A DNA stretch of 64,000 nucleotides from Agathobacter sp. (GTDB taxonomy: Bacteria; Bacillota; Clostridia; Lachnospirales; Lachnospiraceae). Location of the stretch: contig JALEKN010000014.1 in assembly GCA_022769125.1 (NCBI GenBank), positions 1-64,000 of the forward strand. The letters run 5' to 3'. Of this stretch, positions 1 through 64,000 are shown one piece after another; positions within the stretch are counted from its first letter, which is position 1, and every line of letters begins with the position of its first letter. The position numbers and the translations under genes are program-made. Below the pieces are notes generated by a model, which saw only the letters and a list, made by a program, of their open reading frames with translations, was not told where the DNA came from and ran no database searches.

Positions 1-23
1 TACAATTTTATCCAAGGATTTGG

Positions 24-52
24 TTGCAATTTATAAAAATGCTTGTTATATT
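24..52 (+). promoter_or_regulatory. promoter of RNase P RNA
   Basis: A TTGCAA -35 box (24-29) is separated by 17 bases from a TATATT -10 box (47-52). The predicted start falls near position 60, exactly where the RNase P RNA terminal helix begins. This is a sigma-A type call by eye. Confidence 0.7.
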
Positions 53-60
53 ATTTAATT

Positions 61-408
61 GTGCAGGACAGGGGATCGCGGCTGCAAGTGTCGAAAGACC
101 GCAGGTGAGGAAAGTCCGGGCTTCACAGGGCAGGATGCCGGTTAACGGCCGGTGGAGGCAACTCTAAGGAAAGTGCAACAGAAATATACCGCCGGGATTT
201 TCGGATCCCGGTAAGGGTGGAATGGCAGTGTAAGAGACTACCGCCTCGCTGGTAACAGGGAGGGCACATGTAAACCCCATCCGAAGCAAGACCGAAACAA
301 AGCGATGACGTGGCCCGCCAGCTTTAGGTAGGTTGCTTGAGGCAATTGGTAACAGTTGTCCTAGATAGATGATCCCTCAACGACATAACCCGGCTTATCG
401 TTCTGCAC
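61..408 (+). ncRNA. rnpB: RNase P RNA, bacterial class A
   Basis: This is the catalytic RNA of RNase P, which removes 5' leaders from pre-tRNAs. The hallmark GAGGAAAGTCCGGGC block lies near 107-121, and the matching 3' core, with AGATAGATGATC followed by the CATAACCCGGCTTATCG segment, lies near 362-400. The first bases (GTGCAG) pair with CTGCAC at the end, closing the terminal helix and setting both boundaries to within a few bases. The length of about 348 nt fits type A RNAs. The gene has its own promoter just upstream and an intrinsic terminator just downstream, so it is a single transcription unit. Confidence 0.95.
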
Positions 409-415
409 ACAAAAA

Positions 416-456
416 CATCCGACCAGACAGTCTTTCTGTTTGTCGGATTTTTTTGT
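416..456 (+). terminator. rnpB intrinsic terminator
   Basis: A stem pairs ATCCGA plus CAGACAG with CTGTTTG plus TCGGAT, with one bulged C, and is followed by a run of seven T. It lies eight bases after the end of rnpB. Confidence 0.9.
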
Positions 457-530
457 ACTCAAAATCTTCCACATTCTCCCCCAATGCACATTCTCAATAT
501 GGCTTCTCACCCTATCAGCCATCTCTCCCA

Positions 531-630
531 TGAATTCTTTTATTCATGCACAAAAATAGTGGAATTCTAATTCACCGCCATGACTGATGAAAGAATTTCT
601 GCTATTTTTGCGCGAATTCATAAAAGAATG
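531..630. repeat. long imperfect inverted repeat
   Basis: Two arms of about 40 bases (534-570 and 590-630) are nearly complementary, with matching blocks ATTCTTTTAT, CAAAAATAG and AATTCT. They would form a long hairpin or cruciform. The surrounding gap 457-819 shows no other clear gene. No T tract follows, so it is not an obvious terminator. It may be a small mobile remnant or a regulatory structure for the next gene. Confidence 0.6.
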
Positions 631-819
631 TATAGGATAGCCGGCAACAGGGGGAGATGCCACAGCAAAATGAGAGTGAGCAGCGAATTACAATGGGGGA
701 AGAGAGAAAGATTTTGATTATAAACAGAATCTAAAAAGTTTCTGAAAAGACGATAGGTCGCTTGACTGCAAAATGCAGGCGGCGTAAGATTGACGCAAAT
801 AGAGTTGGAGGCGAAGCTC

Positions 820-1263
820 ATGATGGAGAAACTTAAATATAAAATGGTTCAATTTATGCAGGGAAGAAACGGAATGGATCAATTGGCAAAGGCAGAATCA
901 GGGCTTATTTTTGCACTGCTGATCTTGTCGGTGATATTGTCGATACTTCCATTTAAGTCAGCCGGAATGGCGCTCTTTTTGCTGCTGCTTGAGATCGTCT
1001 GGATCGCACTGTTTGTGCACATGTATTTCAGAATGTTCTCAAAGAACCTTGGCAAGCGGTATGCAGAAAATCAGAAATACTGTACCTGGAGATATCAGAT
1101 GACAGTTAAGTGGAGCCGCATGAAGAACGAATGGGCGCAGCGTAAGACACATCGGTTTTTCCGATGCCCGCAGTGCAGACAAAAGGTACGTGTTCCGAAG
1201 GGAAGAGGAAAGATCTGCATCACCTGCCCGAGATGCCGCACGGAGTTTACAAGACACTCATAG
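820..1263 (+). CDS. zinc-ribbon membrane protein of unknown function
   Basis: I do not recognise a named family. The 147-residue protein has two adjacent hydrophobic segments (about residues 28-46 and 49-70), a basic middle part, and a C-terminal zinc ribbon with a CPQC knuckle and a CITCPRC knuckle. This suggests a membrane-anchored protein whose metal-binding tail lies in the cytoplasm. The start was placed at the ATG at 820 because GGAGG sits eight bases upstream; a TTG at 790 is in frame but lacks such a site. It is 15 bases upstream of the DUF5685 gene and probably cotranscribed with it. The function is unknown. Confidence 0.75.
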   Translation: MMEKLKYKMVQFMQGRNGMDQLAKAESGLIFALLILSVILSILPFKSAGMALFLLLLEIVWIALFVHMYFRMFSKNLGKRYAENQKYCTWRYQMTVKWSRMKNEWAQRKTHRFFRCPQCRQKVRVPKGRGKICITCPRCRTEFTRHS

Positions 1264-1278
1264 ACCGGGAGGCAGAAT

Positions 1279-2121
1279 ATGTTCGGATATATCAATGTTA
1301 ATGCAAAGGAATTAAGCCCGGAGAATAAAGCTGTTTACCAATCCTATTACTGTGGTCTGTGCAGGGAACTTCGCAAGAGCAGCGGAACAAAGGGCCAGAT
1401 GCTTCTGAATTATGACATTACCTTTCTGGTTGTGCTGCTTACCGGGTTATATGAGCCACAGGAAGAAAAAGAAGAATTTGTCTGCGCATTGCACCCACTG
1501 AAAAAACGCACAAGAATATCAAGCCAAATCAGCGAGTATGCGGCAGATATGAATGTAATGCTTGCATACTTTAATCTGATCGATGATTGGGAGGATGAAC
1601 GCAAGCTTTCTAAACGGGCTCTGGCTGCACTGATACAAAAAGATTATCAGAGAATGGCAGAAAAATATCCAAGACAGGCTCATGCAATTCAAAACTATAT
1701 TCAAAAGTTAGGCGAATACGAGAATAAGAAAGAGACAAATATTGATCTTGTTGCCGGTTTAACAGGGGAAGTAGTAGGAGAATTGTTTGCATGGAAACAG
1801 GACGAGTGGTATGATGAACTCAAAACATTAGGGCTCTATCTGGGAAAATTTATCTATTTGATGGATGCATATGAGGATTTGGATAAGGATGAAAAGAAGG
1901 ATTCCTACAATCCTTTGCGGGCACTCAAAAAGGCGAATGATCAGGATTTTGAAGTGATCGTGAAGCTTATGATGACAAGCATGATGTCGGAATGCGCCAA
2001 GTCGTTTGAGAGGCTGCCGATTATTCTGCATGCAGATATTTTGCGCAATATCATTTACTCCGGTGTGTGGTCCAAGTATGAATATCTCCAGATGAAGAAG
2101 AAAAAGAGGAAAAAGGAATGA
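1279..2121 (+). CDS. DUF5685 family protein
   Basis: The 280-residue soluble protein starts with [12 protein letters not shown] and carries an early YYCGLCREL segment with two cysteines, followed by helical sequence rich in acidic and aromatic residues and a lysine-rich tail. This pattern matches the DUF5685 family of Clostridia as I know it; its role is not established. It ends with an ATGA overlap with the J-domain gene, which implies translational coupling and a shared job. The start is supported by GGGAGG just upstream. Confidence 0.75.
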
Positions 2122-2738
2122 CAGATCCGTATCAGGTTCTTGGAATCAGCAGGAATGCCTCTGACGAAGATATTAAGAAGGCATACCGGGCGCTAAGCAG
2201 AAAATATCATCCGGATGCCAATATCAATAACCCTAACAGGGAGCAGGCGGAGGAGAAATTCAAAGAAGTCCAGCAGGCATATGATTTGATCATGAAGGAA
2301 AAGCAGTCCGGTGCATCCGGTGCATACAGCTATGGGGGAGGGGCATCTTACCGGTATGAGAATACATCCTCGGGAGGCGATTCTCCACTATTGCAAGCGG
2401 CTGCAAATTACATCCGCAACCGTTGTTACAAAGAGGCTCTTCATGTCCTTGAAGATATCCCCTTGTCTGAGCGTACCGGGCGTTGGTATTATTATAGTGC
2501 GATGACGCATAGCGGGCTTGGGAATAACGCAACGGCAATCGAGCACATCAATCGTGCGGTTTCATTGGAACCGAGCAATATACAGTACAGACAGTACCAG
2601 GCATTTATGAATGGAAATGGTACATGGTATTCTACGATGGGGGGAGAATTCGATAAGCCGTATGTCAGCTCCGGCCGTTTTTGCATAAGTTTTATGCTTG
2701 CCCAGCTATTTTGCAGTTGCTGCTGCAGACCGGTATAG
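2118..2738 (+). CDS. J-domain protein with TPR-like region and cysteine-rich tail
   Basis: Residues 1-65 form a J domain with the HPD motif at residues 31-33, the site that stimulates an Hsp70 ATPase. A glycine/serine/tyrosine-rich linker follows, then a TPR-like helical segment (about 92-170). The protein ends in a hydrophobic stretch with CSCCC. It lacks the zinc-finger and client-binding domains of classical DnaJ, so it is a specialised cochaperone. It overlaps the DUF5685 gene by four bases. No dnaK is in the window. The client is unknown. Confidence 0.85.
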
Positions 2739-2846
2739 AAGTTCAAAGAAAACCTTGAAAAATTTGTGGTGGTGAATTATAATACTACTATATATTGCGA
2801 CGTGTGTCTTGAGATTGGTTTTTACAAGTGATAAGGGGTTTACAGA

Positions 2847-3821
2847 GTGAATAGTACATCCGAGAAAAGAAATGGAGGATTTCGCATCCGTTCTATCGCA
2901 TTTTGGCTTACTGTTATTATAGTGATATTGCTTGCGGTAATGGGTGTTACAACGATACGGTTATCTGTTCGTTTCAATAGACTGAGTGAAAAAGCTAGTG
3001 TCTGCACTACCGATGAGATTATGACATGGAATCTTGGTGACATGACAAGGTATGTCAAGAGCCAGCAAAGAGAGCTTACAAAGATTCAGGAGATGTTTGT
3101 ACATCAGCAGATTTATATCGCGATTCTGGTCGTATTACTATTGGTTTCTTTTCTCATCATCTGGGTATTGGTCATCCGTCCGATCCATATGTTTGAGAAT
3201 GCGCTCGATAAGGATGAGGAATTACCAGCAATGGGTTCCGTTGAGATGAAATGCCTTGCTGAGAATATCAATACTTCAAAGCGCAATAATGCAGCCAGCA
3301 AGCTGGTTTTCCAACATGAGGCAGAGCATGATGCATTGACCGGCCTTTTCAACAGAGGTGCATTCGAGAAGATGAAGCAGATTCTGGCAGGGGCTTTGGA
3401 CCCAATGGCAGTGCTTTTGATTGATGTGGATCTGTTTAAGCATGTCAATGACAACTATGGCCACGAGGTTGGGGATGCTGCACTTAAGAAAGTATCGGCA
3501 ATGCTTACAGAGAAGTTCCGTTCATCGGACTTGGTGTTCCGCATAGGAGGCGACGAGTTCTGTGTGATTATGCAGAAGATCACACCGAATGAAAAGAATG
3601 TTATCCGCGAGAAGCTTGACGTGATCAATGCAGATCTGCAGAAAGCAGACGATAAGGTTCCGGCAAAGCTGTCCGTCAGTGTTGGTATTGCCTTTTCCCA
3701 ATTTGGGTTTAGCGAGGACTTATTCAAAAAGTCAGATAAAGCCCTATATTATACAAAGGAACATGGGCGTAAGGGATATACGTTTTACAATAGCAAGATC
3801 GAATCGGATAGTGAAGAATAA
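2847..3821 (+). CDS. membrane-bound GGDEF diguanylate cyclase
   Basis: The protein probably makes cyclic di-GMP from two GTP. It has a transmembrane segment near residues 17-37, a short external loop, a second segment near 90-112, then a cytoplasmic GGDEF domain. The active-site GGDEF is intact at about residues 234-238, and an RSSD inhibitory-site motif lies five residues before it, so product inhibition is likely. The roughly 50-residue extracytoplasmic loop could be a small sensor. The start is a GTG with AAGGGG eight bases upstream. A strong terminator closes the unit, so it is probably monocistronic. Confidence 0.9.
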   Translation: MNSTSEKRNGGFRIRSIAFWLTVIIVILLAVMGVTTIRLSVRFNRLSEKASVCTTDEIMTWNLGDMTRYVKSQQRELTKIQEMFVHQQIYIAILVVLLLVSFLIIWVLVIRPIHMFENALDKDEELPAMGSVEMKCLAENINTSKRNNAASKLVFQHEAEHDALTGLFNRGAFEKMKQILAGALDPMAVLLIDVDLFKHVNDNYGHEVGDAALKKVSAMLTEKFRSSDLVFRIGGDEFCVIMQKITPNEKNVIREKLDVINADLQKADDKVPAKLSVSVGIAFSQFGFSEDLFKKSDKALYYTKEHGRKGYTFYNSKIESDSEE

Positions 3822-3827
3822 CAGCAG

Positions 3828-3866
3828 CGGGAATTGGTTTGATGACAGATCAATTCCCGTTTTTTC
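3828..3866 (+). terminator. terminator of the diguanylate cyclase gene
   Basis: GGGAATTG pairs with CAATTCCC around a 14-base loop and is followed by GTTTTTT. It starts seven bases after the stop codon. Confidence 0.85.
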
Positions 3867-3938
3867 CTAAATCATCCCATCAAGGGACTTGGTACAGGAT
3901 ATGGGAATACAATAATAAAAACGAGGATAAATACGACA

Positions 3939-4895
3939 ATGGCATTCGAGACAGAAATCAATGAGATCGTTAATACAATTTTGGCAGACTATAAGGAAGA
4001 ACGTATCACAAATCGAGTGGACCTGTTTGACCAGCCGGATACTTTGGTAGTGCAGGATATTCTTACCAAGATGATGAAAATTGTTTATCCGGGATACTTC
4101 CGTGAGAATTCCTACCGCTTTTATAATACGGACAGCCGCCTGACAGTACTTCTTGAGGATGTGATGTACAATCTGAACAAGCAGATTACGATTGCACTCA
4201 AGCAGAAGGAAGGCAATGAAGGCAAAAAACAGGAGGAACTTGAGGAAGAGGCACAGCGGATGTCACTTGAGTTTTTCCGTAAGATTCCGAAGATCCGCGA
4301 ATACGTTGAAACAGATGTGATTGCGGCTTTTGAGGGAGATCCAGCAGCATTTAATTATAGTGAGATTATTTTGTGCTATCCCGGGTTATATGCGATCACC
4401 ACGAACCGTATCGCACATGAATTGTATCTGCTTGGTATTCCGCTCATTCCACGTATGATGACGGAATATGCGCATAGCAGGACAGGAATCGATATCCATC
4501 CAGGTGCATCCATCGGCAAATACTTCTTTATAGACCACGGAACCGGTATTGTAATCGGAGAGACAACCGAGATCGGAGAATATGTCAAAATCTATCAGGG
4601 AGTGACACTTGGCGGATTGTCGACGCGAGGCGGACAGAGCCTGAAGGGAACGAAGCGCCATCCGACTATCAAGGATCGCGTGACAATTTATTCCGGGGCA
4701 TCCATTTTCGGAGGGGAGACCGTAATCGGAGAAGGTGTTGTTATCGGAAGCAGCACATTCATTACCTCTTCCATTGAAGCTGGGGCACGCGTAAGCATAA
4801 AGAATCAGGAGATGAATATCCGTTCCGGAAATCAAAAGGATTTAAGGGCATGCGAGCTGGAGGACAACGACAGTTGGTACTGCTCCTGCTTATAA
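3939..4895 (+). CDS. cysE: serine O-acetyltransferase
   Basis: The enzyme transfers acetyl from acetyl-CoA to L-serine, giving O-acetylserine for cysteine synthesis. The 318-residue length with a long N-terminal helical region resembles the EpsC/SatA-type enzymes of Clostridia rather than short CysE. The C-terminal half is a left-handed beta helix of hexapeptide repeats, including GIDIHPGASIGKYFFIDHG and the VKIYQGVTLGG turn. The gene stands alone between two terminators. I saw no T-box or riboswitch in the short leader. The symbol is by family role; epsC is an alternative. Confidence 0.92.
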   Translation: MAFETEINEIVNTILADYKEERITNRVDLFDQPDTLVVQDILTKMMKIVYPGYFRENSYRFYNTDSRLTVLLEDVMYNLNKQITIALKQKEGNEGKKQEELEEEAQRMSLEFFRKIPKIREYVETDVIAAFEGDPAAFNYSEIILCYPGLYAITTNRIAHELYLLGIPLIPRMMTEYAHSRTGIDIHPGASIGKYFFIDHGTGIVIGETTEIGEYVKIYQGVTLGGLSTRGGQSLKGTKRHPTIKDRVTIYSGASIFGGETVIGEGVVIGSSTFITSSIEAGARVSIKNQEMNIRSGNQKDLRACELEDNDSWYCSCL

Positions 4896-4908
4896 ATGCG
4901 AAAGGCAG

Positions 4909-4953
4909 ATATGCTTATTTTAGTTGAAAGACTGAAATAGGCATATTTTTTTT
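4909..4953 (+). terminator. terminator after serine acetyltransferase
   Basis: ATATGCTTATTT on the left pairs with AAATAGGCATAT on the right (a few wobble pairs), followed by a run of T. It lies 13 bases after the stop. Confidence 0.85.
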
Positions 4954-5038
4954 GCTGTTAAAAAGATTGTGCCTCAATTACAGATAGGGTATTATTTATA
5001 GCATGATACAAAATACACGAAAGAGAAAGGATATGTTT

Positions 5039-6025
5039 ATGAGAACAAATCAAAAGGGCGGAGCGGCCAGAATCGCCGGAATCGTTATGATCGTTTTGTT
5101 TCTGCTGATTACATTGGGAAGTTCATTCTACACAATCAATGAAACAGAGTCGGCTGTCATCACAACGTTTGGAAAAGCAACGTTGGTGGAAGAAAAGGGA
5201 TTACATTTTAAGATCCCGTTCATCCAGCATCTGACGAAGGTGGATACGACGGTAAAAGGAATCAAGATCGGATACAGTGAAAATACGGATGGCTCTGCAT
5301 ACAGTGTGGAGCACGAGTCACTTATGATCACCAGTGATTACAACTTTATTGACGCAGACTTCTATGTTTCATATCAGGTAACAGACCCGATCAAGTATTT
5401 GTATGAATCCGATGAACCGGATATGATTCTGAAAAATATTGCGATGTCATCCATACGTTCCACGGTCTCTGCTTATACGGTAGATGCCGCAATTACGACA
5501 GGAAAGACACAGATCCAAAGCAATGTGCGCGCGATGATCGTTGCGGAATTAGAAAAACAGGATATCGGAATTACTCTTGTGGATACCAGTATACAGGATG
5601 TAGAGCCTCCGACGGAAACTATTATCGAGGCATTTACTGCGGTTGAAACAGCGAAGCAGGGAAAAGAATCAGCAATCAATGAGGCGAATGCATACCGAAA
5701 CGCACAGATCCCGGCTGCTTCCGCAGAGGCAGACCGCATTGTGCAGGAGGCCGAAGCGCAAAAGACTGCCCGCATCAACGAGGCGAAAGGACAGGTATCC
5801 CGCTTTAATGAGGAGTATGAAGAGTACAAGAACTATCCGCTGATCACAAAGAAACGTATGTTTTTGGAGGCGATGCAGGATGTACTTCCAAATCTGAAAA
5901 TTGTGATTGATAACGGAGACGGAGAGGTGTTTAAGTACTATTCTGTTAACGATCTTGACAGTGGAAGCACAGATGAGGCTGCGAACATTGCAAACAGTAT
6001 CGAGAGCAAAGAGGGCGCACAGTAG
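5039..6025 (+). CDS. hflK: HflK-like SPFH/band 7 protease modulator
   Basis: The protein is the HflK half of the HflK/HflC membrane complex, which surrounds and tunes the FtsH protease. It has one N-terminal transmembrane segment, a band 7/SPFH domain beginning at NETESAVITTFGK, and a long charged helical region (AEADRIVQEAEAQ) typical of the family coiled coil. It lies ten bases upstream of hflC, the usual pairing. The ATG at 5039 has AAAGG eight bases upstream; ATGs at 5033 and 5003 are in frame but worse placed. No ftsH is in the window. Confidence 0.88.
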   Translation: MRTNQKGGAARIAGIVMIVLFLLITLGSSFYTINETESAVITTFGKATLVEEKGLHFKIPFIQHLTKVDTTVKGIKIGYSENTDGSAYSVEHESLMITSDYNFIDADFYVSYQVTDPIKYLYESDEPDMILKNIAMSSIRSTVSAYTVDAAITTGKTQIQSNVRAMIVAELEKQDIGITLVDTSIQDVEPPTETIIEAFTAVETAKQGKESAINEANAYRNAQIPAASAEADRIVQEAEAQKTARINEAKGQVSRFNEEYEEYKNYPLITKKRMFLEAMQDVLPNLKIVIDNGDGEVFKYYSVNDLDSGSTDEAANIANSIESKEGAQ

Positions 6026-6034
6026 GAGGAGCAT

Positions 6035-7006
6035 ATGAAAAAAGTTTCCATAGGATTTGTTGTTGCAGGACTTCTTGCGGTTGTTATCCTGCTTTCCAAT
6101 TCCATGTATACAACCGCAGAAAATGAATACACCGTTGTGAAACAGTTTGGCAAGATCGTATCTACAAATGATACTGCTGGCCTGCGTTTTAAAATGCCTT
6201 TTGTACAGTCGGTAAGTTCTGTACCAAAGGCAAAACAGATATATGATCTTCCTCAGTCAGAAGCGATTACCAGCGATAAAAAGACTATGCTGGTGGATGC
6301 TTATGTGATATGGAAGGTCACAGATGTGAAGGCGTACACATCCTCTCTAAATGCAAGCAGTGCAACGGCGCAGGGACGGATTGATGTTATCGTATACAAT
6401 GCCATCAAGAATACGATAAGCAGCATGACACAGGAGGAACTGATCGCAAGCAGGGATTCTGCAGTGCGTATCGAACCGACAGATGCAGAACTTGAGGATG
6501 TAGAGATCAATGACTTAAGCGACAACACCCAGAATGAGGAAGAAAGTGTCGATGTCATTGTTATCTCCGATAAACTTCTGACTTGTGTGGGAACACAGTG
6601 CGATCAATACGGAATCGACATCATGGATATCAAAATCAAGGTGCTCGATCTGCCGGATGAGAATAAGGAAGCGGTATACAATCGAATGATAACGGAGCGC
6701 AATAATATCGCAGCAGCGTACAAAGCGCAGGGCGAATCTGAAGCGCAGGTTATCAAGAATACTACGGATGCAGAAGTAACTGTTATGCTCTCAGAGGCGC
6801 AGGCGACAGCAGATGCAACGATCGCAGAGGGCGAGGCAGAGTACATGCGCATATTGTCTGAAGCATATAATGATGAGGGCAAGGCAGATTTTTACACATT
6901 CGCATTGGAACTTGATGCAGTAAAAGCATCCCTTTGCAATGGAAATACAACGCTGTTTCTGGACCGCGATAACCCGATCGCCCAGATTTTCAATGGAGCA
7001 GAGTAG
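6035..7006 (+). CDS. hflC: HflC-like SPFH/band 7 protease modulator
   Basis: The protein partners HflK in the inner-membrane SPFH complex that modulates FtsH. An N-terminal transmembrane anchor (about residues 5-25) precedes the band 7 domain (ENEYTVVKQFGKI) and a helical tail with the repeated AEAEY/AQATADATIAEGEAEYMR character. An acidic insert near residues 148-175 (with EDVEINDLSDNTQNEEES) is longer than in enterobacterial HflC. GGAGGAGC lies just before the ATG. Confidence 0.88.
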   Translation: MKKVSIGFVVAGLLAVVILLSNSMYTTAENEYTVVKQFGKIVSTNDTAGLRFKMPFVQSVSSVPKAKQIYDLPQSEAITSDKKTMLVDAYVIWKVTDVKAYTSSLNASSATAQGRIDVIVYNAIKNTISSMTQEELIASRDSAVRIEPTDAELEDVEINDLSDNTQNEEESVDVIVISDKLLTCVGTQCDQYGIDIMDIKIKVLDLPDENKEAVYNRMITERNNIAAAYKAQGESEAQVIKNTTDAEVTVMLSEAQATADATIAEGEAEYMRILSEAYNDEGKADFYTFALELDAVKASLCNGNTTLFLDRDNPIAQIFNGAE

Positions 7007-7158
7007 GAACTGTCTGTGAGTTTCTTGTGGGCGGATGTGCGAAATAGTTTGATTTTTAAAAAAATTAGATGATTTATTGACAGAATATTTGAAAAGAATT
7101 AAACTATTTTTGCGCTTAAAATAAAGCTAATAATTAATTTTTTAAAGGAGAATTCAAA

Positions 7159-7572
7159 ATGGAAAAGACAAAATTGGGAATTTCAGTAGGCATTGCAGCT
7201 GCAGCAATCTATTTTGTTGCATACTTTGGAGGATATGTTCCTGCAATTCTTATGGCTGGCTATGTACTGATCGCAGAGGAGAACCAGTGGTTGAAGAGAT
7301 CTGCAGTTAAGGCTGTTGCAACACTTGCCTGCTTTAGTGCGCTTTTTGCGGTAATCGGACTTCTTCCGGATGCACTTTCCTGGATTGGCTCATTGGTAGA
7401 CCTCTTTAATGGCTCTTTCAGTTACAGCGTTGTATCTAAGATTCTTTCTGTAATCACAGAAGCGCTTGATATTGCAAAGACTGTTATTTTCCTTATGCTT
7501 GGCGTTAAAGCATTGACACAGGCTACGATCAAAGTTCCTTTTGTAGATAATTTCCTGAATAAATATATGTAA
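7159..7572 (+). CDS. small integral membrane protein
   Basis: The 137-residue protein has four or so hydrophobic segments (around residues 8-38, 52-72, 80-95 and 105-122) and no recognisable catalytic motif. A charged turn, AEENQWLKRS, lies between the first segments. It resembles small Clostridia membrane proteins of unknown function that neighbour zinc-ribbon proteins. AAAGGAGAATTC gives a strong ribosome-binding site. The next gene also encodes a membrane protein and may be cotranscribed. No function is proposed. Confidence 0.7.
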   Translation: MEKTKLGISVGIAAAAIYFVAYFGGYVPAILMAGYVLIAEENQWLKRSAVKAVATLACFSALFAVIGLLPDALSWIGSLVDLFNGSFSYSVVSKILSVITEALDIAKTVIFLMLGVKALTQATIKVPFVDNFLNKYM

Positions 7573-7579
7573 GAACCCG

Positions 7580-7597
7580 GATCAGAATTTTCTGATC
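7580..7597. repeat. perfect palindrome GATCAGAA-TT-TTCTGATC
   Basis: An 18-base palindrome lies between two small membrane-protein genes. No T run follows, so it is more likely an mRNA processing or stabilising hairpin, or an operator, than a terminator. Confidence 0.45.
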
Positions 7598-7631
7598 ATA
7601 TGAATGCAAAAGGATGATAGGAGGAACGGGA

Positions 7632-8228
7632 ATGGCAAAGTTTTGTAAGAACTGCGGCATGATGGCAAAGGATTCCGATATGGTATGTACCCAGTGCGGA
7701 ACAGCATTAGAGGCTCCACAGAAGGATGCAGCGGATAGTCTTTTTAAGAAGATAGGTATCGTAATTGGGGTTATTGTTCTGGTGACGATTGCAGCAAATA
7801 TTGTTATTGCTAACACCGGATGCAGGGGTGCCATCAAGAAGATGGTCAAGTATTTTGAGGCTGAGAAGACTGAAAAACTGGTCAAGATGTCAAGCGAACT
7901 TTCAGAAGAAATGGCCTGGGGATTTTCAGATTATGATGAGTATTGTGAGCAGCAGATCGAAAGCTCACGTGAGCGCATCGAGGATGAAGTTGGATCAATT
8001 AAGAAAATATCCTATGAAATATACTCTGTTGAGAAGATGAGTAAGGACGAGATCAAGGAAGCAAAAGACTATTTTGATGATTATGATATTAAATTTTCAG
8101 CGGATAAGGTGTATAAGGTAAGCCTGAACTTAACCATAAAAGGCTCTAAAGAGACAAAAGATTATTATACTTCACTTCTTGTCTTGAAAGAGAATGGAGA
8201 CTGGAAGCTGTATAACGGCGGCTATTAA
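7632..8228 (+). CDS. zinc-ribbon, single-pass membrane protein
   Basis: The N-terminus (FCKNCG, then CTQCG) is a classic two-knuckle zinc ribbon. A transmembrane segment follows at about residues 45-65, and then an extracytoplasmic domain of some 130 residues rich in acidic residues and lysine. This layout (zinc ribbon, TM, DUF4878-like outer domain) is common in Clostridia and its role is unknown. The start at 7632 is chosen for AGGAGG seven bases upstream; the ATG at 7614 lacks a site. A terminator follows. Confidence 0.75.
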   Translation: MAKFCKNCGMMAKDSDMVCTQCGTALEAPQKDAADSLFKKIGIVIGVIVLVTIAANIVIANTGCRGAIKKMVKYFEAEKTEKLVKMSSELSEEMAWGFSDYDEYCEQQIESSRERIEDEVGSIKKISYEIYSVEKMSKDEIKEAKDYFDDYDIKFSADKVYKVSLNLTIKGSKETKDYYTSLLVLKENGDWKLYNGGY

Positions 8229-8250
8229 TCTACATAACAATGTATAAAGT

Positions 8251-8289
8251 AAACCCCTTCGGTCGGATATGACCAGAGGGGTTTCTTTT
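8251..8289 (+). terminator. terminator between convergent genes
   Basis: AAACCCCT(TC)GGTC pairs with GACCAGAGGGGTTT, followed by CTTTT. The A-rich left flank could let it act in both directions for the convergent gene at 8329-8766. Confidence 0.85.
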
Positions 8290-8328
8290 ACGATGAATCT
8301 ATGTGATGTTATACTATGCCAGGCATTA

Positions 8329-8766
8329 TTATGGCATAATATCCGGAATGCCATCTCCATCAAGATCAACGCCATGTGCTCCGATATCCATTGTGTTTAA
8401 TGTGCGGCGCTTTAGACGTGCTTCTTCCGAAGTCTTAAGCAGATAGGATTTGATTTCTTTTGCGTGCTTAATATGGATGAGTTTAAGCTCCGGACTTGTT
8501 ACATCCCCGGTGTAGCAGATGATGGTGGCAAGGCCAAGGATTCGCTCAATAAGGGAAGTGGTAAGTTTGACATCCTGAATCTTGTACATATAGCAGTCAT
8601 CCTCGGTTGTGTTAAGAAATCCCTGATTGATGGTAACAACTCCGGGAGTCAGTGTGTACTTGGTAAAGGTCCACGGCAGTCCGAGAAACAAAAGGCGTTT
8701 GTGCTCGGTGTAGACAACGGTGTCATCATCGATGAATTGGTTGGTTGTTGTTTTTTCTTCTGGCAT
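8329..8766 (-). CDS. PH-like (bPH2) domain protein with C-terminal DxDGDGxxD motif
   Basis: The 145-residue protein contains a bacterial pleckstrin-homology-like fold: WTFTKYTLTPGVVTINQGFL, then DCYMYKIQDVKLTTSLIERILG, then SPELKLIHIKHAKEIKSYL, as in the YdbT/DUF304 group, but without the usual membrane segments. The last residues read DLDGDGIPD, a calcium-loop-like motif (dockerin or thrombospondin-3 type). GGAAGGGA precedes the ATG. It may be a membrane-associated adaptor. The function is unknown. Confidence 0.75.
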   Translation of the reverse strand: MPEEKTTTNQFIDDDTVVYTEHKRLLFLGLPWTFTKYTLTPGVVTINQGFLNTTEDDCYMYKIQDVKLTTSLIERILGLATIICYTGDVTSPELKLIHIKHAKEIKSYLLKTSEEARLKRRTLNTMDIGAHGVDLDGDGIPDIMP

Positions 8767-8902
8767 AGTGTATTCCCTTCCTGTAAAATGAAATATTCCT
8801 TAATAGTTTAACGTATTTTTCGCCGTTTTCCAACTAAAAAAATATACAAATCATAGTGGGTTTTCTTGTGCGGATTTCGTGATATTTGGGCATGATTTTT
8901 TC

Positions 8903-8931
8903 TTGAATTGTATGTGGCTTTATTATATGAT
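8903..8931 (+). promoter_or_regulatory. promoter of pyrBI
   Basis: TTGAAT (8903-8908) and TATGAT (8926-8931) are spaced by 17 bases, about 50 bases before pyrB. No PyrR-type attenuator was seen between promoter and gene. Confidence 0.65.
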
Positions 8932-8982
8932 AGAAAAAATTGCGGTTAACGCAAAATGATACGAGAGGATGGAGAAAAGAAA

Positions 8983-9900
8983 ATGCGACATCTTATGAGT
9001 CCGTTGGATCTTTCGGTGGAGGAGCTGGACAAGCTGCTTGATCTTGCCAATGACATTGAGAAGAATCCAGACAAATATGCTCACGCTTGTGACGGAAAGA
9101 AACTTGCAACCTGTTTTTATGAGCCGAGTACACGAACCAGACTTAGTTTCGAGGCAGCAATGCTCAATCTTGGAGGTTCTGTTTTAGGTTTTGCCAGCGC
9201 TGATTCATCATCAGCCAGCAAAGGAGAGAGTGTCTCCGATACCATTCGCGTAATATCCTGTTACGCAGATATATGTGCAATACGTCATCCAAAGGAAGGC
9301 GCAGCTCTTGTTGCTTCCCAGAAATCCCTTATTCCTGTAATCAATGCCGGTGATGGTGGACATCAGCACCCGACACAGACACTTACTGATCTACTTACGA
9401 TCCGCACCTTAAAGGGCAGATTATCTGATATTACCATTGGCTTGTGCGGAGATTTAAAGTTTGGCAGGACGGTACACTCCCTGATCAATGCTCTGATACG
9501 CTATAAGAATGTCAAGTTTGTACTGATCTCCCCGGAGGAATTGCGTGTACCGGATTATATCCGCGAGGATGTATTGCGGGCAAACAATGTGGAATTTGAG
9601 GAAGTGGAGCGTCTCGAGGATGCAATGAGCAAGCTGGATGTTCTTTATATGACAAGAGTCCAGAAGGAACGCTTTTTCAATGAAGAAGATTATGTACGTT
9701 TAAAAGATTATTACGTCCTGACGAAGGAAAAGATGCAGCTTGCAAAAGAGGACATGCTTGTACTGCATCCGCTTCCACGTGTAAACGAAATATCGGTAGA
9801 AGTGGATGATGATCCGAGAGCTGCTTATTTCAAGCAGGCACAGTATGGTGTGTATGTCAGAATGGCACTCATATTGACACTGCTCGGACTTGCCGAATAA
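8983..9900 (+). CDS. pyrB: aspartate carbamoyltransferase catalytic subunit
   Basis: The enzyme joins carbamoyl phosphate and L-aspartate, the committed step of pyrimidine synthesis. The carbamoyl-phosphate loop STRTRLSFE, the HPTQTLTDL motif and the HPLPRVNEI segment are all present, and the length (305 residues) is normal. The ATG at 8983 follows GGATGGAG by eight bases; an upstream in-frame ATG at 8956 has no site. The partner pyrI follows 60 bases later, so the holoenzyme is the regulated c6r6 type as in enterobacteria, not the unregulated Bacillus trimer. Confidence 0.96.
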
Positions 9901-9960
9901 AGAAGAAATGGTGAATATGAGTAGGGCTGTTCGAATGAACCAATAGAAAAGGAGAACAAT

Positions 9961-10407
9961 ATGCTGAATATAAGTGGAATCCATGAGGGATTTGTACTTG
10001 ACCATATTAAGGCAGGGGAGAGCCTGCGTATATATCACGACCTAAAGCTGGATAAGCTTGACTGCACGGTTGCAATCATCAAGAATGCAAAGAGTAATAA
10101 GATGGGAAAGAAAGACATCATCAAGGTGGAGTGCCCGGTGGAGGCCCTTGACCTTGATATCCTTGGATTTATCGACCACAACATCACCGTCAATGTAATA
10201 CAGGGAGATACGATTGTTGAGAAGAAGATCCTTTCCTTACCAAAACAGGTAAAGAACGTGATCAAATGCAAGAATCCGCGTTGTATCACATCTATCGAGC
10301 AGGAACTTGACCAGATCTTCGTCCTTACGGATGAAGAGAAGGAAGTGTACCGCTGCAAGTATTGTGAGGAGAAATATTCCAATTCGTCCCGCAATAAGAA
10401 AAAGTAA
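9961..10407 (+). CDS. pyrI: aspartate carbamoyltransferase regulatory subunit
   Basis: This chain binds nucleotides (CTP/ATP) and transmits allosteric control to PyrB. The N-terminal allosteric domain starts MLNISGIHEGFVLDHI, and the C-terminal zinc domain has CKNPRC and CKYC, the four expected zinc ligands. The length of 148 residues is close to the usual 150. AAAGGAGAAC precedes the ATG. It is in operon with pyrB and ends at a strong terminator. Confidence 0.95.
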   Translation: MLNISGIHEGFVLDHIKAGESLRIYHDLKLDKLDCTVAIIKNAKSNKMGKKDIIKVECPVEALDLDILGFIDHNITVNVIQGDTIVEKKILSLPKQVKNVIKCKNPRCITSIEQELDQIFVLTDEEKEVYRCKYCEEKYSNSSRNKKK

Positions 10408-10437
10408 TTATAATGGGATCTACTGCCTAAAAAAGAA

Positions 10438-10476
10438 GAACCTTCTTGATGCATAAGCATTAAGAAGGTTTTCTTT
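10438..10476 (+). terminator. terminator shared by convergent pyrI and CmpB-like gene
   Basis: AACCTTCTTGATGC pairs with GCATTAAGAAGGTT around a four-base loop, followed by TTCTTT. The stop codon of the reverse-strand gene (10460-10462) lies inside the right arm. Confidence 0.85.
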
Positions 10477-10900
10477 CTGTCTGATGATTGGCTAGAATGC
10501 CAGATATGAGGTTGCCCTGCCCACAAAGAAGCCGTTCGAAGACAAGGCCTGCAGCCGCCCAGAATGGAAAATAGTCCAGGCGGACGACACCGTTGATCGC
10601 ATATGCTGCATCAGCGTAATTCCAAGGACATACTCCCATCGCTGTAAGGATAGAGCCGGTCAGAAATTCGCCGCACATGATCATGACGGCATATACCGAA
10701 GCCCGGCAGATGACGGGCCAATCATCAAGGTGCTCATATACCGGAACGATGAGCACAGCCATTCCATAGATCGGAAACATCCAGAGGGAGGTCTGTCCCC
10801 ACAGATGAAAGTCTCCGTTTAATAAAGGCCGGATGGATGTGAATATAATTTCCATGCACCATCCGGTGATTCCGCATTTAAAAAAGTTTTTCCAATTCAT
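10460..10900 (-). CDS. CmpB-like putative ABC-transporter type IV membrane protein
   Basis: The 146-residue protein has four hydrophobic segments and the motif GHLWGQTSLWMFPIYGM-like region (here HLWGQTSLWMFPIYGMAV), with a CGITGWCMEIIFTS start and a CPWNYADAAYAINGVVRLDYFPFW segment. These match the CmpB/ABC_trans_CmpB family, whose transport role is only presumed. It has no neighbouring ATPase. The gene converges with pyrI. Confidence 0.75.
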   Translation of the reverse strand: MNWKNFFKCGITGWCMEIIFTSIRPLLNGDFHLWGQTSLWMFPIYGMAVLIVPVYEHLDDWPVICRASVYAVMIMCGEFLTGSILTAMGVCPWNYADAAYAINGVVRLDYFPFWAAAGLVFERLLCGQGNLISGILANHQTERKPS

Positions 10901-11001
10901 AGTAAGTGTATTCCTCGCTTGGAATTAATATGCACCAAATTATCTGAAGGTATTCAATAAAGTATTCATAAATTCATTGGCAAAAAATGAAAAATATATG
11001 C

Positions 11002-11030
11002 TTGCTCAATTTTGAGGCCGCGCTTATAAT
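11002..11030 (+). promoter_or_regulatory. promoter with leader upstream of J-domain gene
   Basis: TTGCTC (11002-11007) and a perfect TATAAT (11025-11030) are spaced by 17 bases. Transcription would start near 11037, about 160 bases before the gene. Confidence 0.75.
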
Positions 11031-11036
11031 AAAAGA

Positions 11037-11146
11037 AACACATTGCATCTGTTCACGGATGAGCAGATGTTCATTCGCAATAAAATGTTACTTGTGATAT
11101 TGCTGTATTCATGGAGGATATATCTTGAGAGAGATATATCCTTTTT
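11037..11146 (+). ncRNA. candidate terminated leader RNA or small RNA
   Basis: Between the TATAAT promoter and the J-domain gene the sequence can form a CATCTG/CAGATG hairpin, a GCAATA/TATTGC pairing and then a terminator hairpin: AGGATATATC pairs with GATATATCCT (11115-11142), followed by a five-T run. Premature termination would release an RNA of about 105 nt. It fits no riboswitch class I can recognise. It may be an attenuator or a stand-alone small RNA. Confidence 0.4.
11115..11146 (+). terminator. intrinsic terminator inside the leader
   Basis: A ten-base-pair stem AGGATATATC/GATATATCCT with an eight-base loop is followed by TTTTT. It sits downstream of a good promoter and 54 bases before the next start codon. 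Confidence 0.7.
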
Positions 11147-11199
11147 ATGTCGGTCGATAAAGGGAGCGTATTGGAAAGTACAGAGCAGGAGTTTGGAAG

Positions 11200-12159
11200 A
11201 TGACATCGGAACAGGCTTTTAAAATATTGGAAATAAAAGATCGTAACATTGATGAGGCTTCGTTGAAGAAAGCCTTTTATTCTGCTGCGCGAAAAACACA
11301 CCCGGACAGCAACCCAAAGGATGCGCAGGCAAAGGCAAAATTCCATCAGATCAATGAGGCGTATGAGGTACTGCGCGAATATTTAAAATATGAGAAACAG
11401 CAAAAGGCAGCTGCAGATGATGCAAATAAAGGCAGCAGGTCAGAAACTGCCGGCAATGCGCAGGAGAAGGATATCTGGGAGGCATATACGGAGGCAGATC
11501 GGAAATATGCAAGAAAGCGGCATCAGGAGGCAAGCCAGAAGGCGGAAGAAACGATCCGAAATCATGCAAAGCATGAGAAAGAGCGTATGAAACAGGAGCA
11601 GGAAGAGACACAGCGCCGAAGGCAGATGGAGCAGGAAGCCGAAAGGCAGCGACAGGAAAGCGGGCAGGAACAAAAAAGACAGCAGGAAGATGCCAGACAG
11701 CAGCGTGAACAGGAACAGGCAGAAAGAAAGCAACACCAGGTCAAGTCAGAAAAAGAAGAAGCAAGGCAGCAGACGATATGTTTTATCGGAGCATTCAAAG
11801 CGTGGTTTAAGAGAAGAATAGGCAAGCTTTTGGAGCAAAGTGATGCTGTCTGGGAAAAGTACCTCAAAGGGAATAGAATACTCAGAAACATTTTGGCAAC
11901 TGTATTATCTGCAACGATCATTGTATGGGCAGGATTTGAAATTTTTGAGGGAATATATACGATCCGTCATATGACAAGTGTGCTTGTACAGATTGCAAAA
12001 TGGATTCTTGTTATATGGATTGCTTACCGCATTACGGCGGCAGTGCATAAAAATTGGAAGAACCGCATTCTGTCAGTTTTTGCTTTGCTTGTCTCTATGG
12101 AACTTGAGATTACAATTGCAAACTGGCTGGAAGATCTCATCCGAAGTATTCATTTTTGA
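11200..12159 (+). CDS. J-domain protein with coiled coil and C-terminal membrane segments
   Basis: Residues 1-65 form a J domain with HPD at 34-36. A highly charged glutamine/glutamate/arginine coiled coil follows (about 105-200), and then two or three hydrophobic segments near residues 225-310. It is a membrane-tethered specialised Hsp40, not DnaJ itself. A terminated leader upstream suggests conditional expression. It lies 45 bases upstream of priA, but priA has its own site and may be separately transcribed. The client is unknown. Confidence 0.8.
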   Translation: MTSEQAFKILEIKDRNIDEASLKKAFYSAARKTHPDSNPKDAQAKAKFHQINEAYEVLREYLKYEKQQKAAADDANKGSRSETAGNAQEKDIWEAYTEADRKYARKRHQEASQKAEETIRNHAKHEKERMKQEQEETQRRRQMEQEAERQRQESGQEQKRQQEDARQQREQEQAERKQHQVKSEKEEARQQTICFIGAFKAWFKRRIGKLLEQSDAVWEKYLKGNRILRNILATVLSATIIVWAGFEIFEGIYTIRHMTSVLVQIAKWILVIWIAYRITAAVHKNWKNRILSVFALLVSMELEITIANWLEDLIRSIHF

Positions 12160-12204
12160 AGTGATGTGATATAATGAGCGCAAAAGAGAAACGGAGGAAC
12201 TATC

Positions 12205-14436
12205 GTGGCAGCATACGCCAATGTAATTGTTGACATATCATTGGAAAAACTAGATAAGACATTTCAATATAAGATTCCAAAAGAGTGGCAGGAGACATTA
12301 CATGTTGGTATGCAGGTAAAGATCCCGTTCGGAAACCGGACAATCACCGGGTATGTGCTGGAGCTGACAGATGAACCGGAGTTTGATGTTACAAAGATAA
12401 AGCCGATTCTTGGAGCCGCAGAGGGCAGCGTGGCGATTGAATCCCAGCTGATTGAGCTTGCGGGCTGGATGCGGCGCAACTATGGTTCTACGATGAATCA
12501 GGCATTAAAGACAGTGCTTCCGATCAAACAGCAGACAAAGCAGGTGCAACGACGGACGGTACATCTTATGGCAGAGCGCGGCGAGGCGATGAAGCAGCTT
12601 GCTTTGTTTGAAGCAAAACACAATGCGGCGCGGGCGAGGCTGCTCCGGGAACTGCTTGCACAGGAAAGCATTGATTATTCGGTGGTGACACAGAAGCTCC
12701 ATATCGCGGCATCTGTTGTAAAAGGCCTGTGTGACATGGGACTGATCCGGGTAGAAGCGACAACGGAATACCGCAATCCGGTATCTCATCTTGCAAGGAA
12801 AGATTATGCCATTACCTTGAACGCAGCACAGCAGAGCGTGGTAGATGCGGTGATGAAAGACCGCGCAAATGGCTGCTATCAGACATATTTGTTAAAGGGA
12901 GTGACCGGGAGCGGCAAGACGGAAGTATACATGGAATTGATTGCTGAAGTTATCGAAGAGGGACGGCAGGCAATCGTTCTGATTCCGGAAATCGCATTGA
13001 CGTATCAGACGGTAATGCGGTTTGTAAATCGGTTTGGGGAACGGGTATCCATACTTAATTCAAGATTGTCTGCGGGCGAGCGCTATGACCAATATCTCCG
13101 GGCAAAAAACGGTGATATTGATATTATGATCGGACCGCGCTCAGCATTGTTTACGCCGTTTGCAAAACTTGGACTGATTATTATTGATGAAGAACATGAG
13201 AACTCATATAAGAGTGAGACCGCACCGAGATATCACGCGAGGGAGACTGCAATTCACCGGGCAAAGTTATGTGGAGCAAGCGTTGTGCTCGGATCGGCAA
13301 CTCCATCGGTAGAGAGTTACTATTGCGCAAAGGCAGGACAATATCGTCTGCTGGAGCTTAACCGGAGGGTGGAGGAGCGCCCACTTCCGGAATGTGAAAT
13401 AGTAGATTTAAGAGAAGAATTAAAAAATGGTAACCGGTCTATCTTAAGTGAGAGGCTGCAGGAATTGATGGAAGACCGACTGCAAAAAGGGCAGCAGATC
13501 ATGCTATTTTTAAACCGGCGTGGCGTTGCAGGGTTTGTTTCCTGCAGAGCGTGTGGCTATGTGATCAAATGTCCGCATTGCGATGTTTCCCTGTCGCAGC
13601 ACAACAATGGAAAAATGGTATGCCATTATTGTGGATATGAGGAGGCGGTGCCAAAGGCATGCCCTTCCTGCGGTTCAAAATATATCGGCGGTTTTAAGGC
13701 GGGAACACAGAAGATAGAACAGGTCGTAAGAGAGCGTTTTCCGGGGGTGAGGACGCTGCGCATGGACTTTGATACGACAAGAACAAAGGATAGCTATGAG
13801 AATATCCTGCAGGCATTTGGAAACAGAGAAGCGGATGTACTTATCGGAACCCAGATGATTGTAAAAGGGCATGATTTTGCCAACGTGACGCTGGTAGGAA
13901 TCCTGGCAGCAGATATGTCATTGCATGTGAGTGATTATCACGCGGCAGAGCGAACCTTTCAGCTGCTGACTCAGGCAGCAGGACGCGCAGGCAGGGGTGA
14001 TTGCCCGGGACAGGTTGTCATACAGACCTATGACCCGGAGCATTTTGCAATCCGCACAGCAAGCGCACAGGATTATGAGCTTTTTTATGAACAGGAGATT
14101 AATTACCGGGAGATGATGCATTACCCACCGGTGTGGAATATGCTTGTGATATTGCTTGCATCACCGGATGAACAGGCGGTTGCGGTGGCGGCACAGATGA
14201 TCTACGATAATATGGAACAGATGATAGGTAGGACTTTTGAGATTCAACTGATTGGCCCGGCGGATGCATCAATTTCCAAAATCAATGATATATATCGCAA
14301 AGTTATCTATCTAAAAACCGATAATTATGATAAACTGATTGCGTTAAAAGATGCTACGGAACAATTCGCACTGACGCAGGCCGTATGCAAAAATGTAAAT
14401 ATACAATTCGATTTTAATCCGATGAGCGGATTTTAG
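12205..14436 (+). CDS. priA: primosomal protein N' (replication restart helicase PriA)
   Basis: PriA recognises stalled forks and reloads the replisome. The 743-residue protein has the N-terminal 3' DNA-binding region, a helicase core with Walker A GVTGSGKTEVY and a DEEH box (IIDEEHENSYK), and the zinc-binding insert with paired cysteines (CRACG, CPHC, CHYCG, CPSCG). The start follows ACGGAGGAACT and is GTG at 12205. It heads a long operon with def, fmt and rRNA methylation genes, the standard Firmicute arrangement. Confidence 0.97.
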   Translation: MAAYANVIVDISLEKLDKTFQYKIPKEWQETLHVGMQVKIPFGNRTITGYVLELTDEPEFDVTKIKPILGAAEGSVAIESQLIELAGWMRRNYGSTMNQALKTVLPIKQQTKQVQRRTVHLMAERGEAMKQLALFEAKHNAARARLLRELLAQESIDYSVVTQKLHIAASVVKGLCDMGLIRVEATTEYRNPVSHLARKDYAITLNAAQQSVVDAVMKDRANGCYQTYLLKGVTGSGKTEVYMELIAEVIEEGRQAIVLIPEIALTYQTVMRFVNRFGERVSILNSRLSAGERYDQYLRAKNGDIDIMIGPRSALFTPFAKLGLIIIDEEHENSYKSETAPRYHARETAIHRAKLCGASVVLGSATPSVESYYCAKAGQYRLLELNRRVEERPLPECEIVDLREELKNGNRSILSERLQELMEDRLQKGQQIMLFLNRRGVAGFVSCRACGYVIKCPHCDVSLSQHNNGKMVCHYCGYEEAVPKACPSCGSKYIGGFKAGTQKIEQVVRERFPGVRTLRMDFDTTRTKDSYENILQAFGNREADVLIGTQMIVKGHDFANVTLVGILAADMSLHVSDYHAAERTFQLLTQAAGRAGRGDCPGQVVIQTYDPEHFAIRTASAQDYELFYEQEINYREMMHYPPVWNMLVILLASPDEQAVAVAAQMIYDNMEQMIGRTFEIQLIGPADASISKINDIYRKVIYLKTDNYDKLIALKDATEQFALTQAVCKNVNIQFDFNPMSGF

Positions 14437-14447
14437 AGGAGGAAGAA

Positions 14448-14921
14448 ATGGCACTTAGAACGATTCGCATTTTAGGAGACCCGGTATTGGGTAAGGTATG
14501 TAAAGAGGTAAAGGAAGTAAACGATAAGATCACAGAACTGATTGATGATATGCTTGAGACGATGTATGAGGCAAATGGTGTCGGACTTGCAGCACCACAG
14601 GTTGGTATTCTTAAGAGAATCGTTGTGATGGATGTCGGAGAGGGTCCGATTGTTATGATCAATCCACAGATCCTTGAGACCTCCGGGGAGCAGATCGGCG
14701 ATGAAGGCTGCTTAAGTTATCCGGGAAAAGCGGGACAGGTCACAAGACCAAATTATGTTAAGGCACGTTTTCAGGATGAGGATATGGAGTGGTGCGAGAT
14801 CGAGGGAACAGAACTTTTAGCGCGTTGTATCTGTCATGAGCTGGATCATCTGGACGGACATATGTACACCGAGAAGGTAGAAGGTCCGATCCACGACGTA
14901 AAGTATGAAGAGGAAGAGTAG
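14448..14921 (+). CDS. def: peptide deformylase
   Basis: The enzyme removes the formyl group from nascent N-terminal methionine. All three active-site motifs are present: GVGLAAPQVG, EGCLSYPG and HELDHLDG (metal ligands Cys and two His). The length of 157 residues is normal. AGGAGGAAG precedes the ATG. It lies 11 bases after priA and three bases before fmt, whose product adds the formyl group. Confidence 0.97.
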   Translation: MALRTIRILGDPVLGKVCKEVKEVNDKITELIDDMLETMYEANGVGLAAPQVGILKRIVVMDVGEGPIVMINPQILETSGEQIGDEGCLSYPGKAGQVTRPNYVKARFQDEDMEWCEIEGTELLARCICHELDHLDGHMYTEKVEGPIHDVKYEEEE

Positions 14922-14924
14922 AAC

Positions 14925-15854
14925 ATGAAAGTTATTTTTATGGGAACACCGGATTTCGCGGTGGAGACATTAGAGGCAGTAATCAAGGCAGGACATGAGG
15001 TTGTGCTTGTCGTGACACAGCCGGACAAGCCGAAGGGGAGGGGAAATGCCATGCAGGCATCCCCGGTGAAAGAATGTGCGCTTGCACACAGAATCGAGGT
15101 TTACCAGCCGAGAAAGATCCGCGAGCAGGAGTGTGTGGACTATCTGGAAGGATTTGCGGCAGATATCTTTGTTGTAGCTGCTTTCGGTCAGATTTTATCA
15201 CAGGAACTTTTGGATATGCCAAAGTATGGATGTATCAATGTGCATGCATCTCTTTTACCGAAGTACCGCGGGGCAGCACCAATCCAATGGGCAGTCATAA
15301 ATGGAGAAGAGATGACCGGCGTTACGATCCAGCAGATGGATATCGGGATTGACACCGGAGATATTATCGCACAGGAAGAGGTAACGCTTGATGCGGATGA
15401 GACAGGGGGAAGCCTGTTTGATAAGCTGGCAGCAGTGGGAGCGAGTCTCTGCGTGAAGGCGATGGATGAGATTGCGTCCGGCAGTGCTATACGGATTCCA
15501 CAGGATGAGTCAGCTGCTACCCATACCTCCATGATCCATAAAGACTTTGGACATATCGACTGGAATAAGAGCGCCAAAGAGATAGAACGTCTTGTCAGGG
15601 GATTAAATCCGTGGCCGAGTGCATATACTCATCTGGATGGGAAAACCGTAAAGATCTGGAAGGCGACCGTAAGTGAAAATGAGAGCGGGGAAAAGCCGGG
15701 CTGCATTGTAGATGTAACAAAGGACGCGATCCTGGTACAGACCGGGGAAGGCATTCTCCAGCTTGATGAGATCCAGCTGGAGGGCAAAAAGCGTATGCCG
15801 TGTGACGCTTTCTTAAGAGGATATCATATCGAAAAGGGAGGTTATTTTGCATGA
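14925..15854 (+). CDS. fmt: methionyl-tRNA formyltransferase
   Basis: The enzyme formylates initiator Met-tRNA using 10-formyltetrahydrofolate. The N-terminal Rossmann domain has MGTPDFAVETLEA, the folate-site INVHASLLPKYRGAAPIQWA motif is complete, and the C-terminal OB-like domain follows. It is 309 residues, of normal length. The stop overlaps the start of the next gene by four bases. Confidence 0.97.
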   Translation: MKVIFMGTPDFAVETLEAVIKAGHEVVLVVTQPDKPKGRGNAMQASPVKECALAHRIEVYQPRKIREQECVDYLEGFAADIFVVAAFGQILSQELLDMPKYGCINVHASLLPKYRGAAPIQWAVINGEEMTGVTIQQMDIGIDTGDIIAQEEVTLDADETGGSLFDKLAAVGASLCVKAMDEIASGSAIRIPQDESAATHTSMIHKDFGHIDWNKSAKEIERLVRGLNPWPSAYTHLDGKTVKIWKATVSENESGEKPGCIVDVTKDAILVQTGEGILQLDEIQLEGKKRMPCDAFLRGYHIEKGGYFA

Positions 15855-16546
15855 TTTATTTTGACTACACATATATTCTGGTATTGATAGGTGCAATTAT
15901 CTGCATGATTGCATCTGCAAGAGTCAGAACAACCTTCAACAAGTACTCCAAGTACCGCAGCATGTCCGGTATGACCGGTGCACAGGCGGCTGAGCGGATT
16001 TTGCGGAGCGCGGGAATCTATGATGTGCAGATCCGCCATGTGTCAGGAGAACTGACCGATCACTATGATCCGAGAACGAAGACGGTCAATCTGTCTGATT
16101 CTGTATATAACTCAACTTCCGTTGCAGCAGTAGGCGTTGCCGCACATGAGTGTGGTCATGTCATCCAGCATGATACCAATTATGCACCGCTGACCTTCCG
16201 CACCACGCTTGTACCGATTGCAAATATCGGCTCAACGCTTGCCTGGCCGGTTATTCTGATCGGACTTTTGATTAACAGCCGTTCTTCTATGATGATCATT
16301 GACATCGGTATCATTTTATTTTCACTTGCGGTATTATTCCAGCTTGTGACACTTCCGGTAGAATTTAATGCGTCAGGCAGAGCGCTTACGCTGCTTCAGG
16401 AGCAGGGCATTCTCGGAAGTGATGAACTTGCATATACCAGAAAAGTGTTGTCAGCGGCAGCTCTTACCTATGTGGCAAGTGCCGCATCTGCAATCTTACA
16501 GTTGTTCCGTATCATCTTATTGTTCGGAGGACGGCGGCGTGACTAA
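15851..16546 (+). CDS. yugP: YugP-type zinc metallopeptidase
   Basis: The membrane protein has an N-terminal hydrophobic anchor and an active-site HECGH (HExxH) within VAAHECGHVIQHD, followed by three hydrophobic segments. This is the YugP/DUF zinc protease family found in this operon in many Clostridia. Substrates are not known. It overlaps fmt at its start and the rsmB start at its end, so translation is coupled through the operon. Confidence 0.88.
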   Translation: MIYFDYTYILVLIGAIICMIASARVRTTFNKYSKYRSMSGMTGAQAAERILRSAGIYDVQIRHVSGELTDHYDPRTKTVNLSDSVYNSTSVAAVGVAAHECGHVIQHDTNYAPLTFRTTLVPIANIGSTLAWPVILIGLLINSRSSMMIIDIGIILFSLAVLFQLVTLPVEFNASGRALTLLQEQGILGSDELAYTRKVLSAAALTYVASAASAILQLFRIILLFGGRRRD

Positions 16547-17843
16547 TGGCATAAATATACGGGAATTGGCGCTGGATATGCTGATTGAGGTTATGGAGCA
16601 CGATCAGTACAGCCATCTGGTTTTAAGAAGTGTTCTGGATAAGTATGCATATCTTGAAAAGCAGGAGCGGGCGTTCCTAACCAGGCTGGTTGAGGGGACG
16701 ATTGAGCGGACGGTGGAGCTGGATTATGTGATCAATACCTACTCCAAGGTCAAAGTGAAAAAGATGAAGCCCCTGATCCGCAATCTGCTTCGTATGAGTG
16801 CTTATCAACTCCGCTATATGGACAGCGTTCCGGATTCTGCTGTGTGCAACGAGGCGGTAAAGCTGGCCAAAAAGCGGGGCTTCTCCCAATTGTCAGGTTT
16901 TGTGAACGGTGTTTTAAGAAGCATGATCCGGGAGCCGGAGCACGTGAAATATCCGGATGAAGAGAAATCACCGGTGCAGTATCTGTCCGTGCATTTTTCG
17001 ATGCCGGAATGGATCGTAGAGGAGTGGATGGAAACTTACGGGCAGGAGAAAACCAAGGCTCTGCTGCAGGAGTTTGAGAAGGAGCAGAAGCTGATCGTGC
17101 GCACAAACTTAAATCGCACGACACCGGAAGCTTTGACGGAAGCGCTCGAAAACCAAGGAATTACAGTATGCCGGAACAGGGAACTTTCCTATGCACTTGA
17201 ACTTACCGGAGTTGACCAGCTTCAGGTGCTGCCGGAGTTTATTACCGGAGACTTTTATGTGCAGGATATCAGCTCAATGATGGTAGCAGAGACTGCCGGG
17301 GTACATCCGGGAGATTATGTCATAGATGTATGTGCGGCGCCGGGTGGGAAGAGCACCCATATTGCGGAGCTGCTTAACAACACCGGGCGGGTAGAAGCCA
17401 GAGACCTAACCGGATACAAGGTGGGATTGATTGAGGAAAATATGAAAAGGCATGGCCTTTCCAACATGAGTGCCAGAGTGTGGGACGCAACCATAGAGGA
17501 TGAGGATTCCATCGAAAAGGCAGATGTACTGATCTGTGATCTGCCCTGCTCCGGGCTTGGTGTACTCGGCAAGAAAACAGATATCCGTTATAAGATGACA
17601 AAGGAAAAACAGCAGGAGCTTGTGTTGCTGCAACGGCAGATTCTTATGGCGGTCCATGATTATGTGAAGCAGGGTGGGACACTTGTGTATAGTACCTGCA
17701 CCATAAATTACGATGAGAATGAGGGGAATGTGGAGTGGTTCCTAAATGAATTTCCACACTTTTCATTGGAGAGCATGCGGCAATTGTTCCCGGGTGAGCT
17801 GGGGCAGGACGGATTTTTTATTGCAAAGTTGAAGCGAGGATAG
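16539..17843 (+). CDS. rsmB: 16S rRNA m5C967 methyltransferase
   Basis: The enzyme methylates C967 of 16S rRNA using SAM. An N-terminal NusB-like RNA-binding domain is followed by the methyltransferase core with the SAM motif CAAPGGKSTHIAELL, DLPCSGLGVLGKKTDIRY and the catalytic VYSTCTINYDENE segment. The start is GTG at 16539, eight bases after GGAGG and overlapping the yugP stop; it gives 434 residues, the normal length. A longer reading from 16368 would run through yugP and is unlikely. Confidence 0.95.
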   Translation: MTNGINIRELALDMLIEVMEHDQYSHLVLRSVLDKYAYLEKQERAFLTRLVEGTIERTVELDYVINTYSKVKVKKMKPLIRNLLRMSAYQLRYMDSVPDSAVCNEAVKLAKKRGFSQLSGFVNGVLRSMIREPEHVKYPDEEKSPVQYLSVHFSMPEWIVEEWMETYGQEKTKALLQEFEKEQKLIVRTNLNRTTPEALTEALENQGITVCRNRELSYALELTGVDQLQVLPEFITGDFYVQDISSMMVAETAGVHPGDYVIDVCAAPGGKSTHIAELLNNTGRVEARDLTGYKVGLIEENMKRHGLSNMSARVWDATIEDEDSIEKADVLICDLPCSGLGVLGKKTDIRYKMTKEKQQELVLLQRQILMAVHDYVKQGGTLVYSTCTINYDENEGNVEWFLNEFPHFSLESMRQLFPGELGQDGFFIAKLKRG

Positions 17844-17844
17844 A

Positions 17845-18879
17845 ATGAGAGATATTAAGAGCATGAATCTTGAAGAACTGACCGCATATATCGGGGAGCT
17901 TGGAGAGAAGGCATTTCGTGCAAAACAGATCTATCAATGGATACATATTAAACAGATTACAGATTTTGATGAGATGACGAATATCTCAAAGCAGCTTAAG
18001 GGACGGTTGAAAGAGGAAGCCTATCTTACAACACTGCACAAGGAGGAGGTACAGATCTCAAAGCTTGACGGAACCAGAAAATACCTGTTTATGCTTTCGG
18101 ATGGCAATGTTATCGAGAGTGTGCTCATGAAATATAAGCATGGCAACTCCGTATGCATTTCTTCACAGGTTGGGTGCCGGATGGGATGCCGCTTCTGCGC
18201 TTCCACGCTGGATGGGTTGGTAAGAGGACTTACTCCGGCGGAAATGATCGACCAGATTTATCAAATCGGCAAGGATATCGGAGAACGTATATCAAATGTG
18301 GTTGTAATGGGAACCGGGGAACCGATGGATAATTTTGATAATCTGCTCCGGTTTATCGAACTTTTGACCGATGAAAACGGACTGAACATCAGCCAGAGGA
18401 ACCTTACGGTATCTACGTGCGGAATTGTACCGCGGATGCGGGAACTTGCAGATAAAAAACTGCAGATCACGTTAGCCCTTTCCCTGCATGCATCCAACCA
18501 GAGAAAGCGGTTGGAGCTTATGCCGGTTGCAAACAAATATGAGATACATGATGTGATAGATGCCTGCAGATACTATTTTGAACAGACAGGGCGGAGGGTT
18601 ACCTTTGAATATAGTTTGGTTGGCGGAGTGAATGATACGGACGAGGATGCAAGGGAGCTTGCTTCTTTGATTCATGGAATGAATTGCCATGTCAATCTGA
18701 TTCCGGTCAATCCAATCAAGGAACGCGATTATGTGCAGTCGAATGCACAGGTAATTGCGGCTTTTAAGAGTAAGCTGGAGAAAAATGGAATTACTGCTAC
18801 GGTGCGCCGCGAAATGGGACGTGACATTGATGGGGCGTGTGGACAGCTGCGCCGCAAGTATAAACAAAAGATGGGATAA
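17845..18879 (+). CDS. rlmN: dual-specificity 23S rRNA/tRNA A2503 methyltransferase (radical SAM)
   Basis: RlmN methylates C2 of A2503 in 23S rRNA and A37 in some tRNAs. The radical SAM cluster motif is CRMGCRFC (CxxxCxxC), and the C-terminal cysteine of the ACGQLR segment is the one that carries the transferred methylene. It is 344 residues, of normal length. The start is one base after the rsmB stop. A terminator follows directly. Confidence 0.96.
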   Translation: MRDIKSMNLEELTAYIGELGEKAFRAKQIYQWIHIKQITDFDEMTNISKQLKGRLKEEAYLTTLHKEEVQISKLDGTRKYLFMLSDGNVIESVLMKYKHGNSVCISSQVGCRMGCRFCASTLDGLVRGLTPAEMIDQIYQIGKDIGERISNVVVMGTGEPMDNFDNLLRFIELLTDENGLNISQRNLTVSTCGIVPRMRELADKKLQITLALSLHASNQRKRLELMPVANKYEIHDVIDACRYYFEQTGRRVTFEYSLVGGVNDTDEDARELASLIHGMNCHVNLIPVNPIKERDYVQSNAQVIAAFKSKLEKNGITATVRREMGRDIDGACGQLRRKYKQKMG

Positions 18880-18886
18880 CCAACGA

Positions 18887-18915
18887 GGGCAAGAGTGTTT
18901 TACTTGCCCTTTTTT
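18887..18915 (+). terminator. terminator after rlmN
   Basis: GGGCAAG pairs with CTTGCCC around a nine-base loop, followed by TTTTTT. It splits the priA-rlmN block from the phosphatase/kinase block, so the latter needs its own promoter in 18916-19015; I could not place one with confidence. Confidence 0.85.
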
Positions 18916-19015
18916 AGTGTTTGTGCTACTATATTATGCAGACTACTAGTGCAACTTGCGTCTGAACGCTTTTTGAAAGGCGAATGCATTCAGACAAGGA
19001 AAGGACATAAATCGG

Positions 19016-19759
19016 ATGAAGACGTTTTCCATGACGGATATCGGTGTGTCGCGGGAGATGAATCAGGATTACCTGTTTACTTCAGATACAGCGGTGGGGA
19101 ATCTTCCTAATCTTTATATCGTTGCAGACGGAATGGGCGGGCATAAGGCAGGAGAGTATGCTTCGCGGTATACGACGGAGCGTGTGGTTGCTTATGTGCT
19201 GCGCAGTAAAGATTCGGAACCCGTTACAATTTTAAAGGAAGCTATTCAAAAGGCGAATGAACTACTCCTCATAGAATCAAAGGAGGACGAATCAAAGCAT
19301 GGGATGGGTACAACCATTGTATGTGCGACCATTGTCGGCAACAAAATGTTTGTTGCAAATGTGGGAGACAGCAGGCTGTATGTAATCTCAGATCAGATCC
19401 GTCAGATCACCAGAGACCACTCTCTGGTAGAGGAAATGGTTCGAATGGGTGAGATGGACCGAAAGGAAGCCCGTCAACATCCGGATAAAAATATCATTAC
19501 GCGTGCGGTAGGTGCAACAGAGAACGTAGATGTCGATTTCTTTGAGGTGGATCTCGCAGAGGAAGATACGGTACTGCTTTGCTCGGACGGACTTACCAAT
19601 ATGGTAGATGATGCGTCAATTTTCCGCATTATCAAGGAGCAGAAAACCGCAGAGGATCAGGTAAGTGAACTGGTCCGCACTGCAAATGAAAACGGAGGCC
19701 GTGACAATATAACGGCAGTCATAATTCGACCATTTATAGATGAGGTGAAAGCATGTTAA
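19016..19759 (+). CDS. stp: PP2C-family Ser/Thr phosphatase (Stp/PrpC)
   Basis: The enzyme reverses phosphorylation by the adjacent PASTA kinase. Metal-binding motifs of PPM phosphatases are present: DIGVSREMNQD, VADGMGGHKAGE, GMGTTIV, SDGLTNMV and GGRDNITAVI. The length of 247 residues is normal. It overlaps the kinase gene by seven bases, the standard coupling for this phosphatase/kinase pair. The alternative symbol is prpC. Confidence 0.95.
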   Translation: MKTFSMTDIGVSREMNQDYLFTSDTAVGNLPNLYIVADGMGGHKAGEYASRYTTERVVAYVLRSKDSEPVTILKEAIQKANELLLIESKEDESKHGMGTTIVCATIVGNKMFVANVGDSRLYVISDQIRQITRDHSLVEEMVRMGEMDRKEARQHPDKNIITRAVGATENVDVDFFEVDLAEEDTVLLCSDGLTNMVDDASIFRIIKEQKTAEDQVSELVRTANENGGRDNITAVIIRPFIDEVKAC

Positions 19760-21885
19760 CAGTAGGTATGTATTTAGCAGATAGATATGAGATCGTTAGT
19801 AAAGTAGGCGCCGGCGGAATGTCAGATGTATACAAGGCAAAGGATCATATCCTTGGACGCTTTGTAGCAATTAAGGTACTCAAGCCGGAATTCTCAGAGG
19901 ATCGTAACTTTGTGACAAAGTTCCGCACAGAAGCACAGTCAGCAGCAGGCCTTGAGCATCCGAACATTGTCAACATCTATGATGTAGGAAGTGAAGAGGG
20001 CCTTCACTATATTGTAATGGAATATGTAGAGGGCATTACCCTAAAGACATACATTGAAAAAAAGGGACAGCTTACATTTAAGGAATCCGTAAGCATTGCC
20101 ATTCAGGTTTCAAGAGGGATCGAAGCCGCACACAATAAAAATATTATCCATAGAGATATCAAGCCGCAGAATATCATTATTTCAACAGAGGGTAAAGTAA
20201 AGGTGACAGATTTTGGTATTGCAAGAGCAGCCACTTCCAACACCATCAGTTCGGATGTGATGGGATCTGTACACTATGCTTCTCCAGAGCAGGCACGTAA
20301 CGGCTTCGTAGATAATCGCAGTGACATCTACTCTATGGGTATTTTAATGTACGAGATGGTTACGGGGCGAGTACCATTTGACGGAGACACTACGGTTGCA
20401 ATTGCAATCCAGCATTTGCAGGAGGAGATGACCTCGCCGAAAGTCTATGCGCCGAATCTGCCAATTAGTTTGGAAAAGATCATCCTGAAATGTGCCCAGA
20501 AGAACCCTGATCGCAGATATCAGAATATCGGGGAGCTTTTAAGTGATCTTCGCAAGTGCCTGATCAGCCCGGATGAGGATTTTGTTGCGATTGCCCCGGT
20601 TACGGACAGTGCTAAGACGAAAGTGATCAGTGCTGAAGAAGTACAGCAGATCAAGAGTAGTGCAGCTCCAGTTATAAAAAGCGAAGTCGAGAGAACCCCT
20701 AAGAAGGAAGAGCCGGTAGAGGCAGAGGAAGATTACGACGACTATGATGATGACGATGTGCTTGATCCGAAGATGGATAAGGCCGTTACCATTATGGGAA
20801 TCGTTGCAGCAGTGCTGATCGTTGTTGTGATCATTGCGCTTGCGATTAAAGTCAGCAGCCTGTTCGGAACACCAAGCACGCCAAATACACCAAGCACGAC
20901 AAATACACAGACCGAGACAGACAGCAATGTTGAGGTACCGACCGAGAGCCAGACTGAGACTACCGTCAGTGAAGAAAAAGAGATGGTTACGATGACAAAC
21001 ATTGTCGGAATGCTTTATGATGATGCAGAGACTAAGATGTCTGAACTTGGGTTAAGCTTAAATATTATCTCGAAGGAGACTTCTACAGAGGAGGAAGGAA
21101 CCATCCTTTCCGCAACGGTTGCCGAGGGAACAGAGGTGGCTATCGGCTCTGTTATTGATGTTACTGTAGCAGAGAAGTCTGAAACGACAACGACTCCGGC
21201 CGTAGAGTCAACCATTGTTCCAAGCGTTGTTGGTTACTCTGAGACAACAGCTACTTCCGCACTTAACAATGCGGGGCTGGTTCCGAAGTCAACCTACGAG
21301 TACAGCAATGATGTGCCGAAGGGAGAGGTTATTTCACAGTCTCCGGTAGCAGGAAGTTCCGTGGAAGATGGTTCTGATGTTACACTTGTGGTAAGTAACG
21401 GTGTAGAACAGGTTAAGGTGCCGGATGTTGTTGGCAAGTCTACAGAAAAGGCAACAGAAAAGCTTGAGGCAAAGGGCTTCGTTGTAGCTGTTGAGGAAAC
21501 TTATGATGACGAGGTAAAGGCAGGAAAGGTAATCAGCCAGAGCGTGGCAGGCGGTGAGTCCGCAGATGCCGGAGCACAGATCACTATCACAGTAAGCCTT
21601 GGCTCAATGACAGTATATTACAGCTTCAGCAAAGAGTTTACTGTTCCTGAAAATGCAGTCAGCGTATCTTATACCTTGACAAAGGATGACGGAGAGGTGA
21701 TCAGCAATCAGTCTGAGAGAATTTCCGAGGGAACAACTACAATTACAATCTCTAAGATCAACATTGATGTTGCAACCGGATATCTCGAATTGATCTGGAC
21801 AACAGAGTCTACGGATGAGATGGGCAATGCCGTACAGACTGAGGAGAGCGGATTTAGCGGAACTGTAGACTTTACAATGCAATAA
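19753..21885 (+). CDS. prkC: PASTA-domain Ser/Thr protein kinase (PrkC/PknB type)
   Basis: The membrane kinase senses peptidoglycan fragments and phosphorylates cell-division and translation proteins. The kinase domain (about residues 1-275) has the GAGGMSDVY loop, the catalytic HRDIKPQN and DFG. An acidic linker and a transmembrane segment (about 345-367) follow, then three PASTA repeats (about 415-480, 485-550 and 555-615) and an extra beta-rich C-terminal domain. RsgA, a known target of such kinases, is encoded next. Confidence 0.96.
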   Translation: MLTVGMYLADRYEIVSKVGAGGMSDVYKAKDHILGRFVAIKVLKPEFSEDRNFVTKFRTEAQSAAGLEHPNIVNIYDVGSEEGLHYIVMEYVEGITLKTYIEKKGQLTFKESVSIAIQVSRGIEAAHNKNIIHRDIKPQNIIISTEGKVKVTDFGIARAATSNTISSDVMGSVHYASPEQARNGFVDNRSDIYSMGILMYEMVTGRVPFDGDTTVAIAIQHLQEEMTSPKVYAPNLPISLEKIILKCAQKNPDRRYQNIGELLSDLRKCLISPDEDFVAIAPVTDSAKTKVISAEEVQQIKSSAAPVIKSEVERTPKKEEPVEAEEDYDDYDDDDVLDPKMDKAVTIMGIVAAVLIVVVIIALAIKVSSLFGTPSTPNTPSTTNTQTETDSNVEVPTESQTETTVSEEKEMVTMTNIVGMLYDDAETKMSELGLSLNIISKETSTEEEGTILSATVAEGTEVAIGSVIDVTVAEKSETTTTPAVESTIVPSVVGYSETTATSALNNAGLVPKSTYEYSNDVPKGEVISQSPVAGSSVEDGSDVTLVVSNGVEQVKVPDVVGKSTEKATEKLEAKGFVVAVEETYDDEVKAGKVISQSVAGGESADAGAQITITVSLGSMTVYYSFSKEFTVPENAVSVSYTLTKDDGEVISNQSERISEGTTTITISKINIDVATGYLELIWTTESTDEMGNAVQTEESGFSGTVDFTMQ

Positions 21886-21894
21886 GAAGAACAT

Positions 21895-22773
21895 ATGCAG
21901 GGAAAGATTGTTAAAGGAATTTCCGGTTTCTACTACGTTTACGTAGCAGGAACCGGAATTTATGAATGTAAGGCAAAAGGTGCGTTCCGCAAAGAGGGGA
22001 TGAAACCGCTTGTCGGAGATATGGTCGAGATTGCTGTGCTGGATGAAGAAAAGAAGCTTGGCAACATCGAAAAGATTTTACCGCGCAGTATCGAATTGAT
22101 CCGCCCGGCGGTTGCCAATATTGATTTCGCACTTGTGATTTTTGCAGCGGCAAAGCCACAACCGAATCTCAATCTGCTGGATCGCTTTTTGTGTATGATG
22201 GAATATCGTCATGTGCCGTCTGTAATCTGTTTTAATAAATGTGATCTGGTGGATGAAACTGAGAAAAAACGTCTGGCTGACATCTATGAGGCTGCCGGCT
22301 ATCCAGTATTGTTTGTAAGCGCCAAATGCAAAGAGAATCTCGGACAGCTTAAGGCTGTGCTCCAGGGAAAAACAGCTGCGGTAGCAGGACCATCGGGCGT
22401 AGGCAAATCTTCTCTGGTAAATGCATTGCAGGATGCATACCATATGGAAACCGGGGACATCAGCAAAAAGATTGAGCGTGGAAAGAATACCACGCGACAT
22501 TCGCAGGTGATTCCGATCAATGAAGATACTTTTATTATGGATACTCCGGGATTTAGTTCCATGGATGCGCCGGGACTGGAAAAGGAAGAATTGTGGAGAT
22601 GCTATCCGGAATTCCTTCCATATGAGAAAAATTGCCGCTTTATCGGCTGCAGTCATATAACTGAACCGGATTGCGGTGTAAAAGAGGCTCTTGCAGCTGG
22701 AAAGATCAGCAAGGAGCGCTATAAGAATTATTGCCTGATTTATGAAGAAATGAAAAATATTCGAAAATACTAG
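21895..22773 (+). CDS. rsgA: small ribosomal subunit biogenesis GTPase RsgA
   Basis: The GTPase helps late maturation of the 30S subunit. It has an N-terminal OB fold, a circularly permuted GTPase domain with FNKCD, the P loop GPSGVGKSSLVNAL and DTPGFSSMD, and a C-terminal zinc site with Cys and His (CRFIGCSH, then CGV). The length of 292 residues is normal. It is ten bases after prkC and is followed by rpe at nine bases. Confidence 0.97.
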   Translation: MQGKIVKGISGFYYVYVAGTGIYECKAKGAFRKEGMKPLVGDMVEIAVLDEEKKLGNIEKILPRSIELIRPAVANIDFALVIFAAAKPQPNLNLLDRFLCMMEYRHVPSVICFNKCDLVDETEKKRLADIYEAAGYPVLFVSAKCKENLGQLKAVLQGKTAAVAGPSGVGKSSLVNALQDAYHMETGDISKKIERGKNTTRHSQVIPINEDTFIMDTPGFSSMDAPGLEKEELWRCYPEFLPYEKNCRFIGCSHITEPDCGVKEALAAGKISKERYKNYCLIYEEMKNIRKY

Positions 22774-22782
22774 GAGAATGTT

Positions 22783-23448
22783 ATGAATTGTTTATCGCCG
22801 TCGATTCTGGCAGCAGATTTTTCAAAGCTAGGAGAACAAATTCACATTTTGGATGAATGTGGGGCACAGTATGTACACATTGATGTGATGGACGGACAAT
22901 TTGTTCCGAGCCTTTCCATCGGATTTCCGGTGATTGAAACGCTTCGGCCCTGCACAGAAAGAATGTTTGATGTGCATTTGATGATTGAGGAACCGATTCG
23001 CTATATTGATGAGTTTGCGGAGGCCGGAGCTGACATTATTACGGTACATGCGGAGGCCTGCAAGCACCTTGATCGTACCATTGACAGGATCAAAGAGCGG
23101 GGACTTTTGGCAGGAGTGGCGATCAATCCGGCAACTTCAATCGAGACAATCCGTTATGTTCTTCCGAAGGTGGATATGGTGCTTATCATGACGGTTAATC
23201 CGGGATATGGTGGACAGAAGCTGATTCCATATACGGTTGAGAAGGTCGCCGAACTTCGCCGCATTCTGATCAAGAACGGAATTAAGGCGGATATTGAGGT
23301 TGATGGTGGTGTAAATCTTGACAACGTACAGAAGCTGCTGGACGCGGGCGCAAACATCATAGTGGCGGGAAGTGCGGTATTTCGTGGAGATATCGCAAAG
23401 AATACGAACAGTTTTCTTGAAATATTAAATAATGCCCAGCATTCTTAA
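22783..23448 (+). CDS. rpe: ribulose-phosphate 3-epimerase
   Basis: The enzyme interconverts ribulose 5-phosphate and xylulose 5-phosphate in the pentose phosphate pathway. TIM-barrel motifs include LSPSILAADFSKLGEQ, HIDVMDGQFVPSLSIG, HLMIEEP, MTVNPGYGGQ and the phosphate-binding EVDGGV and GSAVF. The length of 221 residues is normal. AGGAGAATG gives the ribosome-binding site. Confidence 0.97.
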   Translation: MNCLSPSILAADFSKLGEQIHILDECGAQYVHIDVMDGQFVPSLSIGFPVIETLRPCTERMFDVHLMIEEPIRYIDEFAEAGADIITVHAEACKHLDRTIDRIKERGLLAGVAINPATSIETIRYVLPKVDMVLIMTVNPGYGGQKLIPYTVEKVAELRRILIKNGIKADIEVDGGVNLDNVQKLLDAGANIIVAGSAVFRGDIAKNTNSFLEILNNAQHS

Positions 23449-23479
23449 GAAGCGGGCTGTATCAACAGGGGAAAGAAGC

Positions 23480-24127
23480 ATGAGAGGACTTATTGTGACC
23501 GGAGGAAATATCCGGGACGACTTTGCCCGTGAAAAAATCAAGACAGGTGGATATGATATGATCATGGCAGCAGATTCCGGGATGGACTTTTTGTACCGGA
23601 ATCATCTGACACCGGATATTATCGTGGGAGACTTTGATTCAGTGGATCATGATTCATTGGATTTCTTCCGTGAGGATGGGAGAATTGAATTCTGCAAATT
23701 GAATCCGCAAAAGGATGATACCGACACGGAGTATGCAATCCGGGATGCTCTGTCGAGAGGGGTATTGCAGCTGACAATACTTGGAGGAACCGGAAGCAGG
23801 CTTGACCATGTGCTTGGAAATATCAGCCTTCTTGGCATCGGATTGGAGAATCATGCAGAAATAGAGCTTGTGGATGAGCATAATCGGATCCGTATGATTG
23901 ATAAGTCAATCTCTATCCGGAAAGACGAGCAGTTTGGCAGATATGTATCTTTGATTCCTTATTCGGCTACTGTGGAGCATGTCACGCTGACCGGGTTTAA
24001 ATATCCGCTTGCAGACTATACAATGGGGGGATTCAATTCCCTCGGCATCAGCAATGAGATAACGGACGATGTCGCACACATCGAGTTTAGAGGTGGAATC
24101 CTTTTAGTGATAGAATCTCTTGATTAG
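23480..24127 (+). CDS. thiN: thiamine pyrophosphokinase
   Basis: The enzyme makes thiamine diphosphate from thiamine and ATP. Motifs are AADSGMDFLYR, DIIVGDFDSVD, PQKDDTDTEYAI and GGTGSRLDHVLGN, as in the family. The ATG at 23480 (MRGLIVTGG) is preceded by AGGGGAAAG; an earlier in-frame ATG at 23432 lies inside rpe. It closes the phosphatase-kinase-rsgA-rpe-thiN block conserved in Firmicutes. Confidence 0.93.
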   Translation: MRGLIVTGGNIRDDFAREKIKTGGYDMIMAADSGMDFLYRNHLTPDIIVGDFDSVDHDSLDFFREDGRIEFCKLNPQKDDTDTEYAIRDALSRGVLQLTILGGTGSRLDHVLGNISLLGIGLENHAEIELVDEHNRIRMIDKSISIRKDEQFGRYVSLIPYSATVEHVTLTGFKYPLADYTMGGFNSLGISNEITDDVAHIEFRGGILLVIESLD

Positions 24128-24142
24128 TGGAGAACATAACGA

Positions 24143-26260
24143 ATGAAAAAATTTTTAAAAGATCATATTTTTCTGATATTTGCATTTGTGACAGTGCTGT
24201 TTCAGGAAGTTGTATTTCATGCGACAATAAAGGGAAGTACCATAAAGGGAAGCTGGTTTACAATGCTTCTCTTTTCTATGGTTTACGGAGGGGTTATCTA
24301 TCTCCTCGGGACGATCACAAAGAGCGCGAAGGCAAATCGGGTCATCCGCGGAACACTTTTGTGTTTATCCGCGATCCCGTTTATCATATGGAATTTTATC
24401 TTTGCAAAATTCCGTATCCTCTATGATGTTTCCACAACATTCGGAGGTGCTTCGGATGCTATGGGAGGTTTTGCGGGAGACATTTTCCGGCTTATTTTCT
24501 CTGTAAACGGGATGCTGCATATCATTCTCTTTTTCCTTCCATTTCTGCTTTATCTGATTGTCGGACGAAGATTTGATGATGGAAGTGGCAGCTGCGCGAA
24601 GGAGAGATTGGCAATTCTGGGAACCGGGTGTGCACTTTGGGTGGCAGCGCTTTTATTTATGAAGGTGAATGTCCCGCTCGGACAGGTATATGCGGGAGAA
24701 TATCAGTTTGAAAATGCCGTTTCAAATTTTGGACTGTATACAGGCGTAAGACTCGATATCAAGCATCTTGGAGAGGATGATTCCCTTCTTGTGGACAATA
24801 GTGGCTTGGTAACAGCGATGGGAACAACAGATGTAGAGACTGAGCATACACAAGCCGTGGAGAGTAAAGAGGCAGAGACTGGAATGACAGAAGGTTCTGA
24901 CCGCGGGGATGAAGCAGATGAAGCCACGGAACAGGAAACAGAGACATTGGAAGAGACGGAAGAACCGGAACCTGTCATCGACACCAGCCCAAATGAGTTG
25001 GATATTGACTTTGATGCATTGGAGGATGGTGCATCTAAGGATCTGGTAGAGGTCGATGAGTATGTGCGCGCACTTACGCCGACCAACAAGAACGAATACA
25101 CAGGTCTGTTTAAGGGCAAGAATCTTATTTTCATTACAGCGGAGGCTTTTTCGGCAGAAGTGATTGATGAAAATATTACCCCGACTTTGTATCGCCTGGC
25201 AACAAGAGGAATTAATTTCACAGATTATTATCAGCCGGCAAGTGCGGGAACGACCGGCGGAGAGTATGCAAATATCATGGGAATGCTTCCGACTGCCGGA
25301 GGAAAGTCCATGAAGAATACAAAGAATAATCATAACTATATGACAATCGGAAGCCTGCTAAATGACGAGGGATATTATGGCAAGGCATACCATAACAATA
25401 GCTATAAGTATTATGATCGTCATAAAACACATATAAACCTTGGATATTCGGATGGATATATGGGATATGGCAACGGCATGGAAGAGTTTGTAAAGAAGCA
25501 ATGGCCGGAGAGCGACCTTGAGATGATGCAGGGAACGCTTCCAACCTATATTGATAAACAGCCGTTCAATATCTATTATATGTCAGTCAGTGGACATAGT
25601 GATTACGCGAAGGATCTGAATGCTATGTCAAAAAAGCATTGGGATGAAGTTCAGGATCTGGACTATTCCGATACGGTAAAGGCATATATTGCTGCCCAGC
25701 TTGAACTTGAGGCGGCGCTTACCTATCTGGTGGATGAATTGGAAAAGGCAGGAATTGCGGATGATACGGTAATCTGTATTTCGGCAGACCATTTTCCATA
25801 TGGGCTGGATCAGAATGAATCAGATTCCTATGAGTACTTGTCTGAATTGTATGGATATGAGATAACCAATAATTTCGAGAGAGACCATAACCGGTTGATC
25901 TTGTGGAGCGGCTGTCTGGAGGCCCGGGAGCCGATCGTAGTGTCATCTCCGACCTTCAGTCCGGACATTCTTCCTACGTTATGCAATTTGTTTGGAATTG
26001 CATATGATTCAAGGCTCCTTCCGGGAAGAGATGTTTTATCGGATGCGGAAGCTATTGTGTATGACTTAAGCTACAATTGGAAGACAGACTATGGTACATA
26101 TCTGGCTTCCAAGGGCAAATTCATTCCGGCAGGTGATGACATCGAGATACCGGATGGATATATAGACAGGATTAAAAAGATTGTAAAGAGCAAGATCAGT
26201 TATAGCAAGAAAGTATTGAATCTGGATTACTACGCACATGTATTTCCGGACAAAGAATAG
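24143..26260 (+). CDS. LtaS-family membrane sulfatase/phosphoglycerol transferase
   Basis: The family polymerises lipoteichoic acid or adds phosphoglycerol to surface glycans. Five or so transmembrane helices occupy residues 1-180. A strongly acidic, threonine-rich linker follows (about 230-300), then an extracellular alkaline-phosphatase-fold domain with a nucleophile threonine in SAGTTGGEY, an SGHSDY segment and metal-binding SADHFPYG. The acidic linker is unusually long. A type I LtaS role is inferred from the fold. It follows thiN by 15 bases. Confidence 0.88.
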   Translation: MKKFLKDHIFLIFAFVTVLFQEVVFHATIKGSTIKGSWFTMLLFSMVYGGVIYLLGTITKSAKANRVIRGTLLCLSAIPFIIWNFIFAKFRILYDVSTTFGGASDAMGGFAGDIFRLIFSVNGMLHIILFFLPFLLYLIVGRRFDDGSGSCAKERLAILGTGCALWVAALLFMKVNVPLGQVYAGEYQFENAVSNFGLYTGVRLDIKHLGEDDSLLVDNSGLVTAMGTTDVETEHTQAVESKEAETGMTEGSDRGDEADEATEQETETLEETEEPEPVIDTSPNELDIDFDALEDGASKDLVEVDEYVRALTPTNKNEYTGLFKGKNLIFITAEAFSAEVIDENITPTLYRLATRGINFTDYYQPASAGTTGGEYANIMGMLPTAGGKSMKNTKNNHNYMTIGSLLNDEGYYGKAYHNNSYKYYDRHKTHINLGYSDGYMGYGNGMEEFVKKQWPESDLEMMQGTLPTYIDKQPFNIYYMSVSGHSDYAKDLNAMSKKHWDEVQDLDYSDTVKAYIAAQLELEAALTYLVDELEKAGIADDTVICISADHFPYGLDQNESDSYEYLSELYGYEITNNFERDHNRLILWSGCLEAREPIVVSSPTFSPDILPTLCNLFGIAYDSRLLPGRDVLSDAEAIVYDLSYNWKTDYGTYLASKGKFIPAGDDIEIPDGYIDRIKKIVKSKISYSKKVLNLDYYAHVFPDKE

Positions 26261-26271
26261 AAAGGACAGTC

Positions 26272-27639
26272 ATGGAACAGAATACAGTAAGAGAAAATAA
26301 AATGGGAGTAATGCAGGAAGGAAAGCTTCTGCTTAATATGTCCCTCCCGATGATGGTTTCCATGCTGGTTCAGGCAATGTACAACATTGTGGACAGCATT
26401 TTTGTATCCAAAATCTCGGAGGATGCATTGACGGCTGTTTCATTGGCGTTTCCGTTGCAGTCGCTTATGATCGCTGTTGGAGCCGGAACCGGAGTTGGTG
26501 TCAATGCGCTGATTTCAAGAGGTCTTGGCGAAAAGAGAAGGGACCATGTCGATGCGGTTGCGGCAAATGGAATTTTTGTTTATGCGTTGAGTTACATTGT
26601 TGTTGCAATTCTTGGATTTAGCGTGGTAAAACCTTTTTATAATATGCAGATTGGATCCGGGCAGGAAAATATCATGGAGCTTGGGGTGGAGTACCTGTCA
26701 ATCGCAATGATCTTTTCGTTCGGATTGTTTGCCCAATTTGTATTTGAACGTATCCTGCAGGCAACCGGGCGGACATTTTTTACTATGATCAGCCAGATGA
26801 CGGGTGCTGTCATCAATATTATCATGGATCCGATTCTTATCTTCGGGTTGCTTGGATTTCCGAAGCTTGGAATTGCGGGTGCCGCAATTGCAACCGTAAT
26901 GGGGCAGATTATTGCGTCAATTATTGCATGTGTATACAATTTAAAGAAGAATACAGATGTCACAATTTCGTTTAAAGGATTCCGGCTGGAAGGAAGAATA
27001 ATCAAAGAAATCTATATCATTGGTCTTCCGTCCATTATTATGGAGTCAATCGGATCTGTCATGACGACCGGAATGAATCTGATCCTGATGGGAATTTCTT
27101 CTACAGCGGCAGCCGTATTTGGGGTGTATTTTAAGTTGCAGAGCTTTTTCTTTATGCCGGTGTTTGGGTTGAACAACGGACTGATTCCGATTCTTTCCTA
27201 CAATTATGGCGCGAGAAACAAAAAGCGTATGATCAATACATTAAAGTATGGATACATGATTGCGTTTTTGTTCATGCTTGTCGGATTTGCGGCCTTTATG
27301 CTCATACCGGACAAGCTGTTGCTGCTATTTGAAGCGTCTGAGACGATGCTTGCAATCGGTGTGCCGGCACTGCGGACGATAGCCTTCCATTTCCTTATTG
27401 CATGGTTTTGTATTGTTTCGGGAACGCTGTTTCAGGCTGTCGGAAATGCAGTGTACAGCATGTATGTATCGGTGGCACGGCAGCTCGTGGTTCTTTTACC
27501 TGTAGCGTATGTACTTGCGAAGATTGGCGGATTGTCCCTGATCTGGTGGTGTTTCCCAATTGCTGAGCTGATGTCTCTTTTGATCTCAGTGGTCTGCCTT
27601 AAGGCAACCGCGAAGAAGAAACTGGCTGATTTTGATTGA
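26272..27639 (+). CDS. MATE-family efflux transporter
   Basis: The 455-residue protein has 12 hydrophobic segments and the family motif MVQAMYNIVDSIFVSKI. It is likely a sodium- or proton-driven exporter of cationic drugs or metabolites. It is 11 bases after the LtaS-type gene and 30 bases before a DMT permease. Substrate unknown. Confidence 0.9.
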   Translation: MEQNTVRENKMGVMQEGKLLLNMSLPMMVSMLVQAMYNIVDSIFVSKISEDALTAVSLAFPLQSLMIAVGAGTGVGVNALISRGLGEKRRDHVDAVAANGIFVYALSYIVVAILGFSVVKPFYNMQIGSGQENIMELGVEYLSIAMIFSFGLFAQFVFERILQATGRTFFTMISQMTGAVINIIMDPILIFGLLGFPKLGIAGAAIATVMGQIIASIIACVYNLKKNTDVTISFKGFRLEGRIIKEIYIIGLPSIIMESIGSVMTTGMNLILMGISSTAAAVFGVYFKLQSFFFMPVFGLNNGLIPILSYNYGARNKKRMINTLKYGYMIAFLFMLVGFAAFMLIPDKLLLLFEASETMLAIGVPALRTIAFHFLIAWFCIVSGTLFQAVGNAVYSMYVSVARQLVVLLPVAYVLAKIGGLSLIWWCFPIAELMSLLISVVCLKATAKKKLADFD

Positions 27640-27669
27640 TTGCGGGAACTTTGATAGGGGTATAACGAT

Positions 27670-28584
27670 ATGGATAAACAATTGAAGCATACATTGCTTC
27701 TGTTTCTTGCGGCAGGAATCTGGGGATTTGCTTTCGTGGCACAGAGCGTTGGCATGGACTATGTGGGGAGCTTTACATTTACGGCACTCCGCAATTTTAT
27801 CGGAGCGCTGGTATTGGCTCCGGTAATTCTGGTGTTGGATAAGAGAAAGTCCAAGGAAGTAAGGATAAGGGAGAAAAAAGAACAAAAAACACTTATCCGG
27901 GGAGGAATCCTGTGTGGATTTTTCCTGTGTATCGCGACAAACCTGCAACAGTTTGGAATTCCATATACGACAATAGGCAAGGCCGGATTTCTTACGGCGA
28001 TGTATATCATTCTGGTGCCGGTTTTAGGAATTTTTTGCAACCGCAGGGCAGGCAGGCGGGTATGGATATCCGTAGCACTCGCTGTGTGGGGGTTATATCT
28101 GCTTTGCATGGCAGGAGGGAGCCTTGTCTTACAGGTGGGAGATTTGTTTGAACTTGGATGTGCACTTGCATTTGCAGTACAGATTCTCACAATTGACCAT
28201 TTCGCGCCAAAGGTTGATTGCGTCAAGCTATCCTGTATAGAATTTGTCAGTTGTGGTATCCTATCAGCAATCGGGATGGTCCTTTTCGAATCTCCGACGA
28301 TAGAGGCTGTCCAGGCTGCATGGATTCCAATTCTATATGCAGGAGCACTTTCTACCGGTGTGGCATATACCTTGCAGATTGTCGGACAGAAAGGGTTGAA
28401 TCCAACGCTGGCGTCTTTGATCATGAGCTTGGAATCGGTAATATCCCTGATCGCAGGTTGGGTACTTTTAAACCAGAAGTTGTCAAAACGGGAATTAGTG
28501 GGTTGTGCAATAATGTTTGCTGCAATTATACTGGTTCAGTTGCCGGAAAAGAAAAAGTGTGAGATAATTACATCAGAGGAATAA
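27670..28584 (+). CDS. EamA/DMT-family permease
   Basis: The 304-residue protein has ten hydrophobic segments in two EamA repeats (starting at about residues 8 and 155), with GIWGFAFVAQSVGMDYVG and the late PTLASLIMSLESVISLIAGWVLL motif. It probably exports a metabolite or amino acid; the substrate cannot be read from sequence. A terminator follows, which separates it from the serine dehydratase genes. Confidence 0.9.
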   Translation: MDKQLKHTLLLFLAAGIWGFAFVAQSVGMDYVGSFTFTALRNFIGALVLAPVILVLDKRKSKEVRIREKKEQKTLIRGGILCGFFLCIATNLQQFGIPYTTIGKAGFLTAMYIILVPVLGIFCNRRAGRRVWISVALAVWGLYLLCMAGGSLVLQVGDLFELGCALAFAVQILTIDHFAPKVDCVKLSCIEFVSCGILSAIGMVLFESPTIEAVQAAWIPILYAGALSTGVAYTLQIVGQKGLNPTLASLIMSLESVISLIAGWVLLNQKLSKRELVGCAIMFAAIILVQLPEKKKCEIITSEE

Positions 28585-28588
28585 AAAG

Positions 28589-28625
28589 CAGAGGGGCTGA
28601 CAGTCAGTTCCTCTGTTGTTACTTT
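28589..28625 (+). terminator. terminator after DMT permease
   Basis: CAGAGGGGCTGAC pairs with GTCAGTTCCTCTG around a single A (G-T wobbles), followed by a T-rich TTGTTACTTT. Confidence 0.65.
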
Positions 28626-28649
28626 AATAGAAAATATGAGGAAAGTCAG

Positions 28650-29309
28650 ATGAATATATTTGATATCGTAGGTCCGGTCATGGTAGGACCATCCAGCTCG
28701 CACACAGCCGGGGCGGTGAAGATCGGGTATGTTGCGAGGAAGATCATGTCACAGCCAATCGTGGATGCTACCATCAATATGTACGGTTCCTTTCTTGCAA
28801 CAGGTGGCGGACATGGTACGAGGTATGCGCTTGTAGCAGGTCTTCTTGGTATGATGCCGGATGATGAGCGAATTCCGGACAGCTTCCGGTATGCGGATGA
28901 GGCTGGGATGAAATATCGCTTTGGAGAGGCTGATTTAAAGGAAGCACATCCAAATTCGGTGCAGCTGATCCTGCGGGGAAGGGATGGCCACACACTTGAG
29001 GTTGTCGGCGAATCAATAGGGGGGTCCCTGATTAATATTGCGCGGATTGATGGATTATCTGCTAATTTTTCCGGAGAGTATCCGACGCTGATCGTCTACA
29101 ATGAGGATCAGCCGGGGCATGTGGCTGAGGTAACGCGGATGCTTGCCGAGCGAAGCATCAATATTGCAACCCTTAAGCTGTATCGTGGAGGCCGTGGCAA
29201 AAGGGCTGTAATGGTTATCGAATGTGATCAGGAGATTCCGAAGGAATCCATTGAGTGGCTTGAAAAAAGAGCGGGGATTGATAAAGTCACATATTACAGT
29301 CTCTTATAA
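28650..29309 (+). CDS. sdaAB: L-serine dehydratase, beta subunit
   Basis: Together with the alpha chain this forms the iron-sulfur L-serine deaminase that yields pyruvate and ammonia. The N-terminal domain has GPVMVGPSSSHTAGAVKIG, and the C-terminal ACT domain (about residues 145-219) begins near PTLIVYNEDQPGHVAEVT. The length of 219 residues is normal for the two-subunit Firmicute type. GAGGAAAG precedes the ATG. Confidence 0.95.
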   Translation: MNIFDIVGPVMVGPSSSHTAGAVKIGYVARKIMSQPIVDATINMYGSFLATGGGHGTRYALVAGLLGMMPDDERIPDSFRYADEAGMKYRFGEADLKEAHPNSVQLILRGRDGHTLEVVGESIGGSLINIARIDGLSANFSGEYPTLIVYNEDQPGHVAEVTRMLAERSINIATLKLYRGGRGKRAVMVIECDQEIPKESIEWLEKRAGIDKVTYYSLL

Positions 29310-29327
29310 TAAAAAGAAAGGAACCTT

Positions 29328-30188
29328 ATGAGTTATCAGAAATTAAAGGATATTGCAGATCAGGCAAAAGCGCAGGGCAAGGCATTTTGGCAGCCGGTGA
29401 TCGAAGATGATATGAAAGAGCGCGATGTCACTTTTGCGGAAAGCTTTGAGAATATGCGGAAGATGCTTCTTGCAATGAAAGAGGCAGATCGCGCGTATGA
29501 TCCGAAGCTGCGCTCGGAGAGCGGGCTGTCGGGAGGAGATGGAGCGAAGCTTGAGGCGTATCGAAAGAGTGGGAAGGGGATTGCTGGAGACTTCATGATG
29601 AATGTCATGGAAAAAGCAATCAAAATGGGTGAATCCAATGCCTGTATGAAGCGCATTGTCGCGGCACCGACAGCGGGTTCGTGCGGGGTTATCCCGGCGG
29701 TCTTACTGTCCTATGAGGCGAACCGCAAGGTTGAGGAAGACCGGCTTGTGGAAGCGCTTTTTGTAGCGGCCGGAATTGGGGAGGTTATCGCAGCAAGCGC
29801 AAGTATTTCCGGCGCAGAAGGAGGCTGTCAGGCAGAGATCGGGAGTGCTAGTGCAATGGCAGCAGGGGCAGTTGCCTATCTGGAGAATGGCGACTGTGAG
29901 ACCATCATTCACGCGGCGGCACTTGCCCTGAAGAACATGCTGGGACTGACCTGTGATCCAGTTGCAGGTCTTGTCGAAGTACCATGTATCAAGCGAAACG
30001 TCGCAGGCGCGGTCAATGCGATCACATCCTCCCAGCTTGCACTCGCCGGAATACGAAGTGCGATCGATCCGGACGAAGTGATTGATTCCATGCGGCGGAT
30101 TGGGCGGTTGATCCCGGAGTGCTTAAGGGAAACTGCAAAGGAGGGACTTGCAATTACGCCGTCCGCGCTTAGTGCGGTAAAACTATAA
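29328..30188 (+). CDS. sdaAA: L-serine dehydratase, iron-sulfur alpha subunit
   Basis: The catalytic chain carries the oxygen-sensitive 4Fe-4S cluster, consistent with an anaerobe. Cysteines in PTAGSCGVIPA, SGAEGGCQAEIG, LTCDPVAGLVEVPC are the expected ligands. It is 286 residues, and lies 19 bases after sdaAB. The pair turns serine, which the upstream serine acetyltransferase also uses, into pyruvate. Confidence 0.95.
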   Translation: MSYQKLKDIADQAKAQGKAFWQPVIEDDMKERDVTFAESFENMRKMLLAMKEADRAYDPKLRSESGLSGGDGAKLEAYRKSGKGIAGDFMMNVMEKAIKMGESNACMKRIVAAPTAGSCGVIPAVLLSYEANRKVEEDRLVEALFVAAGIGEVIAASASISGAEGGCQAEIGSASAMAAGAVAYLENGDCETIIHAAALALKNMLGLTCDPVAGLVEVPCIKRNVAGAVNAITSSQLALAGIRSAIDPDEVIDSMRRIGRLIPECLRETAKEGLAITPSALSAVKL

Positions 30189-30206
30189 GAATGGAGAAGG
30201 TAAGAA

Positions 30207-31256
30207 ATGCAAACAGCAGGACAAAAGACAATACGTTTTGCGGAGAAGGGACTGTACGCGGTTATGCATCACATAATAGGAAAGGATGCATTTGTGATCG
30301 TAGAGAGTACGGTGCAAAACGATACGGATGAGGCTGTGGATGTATGGGTAGATCTGCATATGCATCAGCTTATTGATAATGGAGCAGAGCAGATGGACGA
30401 AGAACCGGGCATTAAGGCGGCAGGGGCAGTTAAATTAAGAATCGCTGCGCGTGCAGTCCAAAAGGTAAGGACACAGATCTGTGTTGGGGATGCAGTGTTA
30501 TGGAATCCGGATGCTCCTGTGCTCTATGTTGTGGAGGGCGTGCTTTACCGTGCTGTCAAAGAGGGTGAGGCGCTTCCAAACCCACGGCTTCTTGCGGGTA
30601 TGGCACTTGAAGAGCCACATGCGATGAAAATGCTTGATTTTGCAGAGACACATTTTGGCATGCGGACAGTTACTGTGGATGCAAAGAATGGACTGTGCAT
30701 CAATGGTAAATCTGTGAAGCTGAGGGGAGATGGGGAATGCAGTGCGAAGGAAGCATCTTTCGGGCAGCAGTATCAGACCCTTTTGCAATATAGAAATAAG
30801 GGCAATAATGCAATCTGTAAAAGAGGCGGACAGTTATCCGAGAGCTTTCTGGAGTGCTGCAGCAGGCTCGGGGTATTTGTCTTAGAGGCACCGGAAATAG
30901 TGGAGAATATCCGTGACCACCGCAATTATCCATGTGTTATTGCGTGGATGGGGGAAAACATTGATACAGAAAAGATTCACATACAAGATGAATCAAGAGA
31001 GATCGGAGGTATCTGCAATAGCGGATATGGTATGGATGAAGCAAAATGTTTCTCAATGGACAAATGGCTCGCGCATACAGAAGATGTATGCGCCGGATGG
31101 AGTATACAGGGATGCCCAAAGGAATATACGGCATACAGGCAGGCCCATGCGCTCTTCCCAAACCGTGTAATGTTTGCAGCTACCGATGAACCGGATGTGG
31201 TGTGGGAGATGGTAGAAAAATATCCATATCTGATCGGTGCGGTTGCATCATATTAG
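30207..31256 (+). CDS. degenerate GH2-like protein of unknown function
   Basis: The 349-residue protein resembles family 2 glycoside hydrolases in architecture: a beta-sandwich part with LWNPDAPVLYVVEG (about residues 1-135), then FGMRTVTVDAKNGLCINGKSVKLRG at the start of the barrel. The acid/base region reads RNYPCVIAWMGEN where GH2 enzymes have a WxxGNE pattern, so the usual catalytic Glu is absent, and the sugar-binding N-terminal domain is missing. It may be a non-catalytic carbohydrate-binding relic. It follows sdaAA by 18 bases with a good GGAG site. Confidence 0.6.
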   Translation: MQTAGQKTIRFAEKGLYAVMHHIIGKDAFVIVESTVQNDTDEAVDVWVDLHMHQLIDNGAEQMDEEPGIKAAGAVKLRIAARAVQKVRTQICVGDAVLWNPDAPVLYVVEGVLYRAVKEGEALPNPRLLAGMALEEPHAMKMLDFAETHFGMRTVTVDAKNGLCINGKSVKLRGDGECSAKEASFGQQYQTLLQYRNKGNNAICKRGGQLSESFLECCSRLGVFVLEAPEIVENIRDHRNYPCVIAWMGENIDTEKIHIQDESREIGGICNSGYGMDEAKCFSMDKWLAHTEDVCAGWSIQGCPKEYTAYRQAHALFPNRVMFAATDEPDVVWEMVEKYPYLIGAVASY

Positions 31257-31274
31257 AAAATTTCTTAAATCATA

Positions 31275-31303
31275 TTGACATAGTAGGAATAATAGGATAT
31301 AGT
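31275..31303 (+). promoter_or_regulatory. promoter of metY leader
   Basis: TTGACA (31275-31280) and TATAGT (31298-31303) are spaced by 17 bases. Transcription would begin about 230 bases before metY and include the riboswitch candidate. Confidence 0.8.
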
Positions 31304-31387
31304 AAGGGCAAGTTAAAGAAAGCGAGGACAGGTACAGTGAAACAGTATCTTGTATATCTGCATAACGCGAAAAATAACGGATGTCGA

Positions 31388-31486
31388 ATGCTTAGCTCCC
31401 GGGCGAGATAATGACGGGGGCGGCAACCAGATCTGTTGTACGGCAAATGTCATTTGCCCGGGAGTATATCCGAGGCGCGATAAGCT
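31388..31486 (+). ncRNA. candidate SAM riboswitch (SAM-I/SAM-IV clan type)
   Basis: The leader can fold as P1 CTTA/TAAG, P2 CTCCC/GGGGG followed directly by the GGCAACC core motif, a CAGATCTG P3 region, P4 GGCAAAT/ATTTGCC with a three-base loop, and a P5 CGG/CCG. GGCAACC after P2 and a GATAAG closing strand are hallmarks of S-box-type SAM aptamers. The missing long P2 internal loop and the extra P5 point to the SAM-IV or SAM-I/IV variant. It precedes metY, a fitting target. No T-tailed terminator follows, so control may act on translation. Confidence 0.6.
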
Positions 31487-31541
31487 GCCTGATACATATT
31501 CGATACTACAAATAATACATGGATAAGAGAGGATATATATT

Positions 31542-32849
31542 ATGAGCAAGAAGACAAGAGCAGAGAGAAATTTTAAATTTGAGACCAAGCAGTTACACGT
31601 AGGACAGGAGACCGCTGATCCGGTTACCGATGCAAGAGCGGTTCCGATTTATCTGACTTCCTCCTATGTTTTTCATAATAGCGAGCATGCAGCTGATCGT
31701 TTTGGATTAAGAGATGCAGGCAATATTTATGGTCGTCTGACCAACCCGACACAGGGTACATTTGAAGCAAGAATCGCAGCACTTGAAGGTGGCGTTGCAG
31801 CACTTGCAGTTGGTTCAGGTGCAGCAGCACTTGCATATACCTATCAGGCAGTTGCACATGCCGGAGACCACATTGTAGCAGCCAAGAACATCTATGGCGG
31901 AACTTATAACCTGTTAGCGCATACACTTCCGGACTATGGAATTACGGCAAGCTTTGTAGACCCATTTGACTATGAGGGAATCAAGGCTGCAATCCAGCCG
32001 AACACCAAGGCAATCACAATAGAGACACTCGGCAATCCGAACTCAGAGGTTGTTGATATTGAGAAGATCGCGAAGATTGCACATGAGGCAGGAATTCCGC
32101 TTATTGTAGATAATACGTTTGCAACACCGTATCTTGTCCGTCCAATCGAGTATGGCGCGGATATCGTTATTCATTCTGCAACCAAATTTATTGGAGGACA
32201 CGGAACAACCATCGGTGGCGTCATTGTAGATTCCGGCAAATTCGATTGGGCAGCAAGCGATAAGTGGCCATGGCTGGTAGAGCCGAACGTATCTTACCAC
32301 GGTGTAAGCTTTGCAAAGGATGCAGCACCGGCTTCATTTGTTACCTATATCCGCGCGATCCTTCTCCGTGATACCGGAGCAACACTTTCACCAGTACACG
32401 CATTTATCTTCCTTCAGGGACTTGAGACATTGTCTCTTCGTGTAGAGCGCCATGTTGAAAATGCGCTCAAGGTTGTACAGTATTTAAAGTCACAGCCGTT
32501 GGTAGAGAAGGTCAACCATCCATCCGTAACGGACAATGAGGAGCAGAAAGAGCTTTATAAGAAATACTTCCCGAATGGCGGCGGTTCTATCTTTACCTTT
32601 GAGATCAAGGGTGACGCAAAGAAGGCACAGGAGTTTATCGACAATCTTGAGTTGTTCTCCCTGCTTGCAAACGTTGCAGACGTGAAATCCCTTGCGATCC
32701 ATCCGGCATCAACCACTCACAGCGAGTGCAATGAGGCAGAGCTTTTGGATCAGGGCATTAAGCCAAACACCATCCGTCTTTCCATCGGAACCGAGAATAT
32801 CGATGATATCATCGAGGATCTTGATGAGGCATTTAAGGCAGTTCAGTAA
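31542..32849 (+). CDS. metY: O-acetylhomoserine aminocarboxypropyltransferase (sulfhydrylase)
   Basis: The PLP enzyme makes homocysteine directly from O-acetylhomoserine and sulfide. Motifs are TKQLHVGQE, YGRLTNPTQGTFE, the PLP lysine in SATKFIGGHGTT, and the MetY-type GVVVDSGKF region (here GGVIVDSGKFDW). The 435-residue length separates it from shorter MetB/MetC. AGAGAGGAT is the ribosome-binding site. Its leader carries a candidate SAM riboswitch, and metH at the window end would act on its product. Confidence 0.95.
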   Translation: MSKKTRAERNFKFETKQLHVGQETADPVTDARAVPIYLTSSYVFHNSEHAADRFGLRDAGNIYGRLTNPTQGTFEARIAALEGGVAALAVGSGAAALAYTYQAVAHAGDHIVAAKNIYGGTYNLLAHTLPDYGITASFVDPFDYEGIKAAIQPNTKAITIETLGNPNSEVVDIEKIAKIAHEAGIPLIVDNTFATPYLVRPIEYGADIVIHSATKFIGGHGTTIGGVIVDSGKFDWAASDKWPWLVEPNVSYHGVSFAKDAAPASFVTYIRAILLRDTGATLSPVHAFIFLQGLETLSLRVERHVENALKVVQYLKSQPLVEKVNHPSVTDNEEQKELYKKYFPNGGGSIFTFEIKGDAKKAQEFIDNLELFSLLANVADVKSLAIHPASTTHSECNEAELLDQGIKPNTIRLSIGTENIDDIIEDLDEAFKAVQ

Positions 32850-32872
32850 AATAAATAATAAATTCCACAAGC

Positions 32873-32905
32873 AAAAAGCTCCGGCAGTTATAGCCGGAGC
32901 TTTTT
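32873..32905. terminator. bidirectional terminator between metY and cupin gene
   Basis: AAAAAGCTCCGGC pairs with GCCGGAGCTTTTT around a seven-base loop. A and T tracts at both ends would serve the two convergent genes. Confidence 0.9.
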
Positions 32906-32975
32906 GTTTCAAAGAAAAATGTTATGCAGGCGCACAATCTGTTTGGAACCTTGAATGCACCCACAGCAGATGCGA

Positions 32976-33623
32976 TTATTCAAGCACCAGCAAAAGTGCC
33001 ATCTTGAAACGCTCATCGGCAGTTACGCTGTGCAGACCGTTCTTCTCAAAGCGGAAACACTCACCGGCTTTAAGTTCATAGTCTTTTCCTTCGTATCCGA
33101 TAGTCGCCTTTCCGTCGAGAGCGAATACGATTGCGTTGCCCGGTGCGCGGTGCGGGGTAAGCCCGGTGCCTTTGTCAAATGCCATCAGAACATATTTCAT
33201 GGTGTCGTTGCTTACAACATCCATGTTGGCGATGCTGCCTTCCTCGTAGCTGATCAGATCCTTAAGGGCAAATACTTCATTTGTTTTTACATTGTTGTTC
33301 ATGATAATCTCCTTTGCTAAAATGATTTCTGTATACACGATCCCTTGTGCGGTTTCCATTCCGCATAAGGTCTTTGGCGGAACGAGAAGTGCCTGTCCCG
33401 GCTCTAGAGTGACGCGGGAAGGGGTGCTACCAAGTAAAAAGCCGCCGGTACCGGATGCCCCGATGTACATGGTCATACGGTCATAGCTCTCCTGGCTGAT
33501 GGAGGTGTCTGCTCCAAGCGAGAAGAAAGTGACCGGTGTGACGGCACTAAGATGTGAATCTTTGGAAACCGTCATTCCGTCCCGGATCGGACGGATCGTT
33601 TCAATCGTAAATGGCTGGTTCAT
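32976..33623 (-). CDS. bicupin protein
   Basis: The 215-residue protein holds two cupin domains. The first (about residues 25-105) carries GGFLLGSTPSRVTLEPGQALLVPP without histidine ligands. The second (about 135-215) has TPHRAPGNAIVFALDGKATIGYEGKDYELKAGECFRF, with one His and a Glu suited to metal binding. It is probably a small-molecule binding or dioxygenase-like protein. It is divergent from the HxlR regulator, whose candidate operator lies between them, so it may be its target. Confidence 0.8.
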   Translation of the reverse strand: MNQPFTIETIRPIRDGMTVSKDSHLSAVTPVTFFSLGADTSISQESYDRMTMYIGASGTGGFLLGSTPSRVTLEPGQALLVPPKTLCGMETAQGIVYTEIILAKEIIMNNNVKTNEVFALKDLISYEEGSIANMDVVSNDTMKYVLMAFDKGTGLTPHRAPGNAIVFALDGKATIGYEGKDYELKAGECFRFEKNGLHSVTADERFKMALLLVLE

Positions 33624-33713
33624 ATAGCTGCTCCTTCAAAAGATTCCATTTTTCATATTGTGTCCTTAATAAATATATTATACAATGAAAAAAATAAAAA
33701 GTACGCACATTTT

Positions 33714-33728
33714 GGTTATATACTAACC
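33714..33728. promoter_or_regulatory. candidate HxlR operator
   Basis: GGTTA and TAACC flank TATAC as an inverted repeat, 40 bases before the HxlR start in the divergent region. HxlR-type regulators bind such dyads. Binding is inferred. Confidence 0.4.
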
Positions 33729-33767
33729 TGAAGGAAAGCGTAAACATAATGTTTGAGAGGTTTACAG

Positions 33768-34154
33768 ATGGCAGAATGCGGATGCGGAAAAGCAGCGGAA
33801 AACGGTCAGGAAGAATATTTTGGAAAAGAGTGTTGTCATGCGGGTGAGGATATTTTAGATACCAATTTTGGTTATACGCTTTCCATGATCAACGGGAAAT
33901 ACAAGCTGATCATCATGTACTGGCTTGCTTTTCATAGCCCGGTCATGCGTTACAACGAGCTGAAGCGTTGTCTTGGTACGATCTCGCATAAAACACTTAG
34001 CAGCACGTTAAAGGAAATGGAAGCAGATGCGCTGATCATCCGGAAGGAATATCCGCAGATACCGCCGAAGGTAGAGTACAGTTTGTCTGAGCGCGGCAGG
34101 ACATTGATCCCGATTTTGGTATCTATGTGTAAATGGGGTGAAGAACATCGTTAG
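33768..34154 (+). CDS. HxlR-family winged-helix regulator with cysteine-rich N-terminus
   Basis: The 128-residue protein has the HxlR/DUF24 winged helix with NGKYKLIIMYWL, RYNELKRCLGTISHKTLSSTLKEMEADALI and the wing YSLSERGRTLIPIL. Ahead of it is a short extension with CGCG and CC (five cysteines in the first 30 residues), which could bind metal or sense redox state. Several HxlR proteins are redox or electrophile sensors. ATG at 33768 follows GAGAGG by seven bases. It leads the MBL-hemerythrin operon. Confidence 0.85.
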   Translation: MAECGCGKAAENGQEEYFGKECCHAGEDILDTNFGYTLSMINGKYKLIIMYWLAFHSPVMRYNELKRCLGTISHKTLSSTLKEMEADALIIRKEYPQIPPKVEYSLSERGRTLIPILVSMCKWGEEHR

Positions 34155-34171
34155 GAGAAAAGAGGAATAGC

Positions 34172-34984
34172 ATGCGTGCAACAATACTTGTGGACAATCG
34201 GAAAAAGGATGACATACCGGGCGAGTGGGGATTAAGCATCTACATCGAGGCGGACGGGCATACGATTCTGCTGGACACCGGCGCGTCGGAACTTTTTCTG
34301 TCCAATGCGAAGCGGCTTAACCTGCCGATCGACAAAGTGGACGCTGCGGTACTGTCCCATGCACATTACGATCACGCGAACGGAATGCAGGCATTTTTTA
34401 ACGCAAATGGGACTGCACCGTTTTATGTGCGGGAGACGACAGCGGAGAACTGCTATTTTAAGAAATGGTTCATACATAAGTACATCGGGATACCGAAGCA
34501 TATCTTAAGCGAATATCAAGACCGGATCGTGTATGCGAAGGGCGATACGCTGCTGTGGGGTGGAATCTATCTGATCCCGCATAAGATACCGGGGCTTTCG
34601 GAGAGCGGAAAGCGCGAGCGGATGTACCAAAAGCGCAAGGGGCGATGGTATCCGGATGATTTTTCCCATGAGCAGAGTCTGGTAGTCGACACGGAAAAAG
34701 GGCTGGTCATTTTCAATAGCTGCTCGCACGGCGGTGCAGCCAACATCATAAACGAGGTGGCGCAGACATTTCCGGACAAAAAGATTTACGGGCTGGTCGG
34801 GGGCTTTCATCTGTTCAATAAGACCGAGGAAGAGATCCGGGCGCTTGGTATGCAGATAAAGCAGACGGACATTCCGTATGTGTGCACCGGACATTGTACC
34901 GGCGGCAGAGCCTACGCGATCCTAAAGGAAGAGCTGGGAGAGCGCCTGCACGGAATGCAGGTCGGCTTTACAATAGAAGTTTAA
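34172..34984 (+). CDS. metallo-beta-lactamase fold hydrolase
   Basis: The metal-binding HxHxDH motif is intact as SHAHYDHANG, with further ligands in NSCSHGGA and TGHCTGG. The length of 270 residues and the overall plan fit the COG1237 group, annotated as 7,8-dihydropterin-6-methyl phosphate synthase-like, whose reaction is rarely known. It lies 17 bases after the HxlR gene and 14 bases before the hemerythrin gene, with AGGAGAAAAGAGG upstream, so it is the middle gene of an operon that might deal with oxygen or NO. Confidence 0.85.
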   Translation: MRATILVDNRKKDDIPGEWGLSIYIEADGHTILLDTGASELFLSNAKRLNLPIDKVDAAVLSHAHYDHANGMQAFFNANGTAPFYVRETTAENCYFKKWFIHKYIGIPKHILSEYQDRIVYAKGDTLLWGGIYLIPHKIPGLSESGKRERMYQKRKGRWYPDDFSHEQSLVVDTEKGLVIFNSCSHGGAANIINEVAQTFPDKKIYGLVGGFHLFNKTEEEIRALGMQIKQTDIPYVCTGHCTGGRAYAILKEELGERLHGMQVGFTIEV

Positions 34985-34998
34985 AAGGAGAGATAAAA

Positions 34999-35814
34999 AT
35001 GTTTCAGTTTACAGAAGATTGTATGATCGGGATCAACCAGATCGATGAGGAGCATAAGATGTTATTCCAACTGCTGAATGAGGCAGCGGCGGTAGCGGAG
35101 ACAGGCACGCCGGGGATGATCGGGAAGAATCTGCTGCAAAAGCTCGAAGATTATGCGGCAACCCATTTCGCACATGAAGAGGCGTATATGGAGCAGATCA
35201 AAGACCCGGAGCTTGCAAGACAAAAGCAGGAGCACAGACAGTTTGTAGAGAAGGTGGAAAGCTATCAGAACTTTGACTGGGAGAGCGAGCAGGCGGCAGA
35301 GAAGGTTAAGGAGTTGCTTTCTTTTATGGCGAAGTGGCTTTACCATCATATCTTGGGCAGTGATATTATGATCGGAAAGAATGAGGCTTGCGGGCAGGGC
35401 GAGGATGCGTTTGCATTTACGGATCAGTACCGCACCGGCATCGAGCTGATCGATGAGGAGCATCGCAGACTGTTCGAGATCATCCGGCAGACCAACGATG
35501 TCGTCGAGGCACAGTTCCTCCACGATAAGTATGATGAGATCGTGCAGATTTTAAAGGAATTAAAGGATTACACGATCCTGCATTTCCGCGATGAGGAAGA
35601 ATACATGGAGCGCATCGGGTATGAAGGGCTTGCCATGCAGCAGGCAGCACATACCGCATTTGTTGACCGGCTAAACGAGATCAATCTGGATGATGTCGAT
35701 GACAACCAGAAGGAATATCTGGAGGAAATCCTTTCCTTCCTGCTTGGCTGGCTGACCAACCACATCTTAAAGATGGACAAGAAGATCCCGGTGGAGCGGC
35801 CGGCGGATGCATAA
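34999..35814 (+). CDS. tandem bacteriohemerythrin
   Basis: The 271-residue protein has two complete hemerythrin four-helix domains (about residues 10-130 and 140-265). Each shows the di-iron ligands: DEEH, HFAHEEAYME, EHRQF and HHILGSD in the first, and DEEH, HFRDEEEYME, HTAFV and NHILKMD in the second. Hemerythrins bind O2 and may store, sense or scavenge it in anaerobes. Duplication within one chain is less common. AAAGGAGAG lies before the ATG at 34999; an earlier in-frame start lies inside the MBL gene. Confidence 0.92.
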   Translation: MFQFTEDCMIGINQIDEEHKMLFQLLNEAAAVAETGTPGMIGKNLLQKLEDYAATHFAHEEAYMEQIKDPELARQKQEHRQFVEKVESYQNFDWESEQAAEKVKELLSFMAKWLYHHILGSDIMIGKNEACGQGEDAFAFTDQYRTGIELIDEEHRRLFEIIRQTNDVVEAQFLHDKYDEIVQILKELKDYTILHFRDEEEYMERIGYEGLAMQQAAHTAFVDRLNEINLDDVDDNQKEYLEEILSFLLGWLTNHILKMDKKIPVERPADA

Positions 35815-35839
35815 AAATCAAGTGAGATAATTACATAAG

Positions 35840-35857
35840 TGGGCAGACCTGCCCACC
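35840..35857. repeat. perfect palindrome GTGGGCAG-AC-CTGCCCAC
   Basis: An 18-base palindrome with an 8-bp stem follows the hemerythrin gene by 25 bases. No T run follows it, so it is either a weak terminator, an mRNA-stabilising hairpin or an operator for the next gene. Confidence 0.5.
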
Positions 35858-35939
35858 AAAACGAATCCTCCGTATGCTAGGATGGCATTAGGTAACGGGA
35901 GTTGCCGGTGAAATCTTAACAAAAGGAGGATTTGTGCTT

Positions 35940-38117
35940 ATGAAGAAAAGACTTGGTGCACTTATCATGGTATTTACAATGATACTTGGAATTTTTTCCG
36001 GAATCGGAGTAGACATGGTGTGGGCGGATGAAGGCGGACAGGACGGAAACGATGCAGCTGTTACCGGACTGGCAGTGGCATATCTGTTTGACTGGGATGA
36101 GGATAACAAGCCGTCCCTGCGGGAGGATGCTGTGTGGGAAAAAGAGACAGAGACCGGTTTGGGAGAGTGTATTTTATATGCAAAGAACCTAAGTGATGCG
36201 GGAGAACCGGAGGGCGATCCGATCCGCGCGGATAAACTTACGCTTGTTTATTGTGGTGCAGACGGAACGGATACGCCACAGGAGGGTATTGGTACGGTTA
36301 CAGCTCTTGAGACAGATGGTGATTACTTATCCCTTCAGGTTACGAAGCTTGGCGTGTATCAGCTTTATGTGACGGGTCATACTGGCGATGTAGTCACCAT
36401 TAAGGCTGCGTACCGGAATTTTGAGTTCTGTACATCACAGACACTTAATGAAGATGGTATTTTAAATCACTATGACCTTACTGATGCCGACAACAGGCTC
36501 TATCTGATCGAGAGCGCACCAAAGGAGGTCACATGGGATAAGACGGATATTTGGAATGTATCTGTGGATGGAAAGCCGGTGGACGAGGCAGATTACGGAA
36601 CCTATTTTAGCAGGACGAAGGTTGCAGACGATGAGAACTCAGTAACCTATGAGATCACATTTGTAAAAGGCTCGTTCCACTGGATTGATATGGAAGTATC
36701 CGGAAACGGGACGTATTCGGATGATGGATCATGGGACACAAGCATCTGGCTGTCTGTAAACTATGACGGAATCATCCCGGGCTTTGGGGCTGCGGCTGAC
36801 ATTGTGTGGAGTGAGGATGGAATCCCATCTGTTGTGGAGGGCGGATTCTATGCGACAGAACAGTGGGCATATCTAAGCCAGGGCATGGAACTTGATTTTG
36901 CAGATGTGGATGCAGACGGAACTGTTACAAAAAGCTATTCGGCAGATGAATTGACTGCAACGGCAATAGACGGAGACGGAACTGCCACGATCAGCCGAAC
37001 AAAAGGAACTCCGGTATCGGTAAGCTTTGATAAGCTTGGAGATTACCGCATTGCTCCGGCAGATGGCAGCAGTGAAGGGGTTGTGATCCATGTCTCTTAC
37101 TGCCCGCTGGGTGTGTATACGGAAAATGTGCGGAGTGAGGAAACAGCATGGCATTCCAACAAGGTTCTGTACAGCAGTAATAATGAGGACACGATCCTGT
37201 ATGCGATTCCGACGGATGATAAGGCGATGACCATCGGAAACGTCAGATTCTTTGTACAGCCGGTAGATGAAGAGGAAACGGATGACATAGCAGATTATTA
37301 TAGTGTCACGGAAATCGGAGACGGCAGCTACAAGCTTGTCATCAATGGCAGCAATCGCAAGAATTTTAATCTGGAGATAAAAGCAGATGTAAGTGATGGC
37401 GAAAACAGTTGGGAATTTTTCTATGAAATGCGGCGTGAATATATACAGGAGGATAAACTTCTTGTAACGGATTATATCGATTTTACGGAGGATGGGACGC
37501 CGTCCTTAAATAGTGAAGCTGCCCTTTTAACTTATACGGGAGCGCGCGTGACGGGAGAGCACTATACGCTGTACCTTGCACTATGCGACAGCAGCAACAA
37601 AGAAAAAGCGGCAGTGAGCGCCGAGCAGCTTGTAATGCGGGATGAAGCCGGAAATGAGACCGGCACGATCACCGCAAATAAGAAAAACAGCAGATTCGTT
37701 GATGTGACCTTCCCGAAGGAAGGCTCTTACACGCTGGCACTCAGAACTGACGAGAATAACCGTGTGTGGGTGATCGCAGGATACCCGGAGCTGAGCTTCT
37801 ATACAGATAACACGATGTCAAAGGAAGCCTATGTGGAGGAGCTGCAGGTGTCAAAGGCAGACTCAGACAGGAAAGTTCTCTATATGCTGCAGCGTGTGAT
37901 GGATGAGGTAACGATAAAGAACCTGAAGCTTCAGGCAGTAGTCTACGATGCGGCAACGGATAAGGCAACGTACTTTGACGCAGGAACATATTTTACTTAT
38001 GAAAATATTCAGCACCATCGAGGGTGTGGCACGGTATCAGATCACTCTTGCAGAGAGAACGGCACTCCCGGAAAAGTTCTGGCTCCGTGTGACCGGAATC
38101 CTATGTGGAGAAGGTGA
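35940..38117 (+). CDS. secreted repeat protein, N-terminal part (frameshifted)
   Basis: A signal peptide (residues 1-30, ending VWADEGG) is followed by three related segments of about 200-230 residues, each starting near DxxDEDxKPSL or DFTEDGTPSL and closing with YFxxxxVxxxxxxVxYEIT. The last repeat breaks near 38005; the reading frame then runs 110 bases into nonsense. The remainder continues in the +1 frame at 37948-39045. Either the gene is a recent pseudogene, the frame is variable, or there is a sequence error. AGGAGG lies ten bases before ATG 35940. Confidence 0.7.
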   Translation: MKKRLGALIMVFTMILGIFSGIGVDMVWADEGGQDGNDAAVTGLAVAYLFDWDEDNKPSLREDAVWEKETETGLGECILYAKNLSDAGEPEGDPIRADKLTLVYCGADGTDTPQEGIGTVTALETDGDYLSLQVTKLGVYQLYVTGHTGDVVTIKAAYRNFEFCTSQTLNEDGILNHYDLTDADNRLYLIESAPKEVTWDKTDIWNVSVDGKPVDEADYGTYFSRTKVADDENSVTYEITFVKGSFHWIDMEVSGNGTYSDDGSWDTSIWLSVNYDGIIPGFGAAADIVWSEDGIPSVVEGGFYATEQWAYLSQGMELDFADVDADGTVTKSYSADELTATAIDGDGTATISRTKGTPVSVSFDKLGDYRIAPADGSSEGVVIHVSYCPLGVYTENVRSEETAWHSNKVLYSSNNEDTILYAIPTDDKAMTIGNVRFFVQPVDEEETDDIADYYSVTEIGDGSYKLVINGSNRKNFNLEIKADVSDGENSWEFFYEMRREYIQEDKLLVTDYIDFTEDGTPSLNSEAALLTYTGARVTGEHYTLYLALCDSSNKEKAAVSAEQLVMRDEAGNETGTITANKKNSRFVDVTFPKEGSYTLALRTDENNRVWVIAGYPELSFYTDNTMSKEAYVEELQVSKADSDRKVLYMLQRVMDEVTIKNLKLQAVVYDAATDKATYFDAGTYFTYENIQHHRGCGTVSDHSCRENGTPGKVLAPCDRNPMWRR

Positions 38118-39045
38118 GGAGATCAAGCTGGAGGAGGCTGTTGAGATCACGGTCGAGCAGGGGGAGAGCGTGACACCAGCTCCAACACCAGCACCGACAC
38201 CAACTCCGGCGGAAACCACAGAGACGGATAACACAACCAAGGACACGACAACCACGGAGGTCAAAAAAGAGACGGTAAAGAATGACTCCGGCAAAAAGGT
38301 AACGGTTGAAACAACGGTTGTGAAGAATGAGGCGGGCAAAGTATTATCGTCCACTACGATCTCTGAGATACCAAAGGCTGCAAAGAATACAACCGCAACC
38401 GTGACCGTAAAAAAGAATGCAAAGGGTAAGACGACAAGTGCGGAGGCGGTGATTGAGAATACTGTAAAGAAGGGCAAGAAAGACACGGTAAAAACCACGA
38501 TTTCTGCAAAGGTAGTAAAGCAGGTTAGCGAGGCAGCGGATACCACGAAGCTGAATATCACACAGACGGTAAAGGATACAAAGGGCAAAGTTCTGTATAC
38601 GATAGAGACCAACGCAAAGAATCTTGTTGCAGGAAAGAAGCTGACATTGGTAAAGATTGTGGACGGAAAGCAGATTCTTGTGACAAAGCCTGTTACCGTT
38701 TCTAAGAGCGGCAATGTAAGTGTAAATGCCGGGACAGGTGAATACAAGCTTTTGAGCGCGAGCGAGGCAAAGGAACTTCAGAAGCAGATCCTTAAAACCG
38801 TAAAACCGGAGCAGAAGGAGCTTGCTGTGGAGAAGGGCGAAAAGGCAAAAGTTAAGCTGAGCAGTAAGCTGGATATGAATAATGTGGCAAGTGTAACGTA
38901 CAATTGCTCTGACACATCCATTGCAAAGGTTGACAAAAATGGAAAGGTAACAACGAAGAAGAAGGGTACTGCAACGATCACGATGACCGTCACATTAAAT
39001 GATGGAAGCACGAAGCGCATTACCACAACAATCACAGTAAAGTAA
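37948..39045 (+). CDS. secreted repeat protein, C-terminal part (frameshifted)
   Basis: This frame carries the end of the third repeat (STIEGVARYQITLAER, which aligns with DENSVTYEITFVKG in the first repeat), a TPAPTPAPTPTP linker, a lysine/threonine-rich beta region and a C-terminal BIG2-like Ig domain (SVTYNCSDTSIAKVDKNGKV). No LPXTG anchor is seen, so it was probably secreted or wall-associated. The true join lies between about 38000 and 38020. It has no start codon of its own with a clear site, apart from a possible ATG at 38000. Confidence 0.65.
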   Translation: MRQRIRQRTLTQEHILLMKIFSTIEGVARYQITLAERTALPEKFWLRVTGILCGEGEEIKLEEAVEITVEQGESVTPAPTPAPTPTPAETTETDNTTKDTTTTEVKKETVKNDSGKKVTVETTVVKNEAGKVLSSTTISEIPKAAKNTTATVTVKKNAKGKTTSAEAVIENTVKKGKKDTVKTTISAKVVKQVSEAADTTKLNITQTVKDTKGKVLYTIETNAKNLVAGKKLTLVKIVDGKQILVTKPVTVSKSGNVSVNAGTGEYKLLSASEAKELQKQILKTVKPEQKELAVEKGEKAKVKLSSKLDMNNVASVTYNCSDTSIAKVDKNGKVTTKKKGTATITMTVTLNDGSTKRITTTITVK

Positions 39046-39062
39046 ATAGATGAACTTAAAAA

Positions 39063-39094
39063 TCCCCGCAGGCTGGATGCCTGCGGGGTATTTG
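39063..39094 (+). terminator. hairpin after secreted repeat gene
   Basis: CCCCGCAGGC pairs with GCCTGCGGGG around TGGAT. Only TATTT follows, so termination may be partial. The island starts just after it. Confidence 0.6.
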
Positions 39095-39160
39095 AATGGA
39101 CTTATCGCGGGTGGTGTCAAGGGATAGCTATATAAGAAAAAATAAAATGAAAGAATATTA

Positions 39161-39189
39161 ATTGACGTAAGAATACAAATGTAGTAAGA
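39161..39189 (+). promoter_or_regulatory. candidate promoter of the radical SAM/ABC island
   Basis: TTGACG (39161-39166) and TAAGAA (39184-39189) are spaced by 17 bases; the -10 box is weak. The AT-rich gap 39095-39274 holds no other gene. Confidence 0.35.
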
Positions 39190-39274
39190 ATAAAATGTAA
39201 TATATAATCATACTCACAATGGTTACATAAATAAGGCGAATAATTGTAAGAAATAGGATGGGGAAAATAGACGG

Positions 39275-40912
39275 TTGGATTATAATAACGCAGAGGATGT
39301 TAAACAGCCTTTTCAATTATCATTAAACAAACTGGTATTTGGGATACGCAGCGCGATTGTTGTAGTGCTGCTGTTTATATCAAGTATGGCTAATGCCGCG
39401 AGTTGTCTCAAACTGGCAGATATGATTGATTACATACAAGAAAAGGATATGAAGGCGCTGATCATTTCTTTAGTCTTTTTTGCAGGATTGCTTTTCGTTT
39501 CCGCAGTATGCAATATAGTTGCATGGCGAATGATTTTTTCGCTACTGTATTATAAAACAATCACATTAAAGAATACTATTTTTAAAAGTGATATTTCAGA
39601 TACGAAAGCTGCGGAAACGCGGATGGCAGACTACAATACGAATATTGATTTGGTGTATGACTCCATATATCTTGTGAGATGGAATATCTTAAATCTTGTT
39701 CTTACTGTAATATGTACGATTGCGGCGATTGTCAGTATTGATCCGATTATTTTGCCGGTAGCGATTCTTTCCAGCTTACTTCCGTTTGCGGTTCCTTTCA
39801 TAGGAAAGAAAAAAAGAGAAAAGGTTAGTGTGAATTTCTCTCAGCAGGTCAATGAATATCAGAATTATGTAATCGACAGGATGAGGGGAAAAAGAGTCTT
39901 TCAGCGATATCAGGTGACAACGGCCGTTTCATTGGATCACATCGAACGCAGCAGCCTATCGGAAAAGAGCCGCAAAGAGTACAGAGAAGTTAAAAATTTT
40001 ACGCAGATTTTTAATTCTACAGTAGGTTCGGCCGCTTTTCTGCCGGTTATCGGAGTTGGCGGGTATTTGGCATTTCTCGGAAGAATAGGAACCGGAAGTG
40101 TTATTGCCGTGATCAATCTGATGAATTATCTGGTCGATCCGGTGGTAGCGATTGTCCAGTTAATCAACGCAATGCAACAGGCGAAGCCTATAGAAAAGAA
40201 ACTTTTAAAAGACCGGTGCGATCAAAAGGAAGCTTCAGGCTCATTGGAATTAATTCATTATCATTTAAGATTACAGGACATCAGTTTTTCTTATCCTGAA
40301 TCCACCCGATCTGTTATTGATAATTTAAATTTCGAATTTGAGGAAAATAAAAAATATCTTATAACGGGAGAAAGCGGAGCGGGAAAATCTACTTTAGCAA
40401 AGCTGCTGATTAAGGATATTACAGTAAATAGCGGAGAAATTTTTCTGGAAAATGAACCATACCGGATGATTGACAGAAACCAGTTACTTAATGTGGTCCG
40501 ATATGTTGAGCAGACCCCATACATTTTTGAAGGGACTCTCTTTGATAATATAGCTTTTTACCGGGATAATATAACCGAAGAAGACGTAAACAACGTAATA
40601 AGAAGATTTGGATTAGAAAACATACCGACGGATAAGGTGCTTTCGGAGGAAACGCTTTCCGGAGGGGAAAAGCAGCGTATATCACTTGCAAGATCTGTGC
40701 TGGGAAATACACCGATTATGATTTTTGACGAGCCTACAGCTGCACTTGATGCCGGTATGACATATGCGGTTATGAACGAATTGGTTCATATCCCATCAAT
40801 GATTATTGTTATCAGTCATGAGAACAGCCATAAAGTATTGGAACTGTTCGATGCTGTGTTGCCACTAGATGAAAGACGAGGGAGGAATGATTATGAAAAA
40901 CAAAATTTCTGA
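39275..40912 (+). CDS. ABC transporter, fused permease and ATPase
   Basis: The 545-residue half-transporter has six hydrophobic segments (residues 20-310) and a nucleotide-binding domain with Walker A GESGAGKST, signature LSGGEKQR and Walker B IMIFDEPTAALD. There is no N-terminal C39 peptidase domain, so if it exports a peptide, leader removal must occur elsewhere. The start is TTG with GGATGGGG 11 bases upstream, which is weak. It leads the AT-rich island, with the small protein starting inside its end. Confidence 0.85.
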   Translation: MDYNNAEDVKQPFQLSLNKLVFGIRSAIVVVLLFISSMANAASCLKLADMIDYIQEKDMKALIISLVFFAGLLFVSAVCNIVAWRMIFSLLYYKTITLKNTIFKSDISDTKAAETRMADYNTNIDLVYDSIYLVRWNILNLVLTVICTIAAIVSIDPIILPVAILSSLLPFAVPFIGKKKREKVSVNFSQQVNEYQNYVIDRMRGKRVFQRYQVTTAVSLDHIERSSLSEKSRKEYREVKNFTQIFNSTVGSAAFLPVIGVGGYLAFLGRIGTGSVIAVINLMNYLVDPVVAIVQLINAMQQAKPIEKKLLKDRCDQKEASGSLELIHYHLRLQDISFSYPESTRSVIDNLNFEFEENKKYLITGESGAGKSTLAKLLIKDITVNSGEIFLENEPYRMIDRNQLLNVVRYVEQTPYIFEGTLFDNIAFYRDNITEEDVNNVIRRFGLENIPTDKVLSEETLSGGEKQRISLARSVLGNTPIMIFDEPTAALDAGMTYAVMNELVHIPSMIIVISHENSHKVLELFDAVLPLDERRGRNDYEKQNF

Positions 40913-41153
40913 TTTCTTTAGAGCGTATAAAATGGAAATCAACAGATGTGAGTCTGCACTTGAGGTGTATTCGCTGTTTACTGAAAAATATACTGAGTCT
41001 GGCTGTACGATGGATGAATTCTTTGATGAAATACGGGAATTGGACCAAGAAAGTGAGTTTCAGTTCTTGGACAATAGTGTAGTTGGAGCGGGGGTTAAGA
41101 TTGGCAATATTTATATTCAGTTGAAACAATGTGCGGAAGCAAGTAGAATTTGA
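40893..41153 (+). CDS. 86-residue small protein, candidate RiPP precursor
   Basis: I do not recognise the family. It is acidic and helical in the first 55 residues (ALEVYSLFTEKY, MDEFFDEIREL), then has DNSVVGAG and a short tail VKIGNIYIQLKQCAEAS with one cysteine. The helical part resembles a Nif11-like leader in pattern, and the GAG step could be a cleavage site; both are inference. GGGAGG lies seven bases before ATG 40893, inside the end of the transporter gene. Its TGA overlaps the radical SAM start. It could instead be an accessory binding protein. Confidence 0.55.
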   Translation: MKNKISDFFRAYKMEINRCESALEVYSLFTEKYTESGCTMDEFFDEIRELDQESEFQFLDNSVVGAGVKIGNIYIQLKQCAEASRI

Positions 41154-42193
41154 TGGAAAAACTGGACATTTTATATGTTGCTGACATATGGCTTACGAAG
41201 GAAGTTGACAGTAACTATATTGGACATAGAATTTTAGACACTATCTGCAGAGAAAATGGTTTTTTGTCAAAGGTGTTTTCTCCACAGGATATTGCAAAGA
41301 ATATCGATGACGGAGAATTATCACCTGAAGCGGCGATTGAACGGATTGCTGCAGATTTAATAAGTATTCATCCCAGAATATATTCTTTTTATTGTGTTTG
41401 TGATTCCTTTCCGCTTACGTGTTTAGTTGCGAAGAAGGTTAAGAAATCAAATGAAGATTCAATTATTGTTATGGCGGGACCGCAAGCATCAGCATTAAGA
41501 AATGAAATTGCGTATTCACTCCCCTATGTTGATTTTGTTGCATATTCTGAGGGGGAAAAGATGATTGTGGACTTCCTAAATGCTGTGATTTCAGGAAGTC
41601 CTCGTATAGAGGACGTCAGCGGAATTACGTATAAGGATAACACAGGAAGTGTTGTCACACATGAACCGCCTCGGGTTCTTAATGAAAAAGAATTGGAGAC
41701 GTCCATAAGGATAGAAACAAAAAAACTTCATTCTGAGGATACGGAATTTAGCATAGAAGGTGGAAGAGGCTGTCCATTTAACTGTACTTTCTGTATTACT
41801 TCAAAATATTGGGGACGTCAGCATCGTCTGATTGCGCCTAGAACGTTGATTGATATTATTCTGGAACATGTTGGAGATGACTGCAAACTCCCGATTAATA
41901 TTGTTCATGACCATTTTACGGCGAATAGAACATTTATAACAGATTTTTCTAATGAATTAATAGCCCGTGGGAATCCGATTAAATGGTCGTGTTCTTCAAG
42001 GATTGATTCTCTTGATAGGGCACTTATAGATTTACTTCAAAAGTCAAACTGCGTGTCCATTTATTTTGGAATAGAGACTGGTTCTGCAGTATTGCAAAAG
42101 AAAATTAATAAGAATTTGGATATTACTGGGCTTATTGATACAATTCAGTATCTTTCTGAAAAAAAATTGAAACAACCACGTCATTTATTATAG
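41153..42193 (+). CDS. B12-binding-type radical SAM enzyme, N-terminal part
   Basis: An N-terminal Rossmann-like cobalamin-binding region (about residues 1-170, with AGPQASALRNEIAYS and VDFVAYSEGE) precedes the radical SAM core with CPFNCTFC (CxxxCxxC) and a FGIETGS segment. Reading stops 27 bases after an A8 tract. One extra A, or a -1 slip on A_AAA_AAA, continues the frame into TTTSFIIGFPEET, a motif diagnostic of this family, and on to 42984. The start ATG overlaps the previous TGA. The proposed role is methylation or epimerisation of a peptide. Confidence 0.75.
   Translation: MEKLDILYVADIWLTKEVDSNYIGHRILDTICRENGFLSKVFSPQDIAKNIDDGELSPEAAIERIAADLISIHPRIYSFYCVCDSFPLTCLVAKKVKKSNEDSIIVMAGPQASALRNEIAYSLPYVDFVAYSEGEKMIVDFLNAVISGSPRIEDVSGITYKDNTGSVVTHEPPRVLNEKELETSIRIETKKLHSEDTEFSIEGGRGCPFNCTFCITSKYWGRQHRLIAPRTLIDIILEHVGDDCKLPINIVHDHFTANRTFITDFSNELIARGNPIKWSCSSRIDSLDRALIDLLQKSNCVSIYFGIETGSAVLQKKINKNLDITGLIDTIQYLSEKKLKQPRHLL
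42159..42166 (+). promoter_or_regulatory. A8 tract forming an A_AAA_AAA slippery heptamer
   Basis: The zero-frame codons around the tract are GAA AAA AAA TTG, so the heptamer at 42160-42166 is in the correct register for -1 slippage. The -1 frame is open from here to 42984 and completes the radical SAM family pattern. No stimulating structure was checked. Confidence 0.5.
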
Positions 42194-42231
42194 GATTTCC
42201 TGAGGAGACATTAACAGATTTTAAGGAAACA

Positions 42232-42984
42232 ATGCATTTGATTCAGAAATTGTGGTTTGTCAGAAATAATTATATCCAGTTGCATATGCTGGAGTTTTAC
42301 CCTAAAACGCAGGAAACGGATAGAAATATACAAACTCTCTTTTTTGACAGAAAATCGACGTTGTACCTCGGAAATAAACGGTCACAATTATGCGAAGAAT
42401 CCATTCAGCTTATTGAGTCAAGTGAAGAACTTTTTTCATCTTACTACAATATGTTCACAGACATAAGAAAACGCTATGGAAGTATGCCTTTGTTCTTTGA
42501 GATAATTTCCAATGCACGTATGTTTTACAGATCTTCATTGGAATTGTTGTTTCGAAAGAGAAACATTATTGAGGTATATGAGCAGAATAAAGCACTAATA
42601 GAAAATGAAGTGATGGCTGAAATAAGAGGATTTGATGATGCATATCTCAGGTATAAGGAGGTTGATATTGCAAAGAGGGTACTGATGCAATGTTGCAAAA
42701 ACGATTTCGAATTAAAGTGTTTTGTATACATCGAATCATTGATGCGTATGCTTGCATTACAGGAGAAAATATTTATTGTAATAAATCCGAAATTTGATCT
42801 ATTGCAGATGAGAAGGCTGAGTATGTATTTCCCAACTGAGAAAGAGTATATTTTGCATTCATACAATCATAAATGTCACATTATTACGGTTGATGAAAAA
42901 AGCAGGTTAGATAGTTTGAGAATTGTTTTGATAAAGAATGGCTTTTACGAAATGAGCGAGGAGAATTTTAAGCGTGAATTATAA
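42232..42984 (+). CDS. B12-binding-type radical SAM enzyme, C-terminal part
   Basis: This frame continues the previous gene; it opens before 42232, with TTTSFIIGFPEETLTDF encoded at about 42171-42225 and no good start codon with a binding site. The later 200 residues are helical with no known motif and may be a substrate-binding domain. Joined, the enzyme would be near 610 residues. Its end overlaps the next radical SAM gene by 11 bases, implying coupled translation. Alone it would be non-functional, so either slippage or a sequencing error is likely. Confidence 0.65.
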   Translation: MHLIQKLWFVRNNYIQLHMLEFYPKTQETDRNIQTLFFDRKSTLYLGNKRSQLCEESIQLIESSEELFSSYYNMFTDIRKRYGSMPLFFEIISNARMFYRSSLELLFRKRNIIEVYEQNKALIENEVMAEIRGFDDAYLRYKEVDIAKRVLMQCCKNDFELKCFVYIESLMRMLALQEKIFIVINPKFDLLQMRRLSMYFPTEKEYILHSYNHKCHIITVDEKSRLDSLRIVLIKNGFYEMSEENFKREL

Positions 42985-43933
42985 TTCTTTAGCAATTGAA
43001 ATTACACGGAAATGCTCTTTGAATTGCGCACATTGTTGCTATTCTGGCGGAATCAACACGAAAGCGGATATTGATATAGAAAAATTTTCTTCGTTTGTAT
43101 CTGGGCTGACAGATGATAAAAACATCATGGCCATTTCATTAACGGGTGGAGAACCTTTTTATTGTTTCAATTTATTGAAAGCGTGTGTAGAGGTGGCTCA
43201 TAATAACAAGTTTCAGGTTGGTGTAGTAACTAGCGGCGTCTGGGCATCCAGCTATAAGCATGCAATTGAACGCATTCAGGAGCTTAAAAATTGCGGTCTC
43301 AATATGATTACAGTCAGTTTGGATGAATACCATCTGAAATATGTAAAAAAAGACTGTATTCTAAATTTGGCAAAAGCTGCCAGAATCTGTAAGGTCGAGA
43401 TATCTATTCAGGTTGCCGTTTTAAATAATAGCGAACTCGGTTGTATTTTCAACGGACTTCAGCAGATTCTGCCATATATTCATGTTGAGTTTATAAAAAC
43501 ATATCCGGTAGGAAATGCTGTTAATATTAACAAAGAATATTTTATTACGGATGTTTCAGTAAGCAATGCATTTTGCGAAAAAGGAAGCTCCTATTTTGTC
43601 TCCTCTGAATTTGAATTATTTCCGTGTTGTTCCCCATTGGCGCATACATGCTGCTTTAATTTGGGAATAGTTAGTGAAAAAAAAGGTCTGGAAATTCGGA
43701 ATTTACTTGAAAGAAATAAAACATTAGCAGTAATCAGACATTTTGGTTTTGCACCCTATCAGGATGTACTGGAAGAAGCATTTTCAAAAGGAACACGTGT
43801 GGTATCAGCCTGTGAGCTATGCAGTTATTTGTTTTCAGAAAAAAATTATATAAAAACGTTAATACAAACCAATCTATTTATAGAGAACTATGTTTGTAAT
43901 GAACATTTAGATTTGTATAGTAGGATTTTATAA
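42974..43933 (+). CDS. radical SAM enzyme with cysteine-rich C-terminal region
   Basis: The 319-residue protein begins with a radical SAM motif CSLNCAHC (CxxxCxxC) in its first 25 residues, and SLTGGEPF follows. Its C-terminal 120 residues contain FCEKG, PCCSP, TCCFN and ACELC, enough cysteines for extra iron-sulfur clusters as in SPASM or twitch domains. Such enzymes crosslink or oxidise ribosomal peptides. GTG at 42974 follows GAGGAG by nine bases. It is the last gene of the island. Confidence 0.8.
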   Translation: MNYNSLAIEITRKCSLNCAHCCYSGGINTKADIDIEKFSSFVSGLTDDKNIMAISLTGGEPFYCFNLLKACVEVAHNNKFQVGVVTSGVWASSYKHAIERIQELKNCGLNMITVSLDEYHLKYVKKDCILNLAKAARICKVEISIQVAVLNNSELGCIFNGLQQILPYIHVEFIKTYPVGNAVNINKEYFITDVSVSNAFCEKGSSYFVSSEFELFPCCSPLAHTCCFNLGIVSEKKGLEIRNLLERNKTLAVIRHFGFAPYQDVLEEAFSKGTRVVSACELCSYLFSEKNYIKTLIQTNLFIENYVCNEHLDLYSRIL

Positions 43934-44091
43934 TATGCTAAGGACAATAGAGACTGGAAGTTTACGAAATGCCTAGAGACTATATGAATTCGAAGCACAA
44001 GACTTTATCCTAGCCAAAATACATTTCGTTTGCCGGAAAAGATTATAATGAATTTATATTTGTATAGGTAGTCTGTAATATAGGGAAGAGA

Positions 44092-44120
44092 TTGCAAGAT
44101 GGGCAGCAGTATGGTACACT
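44092..44120 (+). promoter_or_regulatory. promoter of the NCS2 permease
   Basis: TTGCAA (44092-44097) and TACACT (44115-44120) are spaced by 17 bases. The gap 43934-44213 also holds an ACGAAATG/CATTTCGT dyad and the hairpin at 44150; no gene is seen in it. Confidence 0.6.
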
Positions 44121-44149
44121 TAGAAAAATAAGTTGTCCTGCGCTGATTT

Positions 44150-44180
44150 GAGCGGAGATGAATCATCTCTGCTCATTTTG
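44150..44180 (+). terminator. hairpin in the leader of the NCS2 permease
   Basis: GAGCGGAGAT pairs with ATCTCTGCTC around GAATC (one G-T), followed by ATTTT. It lies between promoter and start codon, so it may attenuate the gene. I did not find a full purine riboswitch. Confidence 0.4.
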
Positions 44181-44213
44181 CGTGTGGATGAAATCACAGG
44201 AGGAGTCAATAAT

Positions 44214-45581
44214 ATGTTGGAGAAAATGTTTAAGCTGCGTGAAAACAACACGACAGTAAAGACGGAGATTATGGCGGGTATTACGACCTTCATGACGATG
44301 GCGTATATTCTTGCCGTGAATCCGAATGTTTTAAGTGCATCCGGTATGGACAGAGGCGCTGTGTTTACCGCAACGGTACTGGCATCCTTTTTAGGAACAG
44401 CCTGTATGGCACTGTTTGCAAACTATCCGTTTGCGCTGGCACCGGGAATGGGACTGAATGCGTATTTTGCATACACGGTTGTAATCGGTATGGGTTATCC
44501 GTGGCAGGCAGCGTTAGCGGCTGTTTTTGTGGAAGGTGTAATTTTTATTTTACTTTCCCTATTTAATGTGCGCGAAGCTATTTTTAATTCCATTCCGTCA
44601 AATCTTAAGAAAGCGGTTTCTGTAGGTATCGGTTTCTTTATCGCATTTATCGGACTGCAGAATGCAAAAATCGTGGTAGGCGGAGCTACATTGGTGGAGC
44701 TGTTTTCACTTGACGCGGTGGAAGGCGCTACCATGCATGACGCCGGCATCTGCGTGATCCTTGCGATCATCGGCGTATTTTTGACCGGTATCCTTGTCAT
44801 CAAGAATGTAAAGGGAAATATTCTCTGGGGAATTTTAGGAACATGGATTCTTGGTATCATCTGCCAGTTCACCGGACTTTATATGCCGAATCCGGAGATC
44901 GGATATTACAGTCTCCTTCCGGATTTTTCCTCCGGATTATCTGTGCCGAGCATTGCTCCGATCTTTATGAAGATGAATTTTACAGCTATTCCGATTGCTG
45001 AATTTGTTGTGATCGTGTTTGCATTTTTATTTGTGGATATGTTTGATACACTTGGAACCTTGATTGGAGTTGCGACCAAGGCGGGAATGCTTGACGAGGA
45101 AGGTAAGCTTCCGAACATCAAGGGCGCTTTGATGGCAGACGCGGTTGCTACAACTGCCGGTGCTGCACTTGGTACTTCCACAACCACAACTTTTGTAGAG
45201 AGTGCATCCGGCGTCAGCGAGGGTGGTAGAACCGGTCTTACTTCTATCACGACCGCAATCCTGTTTTTACTTGCGCTGCTGCTTTCACCGATCTTCCTTG
45301 CCATTCCGTCATTTGCAACGGCTCCGGCTCTGATCATCGTAGGATTCTACATGGTAAATCAGGTAGGACTGATTGATTTCTCTGATTATAGCGAGGGAAT
45401 CCCGGCATTTATCTGCATCGGCGCAATGCCATTCTTTTACAGCATCTCAGAGGGTATCTCCATGGGAGTTATCTCTTATGTTGTATTAAACCTCGTAACC
45501 GGAAAGGCAAAGGAAAAGAAGATCAGCCCGATCATGTATATACTTGCGGTGCTGTTCCTGGCGAAATACTTCTTGCTGTAG
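44214..45581 (+). CDS. NCS2-family purine/xanthine permease
   Basis: The 455-residue permease has about 12 hydrophobic segments and the AzgA/PbuG-like motifs TEIMAGITTFMTMAYILAVNP, APGMGLNAYFAY and FVDMFDTLGTLIGVA. Guanine, hypoxanthine or adenine is the probable substrate. The ATG at 44214 follows AGGAGGAG by nine bases; an in-frame start at 44133 lies before the hairpin. The stop codon abuts the first base of repeat array A. Confidence 0.92.
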   Translation: MLEKMFKLRENNTTVKTEIMAGITTFMTMAYILAVNPNVLSASGMDRGAVFTATVLASFLGTACMALFANYPFALAPGMGLNAYFAYTVVIGMGYPWQAALAAVFVEGVIFILLSLFNVREAIFNSIPSNLKKAVSVGIGFFIAFIGLQNAKIVVGGATLVELFSLDAVEGATMHDAGICVILAIIGVFLTGILVIKNVKGNILWGILGTWILGIICQFTGLYMPNPEIGYYSLLPDFSSGLSVPSIAPIFMKMNFTAIPIAEFVVIVFAFLFVDMFDTLGTLIGVATKAGMLDEEGKLPNIKGALMADAVATTAGAALGTSTTTTFVESASGVSEGGRTGLTSITTAILFLLALLLSPIFLAIPSFATAPALIIVGFYMVNQVGLIDFSDYSEGIPAFICIGAMPFFYSISEGISMGVISYVVLNLVTGKAKEKKISPIMYILAVLFLAKYFLL

Positions 45582-45660
45582 GGACGTTCCTTTTGACACG
45601 GGAAGAGCCCATTGACACGAGGAGTGCCCATTGACATAGGGAGCGCCCATTGACACATAG
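45581..45660 (+). repeat. 19-bp repeat array A (forward)
   Basis: The array begins GGGACGTTCCTTTTGACAC at the stop codon of the NCS2 gene, then TTGACA recurs at 45593, 45612, 45631 and 45650, an exact 19-base period. The unit is roughly TTGACACNNNNAGCGCCCA. Units two to four differ mainly in the middle four bases. Confidence 0.85.
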
Positions 45661-45709
45661 AAAAGTCCGTCACAATGGTGATCGGGCGGCAGAATGCAAG
45701 GAGAGAATG

Positions 45710-46540
45710 ATGCAACCGGAGCAGGCACAAAAAGTAGAGGACAATTCAGTTGTAACGATTACGGAATATGACGATCCGAGGCTGGATATTTTTACCAGAC
45801 TGTCGGAGGTGCAGCTTCTGCGGTATCGAGAACCGGAACTGGGGATTTTTCTTGCGGAAAGTCCGAAGGTGATCGAGCGGGCGATGGATGCAGGGTATGA
45901 ACCTGTCGCTTTTCTCACCGAAAAGTCAGCGTTTCGCGAGGATGAGCAGCGGCTGTGTGCGCGTTTCCCCAAAATCCCGGTCTATGTGGCAGAAACCGAG
46001 GTCTTTGAACAGATGCGCGGATTTCAGCTTACGAGAGGAATGCTATGTGCGATGAACCGCAAGCGTCTGCCGTCTGTTGCAGAAGTATGCGCAAAGGCGC
46101 GGCGCATCGCGGTGCTTTGGGACGTTGTCAATCCAACCAATGTGGGAGCGATCATCCGTTCCGCTGCGGCACTCGGCATGGATGGTGTGATATGTACCAC
46201 AGACGGAAGTGATCCACTTTACCGGCGCGCGATCCGTGTCAGCATGGGAACCGTTTTTCAGATTCCGTGGACGATCGTGGACGAGACCTGTATGCGGGAG
46301 CTAAAAGAGCTTGGCTTTTGTACGGTTGCGATGGCGCTTCAAGAGGATTCTGTAAGTCTGACCGATCCGGTGTTCGCGGAAAAAGAGCGGCTGGCCGTTG
46401 TGCTTGGAACAGAGGGCGATGGCCTGCCACGGGATGTTATTAACCAATGTGATTACACTGTCCGCATCCCGATGAAACACGGTGTAGATTCCCTCAACGT
46501 GGCGGCAGCGAGCGCGGTCGCCTTCTGGGAATTGCAGTAG
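45710..46540 (+). CDS. TrmH/SpoU-family RNA methyltransferase
   Basis: The 276-residue protein has an N-terminal substrate-binding domain and the SPOUT core with NPTNVGAIIRSAAALG, VLGTEGDGLP and IPMKHGVDSLNVAAASAV. It probably 2'-O-methylates a ribose in rRNA or tRNA; the target is unknown. ATG at 45710 follows AAGGAG by six bases. Its stop codon is also directly next to a repeat array (B). Confidence 0.9.
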   Translation: MQPEQAQKVEDNSVVTITEYDDPRLDIFTRLSEVQLLRYREPELGIFLAESPKVIERAMDAGYEPVAFLTEKSAFREDEQRLCARFPKIPVYVAETEVFEQMRGFQLTRGMLCAMNRKRLPSVAEVCAKARRIAVLWDVVNPTNVGAIIRSAAALGMDGVICTTDGSDPLYRRAIRVSMGTVFQIPWTIVDETCMRELKELGFCTVAMALQEDSVSLTDPVFAEKERLAVVLGTEGDGLPRDVINQCDYTVRIPMKHGVDSLNVAAASAVAFWELQ

Positions 46541-46624
46541 GGACGATCCTTTTGACACGCACAGCGCCCATTGGCATGAGAAAGGCTTAATGGCATGATG
46601 AGCGCGCCCAATGGCACAATAGCG
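46541..46624 (+). repeat. 19-bp repeat array B (forward, degenerate)
   Basis: GGACGATCCTTTTGACAC starts at the TrmH stop codon. Units with TTGACA, TTGGCA, ATGGCA and ATGGCA follow at 46552, 46571, 46590 and 46611 (19, 19, 21 bases). It has more changes than arrays A or D and looks older. Confidence 0.75.
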
Positions 46625-46668
46625 TTCACATATTCAAGCATGAGAATAACTGTATAATGAAAGAAAAG

Positions 46669-46710
46669 AAAGCCAGTCCAGCAATGAACAAATACCGGGC
46701 TGGCTTTTTT
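46669..46710. terminator. terminator between convergent genes
   Basis: AAGCCAG pairs with CTGGCTT, with further CC/GG pairs, and ends in TTTTTTT. The A-rich left side allows function on both strands. Confidence 0.8.
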
Positions 46711-46733
46711 TGTACCATAATCGAAATAGATAA

Positions 46734-48095
46734 CTATTCCTGAATTTCTGCTAGTGCCTTTTTGAATTGGAAGGTAAACAGGATGGAGGTGAAGGTTACC
46801 GCAATAACATCTGCTATCGGCTCCGCCAGATACACACCCATTGTCGGATCGGACAAAAGGTGTGGGGTGATATAGATCAGTGGAAGGAGCAGTACAAACT
46901 TGCGGACAACCGCTACCACGATAGAATTTACGGCTTTTCCAAGTGAAGTAAATGTTATCTGGCAGGCAATCTGGATGCCGAACAAGAATAAGCCGCCGAG
47001 ATAAATCCGGAGCATCGGGGCGGTAAATGCGATCAGCTCTGCGTCAGGCGTAAAAATGCTTACAAACACGGTAGGGAAAAGCTGTATAGCTGCCCAGAGC
47101 GTGATCGAGTAGGTAAGGCTTGCAATCAGAAGCAGGCGGAACGTCTTTTTGACGCGGCCTGCATTTTTCGCTCCATAATTGTAGCTGGCGATTGGCTGAG
47201 AGCCCTGTCCGATTCCTTGCAGCGGGAGCATGGCAAACTGCATGACACTTGTGAGAATTGTCATGGCGCCAACCGCAATGTCTCCGCCGTAGCGGAGCAG
47301 GGAGGAATTGAAGCAGACGGTTATAACGCTTTCGCTTGCCTGCATGATAAAGGTGGCAAGTCCAAGTGCAACGCAGGGTAAAATGACCGGGGCTTCGAGG
47401 CGCATATATTTTTTGCGGAGATGTAGCTGCGTCTTTTTCCCACAGAGGAATGCTACCACCCAGATCGTAGAGATGGACTGCGAAATGATGGTTGCAAGTG
47501 CGGCACCCTTTACGCCCATGTGAAAACCAAAGATAAACAGCGGATCGAGGGTGATGTTGCAGACCGCACCGATGAGGACGGACACCATAGAAATCGTCGT
47601 GAAGCCCTGCGCGGTGATGAAGGTATTCATGCCGAGCGTCAACTGCACGAACAGCGTTCCGATCGCATAAATGCGCATGTAATCAGTGGCGTAGGTAATG
47701 GTGTTTTCGCTGGCACCAAAAGCGAGCAGCAGATTTTCACTCCAGAGCAGTAAAACTGCAGTCAGGATAAATGAGATGACAATCTGGAGGATGAAGCAGT
47801 TGCCTAATATTTTTTCTGCGGAATCCAAGTCCTGCTTACCCATCGAAATGGATGCTCTCGGCGCACCGCCGGAACCGACTAAGGCGGCGAACGCGGAGAC
47901 GATCATAATGATCGGCATGCAAACGCCAACTCCGGTAAGCGCGAGGCTGCCCTCACCGGGAATATGTCCGATGTAGATTCGGTCTACGATGTTGTAGAGC
48001 ATGTTGATAAGCTGCGCGATCACAGTCGGGATGGAAAGCTTAAGCAGGAGCTTTCCGATGGGCTCGGTCCCTAAAAAATCTTTATTGTTTTGCAT
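46734..48095 (-). CDS. MATE-family efflux transporter
   Basis: The 453-residue protein has 12 hydrophobic segments with the family motif IAQLINMLYNIVDRIYIGHIPGEG. It differs from the other MATE gene at 26272. AAAGGAG precedes the ATG at 48095. A longer frame running to 48233 passes through repeat array C and is not a real N-terminus. Substrate unknown. Confidence 0.9.
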   Translation of the reverse strand: MQNNKDFLGTEPIGKLLLKLSIPTVIAQLINMLYNIVDRIYIGHIPGEGSLALTGVGVCMPIIMIVSAFAALVGSGGAPRASISMGKQDLDSAEKILGNCFILQIVISFILTAVLLLWSENLLLAFGASENTITYATDYMRIYAIGTLFVQLTLGMNTFITAQGFTTISMVSVLIGAVCNITLDPLFIFGFHMGVKGAALATIISQSISTIWVVAFLCGKKTQLHLRKKYMRLEAPVILPCVALGLATFIMQASESVITVCFNSSLLRYGGDIAVGAMTILTSVMQFAMLPLQGIGQGSQPIASYNYGAKNAGRVKKTFRLLLIASLTYSITLWAAIQLFPTVFVSIFTPDAELIAFTAPMLRIYLGGLFLFGIQIACQITFTSLGKAVNSIVVAVVRKFVLLLPLIYITPHLLSDPTMGVYLAEPIADVIAVTFTSILFTFQFKKALAEIQE

Positions 48096-48173
48096 GGAAA
48101 AATCTCCTTTGTAGGTTGCTGATTGTAACCCAACTATTATAAGGCAGAAGATTTTGGTTTGCAAGGTGGAAGT

Positions 48174-48237
48174 GGGGACGTTCCTTTTGACACGCGAAGC
48201 GCCCAATGACACACGGAGCGCCCTTTGGCACAAGAAG
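48174..48237 (+). repeat. 19-bp repeat array C (forward)
   Basis: GGGGACGTTCCTT is followed by units with TTGACA (48187), ATGACA (48206) and TTGGCA (48225), each 19 bases apart. It ends three bases before the transposase stop codon. Confidence 0.85.
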
Positions 48238-48240
48238 TGT

Positions 48241-49008
48241 TTAGGTATTTATGATGGTTCGCTGGACGATTCCGCGAGGCGTTCCGGTTAGACGGTTTAG
48301 CTGTCTTATGGATAATCCTTTTTGGTGCAAAAGAACAAGATACTTGTTGCGGTCGGATAAAGATAGTTTTTGAAAATCGGTTACGGTGTTGCAATTGCAA
48401 TTTTCCTCAATAATACTTTGAGCAACATCATCCGGCAGGCGAATTTTGATCTTATGAATATCAATACAATCATCAGAGTGGACATCAATATGCGATTCAA
48501 AAAAGTGATTTGGAGAGTCAAACAACCCAAGAATATCTTCGGTATCGGTCAGATCAGTAACGCCATTCTGATATTCATAAAAACTGCTCCAGGGATAACT
48601 GCTTCCTGGTGCTTTTTCAAGTCCGGCTTTTGTGGGATTATAATGAATGTAGCGAATGACGGTAAGTAGATAACTGACATTTTCAACCGGTTCACTGTGG
48701 TATCTGCCATCCTGCAAAAAACCGGTGCGCTGGTACTTGTGGTTGAACCAACCGGCATAAGTTGTATTAATAGGGCGAAAAATGGATTCCAGCGTGAACT
48801 CCGCCGAATGTTGAATAAGAAGATGTACATGATTTGACATTAAGCAATAGGCATAGATTTGAAAGTGGAATTTTTCCTTATAGTATCTGAGAATATCCAG
48901 ATATTTCAAATAGTCCTTTTGCTCCTCAAAAAGCAGCTGCCTGTCAGCCCCTTTGATAACGATGTGGTATGTTCGAGTTGATGATTTTTTTCTGGCGTGT
49001 CGTGGCAA
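48241..49008 (-). CDS. REP-associated tyrosine transposase (RAYT, IS200-like)
   Basis: The 255-residue Y1 transposase has the HUH motif HVH at residues 60-62 in MSNHVHLL and the family signature VIRYIHYNPTKAGL at 117-130. Tyr113 is a plausible nucleophile. A C-terminal helical region, LSIRQLNRLTGTPRGIVQR, looks like a helix-turn-helix. RAYTs move or maintain REP-type palindromic repeats. The start is TTG with AAGGAGG eight bases upstream. The gene appears intact. Confidence 0.88.
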   Translation of the reverse strand: MPRHARKKSSTRTYHIVIKGADRQLLFEEQKDYLKYLDILRYYKEKFHFQIYAYCLMSNHVHLLIQHSAEFTLESIFRPINTTYAGWFNHKYQRTGFLQDGRYHSEPVENVSYLLTVIRYIHYNPTKAGLEKAPGSSYPWSSFYEYQNGVTDLTDTEDILGLFDSPNHFFESHIDVHSDDCIDIHKIKIRLPDDVAQSIIEENCNCNTVTDFQKLSLSDRNKYLVLLHQKGLSIRQLNRLTGTPRGIVQRTIINT

Positions 49009-49191
49009 TAAAAGATCCTCCTTGCAAAATTTGTTTAATTGTTTTAAAAAGGGAATGGTGGGTGAAACCCCGCGAATAATTCAAATGGATGATGACACAG
49101 ATGAATTATAATACTATAATATATATTTTATAATAGTTATGAAAAAAGTAAATAGGAAAAAGTATACACTTGTGAATCGCAAGAATACTCG

Positions 49192-49305
49192 AACCAAAGG
49201 GCGCTCCATGCGTCAAAGGGCGATGCATGTGCCAAAGAGCGCTCTACGTGTCATCGGGCGGTGCGTGTGTCAAAGGGCGCTGCACATGTCAAAAGGAACG
49301 TCCCC
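49192..49305 (-). repeat. 19-bp repeat array D (reverse)
   Basis: Six units are seen on the reverse strand at an exact 19-base period (49192, 49211, 49230, 49249, 49268, 49287), with the cap GGAACGTCCCC at the right. The gap 49009-49319 otherwise contains AT-rich DNA with no gene. The array ends 14 bases before the YfhO start. Confidence 0.9.
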
Positions 49306-49319
49306 ACGAAAGGAATAGC

Positions 49320-51758
49320 ATGTATACAATACTCACAGCAATCGTCTTATTTTTCTGCTGGTTGTTTAGTTTCAGAAACGGAATATTTGGCTCAGATATA
49401 GACTGGATCAGTCAGCACAGCGTGATATCGGATTATTTTAGGCAACTTTTTTATGATACCGGAAACCTCTTCCCGGAATTTGCCGCAAACATCGGAGGCG
49501 GGCAGAATATCTACAATTTCTCGTATTATGGGCTTTATAGTCCGGTGATTTTGATTTCGTATCTGTTCCCGTCGGTCAAGATGGGGACATACATTATGGT
49601 TTCCATGGTCGTAAGCCTGATCGCGGCGGTGCTGCTGTTTTACAAGTGGCTGCAAAACCGGGGGATTTCTCGCTTTGTCAGCTTTATGACCGCGCTCATG
49701 TTCCTGCTGGCGGGACCGATGATCTATCACTCGTACAATCAGATCATGTTCGTCAATTATATGCCGTTTTTGTGCCTTGCGCTCATCGGTGTGGATCGCT
49801 ATTTCGACGAGAACAAGGAGGGGCTTTATACGGTCAGAGCCTGGCTGATGATCATGACCAGCTTTTATTTCAGCATCGGCGGGATGCTGGTGCTTGTGAT
49901 ATATGGGATTTACCGCTATATGGGCGGCGAAGGGCAAAAAAACGTAAGGACGTTTCTTCTGGAGGGCATCCGCTTCCTTATCCCGATGCTGGTGGCGGTG
50001 CTTATGAGCGCGGTGCTGCTTGTGCCGACCGCGCATGTTCTTTTGGGCGGCAGATCGTCAGGTGCCAAAGCTGCGGTATCATTGGGAAAATTGTTTATCC
50101 CGCATATAAATATCGGCGAATTTTTGTATAGCCCTTATGGAATCGGGCTGGCGGCACTTGTGATCGTCGTGCTTATCGCGGGGCTTTTTTACAAAAAAGG
50201 CAATGAACGGTGGCTGCATATAGCCTGCATTCTGGTTCTGGTCATTCCGGTTTTCGCGTGGGCGTTAAATGGCGGACTTTATATCCGGAATAAGGTGTTC
50301 GTTCCATTTTTGCCGCTTTTGTGCTATATGATCGCAGCATACATAGAGAAGCAGCGGAAAGAGGAAATTCCGTTTGTGACGGGGCTGATCCCGTTTGTTC
50401 TTACGCTGCTCCTGCTTTTTACCGGAAGGAAAACCGTGTATTGGGTGGATGGAATCCTGATGCTTGGCTGTTTTCTTATCTGTTATAAGAAAAAATGTAT
50501 GCAGTATCTGATCCTGCCGTCCGTTCTGATCCTGTGCGTGCAGGGCTTTTTGTACAATAATACCAGTCCAACGAACGTTGCGCCAAAGTATTACGAGCAG
50601 GTTACGGACAAGACGAATCGTGCGGTGATCGATAAGATTGCGAAAGAAGAAAATGGCTTTTACCGGATTGAGCAAAACGGCAATGTAAAAACGGATTTTG
50701 CAAATTTAAACCGCATCTGGTCAGCAGACCAGTACATATCGTCCATCTATTCTTCGGTCGAAAATACGAATTATCAGAATTTTCGGACGCAGACGTTTCA
50801 GGTCGAACAGCCCTACCGGAATATTCTGATGCAGGCGCGGGCGCATAACGCGGTATTCCAGCGCTTTATGGGCGTGAAATATCTGGTATCGGATGAGACA
50901 GTGCCGGGCTATAAGAAGATAGGGGAAAAACTGTATGAGAACGAAAATGTTCTTCCGGTCGCCTACTATACAAGCAGTGTAATGCCAGAGGCTCAGTATG
51001 ATGCACTGCAATTTCCATATAACCAGCTTGCATTTTTGTCGCGTGCTGTGGTAGATGAAAAAGGGGTGGGCAATACAGAGACCGCATTTCTCGATGCAGG
51101 CTTAAAAAAGATACCGGTAAATATCCAAGCGGATGCGATCGGGATAGAAAAAGCCTCAGAGGGAGATATCCTGTTCTTGCAGTTTCAGGTAGAAAATCAT
51201 TTGCTCAAGTCGGATGTTGCGATCAGCGTAGAGGGTGTGCGCAATAAGCTGACGGCGGAAGATCATATCTATTATAATGGAAATACTTGTTTTACCTACG
51301 CAGTTTTGCTTAAGGAAGGGCAGACCAGCGTGGCGGTTTCGCTGGGCGATGGCGATTATGAGATCTCTGACCTTACCGGATATCTATGGAAGAGTGCGGC
51401 AAATAAGGAGCTGCGCTCGCAGCTTGTCGAGGCGGAGTTCATTCTGGACAAGGATGCAACGAAGGGCGATGTCATAAAAGGTTCTGTGGATGCGACGGCG
51501 GATAGCGGATATCTTATCACATCCATCCCTTATGATGAGAATTTTGAAGTGTTTGTCGATGGAGAACGTACTGCCTACGAAAAGGTAAATGCGGCGTTTC
51601 TCGGACTGAAGATGGATAAGGGAAAGCATGAGGTGACGATAGCATATCATGCACCGGGCGTACTGGCTGGGAAAATCTTAAGTGTACTGGGCTTGATACT
51701 TGGTGTGCTGGCGCATTTTGTGATTTTTCGTAAGAGGAGTTCAAAAGAGTCAAAATAA
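49320..51758 (+). CDS. YfhO-family membrane protein
   Basis: The 812-residue protein has many hydrophobic segments in its first 450 residues (GT-C glycosyltransferase-like topology), then a large extracytoplasmic domain and a final membrane segment near residues 785-805. YfhO proteins glycosylate lipoteichoic acid in Bacillus; that role is inferred here. ATG at 49320 has GAAAGGAA upstream. A longer reading from 49227 only translates array D. An LtaS-type gene lies at 24143. Confidence 0.88.
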   Translation: MYTILTAIVLFFCWLFSFRNGIFGSDIDWISQHSVISDYFRQLFYDTGNLFPEFAANIGGGQNIYNFSYYGLYSPVILISYLFPSVKMGTYIMVSMVVSLIAAVLLFYKWLQNRGISRFVSFMTALMFLLAGPMIYHSYNQIMFVNYMPFLCLALIGVDRYFDENKEGLYTVRAWLMIMTSFYFSIGGMLVLVIYGIYRYMGGEGQKNVRTFLLEGIRFLIPMLVAVLMSAVLLVPTAHVLLGGRSSGAKAAVSLGKLFIPHINIGEFLYSPYGIGLAALVIVVLIAGLFYKKGNERWLHIACILVLVIPVFAWALNGGLYIRNKVFVPFLPLLCYMIAAYIEKQRKEEIPFVTGLIPFVLTLLLLFTGRKTVYWVDGILMLGCFLICYKKKCMQYLILPSVLILCVQGFLYNNTSPTNVAPKYYEQVTDKTNRAVIDKIAKEENGFYRIEQNGNVKTDFANLNRIWSADQYISSIYSSVENTNYQNFRTQTFQVEQPYRNILMQARAHNAVFQRFMGVKYLVSDETVPGYKKIGEKLYENENVLPVAYYTSSVMPEAQYDALQFPYNQLAFLSRAVVDEKGVGNTETAFLDAGLKKIPVNIQADAIGIEKASEGDILFLQFQVENHLLKSDVAISVEGVRNKLTAEDHIYYNGNTCFTYAVLLKEGQTSVAVSLGDGDYEISDLTGYLWKSAANKELRSQLVEAEFILDKDATKGDVIKGSVDATADSGYLITSIPYDENFEVFVDGERTAYEKVNAAFLGLKMDKGKHEVTIAYHAPGVLAGKILSVLGLILGVLAHFVIFRKRSSKESK

Positions 51759-51791
51759 CTGCAAGCGATGATATTACAATTTAAGAAAGAA

Positions 51792-51821
51792 TTGTACATT
51801 TTACCGCCGATATGATATGCT
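51792..51821 (+). promoter_or_regulatory. promoter of ychF
   Basis: TTGTAC (51792-51797) and TATGCT (51816-51821) are spaced by 18 bases. Repeat array E lies downstream, so it would be transcribed in the 5' leader. Confidence 0.5.
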
Positions 51822-51882
51822 ATAAAGTAATGTATGAAATATAGCATACAAATCAGGAATAAATAGCAAGGGACTTCACCTG

Positions 51883-51920
51883 AGCCAAAGGGCGATGGTT
51901 GTGTCAAAAGGAACGTCCCC
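51883..51920 (-). repeat. 19-bp repeat array E (reverse, short)
   Basis: Two units (AGCCAA at 51883 and TGTCAA at 51902) end in AAAAGGAACGTCCCC at 51920, directly followed by the AAAAGGAG ribosome-binding site of ychF. Confidence 0.85.
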
Positions 51921-51934
51921 AAAAGGAGAAAAAA

Positions 51935-53035
51935 ATGAAACTAGGTATCGTTGGTCTTCCAAACGTTGGAAAGAGTACACTGTTCAATTCGCTGACCAAG
52001 GCAGGTGCATTAGCTGCCAATTATCCATTTGCAACGATTGATCCGAATGTTGGTATTGTTGCAGTTCCGGACAAGCGTATCGAATTACTTGGAGAGATGT
52101 ATCATACGAAGAAGGTTACGCCTGCGGTAATCGAATTTGTAGATATCGCAGGACTTGTAAAGGGTGCATCAAAGGGTGAGGGACTTGGCAATCAGTTCCT
52201 TGCAAATATCCGTGAGGTAGATGCAATCGTTCATGTGGTGCGTTGCTTCGAGGATACAAATGTCATCCATGTTGACGGAAGCGTTGATCCGGCAAGAGAT
52301 ATTGAGACAATCAATATTGAACTGATTTTCTCCGATCTTGAAATTCTGGAGAGACGTATTGCAAAGGTTGCAAAGCAGGCCCGTATGGACAAGACACTTG
52401 CAAAGGAGTTAGAGCTTCTTGAGGCAATAAAGGCACACCTTGAAAGTACTAAGATGGCGAGAACGTTCGAAGTGCCGGATGATGAAGATATGCAGGCGTG
52501 GTTTAGCAGCTACAATCTGCTTACCGCAAAGCCAACCATTTATGCGGCAAATGTAGCGGAGGATGATCTGGCAGATGACGGCAATTCCAACCCGCATGTT
52601 GCAGCAGTCCGCAAGCTCGCCGCAGCGGAAGGATCACAGTGCTTTGTGGTATCCGCCAAATTAGAGGAAGAATTATCTGAACTTTCCGATGAGGAGAAGG
52701 CGGAATTCCTTTCTGACCTTGGAGTTGAAAGCAGTGGTCTGGACAAGCTCGTAGCAGAGAGCTATGACCTGCTTGGACTGATCAGTTTCCTTACGGCCGG
52801 AGAGGATGAGTGTCGTGCATGGACGATCAAGAAGGGGACCAAGGCACCGCAGGCTGCCGGAAAGATACATACGGATTTTGAGCGCGGATTTATCAAGGCG
52901 GAGGTTGTCAACTATCAGGATCTGCTCGACAATGGAAGCCTTGCAGCCGCAAGGGAAAAGGGAATTGTCGGGATGGAAGGAAAGGACTACGTTGTAAAAG
53001 ACGGAGACGTAATTCTGTTCCGTTTCAATGTATAA
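51935..53035 (+). CDS. ychF: redox-regulated ATPase/GTPase YchF
   Basis: The Obg-family protein hydrolyses ATP and binds ribosomes in stress control. The P loop [18 protein letters not shown], the [20 protein letters not shown] switch and the C-terminal TGS-like domain ([16 protein letters not shown]) are present. It is 366 residues, of normal length. ATG at 51935 follows AAAAGGAG by seven bases; the in-frame start at 51899 sits in array E and is artefactual. Confidence 0.96.
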
Positions 53036-53059
53036 AATAGAAGGTGCATAAGAGACATG

Positions 53060-53095
53060 GAGAAGCTGCATAGCGAGTGCGGCTTCTCTTTTTTT
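53060..53095 (+). terminator. terminator after ychF
   Basis: GAGAAGC pairs with GCTTCTC around a 15-base loop, followed by seven T. Confidence 0.85.
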
Positions 53096-53175
53096 GTGCA
53101 TAAAATGCCCCGGACAATGTATAGACGCGCCTTTGGCGCTCATAGGATATTACAAAGAAAAGAGGCTGGCGGACA

Positions 53176-53442
53176 ATGGAACAGAAAATACGTTTTTCCT
53201 GCTTGTGCGACCGTGAGGTCATCAACATTAATGACTGCAAATGTTTAGGGAGTGTCCGGGACTTAGAGATTGACACAGAGTGTGGCACGATTATTGCACT
53301 GATCATTCCGGGACCGGGAAAATACATGGGATTCTGGGGAAGAGACTGTGAATTTTTCATCCCGTGGTGTAAAGTTATACGGATAGGACCCGATATAATA
53401 CTTGTAGACTTCAATGATAAAGAAATGAAAAAGAAACTTTAG
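53176..53442 (+). CDS. ymxH: YlmC/YmxH-family PRC-barrel protein
   Basis: The 88-residue protein is a single PRC-like beta barrel (CDREVININDCKCLGSVRDLEID, then IIPGPGK and IPWCKVIRIGPDIILVD). The family is found in spore formers, with a role that is not clear. The presence of a ymxH/ylmC-type gene fits sporulation-lineage Clostridia. It stands alone between terminator-like hairpins. Confidence 0.88.
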   Translation: MEQKIRFSCLCDREVININDCKCLGSVRDLEIDTECGTIIALIIPGPGKYMGFWGRDCEFFIPWCKVIRIGPDIILVDFNDKEMKKKL

Positions 53443-53461
53443 GAAAAAGCAAGGCTTTTTC
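53443..53461 (+). terminator. hairpin after ymxH
   Basis: GAAAAAGC pairs with GCTTTTTC around AAG. The T run is inside the stem, and the nrdR promoter begins five bases later. Confidence 0.5.
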
Positions 53462-53465
53462 ACCG

Positions 53466-53494
53466 TTGACATTGAAATTAAGGAAAGCTATACT
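53466..53494 (+). promoter_or_regulatory. promoter of nrdR
   Basis: A perfect TTGACA (53466-53471) and TATACT (53489-53494) are spaced by 17 bases, about 50 bases before nrdR. Confidence 0.8.
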
Positions 53495-53543
53495 TAATTA
53501 TATATAAGTATATGCATGTTTGTAAATGTACGGAGGTCATTAG

Positions 53544-53993
53544 ATGAAGTGTCCATTTTGCAGCAGTGAGAATACCAGAGTTATTGATTCAAGACCGGCG
53601 GATGATAACAATTCCATTCGCAGACGCCGCTTGTGCGATGATTGTGGAAAGCGCTTTACCACCTATGAGAAGGTGGAGACGATTCCACTGATCATCATCA
53701 AAAAGGACAATAACAGAGAACAGTATGATCGCTCCAAAATTGAGGGAGGCGTTCTCCGTGCATGCCACAAGCGTCCGGTATCGACTGAACAGATTACCCG
53801 CATGATCGATGATGTTGAGACTGAGATATTTAATCTTGAGGAAAAGGAAGTCGAGAGCACGGTAATCGGAGAGCTTATCATGGATAAGCTTAAGGATCTT
53901 GATCAGGTTGCTTATGTAAGATTTGCATCTGTGTACAGAGAATTTAAAGATGTGAATACTTTTATGAATGAATTGAAGAAGATGTTAGTATAA
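53544..53993 (+). CDS. nrdR: ribonucleotide reductase regulator NrdR
   Basis: NrdR represses ribonucleotide reductase genes in response to dATP/ATP. The N-terminal zinc ribbon has CPFC and CDDCG with RRRRLCDDCGKRFTTYE, and an ATP-cone domain follows (about residues 50-140). It is 149 residues, of normal length. GGAGG precedes the ATG. No nrd gene or NrdR box is nearby. Confidence 0.97.
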   Translation: MKCPFCSSENTRVIDSRPADDNNSIRRRRLCDDCGKRFTTYEKVETIPLIIIKKDNNREQYDRSKIEGGVLRACHKRPVSTEQITRMIDDVETEIFNLEEKEVESTVIGELIMDKLKDLDQVAYVRFASVYREFKDVNTFMNELKKMLV

Positions 53994-54022
53994 TGAACTA
54001 ATGAGAGACACAAGGAGAACGA

Positions 54023-54442
54023 ATGAACGTATCTGGCATTCGCCCGTATTCGGGCTTTTATCAGTACAATTCAATAAAGTTAGACGAACTCCGAAATCAG
54101 CAGGCTGCAGATGTCCAGCAACCCGGAACTCTTGAGGCAGCAGATGCCAGGGAAGAGGAAGAAAGACGCCGGCAGAAAGAGCAGGAGATCGCGGAAGCTG
54201 CCGCGAAACAGACATTTGATTCTTATGACTTTGCGCAGCGGTATAAGCCGGATGAGCTGTTTGATTTAAAAGGTGCAGACAGCGACATCAGCAGTCTGGA
54301 TATTGAGAAGGCTGTCAGCGATCTTGATAAGGATCAGATCTTGAAACAGTACCAGTATTTTGTTGAACCGAATGCCGGAACATCAGCTGAGGCACGGGCA
54401 CAGCAGGCGGTTCTTCGTTCGGGAGAGAACTTCACTCTTTAG
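54023..54442 (+). CDS. small acidic/charged hypothetical protein
   Basis: The 139-residue protein is soluble, with a polar start MNVSGIRPYSGFYQYNS, a charged coiled-coil-like EEEERRRQKEQEIAEAAAKQ segment and an acidic middle (DLKGADSDISSLDIEKAVSDLDKD). I do not recognise a family. The conserved-looking YSGFYQYN start resembles small Lachnospiraceae proteins of unknown role. It sits between nrdR and yqeG, with ACAAGGAGAACG upstream. Confidence 0.6.
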   Translation: MNVSGIRPYSGFYQYNSIKLDELRNQQAADVQQPGTLEAADAREEEERRRQKEQEIAEAAAKQTFDSYDFAQRYKPDELFDLKGADSDISSLDIEKAVSDLDKDQILKQYQYFVEPNAGTSAEARAQQAVLRSGENFTL

Positions 54443-54473
54443 AGATACATAGAATTTGGTTTAAGGAGCATAT

Positions 54474-55004
54474 ATGTGCAGTTTTTTATATCCGGGCGAA
54501 TACTTAGATTCCACATATCGGATAGATTTTGACAAATTATATAAGAATGGATACCGTGGTGTTATCTTTGATATTGATAACACCCTGGTACCACACGGTG
54601 CGCCTGCAGATGAGCAGGCTATTTCTTTGTTTGCCCACTTGAATGAGCTGGGATTTTCCTGTATGCTCTTGTCGAACAACAAAGAGCCGAGGGTCAAGCC
54701 TTTCGCGGAGACAGTCGGTGCGCAGTATCTGTACAAGGCTGGAAAGCCGAAGACTTCCGGATATCGCAGGGCAATGCAGCAGTTGGGAACCGATACAACC
54801 AACACGCTGTTTGTCGGGGATCAGATTTTCACGGATGTGATGGGGGCTAATCTTGCGGGAATCCGCACAATCCTCGTGAAGCCCATCCACCCAAAAGAAG
54901 AAGTCCAGATCGTATTAAAACGTTTTCTGGAAAAGCCGATTCTTGCATGCTACAAATTGCACCGGAGATTTTTTGGCACAAAATATGAATCAAGCAGTAA
55001 ATAA
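54474..55004 (+). CDS. yqeG: YqeG-family HAD IIIA phosphatase
   Basis: The HAD phosphatase has the nucleophile motif FDIDNTLVPHGAP, the second motif LLSNNKEPR, the lysine in AGKPK and GDQIFTDVMGAN. It is 176 residues, typical of YqeG. Homologues probably act on a phospholipid or sugar phosphate. ATATATG with weak AGGAG precedes the start. Confidence 0.9.
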   Translation: MCSFLYPGEYLDSTYRIDFDKLYKNGYRGVIFDIDNTLVPHGAPADEQAISLFAHLNELGFSCMLLSNNKEPRVKPFAETVGAQYLYKAGKPKTSGYRRAMQQLGTDTTNTLFVGDQIFTDVMGANLAGIRTILVKPIHPKEEVQIVLKRFLEKPILACYKLHRRFFGTKYESSSK

Positions 55005-55020
55005 AATGGAGGAATAGAAA

Positions 55021-55467
55021 ATGAAAATTGCAATCGGAAACGATCATGCAGCAGTTAAATTGAAGAATGAGATTATGGAGTATGTGCAGAGCATGGGACA
55101 TGAGGTGACGAACTTCGGAACAGACTCCACGGAGAGCTGCAACTATCCGGAATATGGAGAGAAAGTCGGACGAGCAGTTGCAGCCGGCGAATATGACTGT
55201 GGCATCCTGATCTGCGGAACGGGTGTAGGTATTTCAATTGCCGCAAACAAGGTAAACGGAGTCCGCGCGGCAGTATGCTCCGATGCAACAACAGCCCGCC
55301 TGGTAAAGGAACACAACAATGCGAATATCATTGCATTTGGCGAGCGTATTGTGGGTGTTGAACTTGCAAAAGATATTGTAAAGGCATATCTGGACGCCGA
55401 GTTTTTAGGCGGACGCCATGCGGTGCGTGTTGCGATGTTCGCAGAAATTGAAAAGCGCAATAAATAA
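55021..55467 (+). CDS. rpiB: ribose 5-phosphate isomerase B
   Basis: The enzyme interconverts ribose 5-phosphate and ribulose 5-phosphate. Motifs IAIGNDHAAVKLK, GTDSTESCNYPEYG, GILICGTGVGISIAANKVNGVRAA (active Cys) and HNNANIIAFGERIVG are clear. It is 148 residues, normal. It lies 17 bases after yqeG. With rpe at 22783 it covers the non-oxidative pentose steps. Confidence 0.96.
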   Translation: MKIAIGNDHAAVKLKNEIMEYVQSMGHEVTNFGTDSTESCNYPEYGEKVGRAVAAGEYDCGILICGTGVGISIAANKVNGVRAAVCSDATTARLVKEHNNANIIAFGERIVGVELAKDIVKAYLDAEFLGGRHAVRVAMFAEIEKRNK

Positions 55468-55471
55468 ATGC

Positions 55472-55500
55472 TTGAAAAACAATGCCATTTATTGTAAAAT
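55472..55500 (+). promoter_or_regulatory. promoter of efp
   Basis: TTGAAA (55472-55477) and TAAAAT (55495-55500) are spaced by 17 bases, right after rpiB. Confidence 0.75.
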
Positions 55501-55584
55501 AGGTCAGTAAGAGTATTCACTCGTAGTTAAAGCCCCTGGGATCTGACGATACCTGTGGAGGCAAATCAAGGAGGAAAATATCGA

Positions 55585-56142
55585 ATGATTTCAGCAGGAG
55601 ATTTTAGAAACGGTGTTACAATTGAATTCGAAGGTAACATTTATCAGATTATTGAATTCCAGCATGTAAAGCCGGGAAAGGGTGCAGCATTTGTTCGTAC
55701 CAAGTTAAAGAATATTATTAGTGGTGGTGTAGTTGAGAAGACTTTCCGCCCGACAGAGAAGTGCCCAACCGCACGTATTGACCGTAAGGATATGCAGTTC
55801 TTATATGCAGACGAGGATTTCTATCATTTCATGGACGTTGAGACATACGACCAGATTGATCTTACCAAGGATGCAATCGGTGATTCCTTAAAGTTTGTTA
55901 AGGAGAATGAGATGGTTAAGGTCTGCTCACACAACGGCAATGTATTTGCAGTAGAGCCACCTTTATTTGTAGAACTTCAGATTACCGACACCGAGCCGGG
56001 ATTTAAGGGAGATACCGCTACAGGCGCAACGAAGCCTGCAATCGTTGAGACCGGAGCACAGGTTATGGTTCCGCTCTTTGTTGAGCAGAACGACGTAATC
56101 AAGATTGATACACGTACAGGTGAGTATTTATCCCGTGTATAA
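55585..56142 (+). CDS. efp: elongation factor P
   Basis: EF-P relieves ribosome stalling at polyproline runs. KOW, OB and C-terminal domains are seen in order ([32 protein letters not shown]). The tip residue is the Lys of PGKGAA. It is 185 residues. ATG at 55585 follows AAGGAGG by ten bases. No lysyl-modification enzymes for EF-P are seen nearby. Confidence 0.97.
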
Positions 56143-56199
56143 TCATCGCCCCATATATGTGTTGGGGTTCTGAATTATTACAGAAAATAAATATAATAT

Positions 56200-56240
56200 A
56201 ATGGCGGAATTACCGTATGGTGGTTTCGCCATTTTCTTTT
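56200..56240 (+). terminator. terminator after efp
   Basis: AATGGCGGAATTACC pairs with GGTGGTTTCGCCATT (with wobbles) around GTAT and runs into TTCTTTT. Confidence 0.8.
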
Positions 56241-56277
56241 ATGTGTAATTGACTGTTTGGATGAATGGAGAAAAGTT

Positions 56278-57477
56278 GTGAAGAAAAAATTTGTAGCTAG
56301 TATATCAAAATGTATTGTTATTATGGTATCGCTTTTACTGTTTTGTCCGATGCGTGCAACAGCAACCGAATCAGAGTGTGCGCATGATTTTGAAACTGTT
56401 AAGGTAATAAAAGAATCTACATATAAAGAATATGGAGAGAAATTGCAGTCCTGCAGAATATGCGGGATACAAGAGGTTCATAAAATACCAAAGGATATAG
56501 CCCGAATCCCGGATTCTGTTGGGGACTTTGACGGATACATATGCAGTTATAATACTTTGTATGAAGCTGATATAACGAAATATCAGCAGGGAATTGCAAG
56601 GGGCGACTATATTAAATCGGTAAAGGTTGTATCCAATAAGGACTGTTTGAAGGTGGTTTCCCATACGAAAACAAGCTTTACAATAAAGACAACAAATAAA
56701 AGTGGTCTTGCTAAATATGAAATAAAATTAGCAAGCGGTAAAAAAGCGCTATATCCTGTTAATGTAGGGAAAGATTATAATAATGCTTCTTCGATAAAGA
56801 AAATAACAACGAGTAAGAAAAAAGGGGCCAGCGATAATTTTTATAAACAAATAAAAAATTATGTTGAAAAACTAAAGAAGGGTATCTTAGGTTTGCCAGC
56901 CGGCTATGCTTATTTAGAGCTCTGCGCGATGAATGACCAAAACTGCGAATATTATGCTATAAAAAGATTCGATAAGGAAAATAAGAAAGTAGTTATCTCC
57001 TTCAATGAAGCCCAGTATAAAAAGTTAAAGAATTTTCGGGTAGATAAGAATCTTGACGTAGAAAATATGTATGGGCGGGCATCTAAGTATAAAGATGAGA
57101 ACTACGAAGGACCGTTTCTGACGCATGATATCGAACTTATAAACGGTGATGCATTTGATCGTTACGCTGATCCTGTTTTTAACAAGCAATACAAATATAT
57201 TCAGTCCTTGATAGAAAACAGTACCTATAGCAAGAAGTGGAAATTGTCAGGTCTGGAAGTGTTTTTAGTGAACAAGGAAGGGATAGAGGGTAATTATGAA
57301 TTGCTCTGTGATGGTTACCATTATGTGAATACAGTGTATTTGTATATTGATATCTATAATTTTGATATGGATGCTTTTACCCAGAAAAAGATGGATAAGA
57401 TTCTCGCTGATATTTGGAGATTGGCGGAAGAGACGAATATGGCATTGGAATCCCGGGCAAACGAAAATGAACTATAA
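56278..57477 (+). CDS. secreted protein of unknown function, paralog 1
   Basis: A signal peptide (residues 1-28, ending RATA) is followed by a conserved CAHDFETVKVIKES ... CRICG segment (CxH then CxxCG), a pattern shared by several secreted Lachnospiraceae proteins. A beta-rich region rich in Lys, Asn and Tyr follows, with no known catalytic motif. It is 399 residues. GTG at 56278 follows GGAG by seven bases. The next gene is its paralog. The AT-rich codon use differs from the flanking core genes. Confidence 0.75.
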   Translation: MKKKFVASISKCIVIMVSLLLFCPMRATATESECAHDFETVKVIKESTYKEYGEKLQSCRICGIQEVHKIPKDIARIPDSVGDFDGYICSYNTLYEADITKYQQGIARGDYIKSVKVVSNKDCLKVVSHTKTSFTIKTTNKSGLAKYEIKLASGKKALYPVNVGKDYNNASSIKKITTSKKKGASDNFYKQIKNYVEKLKKGILGLPAGYAYLELCAMNDQNCEYYAIKRFDKENKKVVISFNEAQYKKLKNFRVDKNLDVENMYGRASKYKDENYEGPFLTHDIELINGDAFDRYADPVFNKQYKYIQSLIENSTYSKKWKLSGLEVFLVNKEGIEGNYELLCDGYHYVNTVYLYIDIYNFDMDAFTQKKMDKILADIWRLAEETNMALESRANENEL

Positions 57478-57494
57478 TTTGGGGAGAAAATAGC

Positions 57495-58742
57495 GTGAAA
57501 TATAAATCAAATATAAAAATCATTGGCATATTATTGGTTTTTGTTTTGCTCTGCGCAAATAGTAATCATGTATTTGCAGAAGAAATAGAAAATATAGACT
57601 TTGAAGCAGCAGCTATATGTGAAGAGCATGAATTTGATCGTTACGAAACGGTAAAGGAACCGACCATTAAAAAAATGGGAAAACGGATTCGCCGCTGTAT
57701 AAACTGTGATTATTATGAAGAGTATTCAATACCTACGCTGCCAAAAATTTTAAAAATGCACGAAGGACAGCTTTTTATAAAAACCAACACGACAAAGGTA
57801 ATCAACTTCTGCTATTTGTCCCGCGGAGATGAGATCAAGAAGATTTATTGTATTGATGGCGATAGCGTATTGAAAATACTTTCCTACGATAATAAAAAAT
57901 TAAAAATAAAAACAGGCAAGAAGAATTATGTCACTGTAATCGTGGCAGAGACGAAAGCCGGTGTACGCGACGAGTTTTATGTTCAAATTGGAGATGAAAC
58001 AAAAAATGAAAACGTACAGCATGCTTCCAAAGGCTCTGGAAAAATATCGGATATAGTAACAGTAAAAAATGTATCGGCGAGTGATTCCTTTTATAAAAAA
58101 ATAAAAAGCCAAGCTTACAAATATAAAGATGAAAAAATAAGCTATGATTCGGGAATAAAAACCATCGAAATTCAAACCATCAATGACAAAAGCAAAAAAT
58201 ATTATGCCGCAAAAATCAGGAAGGATAAAGAGCAAAAAGGAATCCTATACATAAATGAATACTATTATAAAAAGCTCTATAAATTTGATTATAATAAACT
58301 GAAATTTACATCATCTAATCTGGAGTTTACGAATCAAAAAGAGCAGATTTTTACCGGGTGTGCATTATCCATTGCCCCTAGAATTTACAATGGCAATGTA
58401 AATGCTTATTATACATACAATGAAAATAACTTTAATCGAATATTTCCGGAACAGGTGGAGTATTTTCAGAACGTATTTGATAGTTGCTCCTACAAATATA
58501 AGTGGAAATATGACGGTCATGTTATTCTGGTAAAAAACGATGATTACATTTCTGAACCATATACGGTGCAGTATGATTACAGATATCATTACATAATGAT
58601 CACGATAAAACGTGATACATTTAAGGCATCTGATTTTACAGAAAAGGACATGAATAAGATTCTCAAGGATTGGGTGAAGAAATATTATAAAGAATGTGAG
58701 CATAGATTTTTGATGCCATGCGATTCATTTATAATAGATTAG
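57495..58742 (+). CDS. secreted protein of unknown function, paralog 2
   Basis: A signal peptide (residues 1-29) is followed by CEEHEFDRYETVKEPTIKK and CINCD, which align with the same CxH...CxxC segment of paralog 1. The later regions also align (KKIYCIDGDSVLKI versus KSVKVVSNKDCLKV; YIMITI versus VYLYIDIY). It is 415 residues, starting at GTG 57495, eight bases after GGGGAG and 18 bases after paralog 1. It converges with the spoVB-like gene. Function unknown. Confidence 0.75.
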   Translation: MKYKSNIKIIGILLVFVLLCANSNHVFAEEIENIDFEAAAICEEHEFDRYETVKEPTIKKMGKRIRRCINCDYYEEYSIPTLPKILKMHEGQLFIKTNTTKVINFCYLSRGDEIKKIYCIDGDSVLKILSYDNKKLKIKTGKKNYVTVIVAETKAGVRDEFYVQIGDETKNENVQHASKGSGKISDIVTVKNVSASDSFYKKIKSQAYKYKDEKISYDSGIKTIEIQTINDKSKKYYAAKIRKDKEQKGILYINEYYYKKLYKFDYNKLKFTSSNLEFTNQKEQIFTGCALSIAPRIYNGNVNAYYTYNENNFNRIFPEQVEYFQNVFDSCSYKYKWKYDGHVILVKNDDYISEPYTVQYDYRYHYIMITIKRDTFKASDFTEKDMNKILKDWVKKYYKECEHRFLMPCDSFIID

Positions 58743-58759
58743 CCCCCTTTATTATGAAA

Positions 58760-60142
58760 TTATCCTTGCATGCGGGGATTCTGCACCTGAATGACAGCGG
58801 CAATGGCAGAAAAAAGCTGGCTGATCAGCATTCCCCATAGCAGCGCATTAAGCCCATGGCGCGGGACGAGAAACAGGATGATGCAGATTCGTATTAAGGA
58901 TGCAGAAAGGTTGATCCTTAATACGGTCTTGGGTCTGCCAAGACCGTGAAGGACGCTGCACAAAAGGCTGTACACATACATCATCGGACACAGCCAGGAC
59001 AATTTGCGGATCAATATGCCCGCAAGTATATTGTCAAAGAGCACTGCACCGATAAAGCTTCCAAACAACAGGAACAGTGCGGTAAAAACAAAACCAAAGA
59101 GCAGACCGTATCGGATGGAAAGAAAGACGATGCGGTCTATTTTTTTTCTGTCGCCTCGGGCGGTTGCGCCTGAGACAGAAGGGAGAAGAAGCACGGAAAG
59201 GGAGTTTGTCAGCACGCAGGGGAAAAAGATGACAGACACCACCATCCCGGAGAGAACACCGTAGGTGGAAAGCGCATCCTCTGTACTGCAGCCGTATGCC
59301 TGAAGCCGCTGAGGAATCAAGAGATTCTCAAAACTGGAAAACAGGTGCATGAGAGTCTGATTGATGGTTAGGGGAAGCGCCATGGAGCCGATGGCGGCAA
59401 GTGCCCCGCCCGTGGAGAGAGCCGATTGTGATGCTCCCCCACTTCGCAATCCTGTTTTTAATTTTGTTCCGGAGCAGGTGCTTCCCGTGGAGATGGATAT
59501 TGCAGTGGTAGCCACAATCAGCCCTGCAATTTCACTGAAAAAGATTCCCCATACCGCATGGGCAGCAGTCAGAGGAAGCCCCTGTTCCACCGTAATCAAA
59601 AACATCAGATAAACGGAGCCGACCCGTGCAAACTGCTCGACCAGCTGCCCGATGGCAGGAACGGCCGTCTTCTTCTGCCCGTAGTAGTAGCCGTTGATGC
59701 AGGAATGAATGCTGGCAGGAAGGATGGAATAGGACAGGATGCGAAGAAGGGCTCCGCAGCGGGACTCACCTAACAGGTGGATGGCAATCCGGTCGGATGC
59801 AAGGTAGAGAAGCGCTCCGCAGATAAGGGACAGACCAACGGACAGCATCAATCCGGAAACCAGATAGCGGAGGGGGCTCGAGCCGGAACCTGCCTTGCCG
59901 GAGTCCCGGGCAACACCTTCCGCAACATATTTGGAAATTGCGGTCTGTATTCCCGCAAAAGAGATTGCATAACAGAGCGTAACAATGGGAAAAACTAATT
60001 GGTAAAGTCCGAGTGCGGATGCACCAATGGTACGGGATAAGAATATTCTATATAGAAAGCCAACGAGACGGCTGAGAATCCCCGCAGCGGAAAGGATTGC
60101 TGTGCCGAGAATCAGCGGACTCATTTTTTTGTTTGTTTTCAT
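58760..60142 (-). CDS. SpoVB/MurJ-superfamily flippase
   Basis: The 460-residue protein has about 14 hydrophobic segments and the SpoVB motifs ILSAAGILSRLVGFLYRIFLSRTIGASALGLYQLV. It probably flips a lipid-linked polysaccharide or spore cortex precursor. ATG at 60142 follows AAAGGTG; a longer frame to 60343 lacks a site. It is divergent from the cysteine desulfurase. Confidence 0.88.
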   Translation of the reverse strand: MKTNKKMSPLILGTAILSAAGILSRLVGFLYRIFLSRTIGASALGLYQLVFPIVTLCYAISFAGIQTAISKYVAEGVARDSGKAGSGSSPLRYLVSGLMLSVGLSLICGALLYLASDRIAIHLLGESRCGALLRILSYSILPASIHSCINGYYYGQKKTAVPAIGQLVEQFARVGSVYLMFLITVEQGLPLTAAHAVWGIFFSEIAGLIVATTAISISTGSTCSGTKLKTGLRSGGASQSALSTGGALAAIGSMALPLTINQTLMHLFSSFENLLIPQRLQAYGCSTEDALSTYGVLSGMVVSVIFFPCVLTNSLSVLLLPSVSGATARGDRKKIDRIVFLSIRYGLLFGFVFTALFLLFGSFIGAVLFDNILAGILIRKLSWLCPMMYVYSLLCSVLHGLGRPKTVLRINLSASLIRICIILFLVPRHGLNALLWGMLISQLFSAIAAVIQVQNPRMQG

Positions 60143-60201
60143 AAGGGATGCACCTTTGTCGTATTCCTTGATAGATATTTTATGTGGAAAGGATGCAGGA
60201 T

Positions 60202-61347
60202 ATGAAAAAAGAAATTTATCTCGACCATGCCGCGACGACGCAGATGTGGCCTGAGGTGAAAGTTGTAATGGAGCCGTACCTTTCAGATAAATATGGGAAT
60301 GCATCCACTTCGTATGACATAGGAAAAGAGGCAAAAAGAGCAATGGAAAATGCCCGGAGGAAAATCGCAGATGCCATTGATGCGAACCCGGAGGAAATCT
60401 ATTTTACTTCCGGGGGAAGTGAGTCGGATAATTGGGCAATCAAATGCCTTGCAGGCTCCCGGAAGAAAAAAGGAAAGCATATCATTACATCAAAGATCGA
60501 GCATCATGCGGTTTTAAATTCCTGTGAATATCTGGAAAGTCTGGGGTACGAAGTGACATATCTGGATGTGGATGAATATGGTCTCATTGATATTCAGAAT
60601 TTGAAAAAAGCAATTCGCCCCGATACCACACTGATCACCATAATGTATGGAAATAATGAGATTGGAACCATTGAGCCCACGCAGGAAATCGGCAACATCG
60701 CGCATCAGCACAATGTCATTTTCCATACCGATGCGGTGCAGGCGGTAGGGCAGATTCCCATGTCGGTCAAGTATCAGCCGATTGACTGCTTAAGTGCAAG
60801 CGGGCACAAATTCCACGGACCGAAGGGAATCGGATTCCTGTATGCAAAGGATGGGGTGGCATTGCCTTCTTTTATTCACGGGGGAGGTCAGGAACGGGGA
60901 AAACGCGCCGGAACGGAGAACGTTGCCGGAATTGTGGGAATGGCTGAAGCTCTGGTGCTCAGTACAAGAAGACTTCGACAATCTATGCGCTATGTGGAGA
61001 GCCTGCGTGATTACTTTGTCGCGAGACTGATGCGGGAGTGTGATGGGGTGCGTTATAACGGGCATCCAAGCCGGAGGCTTCCGGGCAATGCAAATGTCAG
61101 TTTTACGGGAGTGGAGGCTTCTGCGCTTCTTGTTCTTCTAGAAGAAGAAGGTATCCGGGCTTCTGCCGGATCGGCGTGTAATACGGGGGAAACGAGAGTC
61201 TCACATGTGCTGGCCGCAATTGATGTGCCGAAAGAATATGCGCCGGGCAGCATTCGCTTTACACTCGGCGCAGAAAATACAAAGGAAGAGATCGACCGGA
61301 CGATACAGGCAGTGAAAAATGATATTGCGCTGCTACGTCAGGTGTGA
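60202..61347 (+). CDS. cysteine desulfurase (NifS/IscS family)
   Basis: The PLP enzyme takes sulfur from cysteine for Fe-S clusters or thiolation. Motifs include YLDHAATT, SGGSESDN, the PLP lysine in SASGHKFHGPKG and the sulfur-carrying Cys in SAGSACNTGE. It is 381 residues. ATG at 60202 follows GGAAAGG by nine bases. No scaffold gene is adjacent, so it may serve tRNA thiolation or general use. IscS, NifS or SufS cannot be told apart here. Confidence 0.92.
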   Translation: MKKEIYLDHAATTQMWPEVKVVMEPYLSDKYGNASTSYDIGKEAKRAMENARRKIADAIDANPEEIYFTSGGSESDNWAIKCLAGSRKKKGKHIITSKIEHHAVLNSCEYLESLGYEVTYLDVDEYGLIDIQNLKKAIRPDTTLITIMYGNNEIGTIEPTQEIGNIAHQHNVIFHTDAVQAVGQIPMSVKYQPIDCLSASGHKFHGPKGIGFLYAKDGVALPSFIHGGGQERGKRAGTENVAGIVGMAEALVLSTRRLRQSMRYVESLRDYFVARLMRECDGVRYNGHPSRRLPGNANVSFTGVEASALLVLLEEEGIRASAGSACNTGETRVSHVLAAIDVPKEYAPGSIRFTLGAENTKEEIDRTIQAVKNDIALLRQV

Positions 61348-61412
61348 CAGAAGCGCTGCCGGAAGGCTGCGGTAAGGTTGCAAGACCACGGGCAGGCTGA
61401 TGTGTCAGGAAA

Positions 61413-62255
61413 TTATTCTGGAAAATATTTGCGAAGTGCTGCGGCAACACCGCTTTCTTCGTTGGACAGTGTGATGTCATCGGATGCAGCTTTTACTGCA
61501 TCTGTGGCATTGCCCATCGCGATGCCGACACCGGCAGCCTGAATGATCGCAAGATCATTTTCGGTATCACCGATTGCAATGGTATCTGCGACCGGGACAT
61601 CCAGGTATTGTGCGAGCTGGCGCAGTCCGTTTCCCTTGTCAGCTCCCCGTTTCGTAAATTCAAGGTTGTTGTAGCCTCCGCAGACACAGGTAACATCAGT
61701 ACGGCTGTCAAAGTATGTTTTGATTTCTTCGCGGTCTACGAGAATTCCATTTTCGTCCTTTTGAAAGTTCATGGTGATTTTCTGAACCCGGAGGTTGTTT
61801 TTGCGGATGTAGGCCGGCATGTCAGAAATGCGTTTCCGGCTGTTTAAAATGTAGTTCTTTAAACTTTCCGGGACAGCGAGGTTTTGTCCGACGGTAACGC
61901 ATTTTTCTGGAGAAAATGCATCTCCATTTATGAATACATCAAAATGAATATTTTTGCTAAGCAGGTAATCCATAATTGGAAGAACCATGTCCGGCTCCAT
62001 GCTGTTTTCATAGATGCATTTCTGGTCAGGAATATGATAAACAGAGCTTCCGTTTGTCGTGATCGCATATTCGATTCCGGTTCCCTCAATCTGGGTAAAC
62101 GGGATCCCACAATAAGGACGTCCTGTCGATATGACAACGTGTACACCTTGTTCTGATACGCGGCGGATTTCGTTTATATTGTCCTCCGTGATCTTACTTT
62201 GGTTGTTGAATAAAGTGCCATCTAAGTCTAAGGCAACCAGCTTATAGTTACTCAT
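61413..62255 (-). CDS. Cof-type HAD phosphatase
   Basis: The 280-residue protein has the nucleophile motif LDLDGTLFNNQSKIT, the STGRPY second motif and the GDTENDL magnesium motif. It is a sugar- or cofactor-phosphate phosphatase of the Cof/YkrA class. It converges with the cysteine desulfurase; the gap 61348-61412 holds no clear terminator. Confidence 0.9.
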   Translation of the reverse strand: MSNYKLVALDLDGTLFNNQSKITEDNINEIRRVSEQGVHVVISTGRPYCGIPFTQIEGTGIEYAITTNGSSVYHIPDQKCIYENSMEPDMVLPIMDYLLSKNIHFDVFINGDAFSPEKCVTVGQNLAVPESLKNYILNSRKRISDMPAYIRKNNLRVQKITMNFQKDENGILVDREEIKTYFDSRTDVTCVCGGYNNLEFTKRGADKGNGLRQLAQYLDVPVADTIAIGDTENDLAIIQAAGVGIAMGNATDAVKAASDDITLSNEESGVAAALRKYFPE

Positions 62256-62345
62256 CGTATGTTACTCCGTTTCTTGGTTCTTATGCGCATCCGTGCTTTG
62301 CACTCCGCGTCAGACATGTGTTTTTGGCTGTTTCAATGCCACACC

Positions 62346-62375
62346 TTGTAATTTATATCGTTTGTATGATAATAT
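62346..62375 (+). promoter_or_regulatory. candidate promoter of metH
   Basis: TTGTAA (62346-62351) and TAATAT (62370-62375) are spaced by 18 bases. I see no SAM or B12 riboswitch between it and the gene. Confidence 0.45.
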
Positions 62376-62425
62376 AACATATTATTGTGGTCAATAGAGG
62401 AAATGAAATTTAAGAGGAAACGAAA

Positions 62426-64000
62426 ATGACAAAAAACGAATTCCGCGAATGGATAGAGAAGAATATTATCATACTTGACGGAGCAACAGGAAGCAACCTT
62501 ATGGCTGCGGGCATGCCGATGGGAGTATGTCCGGAAATGTGGATTTTGGAGCATCCGGATGTGATTGTTGATCTGCAGCGCCGGTATGTGGAAGCGGGAA
62601 CAAATATTGTGTACGCACCGACTTTTACCGGCAACCGGATCAAGCTCGCTGAGTATGGACTAGAAGACAGATTAGAGAAAATCAACCGTTCGCTGGTGGC
62701 ATTGTCCAAGCAGGCAGTGGATGGCAAGGCGCTTGTGGCCGGTGATATGACAATGACGGGCAAGCAGCTGTTTCCGCTGGGAGATCTGATGTTTGACGAG
62801 CTGGTGGAAGTATACAAGGAACAGGCTGCAATCCTTGCGGATGCGGGTGTGGATCTTCTGGTTGTGGAGACAATGATGAGCCTGCAGGAATGTCGTGCGG
62901 CAGTGCTTGCAATCCATGAGGTGTGTGAGCTTCCGGTTATGGTAACACTGACCTATAACGAGGATGGACGTACTTTATTCGGAACCCCGCCGGAAGCTGC
63001 TGTGACAGTTCTGCAGTCACTTGGCGTGGATGTGATCGGAATTAACTGTTCGACAGGACCGATGGAGATGGTTGCGCCTGTTGCAAAGATGGCAGAGTAT
63101 GCCACTGTCCCAATCCTTGCCAAGCCAAATGCAGGACTGCCGGAGCTGGATAGAAAAAACACCGTATACCGCATGACACCGGAAGAGTTCGCAAATGCAG
63201 GGATTGCGCTTGTGCAGGCAGGGGCCAGTATCGTTGGCGGATGCTGTGGAACCACGCCGGAGCACATCCGGGCATTGAATGATGCGGTGAAGAAGATGCC
63301 GGTTCATAAGCCTCTTTCAAAGCACCGCAGAGTGCTTGCATCCGAAAGACAGATTGTAGAAATTGAACTGGATGGCAATTTTATGGTGGTTGGAGAGCGG
63401 ATCAACCCGACCGGAAAGAAAAAACTTCAGGCAGAGCTTCGTGAGGGCAGACTGGATCTGGTGCGCCAGATGGCGATGGAACAGGAAGAGAACGGAGCAC
63501 GCATTCTCGATATCAACATGGGAATGAATGGAATTGACGAAAAAGAGATGATGAAAAAGGTTATCTACGAAGTTTCTTCCACCGTTGACTGTCCGCTTTG
63601 CATCGATTCCAGCCATATTGATGTCATCGAGGAGGCACTGCGTATTTATCCAGGCCGTGCATTGATCAATTCCATTTCCCTTGAACAGGAGAAGGTGGAC
63701 AAGCTTCTGCCAATTGCTGCAAAATATGGCGCAATGTTTATTCTGCTTCCACTTTCCGATGAGGGGCTTCCAAAAAATGTGGCAGAAAAGCAGCAGATCA
63801 TTGAGACTATTTATGATCGTGCAATGACGCTTAAAATGGCACACGAGGATATTGTTGTGGATGGATTGGTTGCTACGATTGGTGCAAATCCGGATGCAGC
63901 AATCGAGTGTTTTGAGACAATCTCTTATTGCCACGATACCAGAAGGCTGCCGACCATCTGTGGTTTGTCGAATATCTCATTCGGACTTCCGGAGCGAGGG
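62426..64000 (+). CDS. metH: methionine synthase, N-terminal part (truncated by window end)
   Basis: The protein transfers a methyl group from methyltetrahydrofolate to homocysteine. The homocysteine domain (about residues 1-300) has ILDGATGSNL, INCSTGP and GGCCGTTP, giving the three zinc cysteines. The pterin domain begins near residue 315 with VVGERINPTGKKK and DINMGMNG and IDSSHIDVIEEAL. The frame is open to the last base, so the cobalamin domains lie beyond the window. It would complete methionine synthesis from the product of MetY at 31542. GAGGAAACG precedes the ATG. Confidence 0.92.
   Translation, partial: MTKNEFREWIEKNIIILDGATGSNLMAAGMPMGVCPEMWILEHPDVIVDLQRRYVEAGTNIVYAPTFTGNRIKLAEYGLEDRLEKINRSLVALSKQAVDGKALVAGDMTMTGKQLFPLGDLMFDELVEVYKEQAAILADAGVDLLVVETMMSLQECRAAVLAIHEVCELPVMVTLTYNEDGRTLFGTPPEAAVTVLQSLGVDVIGINCSTGPMEMVAPVAKMAEYATVPILAKPNAGLPELDRKNTVYRMTPEEFANAGIALVQAGASIVGGCCGTTPEHIRALNDAVKKMPVHKPLSKHRRVLASERQIVEIELDGNFMVVGERINPTGKKKLQAELREGRLDLVRQMAMEQEENGARILDINMGMNGIDEKEMMKKVIYEVSSTVDCPLCIDSSHIDVIEEALRIYPGRALINSISLEQEKVDKLLPIAAKYGAMFILLPLSDEGLPKNVAEKQQIIETIYDRAMTLKMAHEDIVVDGLVATIGANPDAAIECFETISYCHDTRRLPTICGLSNISFGLPERG

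Follow-up and report, generated by a model that had tools for sequence, protein, structure and literature searches.

In the epipeptides (YydF/EpeX, encoded by yydFGHIJ, i.e., epeXEPAB), peptide epimerization is carried out by the radical SAM enzyme EpeE (YydG). Polytheonamide-type proteusins combine the epimerase PoyD with the C-methylases PoyB and PoyC. In the accounts consulted, EpeE-type epimerases have a single outcome, a peptide that carries two D-residues and no other modification, and Cys223 of EpeE is the catalytic hydrogen donor (PMC5682303). According to a review (PMC8326336), these epimerases lack significant homology with the proteusin epimerases. In the aminopyruvatides (ApyA/ApyD), the product of ApyD is β-methyltyrosine (PMC10635010). 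Here, we compare these systems with a locus in the first 64,000 nucleotides of an Agathobacter sp. contig (JALEKN010000014.1; the window), where an ABC exporter, an 86-residue open reading frame, a B12-type radical SAM gene with a split frame and a second radical SAM gene follow one another on the forward strand.

Layout of the island and comparison with described systems

The exporter (39275..40912, + strand) carries the membrane part and the ATPase in one chain, as judged from Pfam matches to ABC_tran (2.8e-29) and, far less clearly, to ABC_membrane (only 0.014). Its start is uncertain, TTG at 39275 being the candidate furthest upstream. As the original prediction had it, the genes are tightly coupled: the small open reading frame (P0001; 40893..41153, + strand) overlaps the exporter end by 20 nt, the B12-type gene starts at 41153 and shares the A of a TGATG with it, and the second radical SAM gene (P0003; 42974..43933, + strand, GTG start) overlaps the preceding frame. 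The claim that the island is more AT-rich than its flanks also holds, with a GC content of 0.364 compared with 0.474 upstream (31000–39045) and 0.469 downstream (44209–52000); of 594 equally long segments, only 4 have a GC content this low, each of them overlapping the island. A terminator-like hairpin, read by eye, lies between the island and the upstream surface-protein gene (39063..39088, + strand), and no second precursor was recognized by eye in the gaps at 39046–39274 and 43934–44200. The neighbouring surface-protein gene also seems to be frame-shifted, with no homopolymer at the break. The neighbouring permease gene is present in 34 of 62 genomes of the genus, including the present one; an empty site could not be demonstrated in seven permease regions, the surroundings of which, by their layout as compared by eye, are unlike the window and mostly unlike one another.

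Three genomes from a different family within the class (L174, L175 and L159) have the same enzymes and exporter. In L174 and L175, the order is precursors, B12-type enzyme, epimerase and exporter. The exporter is 34% identical over 511 aligned positions to that of L174, and 29% identical to that of L159. It was predicted to be without a peptidase, and no Pfam match to Peptidase_C39 was obtained. No leader peptidase is seen among the island ORFs, and the genome, which is 92.9% complete, yielded no C39 peptidase.

The island resembles the epipeptide systems in having a related epimerase with matching cysteines and a core rich in Val and Ile, but its 86-residue P0001 differs by eye from the YydF-family peptides of loci L026 and L027 (P0004 and P0005), its ORFs (39–44.2 kb) include no YydH/EpeP-like membrane peptidase, and a single fused ABC exporter takes the place of a separate ATPase and permease. 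The island furthermore adds a B12-type radical SAM enzyme. This enzyme is closest to ApyD, and the core contains a Tyr, as for the aminopyruvatides; however, it scores far below the ApyD equivalog cut-off, and the island ORFs give no match to an MNIO, which defines that class, or to a P450 or methyltransferase. Epimerization and C-methylation of one core, as proposed below, would be shared with the polytheonamide-type proteusins, whereas the island epimerase is of the EpeE kind, and P0001 has a short core and no match to the NHLP leader family TIGR03793. The layout of P0001 is similar by eye to that of Nif11-leader RiPPs, and some sister clusters use such leaders, but P0001 itself matches neither TIGR03798 nor PF07862 at E-values up to 1.

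The probable precursor and its counterparts in related clusters

Judging from sequence, P0001 is very probably a RiPP precursor, because small ORFs with its C-terminal motif, [VI][KS][IV]G[NS]hYh, adjoin the same enzymes and exporter in L174, L175 and L159. Alignment of the related precursors, in which G71 and Y74 are invariant, suggests a leader of residues 1–67 (40893..41093, + strand), ending in VVGAG, and a core of residues 68–86 (41094..41150, + strand) with the conserved VKIGNIYI. The boundary is placed after VVGAG because the conserved part follows it in L159 and L174; a VV-G-x-G epimerase target motif in common with the short peptides of L015 and L016 was considered and dropped when VVGAG was taken as the leader end. 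With residues 58–86 of P0001 as query, the small ORF beside the enzymes ranks first of 79 ORFs in L174 and first of 86 in L159, and none of 200 shuffled queries attains the best small-ORF score in either locus. For the other small ORF of L174, the score is under the shuffled mean, and the P0001 tail has no match in L040, L041 or L014. Among 12,771 distinct ORFs from the loci compared, the strict form of the motif occurs in 5, and all five are precursors of such clusters, although it was derived from the same precursors that it recovers.

P0001 matches no precursor family in Pfam or NCBIfam (the latter with E-values up to 1), in line with the original statement that no precursor matched a class that could be named. 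It also lacks a GG motif, and a single-sequence structure model (mean pLDDT 66.2) has helices in the proposed leader and a low-confidence strand region over the proposed core. The missing leader family, the missing GG motif and the strand region would agree with P0001 being a small protein that serves both enzymes in recognition or regulation rather than as their substrate. We find this highly improbable, since the conservation sits at the C-terminal end while the preceding part is variable (44 to 86 residues in total), two of these ORFs lie in tandem in L174, and in L040, L041 and L014 these enzymes are accompanied by GG-type precursors. Homologues of P0001 apart from the radical SAM genes would likewise speak against a precursor, and there are none in the genome itself or in the plasmid collection, where P0001 has no match at all; the direct search covered these two sets, and homologues were reached through the enzymes, so that others may be missed.

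Three further clusters in two genomes (L040, L041 and L014) pair both enzymes with other cores and leaders. The leader of L041 matches the NHLP family TIGR03793 (55.2 bits, cut-off 50.9), and, among sister clusters, Nif11-type TIGR03798 matches one L044 precursor above its cut-off, and another from L044, L014 and two of three from L045 below it. A small ORF with an aromatic residue in the proposed core is present in all seven two-enzyme clusters (Tyr in six, Phe in one). As a clue to the modified residue this is weak, because the core of a second small ORF in L014 (VAPILGPIK) and two of the three precursor cores in L082, which has an ApyD-like enzyme and no YydG-type neighbour, contain no aromatic residue.

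The two radical SAM enzymes

The original prediction could name no class for either enzyme, which no longer applies, since NCBIfam models relate one to the YydG epimerase and the other to ApyD. For P0003, TIGR04078 is the top of 43 families matched (3.4e-39), but its 135 bits fall short of the equivalog cut-off of 300, and by sequence the protein is a relative of the YydG family and not YydG proper. The only PDB sequences that match P0003 at 0.001 are those of EpeE/YydG, three distinct ones in entries 8ai1–8ai6 (E-values of 7e-25 to 9e-24). The CxxxCxxC radical SAM motif is present, with C14, C18 and C21 invariant in 13 sequences, as are C201, C218/C219 and C280/C283; of these, C201, C218, C280 and C283 are the probable ligands of a second 4Fe-4S cluster. 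A PCCSP segment aligns with the PCCSP of the EpeE chains, and C219 would be the counterpart of the hydrogen donor Cys223, assuming that the chain numbering is shifted by 25. Asp210 of EpeE, in the numbering that we infer, aligns with Ser206 of P0003, which counts against the assignment as epimerase. A structure model of P0003 was set aside (mean pLDDT 49.9), and a search of genome contigs with P0003 returned no relative.

Two different radical SAM enzymes were predicted, and both are present; the B12-type gene is, however, not a single ORF. Its first frame (41153..42193, + strand; 40% identical to the L174 homologue) stops at 42193 and the remainder resumes in the −1 frame (42160..42984, + strand), matching residues 346–609 of the L174 homologue (1.7e-19). 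Sequence and phase place the break in a run of eight A (42159..42166, + strand). Both pieces align to the one intact L174 protein of 611 residues, and the gene taken whole has about 610 codons. ApyD (NF050148) is the top model for the enzyme both in the window and in L174, with 142 bits (1.9e-41) for the first frame and 202 bits for intact L174, well short of the equivalog cut-off of 750. The enzyme thus appears closest to a Tyr β-methylase, though far under the model cut-off. Pfam B12-binding (PF02310) is matched only weakly in the window (0.0012; 19.1 bits, cut-off 32.1), not at 0.001 in intact L175, and with 39.5 bits in L014. Given the weak match in the window and its lack in L175, use of cobalamin is proposed from the likeness to ApyD-type enzymes.

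What the break means can be read in several ways. The cluster may be decaying, with a dead B12-type enzyme and a product that is merely an epimerized peptide, or none. We regard this as a serious possibility that falls somewhat short of probable: besides the break in the window and the apparent frameshift in the surface-protein gene, the counterpart in L159 is interrupted by a transposase gene, but the gene is whole in L174 and L175, the frames of precursor, epimerase and exporter are intact, and beyond 42193 the second frame has no stop before the one that ends it at 42984 (chance about 6e-11 by base composition), so any decay would be recent. A sequencing or assembly error, with a fully functional cluster, would account for a break within a homopolymer and for a total length close to that of L174, and the second seemingly frame-shifted gene in the window fits too; that gene, on the other hand, lacks a homopolymer at its break, and in the ORF layout, judged by eye, the remaining long genes of the window seem intact, which makes an error rather unlikely in our estimate. 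Two forms of the enzyme, one short and one long, could also arise by programmed −1 frameshifting or by transcript slippage at A AAA AAA, a classical slippery site; this heptamer lies in the phase required for a −1 slip, and the coding sequence continues in the −1 frame. The homologues in L174, L040, L041 and L014 nevertheless have one continuous frame, and we consider slippage improbable.

In 80 loci examined, the epimerase profile finds only weak matches (best 55 bits) and at least ten loci have strong ApyD-like enzymes, so the ApyD-like family is wider than the two-enzyme pairing. The L174 B12-type enzyme has no phage match at 1e-20 and matches 19 plasmid records, none over 80% of its length. 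Four plasmids were inspected. On the rhizobial plasmids L199 and L201, the match adjoins a diaminopimelate decarboxylase or alanine racemase gene, which looks like another system; L202 has no gene under the match, and L200 is unannotated. In IMG/VR, the L174 epimerase has no match and four loci match the B12-type profile.

Proposed pathway and significance

The original RiPP reading is borne out by other genera, in which homologous clusters combine these enzymes and an exporter with small ORFs that end in the core motif of P0001. On balance we favour, with modest confidence, a small RiPP gene cluster in which P0001 is epimerized, C-methylated where the B12-type enzyme is whole, and then exported. 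As made, P0001 would have some 67 leader residues followed by a core of some 19 (VKIGNIYIQLKQCAEASRI). P0003 would take the Cα hydrogen from one or more Val or Ile residues of the core, and its C219 would give a hydrogen back, resulting in D-residues. The B12-type enzyme, where made whole, would C-methylate the core, for which the invariant Tyr74 is the candidate site. A protease encoded elsewhere would cut off the leader, and the ABC protein would export the product, perhaps an antimicrobial or a signal. Because the B12-type gene is broken in two of the three lineages with this core, the step may be lost there and the product epimerized only.

More tentatively, the clusters might represent a new class of RiPPs whose defining feature is a pair of enzymes, an EpeE-type epimerase and an ApyD-like B12-radical SAM enzyme, that share a single core with the above motif and place D-residues as well as a C-methylated Tyr along one short strand. 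Such a class would span own, Nif11-like and NHLP leaders, the enzyme pair being kept while leaders and cores are swapped. Both readings are weakened by the weak B12-binding match and by the L082 and L014 cores that lack aromatic residues.

Among the matches listed from the open-access literature, going by titles and the openings of abstracts, the pairing of an EpeE-type epimerase with a B12-type enzyme has no earlier description. If the recurrent pairing is true, EpeE-type epimerases also act in multi-step pathways, and the cluster would provide a short substrate for asking in which order epimerization and C-methylation take place. The occurrence of Nif11-like and of NHLP leaders in sister clusters suggests movement of the enzyme pair from one leader type to another, with implications for the origin of proteusin-like chemistry.

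Gene order and the two radical SAM enzymes

The island (39275–43933) comprises four coding units in the same direction, and the tight coupling in the original prediction is borne out at their junctions: the 86-residue ORF (P0001, the candidate precursor, 40893–41153) overlaps the exporter end by 20 nt, the ATG of the B12-type radical SAM gene (41153) has one base in common with the TGA of the preceding ORF, and the gene for the second radical SAM enzyme, P0003, overlaps the frame before from its GTG at 42974. The proposed AT-richness likewise holds: the GC content is 0.364, whereas the two flanking stretches have 0.474 and 0.469. Of 594 segments of this length, 4 have so low a value, and all four overlap the island. 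The upstream gene for a secreted surface protein (35934–39045), whose end matches Big_2 and, weakly, Rib, is apparently split into two overlapping frames near 37950–38120; the join region contains no homopolymer. Downstream, an 18-base word occurs four times on either strand (45581, 48175, 49287, and 51902) around a Y1_Tnp (IS200-like) transposase gene (48241–49008; Pfam, 3.3e-15), possibly as REP-like elements with their own transposase, and a second AT-rich stretch (56257–58742; GC 0.35–0.36) encodes two adjoining secreted-looking proteins.

Of the 43 NCBIfam models matched by P0003, that of the YydG epimerase ranks first (135 bits against a cut-off of 300; E 3.4e-39), and the three distinct PDB sequences matched at 0.001 are all EpeE/YydG (8ai1–8ai6; E 7e-25 to 9e-24). 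The three radical-SAM cysteines are invariant in an alignment of 13 relatives, as are C201, C218, C219, C280, and C283. Cys223 is the proposed hydrogen donor of EpeE (PMC5682303); in the HMMER alignment, C219 matches the second Cys of the EpeE PCCSP segment. Since Ser206 stands opposite EpeE residue 210, an Asp (by inferred numbering, and another residue in one PDB sequence), active-site details may differ in P0003.

The top model for the B12-type enzyme is the Tyr β-methylase ApyD, at 142 bits for the first frame in the window and 202 bits for the intact homologue in the related cluster L174, both below the cut-off of 750 bits. Because the curated cut-offs are missed by both enzymes, they are relatives of the YydG and ApyD equivalogs and not filed as such. 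The earlier statement that no class could be named is thus too broad for the enzymes, but stands for the core, which none of the libraries used names. The Pfam B12-binding match is clear in another cluster, L014, but weak in the window (E 0.0012) and absent at 0.001 in the intact enzyme of L175, and we therefore infer cobalamin use by analogy, from the kind of enzyme.

Both predicted radical SAM enzymes are present, but the B12-type gene lies in two frames, the first ending at a stop at 42193 and the remainder open in the −1 frame (42160–42984), with the break point in an A8 run (42159–42166). The chance that the −1 frame is open from 42193 to its own stop is ~6e-11 from base composition, which argues that the remainder was selected until recently or still is. 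The break may be genuine, may stem from an error, or may mark a slippage site; the gene is broken in two of the three lineages with a P0001-type core, namely the window and L159.

Homologous clusters and the proposed precursor

L174 (G983) and L175 (G984), 98.7% identical over the cluster, contain in order two small ORFs, a B12-type enzyme (611 aa, one frame), an epimerase, and an exporter. Identities of L174 to the window are 34% (exporter), 40% (B12-type first frame), and 35% (epimerase). L159 (G765), from a second genus of family f55, has a B12-type enzyme (33%), two epimerases (28% and 32%), a 44-aa ORF, and an exporter (29%). A transposase gene matching helix-turn-helix and integrase-core domains, presumably of the IS30 kind, interrupts its B12-type gene. 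The L174 cluster (7900–12650) is also more AT-rich than the preceding DNA (GC 0.261 versus 0.37), a hint of horizontal transfer there too.

The L174 small ORFs end in DVQCGIKIGSLYLNV and IDNNVSIGSFYIEK and that of L159 in EVAAGVKVGNVYVDVA, the P0001 counterpart being SVVGAGVKIGNIYIQLKQCAEASRI. Pairwise BLASTP of P0001 gives E 2e-4 with the first L174 ORF and 0.056 with the second. With residues 58–86 as query, a small ORF is the top hit among the 79 ORFs of L174 and among the 86 of L159, and none of 200 shuffled tails scores as well in either; the second L174 ORF ranks third, under the shuffled mean. Among 12,771 distinct ORFs with 30 aa or more, the strict C-terminal motif [VI][KS][IV]G[NS]hYh occurs in 5, each a precursor from these clusters, and it misses one L175 ORF (ASIGSFYI); a looser form adds two unrelated ORFs, and a degenerate DNA motif is found in 6 of 213 loci, each being a piece of either the window or the G765 cluster. 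Because the motif was derived from the same sequences, the shuffle test carries more weight as a control. These recurrent clusters, with the same enzymes and small ORFs with similar C-terminal ends, support the RiPP reading.

Wider pairing and distribution

The pairing of a YydG-type epimerase with an ApyD-like enzyme recurs in L040, L041 (both G380), and L014 (G127), where a GG-type precursor lies between the two genes or next to them. The L040 leader ends in VAGG and is claimed by no precursor model (best NF038167, E 0.011), that of L041 is NHLP (55.2 bits; cut-off 50.9), and that of L014 is Nif11-like (E 0.001, under the cut-off). Their cores differ from that of P0001, whose tail has no match in L040, L041, or L014 (shuffles as good in 185, 141, and 83 of 200). 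The L041 cluster (6520–11372), which includes a third radical SAM protein (448 aa), is proteusin-like, but with another kind of epimerase. In L045 (551–5739), a different B12-type enzyme stands with two YydG-type epimerases. Its three GG-type precursors, one of which matches Nif11 at 8e-5, have cores rich in Val, Gly, and Ala that resemble polytheonamide-type peptides.

Other arrangements were also seen. In L160 (6891–11942), a YydG-type epimerase precedes a LanM-like protein (DUF4135 and LANC_like) and a small Ser/Thr/Cys-rich ORF; L162 (7157–12086) is similar, with a broken-looking epimerase gene (186 aa). The small ORFs of the two loci measure 61–64 aa, and both are predicted lanthipeptide clusters with a radical SAM epimerase. 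Adjacent radical SAM genes in L161 (4085–9785) and L164 (4427–10127), with three strong YydG-type matches, have no recognised precursor. Two rhizobial plasmid loci, L199 (4505–8936) and L201 (4604–9002), have two adjoining radical SAM genes, one B12-type, alongside diaminopimelate decarboxylase or alanine racemase genes, and apparently represent a different system.

In a phylogeny of 27 epimerases, where 10 of 24 internal branches are unresolved, the window and L174 sequences form a sister pair (100/97). The seven rows with ApyD-like neighbours require 2 changes (mean under shuffling 6.3; none of 500 shuffles as low), L161 being scored as lacking such a neighbour despite a weak match (108 bits) ~3 kb away. 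In overlapping genome samples that each include the window's own genome, P0003-like matches occur in 8 of 250 family and 2 of 62 genus genomes, YydG-model matches in 7 of 295 order genomes, and matches to the epimerase profile A1 (1e-25) in 22 of 391 class genomes. The B12-type enzyme is found in 1 of 62 genus genomes, the window's own; the other 61, many of them incomplete, gave no match (30 of the 62 have a completeness rating of 90% or more and contamination of 5% or less). Its profile A4 has matches at 1e-70 in 4 of 130 genomes in the family of G765 and 1 of 38 in that of G380; at 1e-80, 2 of 398 genomes of the phylum match, one again being the window's own. A direct P0001 search of its own genome and plasmids gave no plasmid match.

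Proposed maturation

P0001 would consist of a leader of ~67 residues and a core of ~19. A single-sequence model (mean pLDDT 66.2), with helices to residue 50 and strands at 56–76, gives a hint of its fold. Val/Ile residues in the core would be epimerised as by EpeE, and Tyr74 may be β-methylated, by analogy with ApyD (PMC10635010). An aromatic residue is present in the proposed core of at least one small ORF in all seven clusters with both enzymes (window, L174, L175, L159, L040, L041, and L014; Tyr in six, Phe in one). The clue is weakened by the 50-aa ORF of L014, which lacks such a residue, and by L082, where an ApyD-like enzyme is accompanied by only a weak epimerase-profile match and two of three Nif11-like precursors lack one as well. 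The ABC protein would export the product, and the leader would be removed by a protease encoded outside the island; no C39 peptidase was found in the window's genome as assembled. The island belongs to a real, recurrent cluster type, probably for a RiPP, and is a variant that joins known kinds of enzyme on a core of its own.
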